This document shows positions 1 through 40,383 of a DNA stretch of 40,383 nucleotides, piece by piece. Below the pieces are notes generated by a model. That model was not told where the DNA came from. It searched no databases and was given only the letters and a program-made list of their open reading frames with translations. Source of the DNA: Candidatus Methanomethylophilaceae archaeon (GTDB lineage: Archaea; Thermoplasmatota; Thermoplasmata; Methanomassiliicoccales; Methanomethylophilaceae). Numbering within the stretch: position 1 is the first letter of the stretch; the number at the start of each line of letters is the position of its first letter. Both the position numbers and the translations under genes were made by a program. The DNA lies in NCBI GenBank assembly GCA_017519045.1, contig JAFWTC010000010.1, positions 1 through 40,383 of the forward strand, in the 5' to 3' direction.

Positions 1-117
1 GCCGCCCCCGCAGCCGCCGCCCCCGCCGCCGCAGCGCCCGCCGCGGCCGAGGAGCCGGAAGAGGAAGCAGTCAGCGAGGAAGAGGCCGCCGCTGGACTCT
101 CCGCTCTGTTCGGATGA
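1..117 (+). CDS. rpl12: Ribosomal stalk protein L12/P1, C-terminal fragment
   Basis: Only the last 38 codons are in the window; the gene begins upstream. The visible part is an Ala/Pro hinge, then an acidic stretch, then a C-terminus ending EEEAAAGLSALFG before TGA. This hinge, acidic run and G-L-x-A-L-F-G ending are the hallmark of archaeal L12 (P1), the multicopy stalk protein that recruits elongation factors to the large ribosomal subunit. Identification rests on this short but very characteristic tail. Confidence 0.9.
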   Translation, partial: AAPAAAAPAAAAPAAAEEPEEEAVSEEEAAAGLSALFG

Positions 118-161
118 ACGGGTTGGTCTAAGACTGACAACACAAACCTTTTACCCCTTTT

Positions 162-1742
162 CTATGATTTCGACGGTGTCCCATGGCCGATCATGAACAC
201 GTAGAGGCGCCTAGGAAGGACGTCCTGATCGTCGCATGCGGAGGTTCCGGCCGCAGGGTGTTCGCCGAATCCGAGGACATCCTGGATGCGCCCGTGGTCT
301 TCATCAATTCCAACGACAGCAGCACCATACCCCTCGTCCCGTCCGGGATGGAGGGATGCCACGGGGATCCGGAGCTGGCCTCCGCCATAGCCTTCGAGAA
401 CGTCGGCGCCATCAGGGAGGCTTTCCAGGGATACAAGGCGGTCGTGGTGTTCTCCATATTCGGGGGCGGCACCGGGACCGGGATGGTGCCGGTGATCCTC
501 AGATGCGCCAGGGAGTGCGGCTGCAAGACCATATCCGTCATCGGGATACCCCTGTCCTTCGAGTCCGCCCGGCGCAAGCTGGCCCAGGGGGCCCTCGGGA
601 AGGTCTCCGAGGCCTCCGACCGCATGTACGTCCTGGACGAGGACAGCGTCGTCAGGATGTGCCCCGACGCCAGGGTCAACAGCACGTTCCGGATGATATC
701 CCATTCCATAATATTCACCGTGAAGTGCATCGCGGACCTTCTCTCGGGGCCGTTCTTCAGCACGTTCTTCGACAAGGTGTACACTTTCGCCTACGTGTCC
801 GAGATGAATCCGGTCAAGGCGGTCGAGAAGGCCATAACCGCGTCCGGGGACGATCCCGCCGGCGGCATAGTCGTCGCCGTCAGCTCCGACCTGGGCGAGG
901 CGGAATCGGGCGCCATCTACGACAAGGTCGCCGAGATGACCGGCATGGTCCCCGACATCGTCCGCAGGAACGACAGGGAGGACACCAAGATGGTGGTGTT
1001 CTTCTCGGTCTGGGGAGCCTGATCGCTTCTTCTCCCAGGGCTTCCCGTACTTGATGATCCTGGAGGCGTCCCCGAAGACCCCCATGATCGTGTTGTACTC
1101 GTATTTCGTGGGGATCGCCCTGCCCATCATTCTTCTGAACATGACCTGAGTCATCTCCCTTCTGGTGGGAGGGTACTCTATCGACTCCATCAGGTCGGCG
1201 AAGAACCCGAACATGCGCTCCCTCTCCTCCCTGTCCGCCGGCTCCGGCCTTCTGGGGACGTTCTCCGCCTGGAAGAACTCGTACATCACGATGTTGGCCG
1301 CATGCGACAGGTTCAGAATGGGATATTCCTCGCCGGTGGGTATCGTGATCAGGACGTCGCACAGGTTGAGCTCCTCCTGGAGGAGGCCTATGTCCTCCCT
1401 TCCGAACACGACGGCGATCTTCTCGGGGTATCCCCTGCAGTGCTCCGCGAACTCGCGGACGGGGACGGGGACGCGGGTGTAGTTCCTGTCGCCCCTGGTG
1501 GTCACGCCGCTGGTCCCTACCACGAGGAAGCAGTCCTTGACGGCCTCCTCGAAGCTGGAGACTACCTTCGCCTCGTCCAGGATCTGCGATCCGTGCTTGG
1601 ACCTGCGATACGCGTCGTCCCCTATCTCGCAGGGGTTGACAAGGTACAGCTCCTTCAGGTCGAAGTTGGCCATGGACCGGGCTATGGCGCCTACGTTCCC
1701 CTCGAACTTCGCCCCGACGACGACTATGCGTATCTCAGGCAT
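162..1742 (-). CDS. trmJ: TrmJ-like tRNA 2'-O-methyltransferase (SpoU/SPOUT), run-on C-terminus
   Basis: The first 240 or so residues (1742 down to about 1020) form a complete SPOUT methyltransferase of the TrmJ group, which methylates the 2'-O of nucleotide 32 in tRNA using S-adenosylmethionine. Motif 1 is GNVGAIARSMANF near the N-terminus, motif 2 VFGREDIGL, and motif 3 IPTGEEYPILNLSHA, the trefoil-knot AdoMet site. The ATG at 1742 is preferred because GGTG precedes it by about 5 nt; an in-frame ATG at 1758-1760 adds six residues. After a typical ending (Y-G-K-P-W-E-K-K-R) there is no stop. The frame runs antisense through the whole FtsZ-like gene to a TAG at 162-164. That tail has no recognisable content and is probably not protein, so the true end is likely near 1020. 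Confidence 0.8.
   Translation of the reverse strand: MPEIRIVVVGAKFEGNVGAIARSMANFDLKELYLVNPCEIGDDAYRRSKHGSQILDEAKVVSSFEEAVKDCFLVVGTSGVTTRGDRNYTRVPVPVREFAEHCRGYPEKIAVVFGREDIGLLQEELNLCDVLITIPTGEEYPILNLSHAANIVMYEFFQAENVPRRPEPADREERERMFGFFADLMESIEYPPTRREMTQVMFRRMMGRAIPTKYEYNTIMGVFGDASRIIKYGKPWEKKRSGSPDREEHHHLGVLPVVPADDVGDHAGHLGDLVVDGARFRLAQVGADGDDYAAGGIVPGRGYGLLDRLDRIHLGHVGESVHLVEERAEERPREKVRDALHGEYYGMGYHPERAVDPGVGAHPDDAVLVQDVHAVGGLGDLPEGPLGQLAPGGLEGQGYPDDGYGLAAALPGASEDHRHHPGPGAAPEYGEHHDRLVSLESLPDGADVLEGYGGGQLRIPVASLHPGRDEGYGAAVVGIDEDHGRIQDVLGFGEHPAAGTSACDDQDVLPRRLYVFMIGHGTPSKS
183..1022 (+). CDS. Short FtsZ/tubulin-superfamily GTPase-like protein
   Basis: A 279-residue protein with the nucleotide-binding core of the FtsZ/tubulin family. 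It has an N-terminal G-G-S-G-R-R loop (about 20-25), I-N-S-N-D around 41-45, the tubulin signature GGGTGTG at 94-100, an I-P-L-S-F-E-S strand, and an N-x-T-F-R-M-I-S-H segment at the guanine-contact position. A short second domain follows, so it is clearly smaller than cell-division FtsZ (about 350-400 residues), and no conserved C-terminal peptide is visible. It probably binds GTP and forms or modulates filaments; a role in division is not shown. It lies just after the L12 gene and converges on trmJ. The ATG at 183 has no Shine-Dalgarno; a weak T-rich element lies about 30 nt before it. The stop is TGA. It could be a paralogue of FtsZ, CetZ or another FtsZ-like group. Confidence 0.72.
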   Translation: MADHEHVEAPRKDVLIVACGGSGRRVFAESEDILDAPVVFINSNDSSTIPLVPSGMEGCHGDPELASAIAFENVGAIREAFQGYKAVVVFSIFGGGTGTGMVPVILRCARECGCKTISVIGIPLSFESARRKLAQGALGKVSEASDRMYVLDEDSVVRMCPDARVNSTFRMISHSIIFTVKCIADLLSGPFFSTFFDKVYTFAYVSEMNPVKAVEKAITASGDDPAGGIVVAVSSDLGEAESGAIYDKVAEMTGMVPDIVRRNDREDTKMVVFFSVWGA

Positions 1743-1810
1743 AGGCGCACCAATGCGCATTCACGATATCTTGTTTGCCATCGGGAATTCCATCGGAGTC
1801 TGTGAAACAG

Positions 1811-1841
1811 ATAAAATACGAGTGCGTTGGTATAACGCTCC
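1811..1841 (+). promoter_or_regulatory. TATA element for the panC-like operon; leaderless start
   Basis: ATAAAATA at 1811-1818 lies about 27 nt before the ATG at 1842, with A/C/G just upstream resembling a BRE. No Shine-Dalgarno is present, so the transcript is probably leaderless. This would be the promoter of the five-gene operon that follows. Confidence 0.6.
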
Positions 1842-2600
1842 ATGGACATCCCCGAGGACCATCCCAGATACAAGTCCTTGATGACGCGGGAGCGTCTCGC
1901 AGCGATGGTGGAGAAAGGCCTCGTCACGCCTACAGGCCTGATATCCCACGGCCGCGGCGAAGCGTACGACTACCTCATGGGCGAGAAGAGCACCGAGGCC
2001 GCCTTGAACGCCGAGAGGGCCGCCGCGGCCTTCCTGCTCAGGGCGGAGAACCCCGTGGTATGCATAAACGGAAACGCGGCCGCGCTGGACGCCGAGAGGC
2101 TGATCGCCCTTGCCGACGCGGTTCCCGCGAAGATAGAGGTCAACCTCTTCCACAGGACCCCTGAGAGGATGGAGGGCATCATCTCGTATCTCGAGTCCAA
2201 GGGCGCCAAGAAGGTGCTCGGCAGGGTTCCGGACCGCAGGATCCAGGGCCTCAACCACGACAGGGCCCTATGCACCGACGAGGGGATATTCTCCAGCGAC
2301 GTCATCGTCGTCCCCATCGAGGACGGGGACAGGGCGGAGGCGCTGGTATCCATGGGCAAGACCGTCATATCCATCGACCTCAACCCGCTGTCCCGCACGT
2401 CCCGCACGGCTTCAGTCCCCATATCCGACGAGATGTCGCGCGCCCTGGAGAACATGATCAGGTTCGTATCCGAGCTCCGCGGGGACGACAAGGCCATCGA
2501 CGGGCTCATAGCGTCCTTCTCCGCCAAGGAGTGCAGGCGCGCCACGGTCGAATGCATATGCGACTCGCTGATGTCCGAGTTCAAGAAAGGAGATGAGTGA
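1842..2600 (+). CDS. 4-phosphopantoate-beta-alanine ligase (archaeal CoA synthesis)
   Basis: This 252-residue protein has the length and N-terminal signature of the archaeal phosphopantothenate synthetase family (DUF137). It begins I-P-x-x-H-P-R-Y-x-S-L followed by G-L-V-T-P-x-G-L-I-S-H-G-R-G-E-A-Y-D-Y-L. The family joins 4-phosphopantoate to beta-alanine with ATP, giving 4'-phosphopantothenate, and replaces the bacterial PanC/PanK route. It opens a co-directional operon; its TGA is directly followed by the ATG of the adenosylhomocysteinase gene. The start is supported by the TATA element 27 nt upstream. Confidence 0.9.
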   Translation: MDIPEDHPRYKSLMTRERLAAMVEKGLVTPTGLISHGRGEAYDYLMGEKSTEAALNAERAAAAFLLRAENPVVCINGNAAALDAERLIALADAVPAKIEVNLFHRTPERMEGIISYLESKGAKKVLGRVPDRRIQGLNHDRALCTDEGIFSSDVIVVPIEDGDRAEALVSMGKTVISIDLNPLSRTSRTASVPISDEMSRALENMIRFVSELRGDDKAIDGLIASFSAKECRRATVECICDSLMSEFKKGDE

Positions 2601-3839
2601 ATGGACGACCTTCTGAAGAAAGGGTCCCTCAGGCTTCACTGGGCCGACAGCCACATGCCCGTCCTGAAGGACGTGAGGAGACGTTTCGCCGACGAGAAGC
2701 CCCTGGCAGGCCTGAAGATAGGCATGGCCCTCCATACCGAGGCCAAGACCGGGATGCTCGCGGTGACCCTGGCCGAGGCCGGGGCGCACATCCGCCTGGC
2801 CAGCTGCAACCCCCTGTCGACCGACGATTCCGTGGCCCTGGCGCTCCGCGAGGAGTTCGGCCTCGAGGTGTACGCGAAGAAATGGGAGACGTCCGAGGAA
2901 TACTACCGCAACCTCAACACGGTGCTGGACATGTCGCCCGACCTCATCATCGACGACGGCGCGGACCTGATTGCGATGGCGCACACGTCCCGCAGGGAGG
3001 TCCTCGGGAAGGTGAGGGCGGCCAACGAGGAGACCACCACCGGGGTCGTCCGCCTCAGGGCCATGGCCGCCGACGGGGCGCTCCGCTTCCCGGTGCTGGA
3101 CATAAACGACGCCAAGATGAAGTTCCTGTTCGACAACCGCTACGGCACCGGCCAGTCCGCCTTCGACGGATGGATGAACGCCACGAACCTCATCGTGGCC
3201 GGGAAGAGGCTGGTGGTCGCAGGATACGGATGGTGCGGAAAGGGCGTGGCGATGAGGGCCAAGGGCCTGGGCGCGTCCGTCATAGTCACCGAGGTGGACC
3301 CGGTCAAGGCCATAGAGGCGAAGATGGACGGCCTGGAGGTCATGAGGATGATCGACGCCGTGAAGGTCGCCGACATAATCATAACGGTCACCGGCTGCAA
3401 GGACATCGTCACCGCCGAGCACATAGCCGTGATGAAGGACGGGTGCGTGATGGGCAACGTCGGCCACTTCGACAACGAGATCAACAAGGACGCCCTCAGG
3501 GAGGCGTCGGTCTCCTGCGAGAGGGTCCGCGACTTCATAGACGAGTACAGGACAAGGGACGGGCGCAGCCTCTACCTGATAGCCGAGGGGAGGCTGATGA
3601 ACCTCGCCGCCGGCCAGGGGCATCCCGCGGAGATCATGGACATGAGCTTCGCCACCCAGGCGCTTGGCATAGTGCACATGTCCCGCCATTACAAGGAGAT
3701 GGGCAATCAGGTGTACGCCGTCCCGCATGAGATAGACGCGGAGATAGCCACGCTCAAGCTGAAGTCCATGGGGGTGCAGATAGACACGCTCTCCGAGTCC
3801 CAGGTCAAATACATCACTGGGTGGGAGGAGGGCACGTGA
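2601..3839 (+). CDS. ahcY: Adenosylhomocysteinase (S-adenosylhomocysteine hydrolase family)
   Basis: A 412-residue protein covering the full family. It has the substrate-domain residues in I-I-D-D-G-A-D, N-E-E-T-T-T-G and the catalytic Lys/Asp in V-L-D-I-N-D-A-K-M-K. These are followed by the NAD-binding Rossmann loop G-Y-G-W-C-G-K-G, the V-G-H-F-D-N-E-I motif and the closing N-L-A-A-G-Q-G-H-P motif. It cleaves S-adenosylhomocysteine to adenosine and homocysteine, relieving product inhibition of methyltransferases. As in many archaea, the long C-terminal Tyr-ending extension of the bacterial and eukaryal enzymes is absent. Some methanogen homologues prefer S-inosylhomocysteine, which cannot be excluded. 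The start abuts the previous stop, with GGAG about 9 nt upstream. Confidence 0.92.
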   Translation: MDDLLKKGSLRLHWADSHMPVLKDVRRRFADEKPLAGLKIGMALHTEAKTGMLAVTLAEAGAHIRLASCNPLSTDDSVALALREEFGLEVYAKKWETSEEYYRNLNTVLDMSPDLIIDDGADLIAMAHTSRREVLGKVRAANEETTTGVVRLRAMAADGALRFPVLDINDAKMKFLFDNRYGTGQSAFDGWMNATNLIVAGKRLVVAGYGWCGKGVAMRAKGLGASVIVTEVDPVKAIEAKMDGLEVMRMIDAVKVADIIITVTGCKDIVTAEHIAVMKDGCVMGNVGHFDNEINKDALREASVSCERVRDFIDEYRTRDGRSLYLIAEGRLMNLAAGQGHPAEIMDMSFATQALGIVHMSRHYKEMGNQVYAVPHEIDAEIATLKLKSMGVQIDTLSESQVKYITGWEEGT

Positions 3840-4750
3840 GCCCCTTCCTGTCAGTCTACGGACACGTCACTGTGGACCAGATAATGACCGTGAGGAAGTT
3901 CCCCGAGCTGAACACCACGGAGGACGTGACCTCCGCCGTCACCACGCTCGGAGGGACCGGCACCAACATAGCGGTCACCGCGGCGAGGCTCGGATGCCCC
4001 ACTGCCATCTGCGCCTTCGTCGGGAACGACTTCCCCGGCGCATATGAGAGGGACATGGCGGCCTCAGGACTGATCATGGACGAGTTCGTGCACGTCGGGA
4101 AGTACGAGTCCTCCAAGGCGATCGTCATCAACGACGCCTCCCTGAGGCAGAAGGTGCTCTTCTACCAGGGGCCGCAGGGATTCGCAGACGACTTGGACGT
4201 GAAGCTCATGAAGATGGCCTCGGAGTCCAGGTTCGTGCACTTCTGCACCGGCCAGCCCTCGTACTACATCTCGCTGATGGAGGACCTTCCGGACGCGTAC
4301 GTCTCGTTGGATCCGTCCCAGGAGTCCCATCGCATCTGGAATTCCGACAACTTCCCCCGCGCGCTGTCCCTTTCGGACGCGCTTTTCTGCAACGAGACCG
4401 AGGCGGAATCCCTCAGAAGGTACGTCGGCCTCGACGACATCATGGATGCGCCGGTGGACCTGGTGGTCCGCACGATGGGGGAGAAGGGAAGCACGGCCCG
4501 CATGGGAGGCGAGGCCCTCAGGATACCTGCGGTCAAGCCGGACAGGTTCGTCGACGCCACCGGCGCCGGGGACTCCTACCGCGCCGGGTTCTACGCCGCC
4601 CTGTACCGCGGCTACAAGATCCCCGAGGCCTTGGTGATCGCGGCCTCGGTGGCCTCCTTCGTCGTCGAGGCGACCGGGGCCCTCACGAACACCCCGTCGT
4701 GGGATGCCGCCTTGGAAAGGGCGGAGCCTTATCTGAAGGAGATCTCTTGA
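3836..4750 (+). CDS. PfkB-family carbohydrate/nucleoside kinase
   Basis: A 304-residue ribokinase-fold kinase. The N-terminal substrate-binding signature is G-G-T-G-T-N-I-A-V-T-A-A-R-L-G, and PfkB signature 2, D-A-T-G-A-G-D-S-Y-R-A-G-F, sits near residue 240 with the catalytic Asp. The GTG at 3836 is chosen over the in-frame GTG at 3821 because GGGAGGAGG lies a few bases before it and it overlaps the ahcY stop as GTGA, a typical coupled junction. The family phosphorylates sugars or nucleosides. Position right after ahcY and before a nucleotide kinase suggests adenosine as substrate, giving AMP; this is inference from context only. Confidence 0.85.
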   Translation: MSPFLSVYGHVTVDQIMTVRKFPELNTTEDVTSAVTTLGGTGTNIAVTAARLGCPTAICAFVGNDFPGAYERDMAASGLIMDEFVHVGKYESSKAIVINDASLRQKVLFYQGPQGFADDLDVKLMKMASESRFVHFCTGQPSYYISLMEDLPDAYVSLDPSQESHRIWNSDNFPRALSLSDALFCNETEAESLRRYVGLDDIMDAPVDLVVRTMGEKGSTARMGGEALRIPAVKPDRFVDATGAGDSYRAGFYAALYRGYKIPEALVIAASVASFVVEATGALTNTPSWDAALERAEPYLKEIS

Positions 4751-5367
4751 CGCTGGTGGCGATCACGGGCACCCCGGGCACGGGGAAGACGTCGGTGGCG
4801 GCCGAGCTCCGCTCCAGGGGATACGAGGTCGTGGACCTGGGGGAGCACATACGCTCCCACGGGCTCCTGGGGGACCTCGACGAGGAGCGGGACACGCACG
4901 AGGTCGACCTGGACCTCCTGAACGACTCGTTGGAGGAGTACAGGGGGAGGGATGGCCTGGTGTTCATGGAGGGGCACCTGTCGCATTACATGGACTGTAG
5001 CACGATAGTCGTGCTCAGATGCGAGCCTCGGATCCTGGCGGAGAGGCTCAGGGCCAGGGGGTATGTTGAATCGAAGGTCCGCGAGAACGTCCAGTCCGAG
5101 ATACTGGACGTGATACTCTGCGAGGCCGCCGACACGGACATACCCGTGTTCGAGATAGACTGCACGTCCTCTTCCGTCGGAGCGTGCGCCGACGGCGTCC
5201 TGGCCGCCGCGGAGGGAAGGGGCGAGGGGCTCCTTCCGGGAAGGACGGACTGGTCTTCGGAGGTGGATGAATGGTTCTTGACGGACAGAGAGCGAGGGCG
5301 GACTTCGCGTTGGCGCCGGTGGCCAAGAGGCTCATACGCGTCAACCCCAACACGATATCGTGGATAG
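4747..5367 (+). CDS. Small P-loop nucleotide kinase (archaeal adenylate kinase/Fap7-like)
   Basis: The start is a TTG at 4747 overlapping the previous stop (TTGA), with AAGGAG about 6 nt upstream. The product begins with the Walker A loop GTPGTGKT at residues 8-15. It continues through an N-M-P-binding region (E-V-D-L-D-L-L) and E-G-H-L-S-H-Y to L-R-A-R-G-Y and a D-W-S-x-E-V tail, as in the archaeal COG1936/Fap7-type kinases. These phosphorylate AMP and also act in small-subunit rRNA maturation. After D-E-W-F the frame does not stop; it overlaps the next gene by 97 nt and ends at a TAG. The Arg-rich last 30 residues are probably not conserved. It might be an NMP kinase or a ribosome-maturation factor. 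Confidence 0.75.
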   Translation: MTLVAITGTPGTGKTSVAAELRSRGYEVVDLGEHIRSHGLLGDLDEERDTHEVDLDLLNDSLEEYRGRDGLVFMEGHLSHYMDCSTIVVLRCEPRILAERLRARGYVESKVRENVQSEILDVILCEAADTDIPVFEIDCTSSSVGACADGVLAAAEGRGEGLLPGRTDWSSEVDEWFLTDRERGRTSRWRRWPRGSYASTPTRYRG

Positions 5368-5975
5368 GCTTGATCCTGGCCCTCCTCTGCGGAGTGATAT
5401 TCTACTACAGCGGGTACGACGGCATGCGGTACCTCCTTCTGGTCGGCGCGGCCGCCGTCATACTGTCTGGGTACTTCGACGCCCTGGACGGGAAGATAGC
5501 CAAGATGGCCGGGAAGGCGTCTCCCAAGGGGGACTATCTCGACCACGTGTTCGACAGGTACGCCGACGTCTTCATGATCGGAGGGGTGGCGGTCAGCGCC
5601 TGGTGCAACCCCTACTTAGGGATGGTCGCCCTGGTGGGGGTCCTGCTGACCTCGTACATGGGCACCCAGGCCCAGGCCATCGGGGCTCCTCGCCTGTATG
5701 CGGGCCTGCTCGGCCGCGCGGACAGGGTCGTCCTGTCGACGTTGTTCCCGATAATCCAGTACGTGGCGTCCGCGCTCGGATACGGGTCCTTCGAGATAGC
5801 CGGGTTCGACATCAACTGGATGGAGGTCATGATGATCTGGTTCGCCGTCGTCGGGAACCTCACCGCCGTCCAGAGGGCGATAATAACCTGGAGGAACCTC
5901 AACAAGGAGGGGCGACGTCGGCTCCGGCCCTCGCCGCCGTCCTTGGGGCGCCTGGCCCCCGACTTTATCCTGTAG
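5271..5975 (+). CDS. CDP-alcohol phosphatidyltransferase (archaetidylinositol-phosphate synthase-like)
   Basis: An integral membrane enzyme with an N-terminal P-N-T-I-S-W-I-G-L membrane entry, several hydrophobic helices, and the CDP-alcohol motif at residues 70-95: D70-x2-D73-G74-x2-A77-K78-x8-G87-x3-D91-x3-D95. The usual Arg after Ala is Lys here. The Asp residues bind two metal ions and the CDP group. It probably transfers a phospho-polyol such as inositol phosphate to CDP-archaeol in polar lipid synthesis. The ATG at 5271 has GGAGG 7 nt upstream and overlaps the kinase gene. The conserved protein seems to end near I-T-W-R-N-L (about 5900). The remaining Arg/Pro tail overlaps the antisense end of priL and stops at a double TAG. 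Confidence 0.82.
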   Translation: MVLDGQRARADFALAPVAKRLIRVNPNTISWIGLILALLCGVIFYYSGYDGMRYLLLVGAAAVILSGYFDALDGKIAKMAGKASPKGDYLDHVFDRYADVFMIGGVAVSAWCNPYLGMVALVGVLLTSYMGTQAQAIGAPRLYAGLLGRADRVVLSTLFPIIQYVASALGYGSFEIAGFDINWMEVMMIWFAVVGNLTAVQRAIITWRNLNKEGRRRLRPSPPSLGRLAPDFIL

Positions 5976-6961
5976 TAGTTCAGCGGGTGGTTGACGTGCT
6001 CGCACAGGGCGTCGGGCTCGTGGCAGAGGCCGTTGGTCTTCATGGTCTTGCACTCAGGCGGGGTGTAGGGGTCGGTCCCGTTGAGCTCGCCGGTGATGTG
6101 CTTGATCTGGTATTCCGACTTCGACTCGTCGAAATCCGGGGATTCCGCGAAGATGCGGATTATCGCATCGTAATCCAGCCCCAGGGCGGAGAGGAAGGTC
6201 ACCAGGGCGAACCTTCCGCTGTGGGGGAGGTTTATGCCCTTCATCGATAGCTCCAGAAGGTGCTTGACGCAAGGGGGCAGGTACGCGTCCTTCATCCCCT
6301 CGCCCCTGGTGGGGCTCATCTTGGCCTTGGCCTCGTCGAGGGCCATCTTCACGGCCGCCGCATCCTTCTCCAGGTATTGCAGGAACTCCTCCGGAGGCTT
6401 CAGGGGGAGCTCCGACTCTATCTTGTACTGGAGGGCGTTCTGCATCAGGCGGTTGAACTTGTCGCCGGGGAGCACCACCATCCCTGCTCTGACGTCGCTG
6501 TTGATAAGCTTCCAATCTATGCTCTTCATCCTGCTGGATAGCATGAGGTAGTCCGGGAACCCCATCCTCATGGTCCCGTCGGGGTCGGTCTCGGCGTGGA
6601 ACCCCATCTCGTCCGACACCTTGATCATGGTGCGATGGTCCTCTCCGGAGAGCACCTTGTTCATCCTCACGGCTTCGCCGAGGGCGTACCTCTTGGTCAG
6701 GTAGCGGTCCCAGATGACCGACACGAGCATCCTGGCGTAGGGATACGACATGACCTCCATGAGGCAGTCGTAGTCCCTCATCAGCGGTTTGTATACGACC
6801 TCCCCGGAGGCAATGGCGTCAAGCACCCTCTCCCTGCCTCTGGCCCGGGCGGGGGAGAAGTTCTCCGAGGTCAGAAGGGACTCCAGGTCGGCGGAGTTCT
6901 CCTCTGCGAACTCCAGCGCCTCCTTGAGGAAGGGGAACTTGGCGGATAGCCTGGCGTCCAT
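5612..6961 (-). CDS. priL: DNA primase large subunit PriL
   Basis: The conserved 330 or so residues match archaeal PriL, the regulatory partner of the PriS catalytic subunit in replication primer synthesis. The four 4Fe-4S cysteines are visible: P-P-C-V-K-H (about residue 231), P-P-E-C-K (about 304), then G-L-C-H-E-P-D-A-L-C (about 311 and 320), followed by the family ending H-P-L-N-Y-Y-R. The start is set at ATG 6961 (GAGG 4 nt upstream, then F-P-F-L-x-E-A typical of the N-terminus); an in-frame ATG at 7036 would add 25 residues. After N-Y-Y-R-I-K (about 5950) no stop follows. The frame continues antisense through the phosphotransferase gene to a TAG at 5612; that tail is doubtful. Confidence 0.85.
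   Translation of the reverse strand: MDARLSAKFPFLKEALEFAEENSADLESLLTSENFSPARARGRERVLDAIASGEVVYKPLMRDYDCLMEVMSYPYARMLVSVIWDRYLTKRYALGEAVRMNKVLSGEDHRTMIKVSDEMGFHAETDPDGTMRMGFPDYLMLSSRMKSIDWKLINSDVRAGMVVLPGDKFNRLMQNALQYKIESELPLKPPEEFLQYLEKDAAAVKMALDEAKAKMSPTRGEGMKDAYLPPCVKHLLELSMKGINLPHSGRFALVTFLSALGLDYDAIIRIFAESPDFDESKSEYQIKHITGELNGTDPYTPPECKTMKTNGLCHEPDALCEHVNHPLNYYRIKSGARRPKDGGEGRSRRRPSLLRFLQVIIALWTAVRFPTTANQIIMTSIQLMSNPAISKDPYPSADATYWIIGNNVDRTTLSARPSRPAYRRGAPMAWAWVPMYEVSRTPTRATIPK
5912..5921. repeat. 10-mer GCGACGTCGG at convergent junction (copy 1)
   Basis: GCGACGTCGG, with the palindromic core CGACGTCG, lies where the phosphotransferase gene and priL meet tail to tail and where both lack a stop codon. 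The same 10-mer occurs at 31356 and 38413, also at convergent junctions. Function unknown; chance cannot be excluded. Confidence 0.4.
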
Positions 6962-7043
6962 GCCTCGGCATCGGTCCAGGGATAGATTATCTTTTTCGGG
7001 GGAGTAATCGTGCGTGCACAGGCCGGCTCCCATCATGCATCCG

Positions 7044-8657
7044 TCAGCGGAACTCCACTATGTCCCTCAGCCCCTCGATGACGGCCGGGTCGTCTATGGC
7101 CCTGCGCAGGTCCTCCAGGTCCTTGTAAGGCCTTTCCAGCACGATCTTGGCCGCCCTCTTCTTCCCGATTCCCGGAAGGGCCTCCATGGCGTCCAAGGGC
7201 ATGGAGTTGACGTCGAAGGGGTAAGTGACGCCGGTGATCGAGCGGAACCCCCATCCGGTGACGAAGACGTCATGGAAGCGTTCGGTCTCCAGCCTGTAGG
7301 GGACGCCGACCAGGAGCGGATAGGAGCCGATCTGCCTGCCGAAGGTGACGGACCCGTCCGCGAGCTCCATGTAGACGTCCTTGAGGACGGTCCCGTACGG
7401 GGCCACGCGCTCCAGCATGGCGCGGTCGATCTCCTCGCGCACGTCCTCCTTGAACTTCTTGAAGGTCCTCTGGTCGACCCTGGTCTTGAACTCGCGCCTC
7501 ACCGGGAGGACCTGGCGGATGTTTATGCGCCTTATCATGAGGCCTTCGTCGCGGACCTTCCTGAGGAAGTCCAGGTCCATGGCGTAGGTGGCCCTGGTCT
7601 CCCCGTCGAGTCCGCAGATGATGTTGATCCCGGGAAGGAGCCTCGGCATGCCCCTGGGGCCCCTTTCCTTTCCGACTTCGTTGATCATCCTGACAGCGTC
7701 CAGGACCTGCTCAGCGGTGCTGTTCAGGTTGTTCTCCATGAACACCCGGGGGTCGGCGGACTCCATCCCGAGCGCGAGGACGTCGCCGTCGGTGCAATGG
7801 CGGGCTATGGACCCCAGTACCTCGCGGGACTCGTCCGGCCATGTGGATATAACCGCGGCGTCGGCGTTGTCCACATGGACGGTGTCGAACCCCAATGATT
7901 CCAGGCCGGAGAACAGCCTCTCGGCCACGGAGGGGTCCGGCCTGGGGACGGGCGAGTCGTCGGGGGACCCGTAGGACACGATGCAGGTCTGCCCCCCGAT
8001 CCTGACGTTCCTGACGCCCAGCTCCCTGAGCTTGGAGGCTTCGGCGAGGACATCCTCGGGGGACCTGGACAAGGGCCTGCCTTTCAACGGCTCTATGCAA
8101 TAGGAGCACCCTCCCGTGGCGTACCTGTGGCACCCGCGGTAGGTCTCTATCTCAGCCACCAGGGGCTGGGGGAAGTCCTGATGCTGGGCGACGATGTCCG
8201 CGCCGAGGAGCATCCACCTGTTCCATTCGTCCAGGGTGCGGAGCCTCTCGCCCACCTCTTTTCCGGAGATGCCGTCGTACAGGGAGGCGGCAAGGTCCTT
8301 CTTTATGGCGAAGTCGAACTTCTCGGCGATTTTGGAGTCCGCGGCGGATCCCCCGATCAGGCGCCAGCCCTTGAGCCTCGGGAGGAGGGAGTCCAGCTCC
8401 TTCAGGGACAGCGGCATGGAGCGGAGATACTTCCCGGGGACGGTGTTCCCGGAGAGGACGACGGACACGGAGGCGTCGGGAACCCTCTTCCCCTGGCGGA
8501 CCATGTCTGCGGACATGTACTCCACCCTGTCCGCCCCGGCGTCCAAGGCGGCGCCCGCTACGGCGCGTATCATCGGGGATACGTACGGAGGGACGCCGAG
8601 GGCGGCCGGGTCGTCGATGTAGCCGTCGATCAGAAGGACGGAGATCTCCCTGGGCAT
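7044..8657 (-). CDS. Radical SAM protein with C-terminal helix-hairpin-helix (COG1031 type)
   Basis: A 537-residue protein. The radical SAM cluster motif lies near residues 175-186 as C-H-R-Y-A-T-G-G-C-S-Y-C, a C-x7-C-x2-C spacing rather than the common C-x3-C-x2-C. A TIM-barrel region follows with G-M-E-S-A-D and L-P-G-I-N-I-I-C-G-L-D-G-E-T. The C-terminus carries a helix-hairpin-helix (A-L-P-G-I-G-K-K-R-A). This combination matches the archaeal COG1031 group, whose reaction is not established; the HhH suggests nucleic-acid contact. The stop is TGA. The ATG at 8657 has no Shine-Dalgarno and lies about 25 nt from a TATA element, so it is likely leaderless. priL follows downstream and may be co-transcribed. 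Confidence 0.85.
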   Translation of the reverse strand: MPREISVLLIDGYIDDPAALGVPPYVSPMIRAVAGAALDAGADRVEYMSADMVRQGKRVPDASVSVVLSGNTVPGKYLRSMPLSLKELDSLLPRLKGWRLIGGSAADSKIAEKFDFAIKKDLAASLYDGISGKEVGERLRTLDEWNRWMLLGADIVAQHQDFPQPLVAEIETYRGCHRYATGGCSYCIEPLKGRPLSRSPEDVLAEASKLRELGVRNVRIGGQTCIVSYGSPDDSPVPRPDPSVAERLFSGLESLGFDTVHVDNADAAVISTWPDESREVLGSIARHCTDGDVLALGMESADPRVFMENNLNSTAEQVLDAVRMINEVGKERGPRGMPRLLPGINIICGLDGETRATYAMDLDFLRKVRDEGLMIRRINIRQVLPVRREFKTRVDQRTFKKFKEDVREEIDRAMLERVAPYGTVLKDVYMELADGSVTFGRQIGSYPLLVGVPYRLETERFHDVFVTGWGFRSITGVTYPFDVNSMPLDAMEALPGIGKKRAAKIVLERPYKDLEDLRRAIDDPAVIEGLRDIVEFR

Positions 8658-8677
8658 GTCGAGTTATCGACTCCAGC

Positions 8678-8686
8678 GATTATAAC
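8678..8686 (-). promoter_or_regulatory. TATA element for the radical SAM gene
   Basis: On the minus strand GTTATAATC lies about 25 nt before the ATG at 8657, which has no Shine-Dalgarno. This is the spacing expected for a leaderless archaeal transcript. Confidence 0.55.
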
Positions 8687-8718
8687 GTATGGTCGAGGGT
8701 TCTGATTGTGTAGCGGTT

Positions 8719-9879
8719 TCACGAGGATGTGACAGCGGGGGACAGACCAGAATGGACCAGTGGCCCTACCTCCATTACGTGAAGTGTAGCAGAGCAGGAA
8801 CCGTTCATGATATGGACCTGAAATATTCCAGACAAGTTTTTCAGGGCGCTGGCTTCGATGATTATCGTTCCGGAAATGCCATCCACTCTGGTGTCGTCGT
8901 TACCGTATTCCGCATATACTTCGTTGACGTCTTCGGCTTGCACATGAATGACGAGGTCGTCTCCGTTGGCTATGGCGCAGTGTCCTCTTTGGGTGCAATT
9001 CCATGTGTTCGATCCAACGCTATACTTGAAGAAGTCTTCAGGAAACATAAACTGGCAGGTGAAATTGGTCTTTTCAATCGTATTTACGTCCGTCTCTCCT
9101 ATTGCATAGATTGTGAAGTTCTTTGTTGAATCCCCGTCCATTAGCGATTCCGCGAGCTTTCCTGAAATCGAGCCGTCCAATTTCATTCCGATTCCGTCAG
9201 GGAGCCCCACGGCGTAAAAGTCGTAAGCATCGCGAATGTAGGTGCCGCCTGTGTTGACATATGCGTAAAGCGCCGTCATGTCCTCGTCGAAACCTATCTG
9301 TATACCTTGTTCGCCGAGGGGGACATATTGTGAAGGGTTCTCTGAGAGGTATATCCCGTCGTTGAATGATTCAACGGCGCGTATGTATGCGCAGAAATGA
9401 TATTGCTGGGATACGTGGGCCTGGTCAACCCCGTCCACAATCTCCCAGTCCTCGACGGTAACCCTTATTACGTATCTCCATTCGCCATCGGATTGCCCCA
9501 GATGGAACGATAGGCAATACGCGCCTATGGTTTCGTCATTGTTTCCACGAGAGTATGCTGCCGTGTTTCCATCTTCGCACGCTATTATGTGAGGCCCTTG
9601 GGTGTCTTTTATGAAGCCATAGGACACGAAGCTTCCATTTTCGACATAACCGACCTCAATGCATACCGTGGAATGGTCTCTGAAGGCATTTTTGTTTATG
9701 CCGACGGTTATTGGTATGTAGGAGTTGAATACCGCGATGTAGGGCGTATCGGATGTGCCGAGAATCATTTCTGGGTTTCCAACGCCGCCGTCTCCGTTGC
9801 CGGAGGACGAAGCTGGCATGCACATGGGTGCTAGCAGTATAACTACTGTCAGAACGAGTATGGCGCTTGTCACCCTCAT
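8719..9879 (-). CDS. Exported surface protein with V-H-S-G-L C-terminal tail (paralogue A)
   Basis: No known family covers the whole protein. The ATG at 9879 is preferred over an in-frame ATG at 9972 because GGTGA lies 4 nt before it and it begins directly with a signal peptide (M-R-V-T-S-A-I-L-V-L-T-V-V-I-L-L). The mature part has beta-rich Ig-like segments. One resembles the putative-Ig He_PIG type: D-F-Y-A-V-G-L-P-D-G-I-G-M-K-L-D-G-S-I-S-G-K-L. The last 16 residues, VGPLVHSGLSPAVTSS, are shared with three other genes of this cluster. It probably acts outside the cell. It lies just downstream of the giant surface-protein gene and may be co-transcribed with it. Stop TGA. Confidence 0.7.
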   Translation of the reverse strand: MRVTSAILVLTVVILLAPMCMPASSSGNGDGGVGNPEMILGTSDTPYIAVFNSYIPITVGINKNAFRDHSTVCIEVGYVENGSFVSYGFIKDTQGPHIIACEDGNTAAYSRGNNDETIGAYCLSFHLGQSDGEWRYVIRVTVEDWEIVDGVDQAHVSQQYHFCAYIRAVESFNDGIYLSENPSQYVPLGEQGIQIGFDEDMTALYAYVNTGGTYIRDAYDFYAVGLPDGIGMKLDGSISGKLAESLMDGDSTKNFTIYAIGETDVNTIEKTNFTCQFMFPEDFFKYSVGSNTWNCTQRGHCAIANGDDLVIHVQAEDVNEVYAEYGNDDTRVDGISGTIIIEASALKNLSGIFQVHIMNGSCSATLHVMEVGPLVHSGLSPAVTSS

Positions 9880-9888
9880 GTTTTCACC

Positions 9889-9903
9889 GCCTTCGCTGAA
9901 GGC
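9889..9903 (-). promoter_or_regulatory. Small hairpin next to the ribosome-binding site of paralogue A
   Basis: A 6-bp inverted repeat, GCCTTC / GAAGGC with a 3-nt loop, directly precedes the GGTGA ribosome-binding site of the gene starting at 9879. It could tune translation initiation, but it may be fortuitous. Confidence 0.2.
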
Positions 9904-9987
9904 TCGATATGTACCGGCCACCAAGGGCATTCCGTTGGATTCTGAATGTGAACCATTCTCTTCCTCCTGCACCAGTTGGACATGCCG

Positions 9988-12900
9988 TCATCGGCAGTCG
10001 TACAGCTTGGGGATTACGTATACCTCCGTATTTATCACGAGTGTCTTAGCGCCTGGTCCGAACACCGTCACTTTCACAGGCACCAGGCCGAGCATGTCCG
10101 TCGCATTCAACGTCATCGACAATTTCCCGTCGGTCCATGACGATTCGAATTCCACGTCGGCTTTCTGGACATATGATATGTAGACAACTCCGTCTTTGAA
10201 GATTGCTAGGCCTTCCGGTGTGGTATCGGAGGAGAGGTCCAGTAGTTCCATGGTGTAATGGCCGTCATTCTGTGCGAAGGCAAAGCATGCGTGCTGACTC
10301 ACAACTTCTGTTGAGGATCTGAGGGCGAGGTAAGGGCTCACCGTGACCAGATCCTGTGTGACCGTTATAACTCCGTCGATGTCGTATCTGACGCCGTTGA
10401 CTACGATTGTGAATATCGATTCCGTGTCAGAATCGTAAGTGAACCCTGTGGTGGTGCCGGCTTTTACCCTATATTCCTCATAGTCCTGGTATTCGGTCTT
10501 GGATTTGTATTCTGCCGTGATTCCCATCGTGCCTATCTCGGGATTATAGATCCTGATTATTTGGTCATAGGCCGTGCTCATGGTGTTGAAGACGGAAGCA
10601 TTGCCTATGACGTCCATTTGGCATACAGGGGAGGTGTCGTTGTAGAAGGTTCCTTCTCCGATTCTATCCCATTTATAGAAGGAGTATTTCGACCCTTCTT
10701 TGAAATGGTATGTGAACTGGAGCTGGTCTCCATATCTGACTTTTACAGGAATGTTCGATTCTCCAGCTGAAACGCTTCCTCCCGTGTAGCTTTCTCCGTC
10801 TGCGCTCACGACCCATTCCCAGGATATCCTGCCCTCGTAAGGTGCTTGGACTTCGACCGTGTATTCTATGTTTTTCCATATTGCTGTAAAATGCACGGTG
10901 CTGGGGACTATGACGTATCTGGAATCGGAATAGTACAGGACGTAGCAGTCCACGGGGTCCTCGTCTTCCATGTACCTCCAATGGTCCACTTTGACAATCT
11001 TTCCCATCGGCAGGATTACGTTCTCGATCACCGTGGTGCCGTCGACGGTTTTGCTTTGGGCATACTCCCAGCCGAGCAGGTCATATCCTTGGCGAATAGC
11101 GTCGCTGAAGTGGAACATATAGCTCTCGCCAGTGGAGAACGTCAGCGTTTGCATAGTGTCGGACTTGACGAATACTGGCATGAACTCGATGGTGGTGTGG
11201 CCCTTGTAGCAGTGACTGTATATCTTCTCTCCGAGCTGATGGAATTCGTACATGTCTGTACCTTCGACGGAAGAGGAGTATCCTACTAGCACATAGTCAT
11301 CGAGGTCTTGTCCCTGTATGCTGAAATATGATTTGTCAATGTCGGGTGCCATGAACCATTGATCCACCGCGGTAGACGTCGATATGAAGTATCCTCTTGT
11401 GTTCTTGCTGATCTGTTGTTGGATCGGGTCGGCATCTCCCCTTCCGCTTTGAATTTGTATGGCCGATTGAGGGGTGTTCACGTTTATGCCGCTTATGTAC
11501 ATATTCACGTTGTTGCGAGAACAATTGACTGCTATGAACGTGTCTGACGCATCGATTACTTCTATAGGCGTTTTGCGTGGGTACCTCTCGTCGGCGCCGT
11601 AGTATTTCTCGCCACTGTTGAGGGACATCCATTGGTATCCAGACTCTAATTTAATGCCTGTGTTTGTGGGAGATGGGATGAACTTGTCTCCAATCTGGCA
11701 GGTTATGGTGTTTTCGTTCGTTATGGTGTTTCCATCGCTGACGATGAACCTCAGGGTCGCCTCCGCATTTTTGTATATGGGGGTCATGAGGACGTTGCCG
11801 CCTTCGTATACGTTGAAGCTGGTGCCTGCGTACGTCTTTCCGTTGTAGCTCCATCCGACGAACTCGGCATCCACCGGGGCATCCGGAGGGGCAGGCGGGA
11901 GAATTATCATCTCTCCAATCGTTCCGCTTTTAGTGATAGGGTCATCAACTTCAGGATAGGCCAGGTATTTTTCCGGAGGTATCACTCTGCCGCTTTCATC
12001 GGCCATCAGTCCTGAATCGCCGATCATCCATCCTGCGAACCTCAGGTTTCCGATCGGAGCGACAATTGGAAGATCAACGACATAGCCGATCTTTGCGTCG
12101 TGTGGGATTGTTCCGACCACGGTGCCCTTGCCTCCCGTGGTGAAGGACAGCGTGGCGGACTCTGATGATCCGAGGGTAACGAACTTCGCGATAAGGGTCT
12201 TGGTTTCCGAGGACGTGAACGTGTAGTCCTTTAGCAACTGGTCGTCGAGATACCAGCCTATGAACTTGTTGTTCCCTTTTCCGATGACCTTGGGAAGAAT
12301 CATGACGTCTCCCACTTTACCTTGCACAGGCGTTCCGTTGGGATAATCAGGCATGCTGCCTAGGTTTTCGTCCATTGAGAAAATCACATATGACACGATA
12401 TCTGATTTTTTGACGGCTACGAAGTTTATGAACTCCTCTTCCGTTCCCGATGTGAACGTGTACTTGTCTTTGTAGAGTATGCCGTCGCTAATCCATCCTA
12501 CGTACTTCCCGGACGGAAGCATTATCGTACCGCCGACGGTTGATGTTACGGAACCGACGACCTCGTTGCCGTCCCAGAACTTGGCTTTTGCGACCATGCT
12601 TTCGTCTATATATACCGCGACGAATTCAATTGGGTCGGAGCTGATTGGTACATACTGCTGTCCAGGGGACAGTTCCACCGTTATTGCAGTGTTGGAGGCA
12701 TCAGCCAGCAGATACAGAATGAGCACATTCGCCTCCTCACTCACCACGTTGTTGAAGTTGGGGACTTCGAAAGTGTCGCCTTCGTATACATATCTCCCGA
12801 TTCCGTCAAGTGCTGAGTTTTGTAAGACGGCGACTTCCCAACGAACGTTGGCGTCGTGGAAATTCAATTTGCAGTATTCGGAAGCATCGGTGAGGAAGCT

Positions 12901-15900
12901 TCCGAATTTCTCGCCATACCTCATGTCGGTGTCGAATTGATCCAGGACGTCGTTGCCGTGGACCAGTCTTACTTTGACCAGGATGCCTTTCCATTTCAGA
13001 TGATAGACAGAATCGTCCGTCAGATGTTCCTCTTCCAAGACATTATCGAACTTCTTTTGCTCATAGGAATCGTACCAAACGCCGTCGCTGGTATAGCCTG
13101 GATTGGCGGATTCAAGAATGGCATCGCTCAAGACGAGCTTGTGCAACGGGCTGTAGTCGTTCAAAAGGCAGTAGCGGTCGCCGACATCATAGACGCGGCC
13201 GTCTATCAGCCAGCCCTTGAAGCCAGCCGATTCCGAGGGTTGGGGCAGTAATATGGTTTGACCGCTCTTATAGGTCTGTGTCGGAGAGCCGTCACGCTCG
13301 TGGGTCTCTATCATCGCACTACGCCCGGTGTCGATGACGACAGGCTTGTTTGAATCCTTGATGGCTGCAGAAGGGGATGGCGTGATGCCGTCAGGCAGAC
13401 GAATCGACTCATCGGCCTCGTAAAGCCTCCCTTCCCAGAGCCATCCGGTGAAATCGACTCCGGTGGAGGGTTCGAAAGTATAAGTGTAGCTGTTGTTTTC
13501 GTACAGCGGGACGAATTCTACAGTCTCGTCGGTGTGGATGACGTATTCGTCGCCGGGTTCGTAGTTCTTCCCTTCAGAATACCATGATACGAATCCGGTC
13601 TGGATCGATGGCTGGGGGAATTTCATGATTTTTCCATACTTGGGGCCCTTATGGTCCTCGTCGACTTCTTCGACTTCTTCCATCTCGGAGCCGTCGGTGA
13701 AAACCAGGGTGACGTCAATCATTTTCTTCTTGTCGTAATAAACGGGAATCGCGAAGACGTTGTTCGCATAAGTGACGGTCATCGTGCAGACTTTCCGCCC
13801 TTCGACGTTTTCGATGCCATAGAAGATGTTGTTTATCATCCAGCCTCTGAAGTTTTCGTCTTCAGGCACAGGTAGGCTTATATCCGCACCCTGGCTGGTG
13901 ACTATCATTTCGCCGTAGGTTATGGATGCCAGCTTCTGTTCGTTGAGCATCACGGCGATGAAGTTCATGCCGTCGGGCAACACGTGGACCGTAGGCATGT
14001 ATCCTTCGGATTTTTCGAACAGATGGCCACGGAAAGCCCACCCAACGAAGGATTCGCTGTCGTTGCCAGGATATTCCGAAAGCTGGATTGTATCTCCGAC
14101 CCTTTTTTCGACAATGGATATAATCGTCCCGTTCTGGTCTGCGAACTTGACCTCTACGGTTTCGCTGCTCTCGTCAGGTCCCGGAATGGCAATGAACGAC
14201 ATGGATTCCTGATAAAGGACGACAGTTTCTCCGACACCGTACTCCATTCCGTTGAAGGCCCAGCATACCGCGCCAGTGGGGAGGGCGGGAACATGAACCA
14301 GGCTACCTATGTGCCCGTGTACTACATAATTGCCGAATGCGGCCTTCGCCGCAACGCTCGCGTTCTCGTAGACCGCTTCGGCGTGGGCCGAGTTCCTTGT
14401 GGTCACATCTACAGGGACGACCTGGTCGCCGCTAGGGATCTTGAACGTCGCTTTGAAAGCGTATTTGGCATAGAGTTCCAAGTTCTCTGTCACCGAGGTG
14501 GTGGTGTCGAAGTACCTGGTGCAGCCAGGATCCCTGTACCATCCAGAGAAGTACTCGTACGTCATGGGGTATTGGGATCTGGCTATCTGGTCCCCGTGGG
14601 AAACCGTTATCGTCTTAGCGAGGGTGTAGGGAGGCACAGGTATCGTGACCTCACCTCCTGCCTGTAGGCTGTCCAGCATAGGGTAGTCATAACTCTGGGC
14701 GTAGAATCTGACGGTATACGACGGCATCTTTTCGAGATGAATCGTGAGAGAGAACTTGTTGGTCGTTCCATCGTTGATGACGAAGTGCAGTTTGGGCGCC
14801 TTGCTGAGGTCCGAGACTCCGCTTACGTCGAATCTGAGCGTGGCGCTGAATGCCCCGGTGAGTGCGAAGTCCTTGTGGATGCAACTGTTCAGGGTTCCTC
14901 CCTTTCCGACGGTCCCTACCCAGCCTTGTGATCCGTAATCGTTCAGGTCCGTGTGCATTTCTACGAGGATGCCGCTGTAGTTTTCTACGGAGTCCAGGTT
15001 CAGTATGCCGTTTTGGTATCCGTACGGTATTACGAAGGTCCCGTAGCCCTCATAGGTCAAAGGCATCGATATGGATTCTTTAAGCAAGATGGTCATATCA
15101 TGCCCGATTTCGGTAGCCCCGGCGAAAGAACTCTTGGATTCGGAACAGTATATTCCCACACTGACCATGTTAGTGCACACGGGGACTTGCACCAGGATTC
15201 CGCCAATGTTCATTGTCATATATTCCTGGAATTCCAGGACGATTTCGCCTATGCGGCCCGTGTAGCTCTGATTGCCGTAATATTGCAGGCGTATGTTGAT
15301 TTTGTATGCGTCCTGTCCCCCGGTGCCGTCGCATGCCTCGATGGTTCCGCCGACGATGATGCCGTCGACTTCGTCAAATGTTAGTACGCCATCTCCTGAA
15401 CCGAATCCGAAGGATAGGAGAAAATCGTCTGGCCCTTGTACCGAATTTACAGAATTGACGAATGTGGTGCTGGTCTCATTCATGACGATGCTCGCTCCGG
15501 TATAGCGTATGGCGCTACCGTCCCTTACACGGATAAGCTCGAACGTGATTGGCGATCCGTCGACGTCGGTGCTTAGGACGTCGTCGCTTGAATCGCCGGT
15601 CGCCACCAGAGACACTGTATGTTTCATAGACCCTATCATGGTCCACAGCTTGAATGCGTCGTGACCAGGCCCTTCGACTTTGTCAACGAACGGTATGAGC
15701 TCGAGGAGACCCTCTTTGTATTGCATGAACCGCCCTTCGGAGCCGAGATACCCGTATGCGAAAGCGCCGTAGAAATCGTCTGAGATGTTGTGCTCCAGGA
15801 TTGTGTATCCGCGGATGTTCCCGTACTTCTCCAGATTGCCTCCATGGTCGTCCACGCTGTCATAGGCGGTGTTGAACATCACGCCGGCGCTCAATTTGAT

Positions 15901-18900
15901 GGAGTTCATCGGATTGGACATCGATGTTTTTGCCATCGTGCTGTCGACGTAACTGCCGTAGCCCTTGACGTTATGCATGTCGGAATAGAGGTCGAGCGAG
16001 GACCTTCCAATGAGCCTCAGGTCTTCTATATCGTACAGCGACATCATGTCGGAGGGAGATGGGTCCGAACTGCTGGCTCTTCCTGAAAGGGCTATTGACG
16101 AGCGCACAACGTCGACGACGGAGGCACCTTGAATGGACTCCATGGTATGGGCGGGCTTGTAGTCCTTTATCGTCACGGTCCTCGTCCCAGGGATGAAGAC
16201 GTCAGACTCTTCAGTTCCAACGAGACAGGAATTTCCGGCTCCCATCACGCTTTTGCCCACGTATGCTCCCTTAGAGCCGTCAAACACGATGCTGGAATTA
16301 CCGTAAACTAGCACCTGTGTGGAGGTGACAGATTCGTCCCTGACCCCTATGTCTCCGCCGCCGTAAATCGAGTAGCCTATCCACGACTTCCCTTCTATGG
16401 AGATGTGGGTGTCGCCTGTCATGTATTTCATAAGCCCCCCACCGTATACGGATCCAGCGATTTGTACCCCTTTGTTGTTTTCAGCTGTAGTGCCTTCTAC
16501 GTCGACGTAAGTGTTCCCTTCAACTGGGCCTCTTGCTCCTGCGCCGTAAACGCATGATCCTATTGTCGCATTGTCTAAGATGTCTACGTGTATCGCTCTG
16601 GCTGTGACCTTGGCATAGTCTTCATAATGATCTACTTCGTCGTCATACAGGAATTCATAAGTGAGTGTGGTGTTTTTGTTGGTGAACCATTGAGCGTATA
16701 TCTTATCTCCTGACGGGGATATGAGTATGAGGTTTGTGAAGTCTTGCTCGTCTCCTCCGACCAATGTTTTGTTAGAGGATAATTTGACTCCTCTTCCGGA
16801 ACCGAACACGTCTCCGTCGATTACGGCATTTTCGCATACCGTCACAAAAATCTCGTTGCAATCAGTAGTCGCCACGGGGCCGCGGTCCACCATTCCCGTT
16901 ACATCATTTGAGGTGATGTACCAGTTGTCCACGGGTACACCGTTGTATGACGAAATAGCAGGGACGCTTTTGCCTCCGCCGTAGACATTGCCCTCTACGT
17001 GGGCATTTCCAGATACTGTCACATTTATATCGCCACTAAGGTAGCAGCGACTTCTTCCAGTGCTGTCTGGGAAGCTTTTGTATGGATCTAGACGTTGTCC
17101 TTTGTAGTCGCTGTGTTTTTGTTTTTCGAATCCCCCGGATCCTCCGCCGTAAACGCTTCCGAGTACTGTTCCGCCGGATATATCTACGGTGATGCTGTCT
17201 ATGGGCAGGGTGTTCAAATCATCCATAAGGCCGATCGTCGACCTCATTCCTCCGCCGTAAACGTCGCAGACAGTACCGCCTCTGATCTCTACTTGAATTT
17301 TTCCTCCGTCTATCATCGAGGCGTATTTCGATTCGACGTAGGTGTCGTACCCTCCACCGCAGACGGTCGCAGCGTTCCCAGAATCTTTTACGATAAGGTG
17401 AGTTCCGCCAACACTTTTGTAGTGCTGTTTATTATTGGCATCGGTATTGATTCCGCACATCATGTGGGTGATCGTGGAACAGCCCGACAGTTCTACATTA
17501 GCGGTACCTTTCACCTCGGCGCTGTAGACCCTTCCGCCTCCTTGGACATCCCATGCCAATGATTCTCCGGAAACATATAGGTTGGAGTCGCGGCACACGA
17601 TAGCTTGGGTTCCATGTCCTGTGCTTCCTCCGCCAATCGTTACGACTCCCTCAGTGATATTTAATCTATCATAGTTGGTGCCTTGCGGCTTTACATTGAC
17701 CTTGTAAGGCCATTCTGGCAGGATCGGAGCTGTTTTTGAGATTTTGAACGGAGTGGGGTCTGTGAAGGACTCTCCGGTAAGGAAAGTCATTGCATAACTA
17801 TTCGGTACCATGTAGGAATTGACAATGTAGGAATGCGTAGAACCGCTGATACTTGATGCATTCCCGGCTGAGCCACCTGCAAATGTATCGAGGACTGTGG
17901 CGTTTTTCAGTACGGTGTAAGTGGAGCAATAGTCTTTTGGCTGAGTTTGCGATATGTACTTCGTTGTAGTGTTTGGTCCGCTTTTGTATTTTAGTTCTGG
18001 ACCTTTGTTCTCAACTTCCCCGATGTTTCTACTGAAATTGCCGCCGCTGACATTGTACCAGGTTCCGCTATGGATGAGCAGGAGGGTACTAATTTTTTCT
18101 TCATCTTCTCTGTAAGGAAAAACGTTCACATTTTCGTGGTCGTTGTTGATAATGTCGCTGGTTATGGCTCCACCTCTCAGTACGGCATACCCAGACGCTG
18201 CACCGCCGTTGTTAAACGACAGGATGCCTGTGCCTATGATTAAGGGGTACCCGCAGCCGGCTATGCCGTTTTGAGCATGTCCGTGTTTTCCGTCACTCTT
18301 GAAGTTGAAACCTATGTCGTCAATTATTGTGGCTCCGCCCATTTTGAATTCATATTTAATTTGGAGGGTTCCATTGTCATCGCATCCTTCGATGCATCCC
18401 ACTTTGCCAGGTCCAGGCTCTGAACGTATCGTCATAGGTTTAGAGGTCGTGACGCCGGACACATGAATTGAATCGCCGTGCTTTACAAGGAGGATATTGG
18501 TGTATGGGTCATTGCTAAAATAGTTTTGAACGTCTCTCAGAACTTTGCTATGGGTGTCTGTTTCTATTTGTATGCCGTCTAATGGGGATGTCGATGTATG
18601 GACCGTGGCTTGCAACAGATTAGGCTCTGGATTACTGACAATTGCCCAGTTATTTACAGTGCTCCATGTGGCGTAGATGTGCATTACGTCGTTCTCGGAG
18701 ACAGCCTTCTTAGTTGTCCCGTCCATGCGGTATGACGTATACTTGCCTGCGCTGTTTTTTTCGATAAATAGCATGTTGTCTTTCAAGTCGTTCTCGGACA
18801 GTACTTCGCCAGGGTAATGTACGGGGACGTCGCCTGCATCTTTATATTTCCATCCGGTGAATACTACCGTGTTGCCGACTTTGTAATCCTTGATCTCGAG

Positions 18901-19269
18901 CCAGTTCCAGTTAATTCCTTTTGATGATGCTGTATCTTCCGAGGTGGGCGTGGTTATTGTGCCTTTCCATAATTGTGGGTTATACTCTGTGGAGACTATG
19001 CTGCCGTAGTAGATGACATCGACGTATTCTTTGTTTGAATTTACATCGTTGTAATCGCTGCTTTTGGGAAGAGTGTAATTTAGATGGTACCTTACTACGT
19101 GGTACTCCCCGACATACCCATTGTTGGGTTTTAGAACGGCACCTGAGGTCTGGTTCGATATTGGGAAACAGGACACTAGCAATATGGCCACTGCGAATAC
19201 GGCTATTAACGCCATCGTAGACTTTCTTCTAGCGCTGGGGGAAGTCTTTTTAGATAAGGGCACGGCCAT
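9988..19269 (-). CDS. Giant exported adhesin-like protein (about 3,093 residues)
   Basis: One uninterrupted frame. The ATG at 19269 is chosen because GAGGTGA lies about 5 nt before it; an in-frame ATG at 19293 adds eight residues. A basic N-terminus is followed by a hydrophobic segment (about 19-36), so it is exported. Residues about 70-200 hold one InlB-like repeat. Residues about 540-1030 form a Gly-rich beta-helix-like region with nine V-Y-G-G-G-type turns. Residues about 1520-2490 carry about ten InlB B (Listeria-Bacteroides) repeats of the form F-x-G-W-x-x-x-G-x-x-Y; further repeat-like domains lead to the C-terminus. There is no C-terminal membrane anchor, sortase motif or V-H-S-G-L tail. 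InlB repeats are common in adhesins of gut microbes, so attachment to host, food particle or partner cells is likely. The 5' third is clearly lower in GC than neighbouring genes. Confidence 0.85.
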   Translation of the reverse strand: MAVPLSKKTSPSARRKSTMALIAVFAVAILLVSCFPISNQTSGAVLKPNNGYVGEYHVVRYHLNYTLPKSSDYNDVNSNKEYVDVIYYGSIVSTEYNPQLWKGTITTPTSEDTASSKGINWNWLEIKDYKVGNTVVFTGWKYKDAGDVPVHYPGEVLSENDLKDNMLFIEKNSAGKYTSYRMDGTTKKAVSENDVMHIYATWSTVNNWAIVSNPEPNLLQATVHTSTSPLDGIQIETDTHSKVLRDVQNYFSNDPYTNILLVKHGDSIHVSGVTTSKPMTIRSEPGPGKVGCIEGCDDNGTLQIKYEFKMGGATIIDDIGFNFKSDGKHGHAQNGIAGCGYPLIIGTGILSFNNGGAASGYAVLRGGAITSDIINNDHENVNVFPYREDEEKISTLLLIHSGTWYNVSGGNFSRNIGEVENKGPELKYKSGPNTTTKYISQTQPKDYCSTYTVLKNATVLDTFAGGSAGNASSISGSTHSYIVNSYMVPNSYAMTFLTGESFTDPTPFKISKTAPILPEWPYKVNVKPQGTNYDRLNITEGVVTIGGGSTGHGTQAIVCRDSNLYVSGESLAWDVQGGGRVYSAEVKGTANVELSGCSTITHMMCGINTDANNKQHYKSVGGTHLIVKDSGNAATVCGGGYDTYVESKYASMIDGGKIQVEIRGGTVCDVYGGGMRSTIGLMDDLNTLPIDSITVDISGGTVLGSVYGGGSGGFEKQKHSDYKGQRLDPYKSFPDSTGRSRCYLSGDINVTVSGNAHVEGNVYGGGKSVPAISSYNGVPVDNWYITSNDVTGMVDRGPVATTDCNEIFVTVCENAVIDGDVFGSGRGVKLSSNKTLVGGDEQDFTNLILISPSGDKIYAQWFTNKNTTLTYEFLYDDEVDHYEDYAKVTARAIHVDILDNATIGSCVYGAGARGPVEGNTYVDVEGTTAENNKGVQIAGSVYGGGLMKYMTGDTHISIEGKSWIGYSIYGGGDIGVRDESVTSTQVLVYGNSSIVFDGSKGAYVGKSVMGAGNSCLVGTEESDVFIPGTRTVTIKDYKPAHTMESIQGASVVDVVRSSIALSGRASSSDPSPSDMMSLYDIEDLRLIGRSSLDLYSDMHNVKGYGSYVDSTMAKTSMSNPMNSIKLSAGVMFNTAYDSVDDHGGNLEKYGNIRGYTILEHNISDDFYGAFAYGYLGSEGRFMQYKEGLLELIPFVDKVEGPGHDAFKLWTMIGSMKHTVSLVATGDSSDDVLSTDVDGSPITFELIRVRDGSAIRYTGASIVMNETSTTFVNSVNSVQGPDDFLLSFGFGSGDGVLTFDEVDGIIVGGTIEACDGTGGQDAYKINIRLQYYGNQSYTGRIGEIVLEFQEYMTMNIGGILVQVPVCTNMVSVGIYCSESKSSFAGATEIGHDMTILLKESISMPLTYEGYGTFVIPYGYQNGILNLDSVENYSGILVEMHTDLNDYGSQGWVGTVGKGGTLNSCIHKDFALTGAFSATLRFDVSGVSDLSKAPKLHFVINDGTTNKFSLTIHLEKMPSYTVRFYAQSYDYPMLDSLQAGGEVTIPVPPYTLAKTITVSHGDQIARSQYPMTYEYFSGWYRDPGCTRYFDTTTSVTENLELYAKYAFKATFKIPSGDQVVPVDVTTRNSAHAEAVYENASVAAKAAFGNYVVHGHIGSLVHVPALPTGAVCWAFNGMEYGVGETVVLYQESMSFIAIPGPDESSETVEVKFADQNGTIISIVEKRVGDTIQLSEYPGNDSESFVGWAFRGHLFEKSEGYMPTVHVLPDGMNFIAVMLNEQKLASITYGEMIVTSQGADISLPVPEDENFRGWMINNIFYGIENVEGRKVCTMTVTYANNVFAIPVYYDKKKMIDVTLVFTDGSEMEEVEEVDEDHKGPKYGKIMKFPQPSIQTGFVSWYSEGKNYEPGDEYVIHTDETVEFVPLYENNSYTYTFEPSTGVDFTGWLWEGRLYEADESIRLPDGITPSPSAAIKDSNKPVVIDTGRSAMIETHERDGSPTQTYKSGQTILLPQPSESAGFKGWLIDGRVYDVGDRYCLLNDYSPLHKLVLSDAILESANPGYTSDGVWYDSYEQKKFDNVLEEEHLTDDSVYHLKWKGILVKVRLVHGNDVLDQFDTDMRYGEKFGSFLTDASEYCKLNFHDANVRWEVAVLQNSALDGIGRYVYEGDTFEVPNFNNVVSEEANVLILYLLADASNTAITVELSPGQQYVPISSDPIEFVAVYIDESMVAKAKFWDGNEVVGSVTSTVGGTIMLPSGKYVGWISDGILYKDKYTFTSGTEEEFINFVAVKKSDIVSYVIFSMDENLGSMPDYPNGTPVQGKVGDVMILPKVIGKGNNKFIGWYLDDQLLKDYTFTSSETKTLIAKFVTLGSSESATLSFTTGGKGTVVGTIPHDAKIGYVVDLPIVAPIGNLRFAGWMIGDSGLMADESGRVIPPEKYLAYPEVDDPITKSGTIGEMIILPPAPPDAPVDAEFVGWSYNGKTYAGTSFNVYEGGNVLMTPIYKNAEATLRFIVSDGNTITNENTITCQIGDKFIPSPTNTGIKLESGYQWMSLNSGEKYYGADERYPRKTPIEVIDASDTFIAVNCSRNNVNMYISGINVNTPQSAIQIQSGRGDADPIQQQISKNTRGYFISTSTAVDQWFMAPDIDKSYFSIQGQDLDDYVLVGYSSSVEGTDMYEFHQLGEKIYSHCYKGHTTIEFMPVFVKSDTMQTLTFSTGESYMFHFSDAIRQGYDLLGWEYAQSKTVDGTTVIENVILPMGKIVKVDHWRYMEDEDPVDCYVLYYSDSRYVIVPSTVHFTAIWKNIEYTVEVQAPYEGRISWEWVVSADGESYTGGSVSAGESNIPVKVRYGDQLQFTYHFKEGSKYSFYKWDRIGEGTFYNDTSPVCQMDVIGNASVFNTMSTAYDQIIRIYNPEIGTMGITAEYKSKTEYQDYEEYRVKAGTTTGFTYDSDTESIFTIVVNGVRYDIDGVITVTQDLVTVSPYLALRSSTEVVSQHACFAFAQNDGHYTMELLDLSSDTTPEGLAIFKDGVVYISYVQKADVEFESSWTDGKLSMTLNATDMLGLVPVKVTVFGPGAKTLVINTEVYVIPKLYDCR
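11780..14700 (-). repeat. InlB B (Listeria-Bacteroides) repeat array in the giant protein
   Basis: At the protein level about ten degenerate units share a core F-x-G-W-x-x-x-G-x-x-Y followed by a short beta-rich stretch ending in F-x-A-V or similar. Examples are G-F-K-G-W-L-I-D-G-R-V-Y, K-Y-V-G-W-I-S-D-G-I-L-Y and E-F-V-G-W-S-Y-N-G-K-T-Y. Units are 60-110 residues apart and are diverged at DNA level, so this is an old array rather than a recent tandem expansion. Confidence 0.75.
16235..17367 (-). repeat. Nine V-Y-G-G-G turn repeats in the giant protein
   Basis: Nine copies of a turn [VI]-[YCFM]-G-[GAS]-G recur about every 25-85 residues, usually preceded by [VI]-x-G and followed by a strand with alternating hydrophobics and a T-x-[VI]-x-[IV] pattern. 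This is the look of a right-handed beta-helix (pectin-lyase-like) fold. At DNA level the antisense CCGCCGTA recurs. I know no named repeat that corresponds exactly. Confidence 0.6.
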
Positions 19270-19797
19270 GCAATCACCTCGTGATATCATCATCAGCCTG
19301 TTGAAGATTTCTTTGTTGTGTTAAAAAATTTTTGGAGCATTACAGGAGTTCTGATGGCATGACATGCAGTCTATGACCTTTGCAGGAATTGTGGGTTTTT
19401 ATTGCTGTTGACGAGGTTACGGATGTTTTTGATTCTTATCGTTAACCTCAAGAAAATATTTCGCTTGGCGGGATTATTGAGGGGATATTATGATAATATG
19501 CAGGTTGTGGGATTGCATGGACATGTTTCAATCATGTTTGTTGGAGCAGCTAAGTAAGATGCAAGGCTCTTTTTATCGTTCAAGACTAGTACATGCTGAT
19601 CCATGTCTTTCAAAGTGGATTTCTGTTGTTGGTAGATTTTTTTTTGTTTTTGAACAATCACCTTTTTTATTTATAATTCCACATTTGTTAATTCTTCAAG
19701 GGCGTGTTTGAAATTATTGAAGTAAACAGTATAGCAACAGTCTGGTGTATACGGTTGTTTCGATCAAATTGAATGATTTTTGGTTTTCGAGGATCAT
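19270..19797. other. AT-rich intergenic region upstream of the giant gene
   Basis: More than 500 nt without a convincing gene, far richer in A/T than the rest of the window, with long T runs (around 19637-19660). It should hold the promoter of the giant gene: minus-strand AAAAATTTTTTAA at 19321-19333, about 55 nt before its ATG, with GAGGTGA at the ribosome-binding site. A plus-strand frame at 19490-19711 has no family resemblance. No tRNA or small RNA was recognised. Confidence 0.5.
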
Positions 19798-20502
19798 TCA
19801 GCTTTGGGCGTCCACCAGCGGGCCGGCTATGAATATGAACGCCTTGTACCATCCGATCAGTCCCTCGTTATTGTCATGGAGGGTCACGGTCGCAGGGAGG
19901 GTTCCACGATATCCGACCTCGTCGGTGATCTCCATGTTCAATACGTTGCCGCTCATGGTCGCATCTATAGCGATTCCTGACACGTGGGCGGCCACTTCGA
20001 CCGTTGCCGCGGATCTTGGAATGGTGATGGATGCGATGTATCTTCCGCTCCGGTCGTCTGGGGTCGCGATGTACAACGCGTCGGCGGATGAACTGCCTCC
20101 GGTGTCAATTGTGTGGCCTTCCACTTCTTCCACGGGAAGCACGGTCATGTCCTTGGTGACCTCTATCGGGACAAGTCCAGCGACGGCTGCTTCCATCGTG
20201 CCGTCGACGATCGCGCCTATGAGGCTTCCGTGGCTATGGCTGCCTCTGTAGGCGACATATACGTTCGCTCCGCCCTCGACGGTGTATGTCCCGCTATTTA
20301 TCGCCAGGATTGCGTTAGAGTCGTCTTCTTCGTCGATTATCAATTGGAACCTGTCGCTCTTGAGCAGGGTGACCTCGTACGTGACGTTCGCATCTCCGTC
20401 TGAGTCCTGCGATGCGGGAGGCGATACGATGAGCGACGTCAGGATCACAGCGATAAGCGCCATGACGCAAACGATGTGGTTCGAGACTGTTTTAGAAGCC
20501 AT
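19798..20502 (-). CDS. Exported protein with shortened G-P-L-V tail (paralogue E)
   Basis: A 234-residue protein with a signal peptide (basic start, then V-M-A-L-I-A-V-I-L-T-S-L-I-V) and a beta-rich mature domain. It has no recognised family. The C-terminus A-G-P-L-V-D-A-Q-S looks like a cut-down version of the V-G-P-L-V-H-S-G-L tail of its neighbours, placed after a similar hydrophobic strand. Its ATG at 20502 overlaps the end of the upstream gene (stop at 20492) by 11 nt, with AGGA right before the start, so translation is probably coupled to that gene. Stop TGA. It lacks the He_PIG-like segment of the other paralogues. Confidence 0.65.
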   Translation of the reverse strand: MASKTVSNHIVCVMALIAVILTSLIVSPPASQDSDGDANVTYEVTLLKSDRFQLIIDEEDDSNAILAINSGTYTVEGGANVYVAYRGSHSHGSLIGAIVDGTMEAAVAGLVPIEVTKDMTVLPVEEVEGHTIDTGGSSSADALYIATPDDRSGRYIASITIPRSAATVEVAAHVSGIAIDATMSGNVLNMEITDEVGYRGTLPATVTLHDNNEGLIGWYKAFIFIAGPLVDAQS

Positions 20503-21922
20503 TCCTGTCGCCTCGGTATGTCGTTATCGCAGGATTCAGGCCGGAATGAACGATCGGGCCGACAAGCATCACGTGGATGGTCGCGGACCTATCGCCGTCC
20601 GATATCCTGATTCTGATTATCCCGCTGTAGTCGTCGTAAGGCTCTATGGTCATGGTGCCGGTATCCGGGATCGCCTCCGTGACCATGCCGGAAGCGTCAG
20701 GGTACTCTACAGTGTATCCGGAGCCTTGGACGCCGATGGTGATCTCTTCCGTGTTCTCTATGCTTATGTAGCTGTCTTCGCTGGATTGGCCGGAGACGCC
20801 GTTTACGGTGTATCCGAATGCGTCCGCGGCTATCGTCAGGGCGTAGTTCTAGGACACGCGGTTCGTGGTGTAGTCCTTGGCCACCGCGTAGATCGTCATG
20901 GTCACCGTCGAAGCCTCGGCGTACCCTGCCAGCTTCCCCTCTATGGTCCCGTCCGATTTCATGTTCAGGCCGTCCGGGAGGCCCGACGCGTAATAGACGT
21001 AGTCTCCCCATTTGGGGTCGATTTCCCATCTGGGGCCGACGTTAGGGTCCTGGCTGTCTATTTTGACTACGACGCGGGCCATGAACGGACCGATGTTCTC
21101 GTGATGCTGTATGTTTATCGTTGTCGGGGTGGTCACGATGGTTTGTCCGTTGTTGTAGAACAGGCAGATGCCTTGGGCCTGGTTGATGATGATGTCCTCG
21201 GGGGTCAAGCCGCTGCTGCCATGGCCCTGATAGCGGTTGTTGGCTCCGAAATAGTAAGGATCGTGGTCGTAGTGGTTGTCGGCGTCCCCCTCCTTGACGA
21301 CGACCTTTATTCCGATCAGGAAATATCCGTTGCCGGTTTTGAGCGGCGGCTTTCCGCTGAATGCGACCACATAGAATCCGTTGAGGGGGTCCACTTCCTT
21401 GATGGACAAGCTTCCTTCGGACGATATCGCTGTGAGCCCGGCATGTTCCGGCCAGGAGTCGACCAGTTCTCTGGTGTTCCCGTTCCAAGCATATTTGGCT
21501 GTAAGGACTTGTCTCCAATTCTCAAATCCCGCCCAGTTTCCGCTTCCGCCGCCTCCGCTAGGATTGCTGTAGTTGTATGCCCTGATCGTTATCTCCACTG
21601 TGGGGTTGAGGAAATATTCCGTGTTCAGATCGAAATAGGTGGGGATTTGATCGGAATTGTTGTAGAAGTTGACGGAATCGTTGACGGTGCTGCCGCTGCC
21701 CAGCAACATTATCGGATCGGTCAATGTGCCGGTGCCGCTCTCGGACCATGTCTCAGGAATTAGTTGGATGCACGGGACCGCCAACAGGGTTGCGACGATC
21801 AGCGCGATCCGCACCGCTTCAGACCTCCGTCTGGACAGGCTGGGGGCAGGGGTCCGGCGCCCTCCCTCCGACGCGCCGTCGTCTTGTGGACGGCTTCCGG
21901 AATCGGCAATCCCACGGTGCAT
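20492..21922 (-). CDS. Exported surface protein with in-frame TAG (paralogue B)
   Basis: A 476-codon frame, open from 21922 to a TAA at 20492 except for one TAG at 20849-20851 (codon 358). Before the TAG lie a signal peptide (V-R-I-A-L-I-V-A-T-L-L-A-V), a beta-rich domain and the He_PIG-like segment Y-Y-A-S-G-L-P-D-G-L-N-M-K-S-D-G-T-I. After it come the domain and tail found in the paralogues, VGPIVHSGLNPAI plus a short extension. Three paralogues have Lys where the TAG stands. Reading TAG as pyrrolysine gives one full-length protein; the alternative is an AAG-to-TAG nonsense mutation. The start could be ATG 21922 (TATA about 30 nt upstream) or GTG 21814 (GGAGGT 9 nt upstream). Confidence 0.7.
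20849..20851 (-). other. In-frame amber codon, candidate pyrrolysine
   Basis: This TAG falls inside an otherwise open gene. The context V-S-[TAG]-N-Y-A-L aligns with V-S-K-T-I-L, L-S-K-N-I-T and I-E-K-T-N-F in the neighbouring paralogues, so the amber codon replaces a conserved lysine. The 118 codons after it, down to the TAA, are open and family-like. Confidence 0.6.
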
Positions 21923-21948
21923 GTTTCAACGTACTAATTACGCGTTAT

Positions 21949-21960
21949 CTGTATATTAAT
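21949..21960 (-). promoter_or_regulatory. TATA element for paralogue B
   Basis: Minus-strand TTAATATACAG lies about 30 nt before the ATG at 21922, the spacing expected of an archaeal promoter with little or no leader. If translation instead starts at GTG 21814 the leader would be about 110 nt. Confidence 0.45.
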
Positions 21961-22002
21961 GCACCAATGAATCCAACTTCTGTTGAAAAGTAAAGTAAGG
22001 TT

Positions 22003-22022
22003 GCCGGAGGATGCCCTCCGGC
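22003..22022 (-). terminator. Hairpin after the membrane-protein gene
   Basis: A perfect 8-bp stem, GCCGGAGG / CCTCCGGC with a 4-nt loop, lies just downstream of the stop at 22036. On the minus strand it is followed by a T-rich stretch (CCTTACTTTACTTTT), and the plus strand also shows TTTTT after it. It separates this gene from the next one downstream. Confidence 0.55.
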
Positions 22023-22035
22023 TTTTTCAATAGGT

Positions 22036-23625
22036 TTATTCGGATACGGCGTATCTGAACTCGCCGGAGCAGACCGTCTTGTTGGAGTCTCTGGCTATCG
22101 CGCGGACGACGAAGGAGCACGGGTCCTCGGGGGACGGCTGGGACGATATCTTTCCGGTTATAACGCCGTCGTCACTCATGGACAGGCCTGCGGGGAGCCT
22201 CTCCGCCTCGAACCTGTATCCGTCCCTCCTGTAGGAGTCCTTGCCGATGACGGCGAACACGTAGACGGGGTCCATGTCCCTGCTCTTGGAGAGGTCCAGG
22301 AACTGGTACGCCTTTCCGGAGAAGTCCCTGGATGCCACCGGATGGAACGAGCCGACGGACGAGGACAGCATGACGGCCTTCTTCTTCCTGAGCAGGAATG
22401 CCATCGCTATCAGCAGGGCTGCTATGACCGCCCCCGCAAGGGCGACGATCCACCAGGGGAAGTCGCTGCCAGGCTTCTCCACGTTTTTCCCGTCGGCGAA
22501 GATGTAGACGTCGCCGGTGAGGTTCGGGATCCTTATGTCGTTCCCGGAGACCACGTTCCCGGTGACGTTGGCGCCTCCCATCCACACGGTGGACTCTATG
22601 GCGTTGAACTGGGAGCCGGACGGCAGCGACAGCGTGACGTTCAGGGAGCCGCTTGCCGGGCTGCTGTACGGCGTTATCCTGATGCCGTCGTGGAGGGTGT
22701 CGTGGATGTAGTACATCCTCTGCATCCCGGTTAGGATGATGGTGGAGTCCTGTTCGACGTTTAACAAGGTGAACTTGTAGCCGTCGCCGTCAGGCGTGCG
22801 GTCCAGAGTGCGGCCGTCGGTCACGCAGAGGGATCTGGATCCGGACAGGTCGTAGGAGTAGCCCTTGAACGCGGTCGCGGTGTATGTGAAGTTGGTCCCT
22901 TTCGGGATGACCAGGCCGTCATAGGTGAACTTCAGGCCGTCAACGGGCTGGAGATCGATCTTGACCATGTCGTACACGGGCTGGGACGGGTCATAATCCC
23001 ACTTGGCATAGATGTGGGTTATGCGGCTGGCATCGAAGAGGTGGTAGTAGCTTCTGTCGTAAGGGGTCTCGCAGGCGGTGTCAACGAACCATCCGGTGAA
23101 TTTGTATCCCGGTCTCACTGGATCTTTTGCCGGAGGGTCGACCAACAATTGGGTGCCGTACTTGTATCCCTTTTCGGAGGTCACGGGGGCGTTGTAATAC
23201 GTGGTGTCCGTGCCGTCGTTGTACATGAACTTGACGTAGCGCACGTAGGACGACGGGTTCACCAGGACGGTGAGGTCTTCGGAGAGAGGGGTGCCGCTCA
23301 CTACGGCGTTCTCCCTCACGTAGTAGGTGATGTAGGTGTCGTCCGCACATATCTCGAAGGGCACGTTGAATTCCAACGCCACGTTCTTCACAGGGTCGAC
23401 GATGTCGAGGTTGGCCTTCACGGTGGAGTATCTCCATTCGATGGAGGAGTACGTCTTATCGTCGTAGTTGTGGTCCCTTATGCTTATGTTCCTCCCGTAA
23501 CAGATCCATATGTTGGAATCTATGGGTTCCTCGTCGGCATCGGAGTCGAACGAGGCGATCTGGGTCGGAACCAGCAGGGCCGCGATGGCCAAAAAGGCTG
23601 TCAGGACAATCGCGTTCCTATTCAT
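22036..23625 (-). CDS. Membrane protein with InlB repeat and a C-terminal Ig-like domain (paralogue F)
   Basis: A 529-residue protein. It has an N-terminal signal peptide, an InlB B repeat (Y-K-F-T-G-W-F-V-D ending H-I-Y-A-K-W, about residues 168-210), and a further beta-rich part. A transmembrane helix follows (W-W-I-V-A-L-A-G-A-V-I-A-A-L-L, about 388-410), then R-K-K-K, then about 115 residues containing a He_PIG-like segment, R-L-P-A-G-L-S-M-S-D-D-G-V-I-T-G-K-I. With a cleaved signal peptide and the positive-inside rule, this last domain would face the cytoplasm, which is unusual for an Ig-like fold. It lacks the V-H-S-G-L tail and could be the membrane partner of the secreted paralogues. 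The ATG at 23625 lacks a Shine-Dalgarno; a TATA-like element lies about 28 nt upstream. Stop TAA. Confidence 0.72.
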   Translation of the reverse strand: MNRNAIVLTAFLAIAALLVPTQIASFDSDADEEPIDSNIWICYGRNISIRDHNYDDKTYSSIEWRYSTVKANLDIVDPVKNVALEFNVPFEICADDTYITYYVRENAVVSGTPLSEDLTVLVNPSSYVRYVKFMYNDGTDTTYYNAPVTSEKGYKYGTQLLVDPPAKDPVRPGYKFTGWFVDTACETPYDRSYYHLFDASRITHIYAKWDYDPSQPVYDMVKIDLQPVDGLKFTYDGLVIPKGTNFTYTATAFKGYSYDLSGSRSLCVTDGRTLDRTPDGDGYKFTLLNVEQDSTIILTGMQRMYYIHDTLHDGIRITPYSSPASGSLNVTLSLPSGSQFNAIESTVWMGGANVTGNVVSGNDIRIPNLTGDVYIFADGKNVEKPGSDFPWWIVALAGAVIAALLIAMAFLLRKKKAVMLSSSVGSFHPVASRDFSGKAYQFLDLSKSRDMDPVYVFAVIGKDSYRRDGYRFEAERLPAGLSMSDDGVITGKISSQPSPEDPCSFVVRAIARDSNKTVCSGEFRYAVSE

Positions 23626-23667
23626 CGTATCGCTCTATGGAGAAAGAGAAGATAAATGGTTTGGGAT

Positions 23668-23687
23668 GAGAGGGTCGGAGCCCTCTC
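23668..23687 (-). terminator. Hairpin after paralogue C
   Basis: A 7-bp stem, GAGAGGG / CCCTCTC with a 6-nt loop, lies immediately downstream of the TGA at 23693 and before the promoter-like element of the next gene. It suggests that paralogue C is transcribed alone. Confidence 0.5.
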
Positions 23688-23692
23688 GTTTA

Positions 23693-24904
23693 TCAGGCGG
23701 ACTGTACAGCGGGATCAAGTCCAGAATGAACGAGAGGCCCGACGACCATGACGTGGATGGTCGCGTTGTACTTGCCGTCGGTTATGTTGATCTGGACGAT
23801 GCCGGTGTCGTTTGCGAAGGTGTTAGCTGCAATTGTGAAAGCACCATCGGTGAGCCCGGTGACGGTCGTGGGGATGGCAGCAGCGTAGTACGTCATCTTG
23901 TACTTGCTGTAGTTGGCCGAGGGAATAGCCTGGCTATTTGCTTTGAACACTTTGATAGTCAGACCGTCAGTGTTCTTTATTGCCGTGTAGCCGACTATGC
24001 TGTAGCTCACAGGGTTATCATCGTTGCCGACAATCTGGTACGTGAATGCGTCGCTGGTGTCGATATCGACTGTGTATACAAATTCACACTTCAGGATGGT
24101 CTTGGAAACGGAAGCCTTATTTACAGCGTACACGGTGAATTTGGTGGGATCGGTTCCGGATTCACTAACCGGTACATCAGAACTGAGCTTTCCTGCGATT
24201 TCTCCAGTGCTCTTCATGTATATTCCGGATGGGAGGCCCGTGGCATAGAAGTCGTACTTATCGGATTCGTACTCAGTGGATCCGATTTTAACTTTTGCGA
24301 ATGCGTTTCCATAATCTTGGCCCTTGTAGAAGGTGAAGGAATCGCCAGATCCGGTGTGAGTGGTGGTTCCTTCCTTCACTATGACGGTGGGTGCGTCGGC
24401 GGACCCGACCTTGACGTTTATGCCGTAGATGTACTCAAGATCTACGTAGTCAGTAATAGCCGGGTTGCTACCTACAAAGGTGACAGTATCTCTAACAGTT
24501 AGGGTGATCAGCCTCATGGTGGCAGCATCACTTGCCGTCTCAGCTGCGCCTTCCACGGTTAGTGTGTAGATTGACGGATCGCTCGTTGCGGCTGCGGTCA
24601 CTTTAATGTCGGTCAGGTTAACTGTCGTTCCAACCCCGTTTGTTATGAGGCTTGAATTGCCAATCTTGGCGTTGACGTAATCCGTGGTACCGACCTTGAT
24701 GGCGTCGTATGCTTTGTAGTTGAAGTCAATCTTCGTTGTTATCGTGTTCCCAATGCCTATAGCGAGTGCTGTGTTTTCGCCGGCAGGATCGTGAATCAAT
24801 ACCGTGGCCGGCGTAGGATTTTCGGCTTGGACCGGGACGATTACTGCGAGGGCCGCCATGACCATGATCGTGGACATGAGCGCGGCCAACACTTTCTCTT
24901 TCAT
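23693..24904 (-). CDS. Exported surface protein with V-H-S-G-L tail (paralogue C)
   Basis: A 403-residue protein with a clean signal peptide (M-K-E-K then A-L-M-S-T-I-M-V-M-A-A-L-A-V-I-V, cleavage probably after V-Q-A). The mature part is Thr/Ala/Val-rich beta domains, including the He_PIG-like Y-D-F-Y-A-T-G-L-P-S-G-I-Y-M-K-S-T-G-E-I. The conserved Lys aligned with the TAG of paralogue B sits in S-V-S-K-T-I-L. The protein ends VGPLVHSGLDPAVQSA. The start has GAGAGTGA about 5 nt upstream and a TATA-like TATTAATAAC at 24971-24980. It has its own terminator. No catalytic motifs are visible; a structural or adhesive role outside the cell is likely. Stop TGA. Confidence 0.75.
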   Translation of the reverse strand: MKEKVLAALMSTIMVMAALAVIVPVQAENPTPATVLIHDPAGENTALAIGIGNTITTKIDFNYKAYDAIKVGTTDYVNAKIGNSSLITNGVGTTVNLTDIKVTAAATSDPSIYTLTVEGAAETASDAATMRLITLTVRDTVTFVGSNPAITDYVDLEYIYGINVKVGSADAPTVIVKEGTTTHTGSGDSFTFYKGQDYGNAFAKVKIGSTEYESDKYDFYATGLPSGIYMKSTGEIAGKLSSDVPVSESGTDPTKFTVYAVNKASVSKTILKCEFVYTVDIDTSDAFTYQIVGNDDNPVSYSIVGYTAIKNTDGLTIKVFKANSQAIPSANYSKYKMTYYAAAIPTTVTGLTDGAFTIAANTFANDTGIVQINITDGKYNATIHVMVVGPLVHSGLDPAVQSA

Positions 24905-25081
24905 GATATCACTCTCTTTGCGATATTCCGCCCGATGGCGGAAGCTAGCGGAAGTACCTACATCGTACTGGTTATTAATACTGATGGATGAAACGTTCGA
25001 ACGAGTTCAAATGCCGAGGTCGAATCTGGGCCCGTGGCTGGACATCGGAACTGGATGAGAGCCTGTGGTCAGAAGATAACA

Positions 25082-25098
25082 CGGGGCCTGGGGCCCCG
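25082..25098 (-). terminator. GC-rich hairpin after paralogue D
   Basis: A 7-bp stem, CGGGGCC / GGCCCCG with a 3-nt loop, lies 13 nt past the TGA at 25111. On the minus strand it is followed by TGTTATCTTCTG. It probably ends the transcript of paralogue D. Confidence 0.5.
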
Positions 25099-25110
25099 CA
25101 ATAACCGGTT

Positions 25111-26301
25111 TCAGGAAGAGGTGACGACGGGGTCGAGTCCGGAGTGCACTATGCTGCCGACGATCAGGGTGGTGACCTTGTGCTGCACGGTGACGTCTCC
25201 GACGGTGTTCTTCATGATGATCTCGACGACTCCGGAGTCATCAGGCCCTGACGTGTAGGTGTACTTCCCGCCCACGAGGCTGATGGGGACTTGGGTTCCG
25301 TCGGGTCCGGTGTAGAACACCTTGACGTTGGGGTTGAGGGAGCCGTCGCTCTTCTCCGGCTTGACGGAAATGCTGGTCCCGGCCTTGATGATCTTGGTCA
25401 CGTCGTCCTCCTCGGTCTCGGAGCCGTCTTCGGTCTCTACCACGTAGGAGAACTCGACGTCATTGAGGTAGACCCTGAGGGTGATGTTCTTGGACAGGAT
25501 GTTCCCGTTGGCGTCGGCGGCGTTGATGGTGACGGCGTAGCTCTTGTAGTTCTTGCCCTCGTCCGCCTTGATGTCGTGGATGACCTTTCCGGTGATGACG
25601 AACTCGTGGTCGGCGGCCACGTCGACCTTCACGGCGAGTCCCGCGGGGAGGCCGGAGGCGTAGAAGTTGTAGGTGTTCAGTATGGCGGCCTTGGTGCTGT
25701 CCTGGGGGTTGTACGCCCAGAGCTTGAACACGGGGACCTCTCCCTTGACGACCTTGAGATACTCGGCGCTGCCCTCCTTGGATACGGGGTCGACGGCGAT
25801 CTGGTCCTTTCCGGTGTCCTCGTGTCCAGAGGCAATCGAGCGCACGTTCGCGCCGTAGTAATAGTCGAGGGTGGTGGTCTTGGTCTTGTATTCCGCGGTG
25901 ATCTCGACCTTGATGGTGAGTTTCGTGGTCTTTTCCTGCGTGGCGTATTTGAGCGTGAACTCGTAGACGCCGGAGTCGCTGGTCGAGCTGATGGTGACCA
26001 GCGCGCCGCCGGAGTTGACGGACGTCTGGCTGCCGATGGCGATGTTCTGGTAGGCGCCTCCGGTGCTGTAGCTGAACTTCACGCTTCCGCTGAGCGTGTA
26101 CGCGGCTTGGTTGAAGTCCATCCTGGCTTTGAGGCCGTCGCTGTCGCTCTGGTACAGGGCCGCGGACGCCTTCTCGCTTCCGATGAGGTAGTAGGGGTGG
26201 TCCGCGTCCCCCTCCTCGGCTCCGGCGGTGGGCGCCGAGATTATGAGCGCGGCGACGGACATGATGATGGCCATCAGGATCGCCACGAGCTTGCTGTTCA
26301 T
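25111..26301 (-). CDS. Exported surface protein with V-H-S-G-L tail (paralogue D)
   Basis: A 396-residue protein with a strong ribosome-binding site (AAGGAGG 6 nt upstream) and a signal peptide, M-N-S-K-L-V-A-I-L-M-A-I-I-M-S-V-A-A-L, with cleavage probably after T-A-G-A. The mature protein has Ig-like beta segments. The He_PIG-like part is N-F-Y-A-S-G-L-P-A-G-L-A-V-K with an insert before I-T-G-K-V. The Lys aligned with the TAG of paralogue B is in I-L-S-K-N-I-T-L. An acidic stretch (E-D-G-S-E-T-E-E-D-D) precedes the last domain, which ends VGSIVHSGLDPVVTSS. A TATA-like CATTTTAAAC at 26375-26384 implies a leader of about 48 nt. GC is high, like the housekeeping genes. Stop TGA. Confidence 0.75.
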   Translation of the reverse strand: MNSKLVAILMAIIMSVAALIISAPTAGAEEGDADHPYYLIGSEKASAALYQSDSDGLKARMDFNQAAYTLSGSVKFSYSTGGAYQNIAIGSQTSVNSGGALVTISSTSDSGVYEFTLKYATQEKTTKLTIKVEITAEYKTKTTTLDYYYGANVRSIASGHEDTGKDQIAVDPVSKEGSAEYLKVVKGEVPVFKLWAYNPQDSTKAAILNTYNFYASGLPAGLAVKVDVAADHEFVITGKVIHDIKADEGKNYKSYAVTINAADANGNILSKNITLRVYLNDVEFSYVVETEDGSETEEDDVTKIIKAGTSISVKPEKSDGSLNPNVKVFYTGPDGTQVPISLVGGKYTYTSGPDDSGVVEIIMKNTVGDVTVQHKVTTLIVGSIVHSGLDPVVTSS

Positions 26302-26470
26302 TGAATTCCTCCTTGTTCGGTCATCCCGCTTCGCGGGCGGGAAGTCGCCGTTACTTCAAACATGAGGTTTCCACGTTTAAAATGCCATCGCCGTCATCCA
26401 GAGCCGGACAGTCGCCCCTCATCCGCCCCGCATTTTCGACGCTTTATTGTACTTCGTCGGCAGATTACCT

Positions 26471-26531
26471 ATAAATACAGTTATCTGTATGTGCAGTAAC
26501 ATAATTCGAATAGAATTCTACGAAATTCGTA
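26471..26531 (+). promoter_or_regulatory. Malic enzyme promoter with two inverted repeats
   Basis: TATAAATA at about 26470-26477 is a good archaeal TATA box. It is overlapped on its downstream side by TACAG-TTAT-CTGTA (26476-26489), where RNA polymerase would load. A second palindrome, TACGAA-A-TTCGTA (26519-26531), lies in the leader just before the AGGTGA ribosome-binding site. Either could be a repressor operator; no regulator gene is nearby. Confidence 0.5.
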
Positions 26532-26544
26532 ATCAGGTGAATCA

Positions 26545-27903
26545 ATGGCAGCAGATAAGAAGGATTACAAGGACCTCACCCCCGAGGAGAGGCTCGAGAG
26601 GGCGCAGAAGCCCGGCAAGGATGCCATGGCCATGCACCCCTACTACGGCGGAAAGATCGAGGTCGTTCCGAAGGCCTGCGTCAGGGACTTCAACGATTTC
26701 GCTATCTGGTACTCCCCCGGCGTCGCGGAGCCTTGTAAGGACATCGCCAAGAACCCCGAGAAGGTATACGAGCACACCTGGAAGTGGAACACCGTCGCCG
26801 TCGTCTCCGACGGTACCCGCGTCCTCGGCCTGGGCGACATCGGCCCCGAGGCCGCCATGCCGGTCATGGAGGGCAAGGGGATGCTGTTCAAGTACCTCGG
26901 GGGGGTGGACTGCGTGCCCATCTGCCTCGACACCAAGGACCCGGAGAAGATTATCGAGACCGTCAGGCTGATCGCCCCCTCCTTCGGAGGGATCAACCTC
27001 GAGGACATCTCCAACCCCAAGTGCTTCGACATCCTGGACGAGCTCAGGAGGGACTGCAAGATCCCGGTCTGGCACGACGACCAGCAGGGGACCGCCACCG
27101 TGGAGGTCGCCGGGGCGATCAACGCCATGAAGCTCGTCGGCAAGAAGCTCGAGGACTCCAACATAACCATCATCGGGGCCGGGGCCGCGTCCATCGCCAT
27201 CGCCAGGCTCATGCTCGCCACCGGGTTCAAGCCGGAGAACATGTGCATGTGCGACTCCAAGGGGATCCTGAACCTCGAGAGGAAGGACGTCGAGGGCAGC
27301 TTCAGGCAGAAGTGGGAGATTTGCAAGAAGACCGACGGGGCAGGCAAGACCGGCGGAATGAAGGAGGCCTTCAAGGGCGCGGACATAGTCATCGCCGCCT
27401 CCAAGCCCGGGCCCGGCACCATCCCGCCCGAGTACGTGGACCTCATGGCCGACGACCCGATCATCTTCGCCACCGCCAACCCCATCCCCGAGATCTGGCC
27501 CTGGGAGGCCAAGGAGCACGGGTGCAAGGTCTTCGCCACCGGCAGGTCCGACTTCCCCAACCAGGTCAACAACTCCATGGGATTCCCCGCGATCTTCCGC
27601 GGAGTGCTCGACGTGAGGGCCAAGACCATCACCGACGAGATGTGCATCGCCGCCGCCAGGTCCCTGGCCAAGACCGCCGAGGAGAAGGGGATCAGCGAGA
27701 ACTACATCGTCCCGACCATGTCCGAGACCGACGCCTTCATCGAGGAGGCCGTCGCCGTCGGAATGAAGGCCCAGGAGCAGGGAGTGGCCAGGCTGAAGAT
27801 GTCCGCCCAGGACCTCCGCGACAAGGCCGCGTTCATGATCAACCGCTCCAGGAGCCTCACCTCCAAGATGATGGAGGACGGATTCATCAGGAAGTACGAG
27901 TGA
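26545..27903 (+). CDS. maeB: NAD(P)-dependent malic enzyme
   Basis: This 452-residue protein matches the short prokaryotic malic enzymes that decarboxylate malate to pyruvate with reduction of NAD(P). Visible features are I-W-Y-S-P-G-V-A-E-P near the N-terminus with the catalytic Tyr, V-V-S-D-G-T-R-V-L-G-L-G-D-I-G metal/substrate loop, and W-H-D-D-Q-Q-G-T-A-T. They are followed by the nucleotide loop I-I-G-A-G-A-A-S-I-A, and F-A-T-G-R-S-D-F-P-N-Q-V-N-N with the C-terminal active-site residues. Starting AGGTGA-ATCA-ATG is well placed. It is a single-gene unit with its own promoter and a terminator after the TGA. In a methanogen it would balance pyruvate and C4 acids and supply reducing power. 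Confidence 0.92.
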   Translation: MAADKKDYKDLTPEERLERAQKPGKDAMAMHPYYGGKIEVVPKACVRDFNDFAIWYSPGVAEPCKDIAKNPEKVYEHTWKWNTVAVVSDGTRVLGLGDIGPEAAMPVMEGKGMLFKYLGGVDCVPICLDTKDPEKIIETVRLIAPSFGGINLEDISNPKCFDILDELRRDCKIPVWHDDQQGTATVEVAGAINAMKLVGKKLEDSNITIIGAGAASIAIARLMLATGFKPENMCMCDSKGILNLERKDVEGSFRQKWEICKKTDGAGKTGGMKEAFKGADIVIAASKPGPGTIPPEYVDLMADDPIIFATANPIPEIWPWEAKEHGCKVFATGRSDFPNQVNNSMGFPAIFRGVLDVRAKTITDEMCIAAARSLAKTAEEKGISENYIVPTMSETDAFIEEAVAVGMKAQEQGVARLKMSAQDLRDKAAFMINRSRSLTSKMMEDGFIRKYE

Positions 27904-27906
27904 TCC

Positions 27907-27924
27907 GAGGGGGGCTTCCCCCTC
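27907..27924 (+). terminator. Terminator of the malic enzyme gene
   Basis: A 7-bp stem, GAGGGGG / CCCCCTC with a 4-nt loop, starts 4 nt after the TGA and is followed by CTTTCTTTTTCTT. It overlaps the stop codon of the convergent LicD gene and may act in both directions. Confidence 0.65.
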
Positions 27925-28675
27925 AAACCCCTTTCTTTTTCTTGTCGGACAGGTAGTCCCTGTAGGCGCAGCAGGGGAATCCGGCGGCGCCCTTCCTCCT
28001 CCCTTCCGGGGGAGGGGTCATGTAGTCGCCGTACGTGCTCGTGAGGATGCGGTCCCACTCCCGCGGAAGGGGCATCTCCTCATCCTCGAAGACGTGCGGC
28101 GCGGGCTCCCCGAAGAATTCCCGCGGGAAGATGAAGTCCTTGAACGTGGTGGAGCGGACGGTGACCTTATCGCATCCGGGCCCGGCCGCCATGTCGGCCA
28201 GCTTGTAGAAGAACCGATGGGTCCAGCTAAGCATTCTATGGATTGAATCCGATCTGATGCGGTCCAGGACGTGTATCGCGACGTTGTCCCCCTGGATCGC
28301 GGCGTTCTCGACCGCCTTCCTGAAAGCTCCGTCCGGATACGGCTTCAGAGGGAAGATGTCGATGAACAGCGCGGTCCTGTCGCGGACCGACTCCTCCCCG
28401 CCCGCCATGCATATCACATGGGGATGGTCGTCGCAGGCCGGCTCGTGGTAATAGTACAGCCCGGGATCCAGGTCGGCCTTCAGCGCCTGCGCGACGCGGG
28501 GGAGGTCCTCCTCCCATACGATCAGGTCTATGTCGTCGTCCCAGGGGATGAACCCGTCGTGCCTGACCGTCCCCAAGGCCGTGCCGAAGCCGCCGTAGAA
28601 CCTGATGCCGTGGCCGTCGAGGGACCTCTTGATGTCCACGTACATTTTCAGGAGCCTGCTTTGGACCTCGTTCAT
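27923..28675 (-). CDS. LicD-family phosphotransferase
   Basis: A 250-residue protein. The ATG at 28675 has GGAGG 6 nt upstream; upstream frame sequence contains no family signal. The LicD nucleotidyltransferase-fold core is clear: G-G-F-G-T-A-L-G (28-35) and H-D-G-F-I-P-W-D-D-D-I-D (39-50), with the metal-binding Asp cluster, then D-I-F-P-L. LicD proteins transfer phosphocholine or similar phospho-alcohols from a CDP-activated donor to cell-surface glycans. The gene is divergent from a class V aminotransferase and next to a flippase, which supports a role in decorating an envelope polysaccharide. The actual group transferred is unknown. Stop TGA. Confidence 0.85.
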   Translation of the reverse strand: MNEVQSRLLKMYVDIKRSLDGHGIRFYGGFGTALGTVRHDGFIPWDDDIDLIVWEEDLPRVAQALKADLDPGLYYYHEPACDDHPHVICMAGGEESVRDRTALFIDIFPLKPYPDGAFRKAVENAAIQGDNVAIHVLDRIRSDSIHRMLSWTHRFFYKLADMAAGPGCDKVTVRSTTFKDFIFPREFFGEPAPHVFEDEEMPLPREWDRILTSTYGDYMTPPPEGRRKGAAGFPCCAYRDYLSDKKKKGV

Positions 28676-28709
28676 CTGACGCCTCCGTCCAAGGACGCTT
28701 TGCCAACCC

Positions 28710-28745
28710 TTTATATGGGTTATGGCATTAGTAAAAAGCGGTCGC
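28710..28745 (+). promoter_or_regulatory. TATA element for the aminotransferase gene
   Basis: TTTATATG at 28710-28717 lies about 33 nt before the ATG at 28746 in the short gap between divergent genes, implying a leader of only a few bases. No Shine-Dalgarno precedes the ATG, which also favours 28746 over the in-frame ATG at 28722. Confidence 0.5.
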
Positions 28746-29822
28746 ATGAGGTTGTTCACCGTCGGTCCAGTGATGATGTTCCCAGAGGTCCTGGAGGCCT
28801 CCGGCAGGCAGCTGCCGTACTTCAGGACGGAGGAGTTCTCGAAGATGATGCTCGAGTCGGAGTCCATGCTCAAGGGGCTCCTCGGCGCCGGGCCCGACTA
28901 CAGGACCGCCTTCCTCACGGCTTCGGGGACCGGCGCGATGGAGGCCGCCGTCGCCGGGCTGTTCTCGGCCTCCGACAGGTTGCTCGTGGTCGCCGGAGGC
29001 GGGTTCGGGAGGCGCTTCGGGGAGATATGCGACGTCCACGGCATCTCCCACGACGACATCGTCCTGCCCTTCGGCAAGAAGCTGGAGGCGTCCGACCTGG
29101 ACCCCTTCCGCGACGAGGAGTACGCCGGCCTGCTGGTTAACATGGACGAGACCTCCACCGGACAGCTCTACGACATCCGCATGCTCTCGGACTTCTGCAG
29201 GTCCAAGGGGACGCTTCTCGTGGTGGACGCGATCAGCGCCTTCCTGGCGGACCCCATAGACATGCGCAGGGACGGCATAGACGTGCTAATAACAAGCTCC
29301 CAGAAGGCGCTCTCTCTGGCGCCCGGGATCTCCATCGTCGTGCTCAGCCGCGACGCGTACGAGGGGAGGCTGCTCCGCAACGACTCCCATCTCTACTATC
29401 TGGACCTGAAGCGTCACATCAAGGACCAGGAGAGGGGGCAGACCCCGTTCACCCCCGCGGTCGGGACTCTGATAGAGCTCAACGTGGCTCTCCGTTCGAT
29501 TCGCGACGCCGGCATAGACGACGTGGTCGCCCGCACCGCGCGCCTGGCGGCCTACTTCAGGAAGGGGGCGGCCGAGAGGGGGATAAGGATGCCGGACTAT
29601 CCGCTCTCCAACGCGGTGACCCCCCTGATCTTCGATTCCGGGGCATACGGCGTGTTCGAGAGGCTCAGGAAAGAATACGGCGTCACCGTGACTCCCAGCG
29701 GAGGCGACCTCAGGGACAGGCTGCTACGCGTGGGGCACATGGGGAATCTCTCCGAAGAGGACTACGACGTCCTGTTCAAGGCCTTGGACGACGTCCTCGG
29801 CCGTCGATTCTGGATGCTCTGA
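28746..29822 (+). CDS. Class V PLP-dependent aminotransferase (AGT/PhnW-like)
   Basis: A 358-residue fold-type I enzyme. The N-terminus L-F-T-V-G-P-V matches the alanine-glyoxylate / serine-pyruvate / 2-aminoethylphosphonate transaminase group. It also has a T-A-S-G-T-G-A-M-E phosphate-binding loop, V-V-D-A-I-S-A-F with the pyridine-binding Asp, and S-S-Q-K-A-L with the PLP lysine at about residue 190. It transfers amino groups using pyridoxal phosphate. Located between a LicD gene and a flippase, it might make an amino compound (such as 2-aminoethylphosphonate or an amino acid) used to decorate surface glycans; this is inference. It could equally serve in serine/glycine metabolism. Stop TGA, one base before the next ATG. 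Confidence 0.8.
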   Translation: MRLFTVGPVMMFPEVLEASGRQLPYFRTEEFSKMMLESESMLKGLLGAGPDYRTAFLTASGTGAMEAAVAGLFSASDRLLVVAGGGFGRRFGEICDVHGISHDDIVLPFGKKLEASDLDPFRDEEYAGLLVNMDETSTGQLYDIRMLSDFCRSKGTLLVVDAISAFLADPIDMRRDGIDVLITSSQKALSLAPGISIVVLSRDAYEGRLLRNDSHLYYLDLKRHIKDQERGQTPFTPAVGTLIELNVALRSIRDAGIDDVVARTARLAAYFRKGAAERGIRMPDYPLSNAVTPLIFDSGAYGVFERLRKEYGVTVTPSGGDLRDRLLRVGHMGNLSEEDYDVLFKALDDVLGRRFWML

Positions 29823-29823
29823 C

Positions 29824-31380
29824 ATGTCGGGCGACGGCGGATTCTTCGACAGGACGCTGGTGAACACCGTCACCAACGTGATCAAGACCGTGGTGATGGC
29901 GGTCATCGGCGTCATGATGGTGCCGTACTACCTGGACGTCCTGGGGATGTCCACGTACGCGGTGATACCGCTGGCGGCCACGATGACGTCCTACGTCATG
30001 ATAATGGCCGAGTCGCTCACCGAGGCCTGCTCCAGATACTCCATAATGGCGGTCGGGAAGGGCGACAGGCGGGAGTCCCTGAGGACGTTCAACTCCGCCT
30101 TCTTCGGCATCTTGAGGGTGTGCGCCGTGCTGATCCCGGTCGTCCTCCTCCTGTCTTTCGCATCCCCGTACGTGTTCGACGTGGGCCCCAACGCCGCGTT
30201 CGAAGTGCAGGCGCTGTTCCTGTCGGTGCTGCTGTCGTCCCTGATAGTGGTCGTGACGTCCTCGTTCTCCTTCGTCTTCTACGCGTTCAACCGCATGTCG
30301 CACCTGTTCATCACGAAGATGCTGTACTCGGTGGTCCAGGTCGCCGGGGTGTTCCTTCTCTTCAGCTTCGGCACCCCTTCGCTGGTCGACGTCGGGATAT
30401 CGTACCTGGCCTCGGCGGCGGTCTTCTTCATGCTGACCTACGTCCTGGCCAAGAGGACGTATCCGGTCCTCAAGGTCAGGCGCCCCTGCTACGACGGCGG
30501 CCTCTTCAGGAAGATGGGTTCCCTCGGGGCGTGGACCATCGCCCAGAAGGTCGGAGGCCTGCTGTACATCCAGGCGTCCATAGTGATGGTCAACGTCTTC
30601 GTCGGCGGGGAGGCGGGAGGGGGGTTCGCCATCGTGGCTTCGCTGGTTTCCATGATGCATACGGCCAGCTATTCCCTGACCGTGTCCCTGGAGCCCTCGA
30701 TATACCGCCTTTACTCGGAGGGCGACATGGAGGGCCTCCGCTCGCTTCTGCGGACCTTCGTGAAGCTCGTGGCGCTGTTGTTCGCCATGCCCACGGCGTT
30801 CCTGCTCGTCTTCGCCCCGGACGTGATGACGGTGTGGGTGGGGGAGGAGAACGCCGGCCTGGCGGACCTGTTCCGCGTGGCCATGGTCGGCGATCTGGCG
30901 GTCTGCGCCTCGACGGTGGTCGAGTGCGTGCCGATCGTCATGCTCAAGGTGAAGAGGATAACGGCCTTCACCGTCCTGGCGGGGCTCGCGAACATAGCGC
31001 TGTCCGCCGTGCTGATGTCCCTGGGATGGGGGTCCATGTCCGCGATGTGCGTCTGGACGGTATGCATCACCGTCCTGGCGGTTTTCGCGTTGGCCTACGT
31101 GGGCGGCATCGCCGGAGCCTCCCTGCTGTCGCGCGTGGGGGCCGCCTACGTGCTGTGGGCGGTCTGCCTGGCGGCCTACTGGCTGGTCTCGACGTCGGTG
31201 GACCTGAGCTCCGGATGGCTGATCCTGTTCGCGGCCGCGGCGGCTGCGATGCTGGTGCATATGCTGGTGGTTTCGCGCCTTCTCGATCGCGACGAGAAGG
31301 ACGAGATCTCCAGATACGTCCCGGACTCCGTGAGAAGATACCTGGACATGATATGGCGACGTCGGTCCAGCTTCTTGTAG
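29824..31380 (+). CDS. Polysaccharide flippase (Wzx/MATE-like membrane protein)
   Basis: A 518-residue integral membrane protein with about 12-14 hydrophobic helices spread over its length and an N-terminal pattern (D-R-T-L-V-N-T-V-T-N-V-I-K-T) typical of the Wzx/RfbX-type lipid-linked oligosaccharide flippases. It would move a lipid-linked glycan across the cytoplasmic membrane. It starts one base after the aminotransferase stop, so the two are one transcription unit. The frame ends at a TAG (31378-31380) inside the antisense end of the convergent CDP-alcohol phosphotransferase, just past the 10-mer GCGACGTCGG. The last few Arg-rich residues may be run-on. Confidence 0.8.
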   Translation: MSGDGGFFDRTLVNTVTNVIKTVVMAVIGVMMVPYYLDVLGMSTYAVIPLAATMTSYVMIMAESLTEACSRYSIMAVGKGDRRESLRTFNSAFFGILRVCAVLIPVVLLLSFASPYVFDVGPNAAFEVQALFLSVLLSSLIVVVTSSFSFVFYAFNRMSHLFITKMLYSVVQVAGVFLLFSFGTPSLVDVGISYLASAAVFFMLTYVLAKRTYPVLKVRRPCYDGGLFRKMGSLGAWTIAQKVGGLLYIQASIVMVNVFVGGEAGGGFAIVASLVSMMHTASYSLTVSLEPSIYRLYSEGDMEGLRSLLRTFVKLVALLFAMPTAFLLVFAPDVMTVWVGEENAGLADLFRVAMVGDLAVCASTVVECVPIVMLKVKRITAFTVLAGLANIALSAVLMSLGWGSMSAMCVWTVCITVLAVFALAYVGGIAGASLLSRVGAAYVLWAVCLAAYWLVSTSVDLSSGWLILFAAAAAAMLVHMLVVSRLLDRDEKDEISRYVPDSVRRYLDMIWRRRSSFL

Positions 31381-32081
31381 AGGACCGCGAACCTGAAGGC
31401 CGCCCCGATCCCGAAGCCCGCTCCGTACAGGAGGACGAAGAGCCACATCTGGTCCATGATCGCGAAGACGACTATCAGGGACATCATGTTCGTGAACGTC
31501 AGGGGGTTGAAGGTCATCATCCTGCGGAACCAGCCTCCGATGGCCTCCCCCTCTATCTCCGCGCTCGATCCCACGCTCTCCGCCGGCTTCACCCTGCGGT
31601 AAAGGGTGGGCATGAGCATTATCAGGACGCATCCCAGCCCTCCCGCGACGCCGAGGGCGATGTACGCCTCGGGCGGAAGGATGTCGAACCAGGGGCATCC
31701 CCCCGTCCTCCACACGCCGATCCCGGCGCAGATGAACAGCAGGGGGTAGTTCACGGAATGGTTGATCAGATCCATGAACGCCCCGCGGGTCGACCTCATC
31801 CCCTTGAGCCTCGCTATCCCGCCATCGGTATAGTCCAGGGCGTACCCGAACAGCCATCCGAGGCCGGCCGCGATGTTGAGGACCCAATTGTTCTAAAGAA
31901 GGAGGAGGGAGGAGGCCAGCATCATCAGGCCCCAGGCCCAGGTTATCTGGTTGGGCGTGACCCTGGTCTTCACCAGCACCCTGGCCATCTGGTAGCCCAG
32001 GTATGCGAAGACGTGCTATCCGGTGAAGTACTCCCCTTCGCAGTTTATGGAAGCCTTCACCTCCTCCTTGGTGAATGCCAC
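31176..32081 (-). CDS. CDP-alcohol phosphatidyltransferase with two in-frame TAG codons
   Basis: The frame is intact except for TAG at 32016-32018 (codon 22) and 31893-31895 (codon 63), counting from a GTG at 32081. Between the ambers lies V-K-T-R-V-T-P-N-Q-I-T, the typical membrane-entry motif of this family. After the second comes D-Y-T-D-G-G-I-A-R-x8-G-A-F-M-D-L-I-N-H, the CDP-alcohol motif with His replacing the last Asp, then hydrophobic helices. Without reading through both TAGs the catalytic motif is cut from the N-terminus; a short frame from ATG 31799 would start inside the motif. It probably joins a CDP-activated lipid to an alcohol, or the reverse. The conserved part ends near 31345; the tail to a TAG at 31176 overlaps the flippase gene. 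A pseudogene is the alternative. Confidence 0.7.
31356..31365. repeat. 10-mer GCGACGTCGG at convergent junction (copy 2)
   Basis: This is the same 10-mer as at 5912 and 38413, here where the flippase gene and the amber-containing phosphotransferase gene meet tail to tail. Flanking bases are not similar among the three copies. Confidence 0.4.
31893..31895 (-). other. Second in-frame amber codon, candidate pyrrolysine
   Basis: TAG lies between L-L-L-L and N-N-W-V-L in a loop between the first two membrane helices of the CDP-alcohol phosphotransferase. The reading frame is family-like on both sides. Confidence 0.6.
32016..32018 (-). other. First in-frame amber codon, candidate pyrrolysine
   Basis: TAG lies between E-Y-F-T-G and H-V-F-A-Y-L in the N-terminal cytoplasmic part of the CDP-alcohol phosphotransferase. 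The family's P-N-Q-I-T motif follows in the same frame about 20 codons later. Confidence 0.55.
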
Positions 32082-32200
32082 GCCCTGCCTTAGGCGGTAT
32101 TTCCTATAACTACTTCCGCATGTTTTCCGATACCATTTACTATCGCCTAGGGCATGGATAAGACGGCGGGGAGGTGTCTCCCTGCGCCCCGGAGGACGTG

Positions 32201-34486
32201 ATGTTCAGGAGACCAGACGCCGTCGCCGTGATGTCGGCGGCCCTTTGCGGGCTGATACTCGTGGGGGCACTCGCATCCTGCATGCCGGGCCTGTACACGT
32301 ATGGAGCGGATGCGGAGTTCTCCGACGGGAAGTGCCGTTTCACCGTGGATTCTCCGGGTTCGCAGCCGTATTCCGCCCTGGTCCTGTCGCACGGCTCCCT
32401 CCCGGCGGTGGAGGACCTCCGCATCTATCTCGATCCAACGCATGAGGAGTACTTCCGGGACGCCTACAAGGGCAGCCACGCATACGGCCTCAGCCAGGAG
32501 TACTATGCCGAGCAGGCGGTCAAGATGGCGTCCGTCAGGGGGTTCCACGGGGCCTCCACGTGCGGTCCCGCGGAACTGTCCGCGTTCCTGAAGGAGACGC
32601 TCCCGGATCCCTCAGGATGCGGAGTCCTGGTGATGACCTATTCCCTTCCGGCCGATGTGTACAAGGGAAGCGGGTCGGACCCCATCCTCGAATGGGTCGA
32701 GGCCGGCGGGACCCTCTTCTGGATGAGCTCGGAGATCGGCCGCTACTACGTCGACGGCTCAGGGCTCCACGAGGTCCCCGGCGGGCAGGGCCTGTTCCTC
32801 GGGGACAAGAAGGTCAACACGTCGTCCAGGACATCGGACAGGCCGTCCTCCGACCTGACCGGCGCGCTCTCCATGCGGAGCAGCAACCTCATGTTCTCGA
32901 TACCCTCGGAAGGAGGCCTGGCCCTGGGATTCGGCGACGGGGAGTATTCCAGCATCGCCTTCTCTCCGCTGGGCGAAGGCGCGGTCTGCGTCCTGGGGGG
33001 AGGGTTCGACATGAACCAGCTGGACGACCTGGGGCAGATCCTCGGGGCGGGGGTGAACCTGGGGACGTCGTTGGTGTCGGTCAGCGAAGGCACCACCGAC
33101 GGCTCCGGGGAGCTGGAGATGGGCATCGGGGACTCGGTGTACATCTACATCGGAGGGACGTATGCGAGATTCGGGGAGGATTTCCATGTCCGACGCCGTC
33201 GCGTTCGTCAAGAGGCACCCGCTGGCGCTCCTGCTGGCCGTCGGAATCGCCATCCGCCTGCTGCTGTCCCCCATTGCTTTGCCGTACGACATCGACTACT
33301 GGGCCCTGACCCTGCGCAACATGCAGGTGGGGGAGGGCTTGTACGGCGTGGAGGGGTACTTCTACACCCCGGTGTGGGGATACGTCTTGGGGCTGTCCAG
33401 CCTGTTCCAGTCGTTCATCCTGGACATGGGGGAGACTTCCGAAAGGGTGGCGGAGGCTCTGTTCACCGAGGACATATCGGGATTCAGGCTGTCCGCCACG
33501 GTGCAGTCCGTATCGTTCAACCTCCTGGTCAAGGTCCCGCTGATAATATGCGACGTCCTCCTGGCCCTGTCGGTCTTCTATCTGTCAAAGTGCCTGCTGG
33601 GCGAGGAGAAGGCCCTGAAGGCGGCCGCGCTGACCTTCCTGTGCCCCCTGTCCATAGGCGTCACGTCGTTCATCGGCATGCCCGACACGATCTCGGCCCT
33701 CTTCTCCGTACTCACCGTGATCCTCCTCATCGACAGGCGGTTCTTCCTTGCGGGGATGACCTTCGCCGTGGCGGTATGGACGAAGTTCTTCCCGGCTTTC
33801 CTGGTGTTCTGCCTGGTATCCTACGTGATCATCGTCAGCGGCGACAGGAGGACGGCGATGAAGGGGGTGGCCATGGCGGCCGTCGGATCGGTGATGATGA
33901 CCGCGGCGCTGTTCCTGCCCCAGATCGCCGAGGGGAATCTGGACAGGTGCTTCCAGTTCATCTCCGACAGGGTGTCCGTGTCGGCGTCGGGGACGATCCT
34001 GGACGTCTTCGAGTCGACGTCCCGCGTCGCAGTCTACCTGGCGGCGCTGGCCGGGTCGTTCCTGCTGTCCATCAGGCTGTTCCGTGCCGGGAGGGAGAAT
34101 TGCGACCAGAAGCTGGTGAAGTACTGCTTCGCGGTGGTGCTGTTCTGCCTGCTGTACCCTCCCGCGCCCCAGTACGTGGTCCTGCTGGTGCCGTTCCTGG
34201 CGTTCATGGCGGCTCAGGACCGTCGCTACATGCTGCCGTGGTGGATGCTGTCGATCTCGGCTTTCGTGTTCCTTACCCCGACGAACGCGGACATGCTCCT
34301 GCCGATAGCCGCCTGGACCGACCTGTTGAGCGTCGAATCCGTGATGGACGTGTTCAACGCGTTCAGGACCAGCCTGGGGCCTTTCACCGTGATGGAGCTG
34401 CATTACGCGATCGGAGGCATCATACAGTATTCGTCGCTGATTCTGGCGCTGCTCACTCTGCTTCGCCTGATTCCGTGGAAATCTGA
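32201..34486 (+). CDS. Exported or membrane-anchored protein of unknown function; run-on 3' end
   Basis: The ATG at 32201 has GGAGG 5 nt upstream. An N-terminal hydrophobic helix (A-V-A-V-M-S-A-A-L-C-G-L-I-L-V-G) is followed by about 290 residues. These contain a C-G-V-L-V-M-T-Y-S-L-P strand and a G-G-T-L-F-W-M-S-S-E turn, resembling the glutamine-amidotransferase-like folds of some envelope proteins; no family is certain. The credible part ends near 33185, where the glycosyltransferase gene starts 6 nt after its own GGAGG. The frame has no stop there and runs 1.3 kb in a second frame of that gene to a TGA at 34484. The extra 430 residues are Arg/Pro-rich and not protein-like, so a stop has probably been lost or a base mis-called. 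Confidence 0.5.
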   Translation: MFRRPDAVAVMSAALCGLILVGALASCMPGLYTYGADAEFSDGKCRFTVDSPGSQPYSALVLSHGSLPAVEDLRIYLDPTHEEYFRDAYKGSHAYGLSQEYYAEQAVKMASVRGFHGASTCGPAELSAFLKETLPDPSGCGVLVMTYSLPADVYKGSGSDPILEWVEAGGTLFWMSSEIGRYYVDGSGLHEVPGGQGLFLGDKKVNTSSRTSDRPSSDLTGALSMRSSNLMFSIPSEGGLALGFGDGEYSSIAFSPLGEGAVCVLGGGFDMNQLDDLGQILGAGVNLGTSLVSVSEGTTDGSGELEMGIGDSVYIYIGGTYARFGEDFHVRRRRVRQEAPAGAPAGRRNRHPPAAVPHCFAVRHRLLGPDPAQHAGGGGLVRRGGVLLHPGVGIRLGAVQPVPVVHPGHGGDFRKGGGGSVHRGHIGIQAVRHGAVRIVQPPGQGPADNMRRPPGPVGLLSVKVPAGRGEGPEGGRADLPVPPVHRRHVVHRHARHDLGPLLRTHRDPPHRQAVLPCGDDLRRGGMDEVLPGFPGVLPGILRDHRQRRQEDGDEGGGHGGRRIGDDDRGAVPAPDRRGESGQVLPVHLRQGVRVGVGDDPGRLRVDVPRRSLPGGAGRVVPAVHQAVPCREGELRPEAGEVLLRGGAVLPAVPSRAPVRGPAGAVPGVHGGSGPSLHAAVVDAVDLGFRVPYPDERGHAPADSRLDRPVERRIRDGRVQRVQDQPGAFHRDGAALRDRRHHTVFVADSGAAHSASPDSVEI

Positions 34487-34631
34487 TGAAAAAGGGCAAG
34501 AAGGGGGACGGTCCCCCGTTTATGTCTTCAGTAGACGGTCTGGGAGACGCACTCGACGCCCTCGATTCCGGCGATGGACTGGAGGGCGCTCTCGAGCTTT
34601 CCTCCGACGGTCTCGTCCGAGTCGTCGATGA
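33186..34631 (+). CDS. GT-C type membrane glycosyltransferase (mannosyltransferase-like)
   Basis: A polytopic protein. The ATG at 33186 has GGAGG 6 nt upstream and is preferred over ATG 33162. After the first helix comes a lumenal D-I-D-Y-W loop with the acidic pair typical of GT-C enzymes. Many helices follow, with G-M-P-D-T-I-S-A-L and V-A-V-W-T-K-F-F-P-A-F as in archaeal PMT/GPI-mannosyltransferase-like proteins. These use dolichyl-phosphate sugars to glycosylate lipid-linked glycans or proteins outside the membrane. The conserved part ends near L-I-P-W-K-S (34484). A tandem TGATGA there is in another frame, so the current frame continues for 48 residues across the hairpin and into the antisense end of the aEF-1beta gene. 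Confidence 0.75.
   Translation: MSDAVAFVKRHPLALLLAVGIAIRLLLSPIALPYDIDYWALTLRNMQVGEGLYGVEGYFYTPVWGYVLGLSSLFQSFILDMGETSERVAEALFTEDISGFRLSATVQSVSFNLLVKVPLIICDVLLALSVFYLSKCLLGEEKALKAAALTFLCPLSIGVTSFIGMPDTISALFSVLTVILLIDRRFFLAGMTFAVAVWTKFFPAFLVFCLVSYVIIVSGDRRTAMKGVAMAAVGSVMMTAALFLPQIAEGNLDRCFQFISDRVSVSASGTILDVFESTSRVAVYLAALAGSFLLSIRLFRAGRENCDQKLVKYCFAVVLFCLLYPPAPQYVVLLVPFLAFMAAQDRRYMLPWWMLSISAFVFLTPTNADMLLPIAAWTDLLSVESVMDVFNAFRTSLGPFTVMELHYAIGGIIQYSSLILALLTLLRLIPWKSDEKGQEGGRSPVYVFSRRSGRRTRRPRFRRWTGGRSRAFLRRSRPSRR
34503..34517 (-). terminator. Hairpin between the glycosyltransferase and aEF-1beta genes
   Basis: A 6-bp stem, GGGGGA / TCCCCC with a 3-nt loop, lies 10 nt beyond the TGA of aEF-1beta. 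On the minus strand it is followed by CTTCTTGCCCTTTTT, a good terminator tail. It is also placed to end the convergent glycosyltransferase transcript. Confidence 0.6.
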
Positions 34632-34797
34632 GGAATCCCGCGTTGATCTTCATGAGGCCGAAGGCGACGGGCGCGATCTTGGTCTCGAGGAGCTTGACTC
34701 CGGCGGGAAGGACGGAGGGGAGGCTCTTGATGATCGCCTCGAGGTCGATGTCGGTGCTCTCGGGCATGAGGTCGTAGCCTGCAACAATCTGTCCCAT
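34528..34797 (-). CDS. ef1b: Translation elongation factor 1-beta (aEF-1beta)
   Basis: An 89-residue protein of typical archaeal length with D-L-M-P-E-S near the start, I-A-P-V-A-F-G-L in the middle and V-E-C-V-S-Q-T-V near the C-terminus. It is the nucleotide exchange factor that reloads aEF-1alpha with GTP. It is preceded by GAGGTG 5 nt before the ATG, and its neighbour upstream is the small zinc ribbon commonly found next to it in archaea. The two genes are 9 nt apart and share a promoter. Stop TGA. Confidence 0.93.
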   Translation of the reverse strand: MGQIVAGYDLMPESTDIDLEAIIKSLPSVLPAGVKLLETKIAPVAFGLMKINAGFLIDDSDETVGGKLESALQSIAGIEGVECVSQTVY

Positions 34798-34806
34798 CTC
34801 AGCACC

Positions 34807-34974
34807 TCACGGTCCGATGAATCCGCATTTCTTGCATTCGTAGGAAACGCCCTGGTCGCGGCACTGGTCGCACCTTCCGATCTCGCATTCGCCGCACTTG
34901 GGGCATTTGAAGAAGGTGTTGCCGTGCCCGACGAGCCTCTTACCGCATGAAGAGCATATTTTGTCGGCTGCCAT
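34807..34974 (-). CDS. Small zinc-ribbon protein (HVO_2753-like)
   Basis: A 55-residue protein with four C-x2-C knuckles: C-S-S-C, C-P-K-C, C-D-Q-C and C-K-K-C, enough for two zinc ribbons. It closely resembles the small archaeal zinc-finger proteins encoded immediately upstream of aEF-1beta. Its stop is 9 nt from the aEF-1beta start. The ATG at 34974 has no Shine-Dalgarno and sits about 27 nt from a TATA box, so the mRNA is leaderless. The family's molecular role is not settled; gene order suggests translation. Confidence 0.85.
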   Translation of the reverse strand: MAADKICSSCGKRLVGHGNTFFKCPKCGECEIGRCDQCRDQGVSYECKKCGFIGP

Positions 34975-34996
34975 GAGCGTGCGATATTAGTCATTG

Positions 34997-35005
34997 TATA
35001 TAAGA
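34997..35005 (-). promoter_or_regulatory. TATA element for the zinc-ribbon/aEF-1beta operon
   Basis: On the minus strand CTTATATAC lies about 27 nt before the ATG at 34974, which has no Shine-Dalgarno. This is one of the clearest archaeal promoters in the window. Confidence 0.65.
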
Positions 35006-35053
35006 GGGACGTTCAAGGGCATGGCCCTTCTCTCCTTTCGGACCATGCGAGGC

Positions 35054-36238
35054 TCATTCCAGCAGGAAGTCCATTATGTTCATGACGGTAACCCCGTCAG
35101 CTTCGGTCTTTTCCACAGGGTCGGCTACGATGAGCAGCCTGTCGCCGTTTCCGGTGACGGTTCTAAAGGGCATGAGCTCCCTTTTCCTCACCTCCTCGTC
35201 CACGATCGTCTGTGACACCTGCACGTATCCATATCTTCCGTTCCTGACGGTTACGAAGTCGATCTCGTGCTTCCCGTTCTTTCCTGCATAGACGGAGAAC
35301 CCCCTGCGTAGAAGCTCTAGGAAGACGATGTTCTCCAGCACTCTTCCGTAGTCCCGGTCGCCGATGATCGGCTGGGTGTTCCTCAACCCCGTGTCCACGC
35401 AATAGATCTTGGGCATGGTGGACAGCACTTCTTTCCCTTTGACATCGAACCGCTCGGCCTTGTAGAACAGAAGCGAGTCCATGATAAGAGACAGGTACTC
35501 CCCTGCGGTGGACGTGCTGATCTTAAGCCTGTTTGCCAGGTTTTCGGCGGATAGCGGGTTTCCCGCCTCCGAGAACATGTAGTCCACCATCTTCCTGATC
35601 TTGACGGAGTCGATTCTTTCCTTACGGTTGCAGACGTCCTTCAACAGTATGTCGGACTTTATCTCGCCGAGGCGCTGAAACACAACGTCCTCGTCATCCC
35701 CAGGCCGGATGAACGGCATTCCGCCTAGGTGCACGTATCTTGAGAATCTTTCAGGGATGCCATGGAGCCCCTCAGGCGGATCGAGCTCCAGGAATTCTTT
35801 GAACGACAGCGGGAGGATCATGAAGGATACGCTTCTGCCGGTCAGCAACGTTGATATTTCAGTGGACAACAGGTATGCGTTGGATCCCGTCAGGTATATG
35901 TCGCAGTCCATGTCCGCTTTCAGGGAATTGACGACCCGTTCCCATCCGCGTATCATCTGTACCTCGTCTAGGAACACGTATAGCCTGCGTTTCTTACCGA
36001 TTTCCGATATGTGCCTGTATAGAACCATCCCGTCCTCGAAACGATGGTTCGAAAGCGACTCCATGTTTACGTAGACGACGTCTTCTTCGGACACACCCTC
36101 GTCCAGCAGCCTTTGGATGTATTGCTTCATTATGGTGGATTTTCCGCACCTGCGCACTCCTGTCAGAATCTTGATGACGTCTTGATCCCTGAATTTGGAT
36201 ATTTTTTGGAGATAATTCTCTCTTATGACGTCGTTCAT
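35054..36238 (-). CDS. AAA_14 / DUF4143 ATPase
   Basis: A 394-residue protein with Walker A G-V-R-R-C-G-K-S-T (27-35), Walker B L-Y-V-F-L-D-E-V-Q (about 85-93), and sensor L-T-G-S-N-A. A winged-helix segment (L-A-N-R-L-K-I-S-T-S-T) follows, then a C-terminal DUF4143 domain with the nuclease-like E-x-D-F-V-T-V core. These ATPases are very common and often multi-copy in host-associated archaea and bacteria; their role is unknown, with defence or mobile-element links suggested. GC is lower than in neighbouring genes and AT-rich DNA flanks the start, both consistent with transfer. Stop TGA. Confidence 0.85.
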   Translation of the reverse strand: MNDVIRENYLQKISKFRDQDVIKILTGVRRCGKSTIMKQYIQRLLDEGVSEEDVVYVNMESLSNHRFEDGMVLYRHISEIGKKRRLYVFLDEVQMIRGWERVVNSLKADMDCDIYLTGSNAYLLSTEISTLLTGRSVSFMILPLSFKEFLELDPPEGLHGIPERFSRYVHLGGMPFIRPGDDEDVVFQRLGEIKSDILLKDVCNRKERIDSVKIRKMVDYMFSEAGNPLSAENLANRLKISTSTAGEYLSLIMDSLLFYKAERFDVKGKEVLSTMPKIYCVDTGLRNTQPIIGDRDYGRVLENIVFLELLRRGFSVYAGKNGKHEIDFVTVRNGRYGYVQVSQTIVDEEVRKRELMPFRTVTGNGDRLLIVADPVEKTEADGVTVMNIMDFLLE

Positions 36239-36516
36239 GCTGTCGGGAACGTCAACCTATTATTAATTAATTCGTTTAATCGAATTTATTTGATTTTTTA
36301 TGATTAAATTCGATTATTATGGTGTTATTTGGATAGCAATCTGCATCTTTTCGAACCTGGACCATTCCTTCTTGGACAGGGATACGGTGGCCTGACAGCA
36401 TTTCCGGCATCGGGGCGGCGAAGGCAGGGCAATGGATTCCGCATGCGATCCCGCTTGACGCGTCTCTGCGTACTGTTGATATCCGAGTAGGACGTTTCCA
36501 TCCCAGGTGCATTGCT
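36239..36516. other. Intergenic region between the ATPase and DUF89 genes
   Basis: About 280 nt. The first 80 are very AT-rich (TTATTAATTAATT, GATTTTTTATG) and must contain the ATPase promoter. The rest is of normal GC with AGGTG 8 nt before the DUF89 ATG. A minus-strand frame at 36276-36512 has no recognisable features. No RNA gene was found. Confidence 0.4.
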
Positions 36517-37410
36517 ATGAAGATCCACGCCGACTGCGTTCCTTGCCTGATGAAACGCGTCCTCTTCCAGTCCAGGCTGGACGGGCGCTCCGACGACTAT
36601 GCGTCCGTGGAGGCCGCGCTGAAGGCCTTCGCCGAGAACATAAGCCCTGACAAGACCACCGTCGAGGTGGCCACGGCCGTCCATGCCGCCGCGTACTCCA
36701 AGCTCTCCACGGAGGATCCGTACAGGAAGCTCAAGGTCAACGCGGATGCGGTCGCGGACCGCCTCACCCCCCGCGCGCAGGCGTTCGTGGACGGCTCCGA
36801 GGACAGGATCGGAGCCGCCCTGCTGGTCTCCGCCGTCGGGAACATAATGGACTTCGGGTCCAACGCGCAGGCGATCGACGACCCCGCGGAGTTCGAGCCG
36901 ATGTTCGACAGGCTGGTCTCCGAAGGGCTGGGGCTGTACGATGCGGATGTCATATCCTCCCTGATACTGGGCGCGAGGAGCATCCTCTTCGTGTTCGACA
37001 ACTGTGGCGAGTCCCAGATGGACAGGATCCTCCTGAGGGAGCTGCGCAGGAGCGGGAAGCACGTCACCGGCGTGGTCCGCGGGAGGAGCATACTCAGCGA
37101 CGTCACCGTTGCCGACGCCGAGAGGTCCGGCCTGGCGACGGATCTGGACAAGATGGTGGACACCGGCAAGTTCTTCGTCGGCGTGGACTGGAGCGCCATG
37201 CCGGACGAGCTCAAGGCCGAGGTCCTCGTATCTGATTTGATAATAATGAAGGGCATGGCGAACTACGAGGGCGTCTCGGACGTCCAGATCCCCATCCCGA
37301 TAATCCACATCCTGCGCGCGAAGTGCGCCCCGGTGGCCGCCTCCATAGGGGTCCCGCAGGGCACCAACGCGGTATTCGCGGTCCTCAACGGGCGGAGAAT
37401 GGGCGAATGA
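36517..37410 (+). CDS. DUF89/ARMT1-like metal-dependent phosphatase
   Basis: A 297-residue protein of the archaeal COG1578 group. It begins M-K-I-H-A-D-C-V-P-C-L-M-K-R, the family's Cys-x2-Cys start. The active-site motif F-V-F-D-N-C-G-E-S lies near residues 160-168 (Asp, Asn, Gly-Glu binding metal), and I-M-K-G-M-A-N-Y-E is near 248. DUF89 proteins are metal-dependent phosphatases thought to remove damaged or surplus sugar phosphates and related metabolites. The next gene overlaps by ATGA and codes for a sugar-nucleotide transferase, which fits a sugar-phosphate substrate. Stop TGA. Confidence 0.88.
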   Translation: MKIHADCVPCLMKRVLFQSRLDGRSDDYASVEAALKAFAENISPDKTTVEVATAVHAAAYSKLSTEDPYRKLKVNADAVADRLTPRAQAFVDGSEDRIGAALLVSAVGNIMDFGSNAQAIDDPAEFEPMFDRLVSEGLGLYDADVISSLILGARSILFVFDNCGESQMDRILLRELRRSGKHVTGVVRGRSILSDVTVADAERSGLATDLDKMVDTGKFFVGVDWSAMPDELKAEVLVSDLIIMKGMANYEGVSDVQIPIPIIHILRAKCAPVAASIGVPQGTNAVFAVLNGRRMGE

Positions 37411-38522
37411 GGGTCCGTCAGGCCGTCGTCATGGTGGGCGGGAAGGGGACCAGGCTCCGTCCGCTCACCGAGAACCGTCCCAAGCCCGTCCTCCCGGTGG
37501 CCGGCAGGCCTTGCATATGGTACCTGCTGAGGTCCATGGCGAGGGCGGGGATCGAGGAGATAATCCTGGCCTGCGGATACCGCTCGGAGATGATCAGGGA
37601 GGCGCTGGGCGACGGGTCCGACCTGGGCGTCAGGCTCGTCTATTCGAACGAGGACGAGCCCCTCGGCACCGGAGGGGCGCTGAAGATCCTGGAGGGCTCC
37701 CTGGACGAGGTGTTCCTGGCCGCCAACGGGGACGTGTTCGCCGACATAGACGTCACTGGGCAGGTTGAACGCCATTTCTCTTCCGGCGCCGACGTGACCA
37801 TAGCCTTGGCCTCCGTGCCCAACCCCTGGGAGTTCGGGGTCGCCAGGGTGTCCGACGACGGGTTCATCACCGAGTTCAGGGAGGGGATGAAGCCCGACGA
37901 GGTCTTCTCCGACATGATCAACGCGGGGGTCTACGTCGTGAACAGGAGCGTCCTCTCGTCCGTCCCGAAAGGGGTCTTCTACGACTTCTCGAAGCAGCTC
38001 TTCCCCGAGATAATCGGGAGGGGCGGAAGGCTTGCGGGATTCCGCATCCAAGGCGTCTGGATGGACGTCGGCCGCCCGTCCGATTACATGAAGGCCAACG
38101 TCCTGGTCGCGTCGAGGGAGACCCGCGTCATAGGGATGGCGTGCGGAGGGTCCCTCGTCAACGTCTACATAGGAAACGGGGCCGCGTCCGTCAATTCCCA
38201 TCTGGACTCCGTCTGCCTCATGAACAGGGCCGTGGCCACCGGTTGCGTCATGAGGTGCGTCGTGATGCTGGAGGGGAGCTCGGCCGATGATGCCGTGATC
38301 GAGGACAGCATCATAGGCCGGAAATGCAGGATAATGCCTGGCGCGAAGGTCAGGAACTCGGTCCTCGCGGACGGCGAGACGGTCGGCCGGGGGGAGTCCA
38401 GGGACGACGGCCGCGACGTCGGAGCCTCTTCGTCGTGCCGACGGGGTCCCAGATGTTCATGTCGTGCTTCCCTTCGGCGACGTATCTCTTGGCCTCGGAG
38501 CGGGCCTTGGACTCCAGCCTGA
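37407..38522 (+). CDS. Sugar-1-phosphate nucleotidyltransferase; run-on C-terminus
   Basis: The ATG at 37407 overlaps the previous stop (ATGA). The N-terminal domain carries G-G-K-G-T-R-L-R-P-L-T (11-21) with K-P at 26-27, the NTP-binding signature, then A-N-G-D-V-F with the metal Asp and F-E-F-G-V-A-type strand W-E-F-G-V-A. After it comes a left-handed beta-helix of hexapeptide-like repeats (V-I-E-D-S-I-I-G). It makes an NDP-sugar such as GDP-mannose, GDP-heptose or dTDP/UDP-glucose. The nearby heptose-kinase-like gene suggests a GDP-heptose route. The conserved part ends near 38390; the last 45 residues are Arg/Ser-rich and overlap the convergent glycosyltransferase gene by 173 nt. Confidence 0.82.
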   Translation: MRVRQAVVMVGGKGTRLRPLTENRPKPVLPVAGRPCIWYLLRSMARAGIEEIILACGYRSEMIREALGDGSDLGVRLVYSNEDEPLGTGGALKILEGSLDEVFLAANGDVFADIDVTGQVERHFSSGADVTIALASVPNPWEFGVARVSDDGFITEFREGMKPDEVFSDMINAGVYVVNRSVLSSVPKGVFYDFSKQLFPEIIGRGGRLAGFRIQGVWMDVGRPSDYMKANVLVASRETRVIGMACGGSLVNVYIGNGAASVNSHLDSVCLMNRAVATGCVMRCVVMLEGSSADDAVIEDSIIGRKCRIMPGAKVRNSVLADGETVGRGESRDDGRDVGASSSCRRGPRCSCRASLRRRISWPRSGPWTPA

Positions 38523-39297
38523 TCGTGTAAAGCATCTTGAAAGGATGGAATCCCAGGTCGTGGATGGTGCCCTTGGCGGCCTTCAGCAGGTATTTCCTGT
38601 TCCATGTCGGGATGTCGTAGTCGAACTTGTCCTTCATGGTGCACTCGCCGATGTTGACGCGTATCCTCTGCTTGAGGAAATCCTCCTCGGTCTCCGGGCC
38701 GCGGTTCAGGACTATCGCGTCGGGGGCGTACGCGCAATCGTATCCGGCCTTCTCCAAGGACATCCTGATGATGTCCTCGTCCGACTGCTGCTCCACCGTC
38801 AGGCGGGTGCCTATGTCGCGGAAGGCCACAAGCTCCCCGATCTTCGGGTAGATCAACGCCAGGTTGTGATGCATGGTCCAGAGCATGTTGACGGCGAACC
38901 CGACCTTGTCCTCCTTGCCGTTGGTGGGCACCGGGTGCCCCCCGACCATGCCCATCCTGTCGCTCTCGAAGGGCTTCACCAGATGCCATAGCGAGTCCTC
39001 CGTGCCTAGGACGTTGTCGGCGTTCAGCATGACGACGATCTCGCAGCTCTTGGCGTCCAGATAGGCGTTGATGGCGGAGTTCTTGCCCTCCCTCTTCTCC
39101 TGGCGGATGAGCGTTATGTTCCCATATTCCTTCTGGAGGGACCTTACGATGTCGTCCGTGCCGTCAGTGCTTCCGCTGGATACGACTATCACCTCTTTCA
39201 CGACGACGTCGCGCGTGTTCTGGGCGTAGATCGAGCGAATGCTCCTTTCTATGTTCTGCGCCTCGTTGTACGCGCAGATTCCCACGGTTATATCCAT
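38350..39297 (-). CDS. Family 2 glycosyltransferase; run-on C-terminus
   Basis: The ATG at 39297 is preferred over 39360: it starts M-D-I-T-V-G-I-C-A-Y-N-E-A-Q-N-I, exactly as in GT2 proteins, and a TATA element lies about 32 nt upstream. The GT-A fold shows N-E in the nucleotide site, V-V-S-S-G-S-T-D-G-T-D-D, and L-N-A-D-N-V as the metal-binding D-x-D equivalent. It transfers a sugar from an NDP-sugar to a glycan or lipid; the next genes supply activated sugar. The conserved protein ends near W-D-P-V-G-T-T (about 38440). The Arg/Pro tail to the TGA at 38350 is antisense to the nucleotidyltransferase gene. Confidence 0.8.
   Translation of the reverse strand: MDITVGICAYNEAQNIERSIRSIYAQNTRDVVVKEVIVVSSGSTDGTDDIVRSLQKEYGNITLIRQEKREGKNSAINAYLDAKSCEIVVMLNADNVLGTEDSLWHLVKPFESDRMGMVGGHPVPTNGKEDKVGFAVNMLWTMHHNLALIYPKIGELVAFRDIGTRLTVEQQSDEDIIRMSLEKAGYDCAYAPDAIVLNRGPETEEDFLKQRIRVNIGECTMKDKFDYDIPTWNRKYLLKAAKGTIHDLGFHPFKMLYTIRLESKARSEAKRYVAEGKHDMNIWDPVGTTKRLRRRGRRPWTPPGRPSRRPRGPSS
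38413..38422. repeat. 10-mer GCGACGTCGG at convergent junction (copy 3)
   Basis: This is the third copy of the 10-mer seen at 5912 and 31356, again where two convergent genes overlap without stops at the expected ends. Confidence 0.4.
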
Positions 39298-39477
39298 CGG
39301 ACCGAACGGCCCACAGGTTACTACGATAAATAATCTTACAAAGGAGGCCCAGTGCTCCATCCAGGGGATTCCAGCTACTCTATCTATTTATATGGTGAAC
39401 AACTTGGGTTAGCCGATTCTGTCTGTTCAGGATGGGGGTCCGTGCCGTTGGGCGCGGGCCAGGCAGAGGGTGAATTG
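39298..39477. promoter_or_regulatory. Divergent promoter region and leader hairpin before the GHMP kinase gene
   Basis: Minus-strand ATTATTTATC (39325-39334) serves the glycosyltransferase start at 39297. Plus-strand ATTTATAT (39386-39393) would start transcription near 39415, giving a leader of about 60 nt before the GHMP kinase ATG at 39478. That leader can fold into a 10-bp stem (39437-39460, loop GTTG, two G-T pairs) ending just before the GAGGGTGA ribosome-binding site. The hairpin could affect translation. Confidence 0.4.
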
Positions 39478-40383
39478 ATGAGAGGCATGCATTTCAGGGC
39501 CAGGGCGCCACTTAGAATCGGACTCGCGGGGGGCGGAACCGACGTAGACCCGTACGCGACCGAGAAGGGCGGAGTGGTCTTCAACACCACGATCAACAAG
39601 TTCGCCTACTGCACCGTCGTCCCCACGGACGACCATGCGATGTCCGTCCACTCGTCCGAGTACGGGGATTCCAGGGTGGACCTGGGATCGGGCCCCCTCC
39701 CTCTGGACGGGAACACCAGCCTGGCCAACGTGGTCGCCAACCATTTCGACATCAAGGACGGGTTCTCCATGACCCTGGAGTCGGAGGCCCCCCCGGGGTC
39801 CGGGCTCGGCGGGTCGTCCACGGTCATAGTCTCCATAATCTCGGCCGTGTGCAAGTGGCTGGACAAGAGGATGAGCGGGAAGGACCTGGCGAAGCTGGCC
39901 TACGACCTGGAGCGGAAGGAGCTCGGCCTGAAGGGCGGGCGCCAGGACCAGTACGCGGCGGTCTACGGCGGGTTCAACATAATGAGGTTCAAGGGCGACG
40001 ACGTGACCATAGACTCCGTCCCGGTGGCCCAGGACGTGGTGAACGAGCTGCAGGCCAGGACGCTGCTCTGCTATACCGGGAAGTCGCGCGAGTCCGCCGA
40101 CGTCATCGACTCCCAGGTGAAGGCGTACGAGAAGGGTTCCAACGAGAAGGCCCTGGACGCCTCCAAGAAGATTGCGCTGGACATGGCCAAGGCCGTGGAG
40201 AAGGGGGACATAACCGAGGCGGGGGAGCTCCTGCACACCTCCTGGCAGTACAAGAAGGACTTCTCCAGCAAGATATCCAACCCCATGATCGACCGCATGT
40301 ACAAGACCGCCATGGATGCCGGCGCGATAGGCGGCAAGGTCTCCGGAGCCGGCGGCGGGGGGTTCATGTTCTTCATCTGCGAC
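39478..40383 (+). CDS. GHMP kinase, heptose-7-phosphate kinase-like (3' end beyond window)
   Basis: The frame is open for 302 codons to the window edge. The start at 39478 has GAGGGTGA about 4-6 nt upstream. The N-terminus R-A-P-L-R-I-G-L-A-G-G-G-T-D-V-D-P-Y matches the HddA group (D-glycero-alpha-D-manno-heptose-7-phosphate kinase). The GHMP ATP-binding loop P-P-G-S-G-L-G-G-S-S lies near residue 104-113. K-G-G-R-Q-D-Q-Y-A-A follows, and the C-terminal motif V-S-G-A-G-G-G-G-F is near the window end. Only the last few dozen residues should be missing. It phosphorylates a sugar at C1 for nucleotide activation; the neighbouring nucleotidyltransferase would do the next step. Fucose or other sugars are alternatives. 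Confidence 0.85.
   Translation, partial: MRGMHFRARAPLRIGLAGGGTDVDPYATEKGGVVFNTTINKFAYCTVVPTDDHAMSVHSSEYGDSRVDLGSGPLPLDGNTSLANVVANHFDIKDGFSMTLESEAPPGSGLGGSSTVIVSIISAVCKWLDKRMSGKDLAKLAYDLERKELGLKGGRQDQYAAVYGGFNIMRFKGDDVTIDSVPVAQDVVNELQARTLLCYTGKSRESADVIDSQVKAYEKGSNEKALDASKKIALDMAKAVEKGDITEAGELLHTSWQYKKDFSSKISNPMIDRMYKTAMDAGAIGGKVSGAGGGGFMFFICD

Follow-up and report, generated by a model that had tools for sequence, protein, structure and literature searches.

Why should four secreted proteins with very different bodies, encoded in one cluster of a methanogenic archaeon of rumen type, share one short C-terminal tail? The question arises in a 40,383-nucleotide stretch of DNA from Candidatus Methanomethylophilaceae archaeon (contig JAFWTC010000010.1; hereafter, the window), in which the four proteins (A-D) lie among genes for a giant adhesin and a putative membrane anchor (Table 1). 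To our knowledge, how the giant adhesins of these archaea are held on the cell is unsettled.

Table 1. Tail-bearing proteins and associated features of the window, in order of position.
Feature	Position	Strand	Remarks
A	8719..9879	-	secreted Ig linker, 386 aa; orthologue in G005 (L018)
Tail of A	8719..8769	-	VGPLVHSGLSPAVTSS, TGA stop; translation, pattern search
Giant adhesin	9988..19293	-	secreted, InlB/List_Bact repeats, 3101 aa, no C-terminal TM seen; PF09479 E 2.7e-6
E	19798..20502	-	secreted, 234 aa, ends GPLVDAQS; kinship to tail family unsupported
B	20492..about 21814	-	Ig linker, one in-frame TAG, start uncertain
Tail of B	20492..20563	-	VGPIVHSGLNPAITTY, then run-on RGDRNGF, TAA stop; translation
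In-frame TAG in B	20849..20851	-	conserved C-domain and tail follow it
Anchor	22036..23625	-	signal peptide, InlB repeat, TM and RKKK, He_PIG-like domain; PF09479 E 2e-6
C	23693..24904	-	secreted Ig linker, 403 aa; structure predicted
Tail of C	23693..23743	-	VGPLVHSGLDPAVQSA, TGA stop; translation, pattern search
D	25111..26301	-	secreted Ig linker, 396 aa
Tail of D	25111..25161	-	VGSIVHSGLDPVVTSS, TGA stop; translation, pattern search

A conserved tail at a fixed distance from the stop

Translation recovers a common C-terminal VG[PS][LI]VHSGLxP[AV][VI] in A, B, C and D, on the strand and at the coordinates where an initial annotation of this DNA had located it. The last 12 residues can be written as VHSGLxPx[VIL]xxx-COOH, with five residues between the P of VHSGLxP and the C-terminus in A, C and D. 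The annotation had placed all four motifs exactly at the C-terminus; this is true of these three, whereas B continues for 7 further residues. The codon after TTY in B is CGA, a single step from TGA, which suggests that this gene has lost its TGA stop; the 7 additional residues overlap the start of E (20492-20512, minus strand). E itself had been read as a cut-down member of the same family, a kinship that profile comparison does not support (with the profile of the C-domain, hhalign gives a probability of 0.85%).

Searched for as a coding pattern, VHSGLxP has exactly 4 matches in the 1.9 Mb genome, each of them one of the tails of A-D, and the reversed control has 0. No copy thus lies at a mid-protein position in this genome, an occurrence that the annotation had set against its own proposal. 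Six more copies are found in the metagenome-assembled genomes (MAGs) of two sister species, G005 and G001, the sixth, in G005, being VNSGLAPCITSS. In every one of them the V precedes the stop by exactly 12 residues, as it does in 9 of the 10 copies from the three species, B being the exception. The remaining VHSGLxP matches within the genus are unrelated or short frames. A stricter terminal pattern gave four matches over 84,980 species genomes, only in the two sister-species MAGs (Tb.RUG.20, and RGIG8197 from water buffalo rumen). In this search for proteins with such an ending, which the annotation had called for, the VHSGL form is confined to three species. Viral contigs contain no match to the tail pattern and no relative of C, and a viral origin was rejected.

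The V, S, G, L and P of the tail are invariant, though the bodies are only 18-26% identical: among A-D, identity is 0.18-0.26 over the bodies as against 0.43-0.78 across the last 30 alignment columns. The claim that conservation is strong at the end alone needs amendment. The tail does far surpass the bodies, but the He_PIG-like core of the middle domain, YxFYAxGLPxGIxMK, equals it (mean pairwise identity 0.70 and 0.70), making the tail one of two conserved islands. Since A-D are paralogues within one cluster, their similar ends might be artefactual, left by a recent duplication of the 3' ends or by gene conversion there. Yet the same codon is used in only 19 of the 67 same-residue codon pairs among A-D, A pairs in the tree with its G005 orthologue (support 99/98), and the tail is retained in two other species. 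Such an artefact is accordingly very improbable, and gene conversion as the source of the likeness was rejected as contradicted by the codon divergence. With codons and bodies diverged, and most terminal branches of the tree one to two changes per site long, the retention of the tail points to strong selection at the protein level.

Giant adhesin, linker and anchor as a gene set

Each tail-bearing protein runs from a signal peptide through about three Ig-like domains, of which the central one is He_PIG-like, to the tail; the export signals of A-D were judged by inspection of their hydrophobic N-termini. We refer to them as linkers. Among 14 family members, two match He_PIG (PF05345) in the core region, the better of them with E 1.1e-8; A-D themselves give no match, and the PF05345 model has no terminal tail. 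The C-domain also has a filamin-like sequence match (E 2e-4), which spans no more than about 54 positions of the profile, where the Ig pattern is a common one. Profile searches find the linker family in 10 of the 31 genomes of the genus, and there are weak matches in two genomes from another genus; a profile-based scan of the genome contig collection for the family returned no match.

In related genomes the giant adhesin gene is followed by that of the Ig linker and then by that of the TM-anchored InlB protein, a set that is enlarged in the window to D, C, anchor, B, E, giant and A, all on the minus strand. A profile of the N-terminus of the giant has strong matches in exactly the ten linker-bearing genomes. 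That of the anchor has a strong match adjoining the linker in 9 of them, and none in G001, which is 61% complete. Since these are linked genes in related genomes, this co-occurrence amounts to co-inheritance rather than to ten independent events. Both the giant and the anchor exceed the curated PF09479 (Flg_new/List_Bact_rpt) cut-off of 27 bits, at 27.8 and 28.3 respectively, with related anchors reaching 64.5; the TM segment of the anchor was identified by inspection. Neither PF09479 nor PF05345 covers the tail or the three-gene set. Long List_Bact-repeat proteins on cells reported to lack a wall and S-layer are also a feature of the adhesin-like proteins described for Methanomethylophilaceae, which PMC10673518 presents as membrane-bound; in the available portion of that source, the linkers and their tail are not described.

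We also considered whether the giants themselves carry the tail. The C-termini of two of them, in G003 and G015, are similar by eye; the candidates were rejected by both HMM and hhalign. An HMM of the last strands recovered only G015 among the giants, with an E of 0.007 that one internal window of G014 equalled or bettered, and hhalign of the C-domains gave a probability of 11%.

Several variations on the set may be recorded. The He_PIG-like domain of the window's anchor (22036-22380, minus strand) follows the TM and basic run, placing it on the predicted cytoplasmic side. The orthologous anchor of G005 matches PF05345 there (L053 5419-5776, plus strand; E 4.8e-5), and the anchors of the other genus members examined end near the TM. 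In the second genus, G078 has a linker-anchor gene pair with no giant adhesin beside it (L087 9614-11688).

Position and possible role of the tail

In the AF2 model of C (14-row alignment, mean pLDDT 68.7), most of the C-terminal Ig domain has pLDDT 82-93 and its last strand spans residues 380-388, while the tail, residues 392-403, falls below 50. In the model of the distant member L014 (17 rows, mean pLDDT 63.0), the last confident strand ends at 353, and a low-confidence strand follows at 363-367. The tail thus lies beyond the confidently predicted Ig domain in both models, although its low pLDDT may reflect the shallow alignments. The annotation had allowed that the motif might simply be the last strand of a known Ig fold; in both models the last strand predicted with confidence comes before it, though these are just two monomer models from shallow alignments. 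The folds otherwise resemble generic cadherin/Ig-type chains in both Foldseek and VIA. VIA ranks the Haloferax S-layer protein 7ptp first for the C model (Z 8.5 over 97 residues, rmsd 3.8), with the staphylococcal adhesin SraP, 4m00, also among the best (Z 8.2 over 161 residues, rmsd 5.3); both similarities are of a generic Ig-like kind near the usual background, with no common tail or family seen.

Family members outside the G000/G005/G001 group have different ends, mostly VxAxIxIxG, at the same site after the last Ig strand. Both kinds of tail alternate between hydrophobic or small residues and residues of other types (exact ranks 8/126 and 2/126), a pattern like that of a beta-strand with one buried face, even in the distant homologues.

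The annotation had offered two kinds of function, a sorting, processing or anchoring signal and a docking peptide for a common partner. As to the first, the tail has the exact C-terminal position on exported proteins, and the conservation apart from the neighbouring sequence, that are typical of sorting signals, and in being a short conserved C-terminal motif it recalls the PGF-CTERM/archaeosortase and LPXTG/sortase systems. On this account a protease or transpeptidase would recognise it, possibly cut it, and attach the proteins to the surface. However, as the annotation had itself remarked, the motif is followed by neither a hydrophobic helix nor a basic run, in contrast to the TM helix and basic end of those signals. 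None of the NCBIfam models fit the 14 family members (the only three matches, at E 0.058-0.088, are unrelated). The co-occurring enzyme that the annotation proposed to look for did not appear either: ArtA (TIGR04125), EpsH-type (PF09721) and sortase (PF04203) models had no match in the ten family-bearing genomes, several of which are incomplete, with controls for the two former matching. Moreover, the tail is limited to one Ig family rather than being present on unrelated exported proteins of the genome. A sorting role gains no support from these results and appears improbable.

The docking alternative fares better. We favor the view that the tail is a terminal docking strand joining the Ig linkers to a common acceptor, a reading that we would put close to an even chance. 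It draws on the fixed distance to the stop, the site beyond the last confident Ig strand, the strand-like alternation and the conserved, linked partner genes, as well as on a tail common to otherwise diverged paralogues with no sortase-type machinery found. The last 12 residues would leave the finished C-terminal Ig domain and add as a beta-strand to a shared acceptor, for which the candidates are the giant adhesin, the anchor and the next linker subunit, the last through one of its Ig domains. From the conservation, position and gene linkage we infer binding in trans, its strand form and the identity of these candidates. The same plug on all paralogues would then allow the same socket to be used while the outer domains diverge. 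Apart from the shallow alignments behind the models, three features count against such a strand: its invariant G and P are atypical of a plain beta-strand, the low-confidence strand of L014 makes pairing inside the chain possible, and the VHSGL form has so narrow a species range.

The second of these leads to a competing, intramolecular reading, in which the tail serves only folding, by adding an edge strand to its own C-terminal Ig domain or by pairing with a neighboring domain of the same chain. The tail does come directly after the last Ig strand in all homologues, its alternation suits a cis strand as well as one in trans, and the weakly predicted L014 strand is what a cis pairing might look like. 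Against this, AF2 does not confidently place the tail in either member although it predicts the remainder of the domain well, and the conservation of the tail far exceeds that of any other strand in this domain. We consider a purely intramolecular element rather unlikely.

Docking by a terminal strand has structural precedents in which a donor strand lies outside the subunit's own fold, at the N-terminus: the Saci_0406 threads of Sulfolobus (PMC9715654) and the TasA fibres (PMC9674648). Their subunits, like the linkers, are secreted and have a beta-sandwich or Ig-like fold, and each carries a conserved terminal strand beyond that finished fold, to which the linker tail may correspond. In contrast to the linkers, where the putative strand is C-terminal and known from sequences and predicted models, polymerisation has been demonstrated for both; no sequence relationship of the linkers to Saci_0406 or TasA was found. 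By extension of the docking strand, we tentatively suggest, as a scheme with well under an even chance of being correct, a lineage-specific plug-and-socket system in which interchangeable Ig linkers mount or extend giant adhesin fibrils by their C-terminal strand, independently of sortase, chaperone-usher or archaeosortase. The cultured M. alvi of the same family bears fibrils of up to 300 nm, with no wall or S-layer observed (PMC10673518). If true, the scheme would provide for fibril mounting on rumen methanogens whose relatives lack both. The giant-linker-anchor set with its exact terminal tail is a testable candidate for an adhesin mount in rumen methane producers, and the shortness of the tail makes it a simple bait for the acceptor.

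In-frame TAG codons and neighboring genes

Besides the TAG in B, a G005 paralogue (L011 769-2067, plus strand) has an in-frame TAG at a site that differs from that of B. The genome encodes PylS, with a tRNA-Pyl (anticodon CTA) beside it, and it is possible that pyrrolysine is incorporated into these two surface proteins; a young nonsense mutation in B or in the G005 paralogue is the alternative. We rejected the stronger proposition that TAG is exclusively a sense codon, as several plausible genes of the window end in it. Finally, genes for LicD, a class V aminotransferase and a polysaccharide flippase adjoin the surface cluster (27923-31380), with a GT2 gene farther on (38350-39360); these are perhaps concerned with surface glycan decoration.

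Follow-up and report, generated by a model that had tools for sequence, protein, structure and literature searches.

In-frame TAG codons and a CGA end in a CDP-alcohol-phosphotransferase-like gene suggest a genetic code altered at two codons in a genus of Methanomethylophilaceae

The window, a 40,383-nucleotide stretch of DNA from a Candidatus Methanomethylophilaceae archaeon (GenBank assembly GCA_017519045.1, contig JAFWTC010000010.1), contains a CDP-alcohol-phosphotransferase-like gene with two in-frame TAG codons and no standard stop at its end. We consider it very likely that this is a functional gene read under a code altered at two codons, in which UAG would be decoded as pyrrolysine (Pyl) and CGA would act as a stop. 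That CGA serves as a terminator in the genus is the claim that we hold most firmly, judging from codon usage and from the alignment of orthologous gene ends. Taken jointly, the inferences that CGA is a fourth stop codon read by the release factor aRF1, that TAG is a sense codon for Pyl, and that aRF1 regulates its own synthesis through a CGA at codon 67 are likely to be correct. Peptide, ribosome-profile and RNA evidence form no part of the basis for the two-codon explanation. The positions of the features discussed here are collected in Table 1.

Table 1. Features of the window, with positions counted from its first nucleotide.
Feature	Position	Strand	Remarks
TrmJ-type RNA methyltransferase, CGA at end of coding stretch	1023-1025	-	
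Second CDP-alcohol phosphotransferase, CGA at end of coding stretch	5913-5915	+	convergent with PriL; CGACGTCG again
PriL (DNA primase large subunit), CGA at end of coding stretch	5918-5920	-	
Class V aminotransferase gene, putative CGA stop	29805-29807	+	TAA/TGA within 3 codons in orthologues
Polysaccharide-synthesis type flippase gene	29824-31359	+	tail to tail with phosphotransferase-like gene
Flippase, putative CGA stop	31357-31359	+	TGA one codon away in orthologues
Palindrome CGACGTCG	31357-31364		contains the putative CGA stops of both convergent genes
CDP-alcohol-phosphotransferase-like gene	31362-32081	-	GTG start, putative CGA stop, 239 aa, 2 TAG codons
Phosphotransferase-like gene, putative CGA stop	31362-31364	-	TGA in G005 orthologue
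TAG codon 63	31893-31895	-	private to this genome (G000)
TAG codon 22	32016-32018	-	start of predicted juxtamembrane helix JM1; also in two related species
TATA-like box gttatagg	32103-32110	-	~25 bases 5' of GTG; kept in G001, not evident in G005
Neighbouring plus-strand gene, putative CGA stop	33191-33193	+	TGA at same codon in orthologue
Glycosyltransferase 2 gene, putative CGA stop	38419-38421	-	TGA at same codon in three orthologues

A sequence-only reading of this DNA had described two in-frame TAGs in an otherwise intact gene, and this description was borne out: both TAGs are present in the minus-strand frame that opens at the GTG, and apart from them no TAA, TGA or frameshift occurs across its 239 codons. 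The frame passes the curated cut-off for the PF01066 (CDP-OH_P_transf) profile, with a score of 24.4 bits against a threshold of 22, and an AlphaFold model built with nine sequences (pLDDT 82, pTM 0.81) contains the six-helix fold together with the juxtamembrane helix. The best structural matches of this model (TM-score 0.70-0.75, by query) are chains of AF2299, a CDP-alcohol phosphotransferase from Archaeoglobus fulgidus (PDB 4O6M, 4O6N, 4Q7C) that is also a sequence relative of a TAG-free homologue of our gene. The TATA-like box near the GTG suggests, by inference, that the gene may be expressed from a leaderless transcript.

The signature of this enzyme family comprises eight residues, D1xxD2G1xxAR...G2xxxD3xxxD4, the last of which is the proposed catalytic base (PMC4634129). 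The phosphotransferase retains D1 to D3, as does AF2299, along with both glycines, the alanine and the arginine, but it does not meet the full signature: the D4 position, an aspartate in AF2299, is occupied by His108 (31758-31760, minus strand) in all nine of the sequences compared, namely the phosphotransferase and eight homologues. An aspartate stands at D4 in the 11 other phosphotransferase loci matched by the same comparison. Neither His108 nor the CGA end had been noted in the sequence-only reading. The histidine may represent a change of catalytic base; as the D4 aspartate is missing, we refer to the gene as CDP-alcohol-phosphotransferase-like. Two further differences from AF2299 are that the archaeal gene studied here lacks the fused cytidylyltransferase domain, and that an arginine in AF2299 corresponds to the TAG at codon 22.

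The two TAGs differ in their distribution. TAG22 is common to three species, the source genome (G000) and two relatives, G001 and G005, which share 85-90% and 76-77% identity with it, while an alignment of homologues places lysine (AAG/AAA) or arginine at codon 22 in the six TAG-free homologues. At codon 63, both of the relatives that share TAG22 have TTC (Phe), and a further TAG at codon 211 is private to one relative, with CAG in the others. Over the whole gene, dN/dS is 0.13 for G000-G001, 0.14 for G000-G005 and 0.11 for G001-G005; values before and after TAG22 are similar, and codons 1-21, which lie upstream of it, give 0.04-0.12. Synonymous divergence among the three species is considerable (dS 0.45-1.4, and ~1.2 for G000-G005), and only 32% of 91 fourfold sites are identical in all three. 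An unconstrained triplet would therefore have remained unchanged with a probability of ~0.03, and so TAG22 was probably kept. With three species, the evidence that TAG22 is maintained by selection rather than merely tolerated is suggestive only. In the predicted model TAG22 stands at the start of a helix spanning residues 19-36 that corresponds to JM1, which in PIP synthase flanks the donor-lipid groove and whose truncation yielded a much less active construct (PMC4634129). Translational restart downstream of TAG22, at ATG33, was considered and rejected, as G005 has a leucine at this residue and selection acts on codons 1-21. Nor was there any excess of tandem stops following TAG, which would have hinted at leaky termination.

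The suggestion that TAG is translated, most likely as Pyl, is supported by the wider genome. Along with a complete pylT-pylS-pylB-pylC-pylD cluster, in which pylS exceeds its profile cut-off and is adjoined by a tRNA-Pyl (cta), the source genome has two mtmB genes with TAG. Both relatives that share TAG22 likewise have mtmB with TAG, pylB is above cut-off in G001, and pylS was identified in 28 of 31 genus genomes. In ~1.26 Mb of sequence we counted ~82 TAGs in 59 coding stretches, in agreement with published reports of amber genes, whereas TAG accounts for only 0.7% of terminators. Pfam domains extend through the TAG of the genes for UMP kinase, polyprenyl synthase, LarC, prephenate dehydrogenase and two ABC transporters; TAG is found within essential genes, and it interrupts single-copy UMP kinase and GGPP synthase. 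In contrast to TAG22, the TAG of UMP kinase is private to this genome, with Glu, Val or Thr at the site elsewhere. Together with the selection measured around TAG22, these observations make Pyl the most likely reading of TAG in the phosphotransferase, although this remains an inference in the absence of a peptide.

The further expectation that Pyl outside methylamine methyltransferases would be unusual did not hold. An archaeal code that reads all TAG as Pyl was reportedly described in 2025. Within this order, Pyl proteins have already been predicted among ordinary genes, lipid enzymes included: digeranylgeranylglyceryl phosphate synthase is one of the predictions for Ca. M. alvus, which has 16 extra predicted Pyl proteins (PMC4153887), geranylgeranyl reductases are among those for ISO4-H5, which has 46 amber genes (PMC5011839), and ISO4-G1 has 25 amber genes (PMC4824259). 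These genomes resemble ours in having pylTSBCD and in seldom using TAG as a stop. The phosphotransferase is thus a new instance of something already described; it differs from the earlier predictions in that TAG22 is common to three species, falls on a conserved basic residue, and has had selection measured on both sides of it. Several other loci deserve mention. Two adjoining ABC transporter genes (L089:6388-10137) have TAG at a similar place in each ATPase domain; in the RNA polymerase subunit A'' frame (L088:2173-3654) a TAG lies ~10 codons before the profile match and may belong to a spacer or N-terminal part; and, close to the pyl cluster, a BREX BrxD-like ATP-binding protein (L052:12370-13632) falls under the curated cut-off.

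At its 3' end, the phosphotransferase frame of G000 and G001 continues antisense into the convergent flippase gene, which itself lacks a proper stop. The G005 orthologue ends ...YRRLE-TGA, and the coding stretch in G001, as in G000, ends in CGA. A deletion removing both stops of the convergent pair was considered, but was abandoned once CGA had been recognised at each of the two ends. Palindromes, either CGACGTCG or CGATCG, are often common to convergent genes and give each of them a putative CGA stop; such sites were seen in the window at 5913-5920 and 31357-31364, and elsewhere at L063 ~1060, L082 ~15240, L139 ~7900 and L114 ~6610. A PhnW/AepZ-like aminotransferase (window 28722-29822) adjoins the flippase and phosphotransferase genes, and a phosphonate lipid pathway suggested by this neighbour was rejected, since PEP mutase was not found in the genome. 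Cytidylyltransferases or LicD-like genes adjoin the phosphotransferase homologues in G019, G020 and G005. The window also contains a very long open frame on the minus strand (9988-19293, 3101 aa).

The use of CGA at gene ends was observed to extend well beyond the window. Counts were made on the ~1.26 Mb that was read in stretches from the 1.9 Mb source genome, and gene ends were placed by a model of codon pairs, trained on the same genome, in which pairs containing CGA were scored flat. Inside genes, CGA accounts for 77 of the 320,135 codons in frame, compared with a trinucleotide frequency of 24 per 1000 (ratio 0.01, or ~100-fold depletion), and only TAA and TGA are more depleted. Some of the ~77 CGA codons left within called coding stretches may reflect joined genes, not all of which were checked. 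Among terminators lying no more than a few codons from the coding end, by contrast, CGA ranks second (176 cases, 20.5%) after TGA (629, 73.1%), ahead of TAA (49, 5.7%) and TAG (6, 0.7%). There are 67 genes whose coding stretch ends at least 60 codons before any standard stop, and CGA lies near the coding end in 59 of them, where 0.1 would be expected from codon usage.

Comparison with orthologues provided an independent check of the gene-end model, albeit one that covers only 17 genes and UMP kinase. An orthologous standard stop was found at offset 0 or +1 from the CGA in 12 of the 17 testable genes and within two codons in 13, and for two CGA-ended genes all 15 orthologues have TGA, at offset 0 in at least one of the genes. 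In almost all of 26 genus genomes the end of UMP kinase falls on one and the same residue: six have CGA and 19 have TGA, two of the latter one codon later, while the remaining genome has a leucine at the stop site and CGA three codons further on. Genomes other than the source were represented by samples of 4-40 kb each. In these, CGA occurs inside genes at 0.2-1.1 per 1000 in the genus, as against 3.2-5.3 in the order's outgroup families. As a terminator it is rare in several genus members (0-5% in 20 kb samples), and its share of stops ranges across species from ~0 to 25%.

We then considered which factor might read CGA. In 24 of 25 genus genomes a single CGA occurs in frame within the aRF1 gene ahead of its end, and its place is invariably codon 67 (numbered from YDFKK), a position at which outgroups have arginine, mostly encoded by other triplets. 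The preceding codon is always GCT or TCT, each of which makes up ~5% of its codon family in G000, whereas several other third positions near CGA67 vary. The exception is G028, which has no CGA at codon 67 and whose aRF1 gene appears to end at CGA. If, and only if, CGA is a stop would aRF1 carry a conserved in-frame stop of its own. Such an arrangement is familiar from bacterial prfB, where an in-frame UGA limits the synthesis of RF2; as in prfB, the factor's own stop codon would lie early in the frame in a fixed context, but here the factor is archaeal aRF1, the codon is CGA, not UGA, and no shift occurs in the frame, so that read-through by a tRNA-Arg would be needed in place of +1 frameshifting. 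In a genome of another genus in the same family (G034, L206), the only CGA in aRF1 stands at codon 14, in a different context, and may be an ordinary arginine codon or an independent case.

The NIKS motif of aRF1 is changed to NIRS in G000 (L153) and G005 only, and this substitution was therefore rejected as a general cause of CGA reading. Beside the NIKS loop, genus-specific residues occur at columns 42 and 45, with Gln replacing Tyr/Phe/Leu and Ala replacing Ser; these are candidates for involvement in CGA reading, for which there are no activity data. G000 still has a tRNA-Arg whose anticodon, TCG, is cognate to CGA (L115:11590-11662), and loss of this tRNA was thus not observed; by our reading, an A-A mismatch closes its anticodon stem. 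The persistence of this tRNA may leave CGA ambiguous instead of an outright stop, and is the chief objection to a clean reassignment.

Our proposed explanation is as follows. UAG would be decoded as Pyl by tRNA-Pyl and PylS. Pyl22 would take the place of a conserved Lys/Arg where the juxtamembrane helix flanking the donor-substrate groove begins, and would have been kept in three species, while Pyl at codon 63, and at codon 211 in a relative, would be private, tolerated replacements. Translation of the phosphotransferase would end at CGA, which may have lost its arginine role in this genus and then been captured as a fourth stop, most likely through reading by aRF1. At low aRF1 levels, CGA67 would be read by residual tRNA-Arg(UCG), yielding the full-length factor; when aRF1 is plentiful, termination at codon 67 would limit the factor's own synthesis. 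Direct reading of CGA by aRF1, as opposed to editing or rescue, is inferred without activity data, and we hold it with good confidence. The autoregulatory loop, which is also an inference, we regard as probable.

Other explanations of the same observations have to be weighed against this one. The phosphotransferase might be a decaying pseudogene, with the TAGs as nonsense mutations and the lost stop as a further lesion, and the privacy of one TAG and the missing standard 3' stop would fit such decay. Further lesions in relatives would have supported it, yet none of the three species has a TAA, TGA or frameshift; the dN/dS of 0.13 between G000 and G001, both of which have TAG22 and the CGA end, the TAGs in single-copy UMP kinase and GGPP synthase, and the termination of ~20% of all genes at CGA leave the pseudogene reading with almost no support. 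We give just as little credence to an unrelated suppressor tRNA that would insert another amino acid, such as Lys, Gln or Tyr, at TAG. Relatives do have the neighbouring sense codons CAG and AAG at two sites, but the sole CTA-anticodon tRNA in the ~1.26 Mb scanned is tRNA-Pyl, and the full Pyl pathway is present.

Three further alternatives concern CGA. Were it still an arginine codon, the apparent ends would be followed by C-terminal extensions to the next TGA, TAA or TAG. The cognate tRNA is available and outgroup families use CGA as sense, but such extensions would reach up to 500 codons and often run antisense to a convergent gene, orthologues stop exactly at the CGA sites, and the depletion inside genes is ~100-fold; we find this scarcely credible. 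Editing of the messenger from CGA to UGA, followed by ordinary termination without any reading of CGA by aRF1, would account for the exchange of TGA and CGA at homologous ends, and in plant organelles C-to-U editing does make UGA stops from CGA. We know of no messenger editing of this kind in archaea, however, and hundreds of genes would need it, which makes editing highly improbable. Finally, CGA might be an unassigned, starved codon at which ribosomes stall and are rescued without recognition by a release factor. Its extreme depletion inside genes and the lack of a genus-wide change in the NIKS motif are compatible with this, but the cognate tRNA-Arg(UCG) is present in G000, rescue at ~20% of gene ends would be costly, and the conserved internal CGA of this genus sits in the aRF1 gene in a fixed context, which points to the release factor. 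We therefore judge stalling and rescue to be very unlikely, and prefer termination at CGA by aRF1.

To our knowledge, the code changes described in cellular genomes are those in which a stop codon gains an amino acid or amino acids are swapped, and no change from sense to stop is known outside mitochondria. In mitochondrial codes, AGR, TCA or TTA have been turned into stops. The case proposed here resembles these in that a sense codon would have become a terminator, but it concerns a cellular archaeal genome and the codon CGA, while TAG went the opposite way, to sense. A search of the literature, which did not extend to preprints and most subscription papers, found no report of CGA as a stop in archaea. 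A screen of 250,000 genomes reported no case in which an archaeal sense codon had been given a different amino acid, and by its own account is unable to detect new stop codons (PMC8629427). The bacterial reassignments of CGA, CGG and AGG that it describes are similar in that a rare arginine codon changed meaning, but there another amino acid was gained, whereas here a stop would be gained (PMC8629427).

If our explanation is true, this would be the first case in a cellular genome of a sense codon reassigned to stop, and one whose evolutionary intermediate is still visible in the residual tRNA-Arg(UCG) and in the uneven share of CGA stops across species. Standard annotation would overrun about one-fifth of gene ends, often antisense over neighbouring genes, and would cut genes at TAG. 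A membrane lipid enzyme with Pyl at a conserved basic position would offer a concrete case in which to ask whether Pyl outside methyltransferases is selected or tolerated. The genus, which consists of gut methanogens, is taken to include isolate ISO4-G1 (our G006), from which a pyrrolysyl-tRNA synthetase employed for genetic code expansion was derived (PMC10094482). With a cultured strain in existence and ~30 related species that appear to be at different stages of the change, the order of events, namely codon loss, release-factor capture and tRNA loss, would be open to direct testing.
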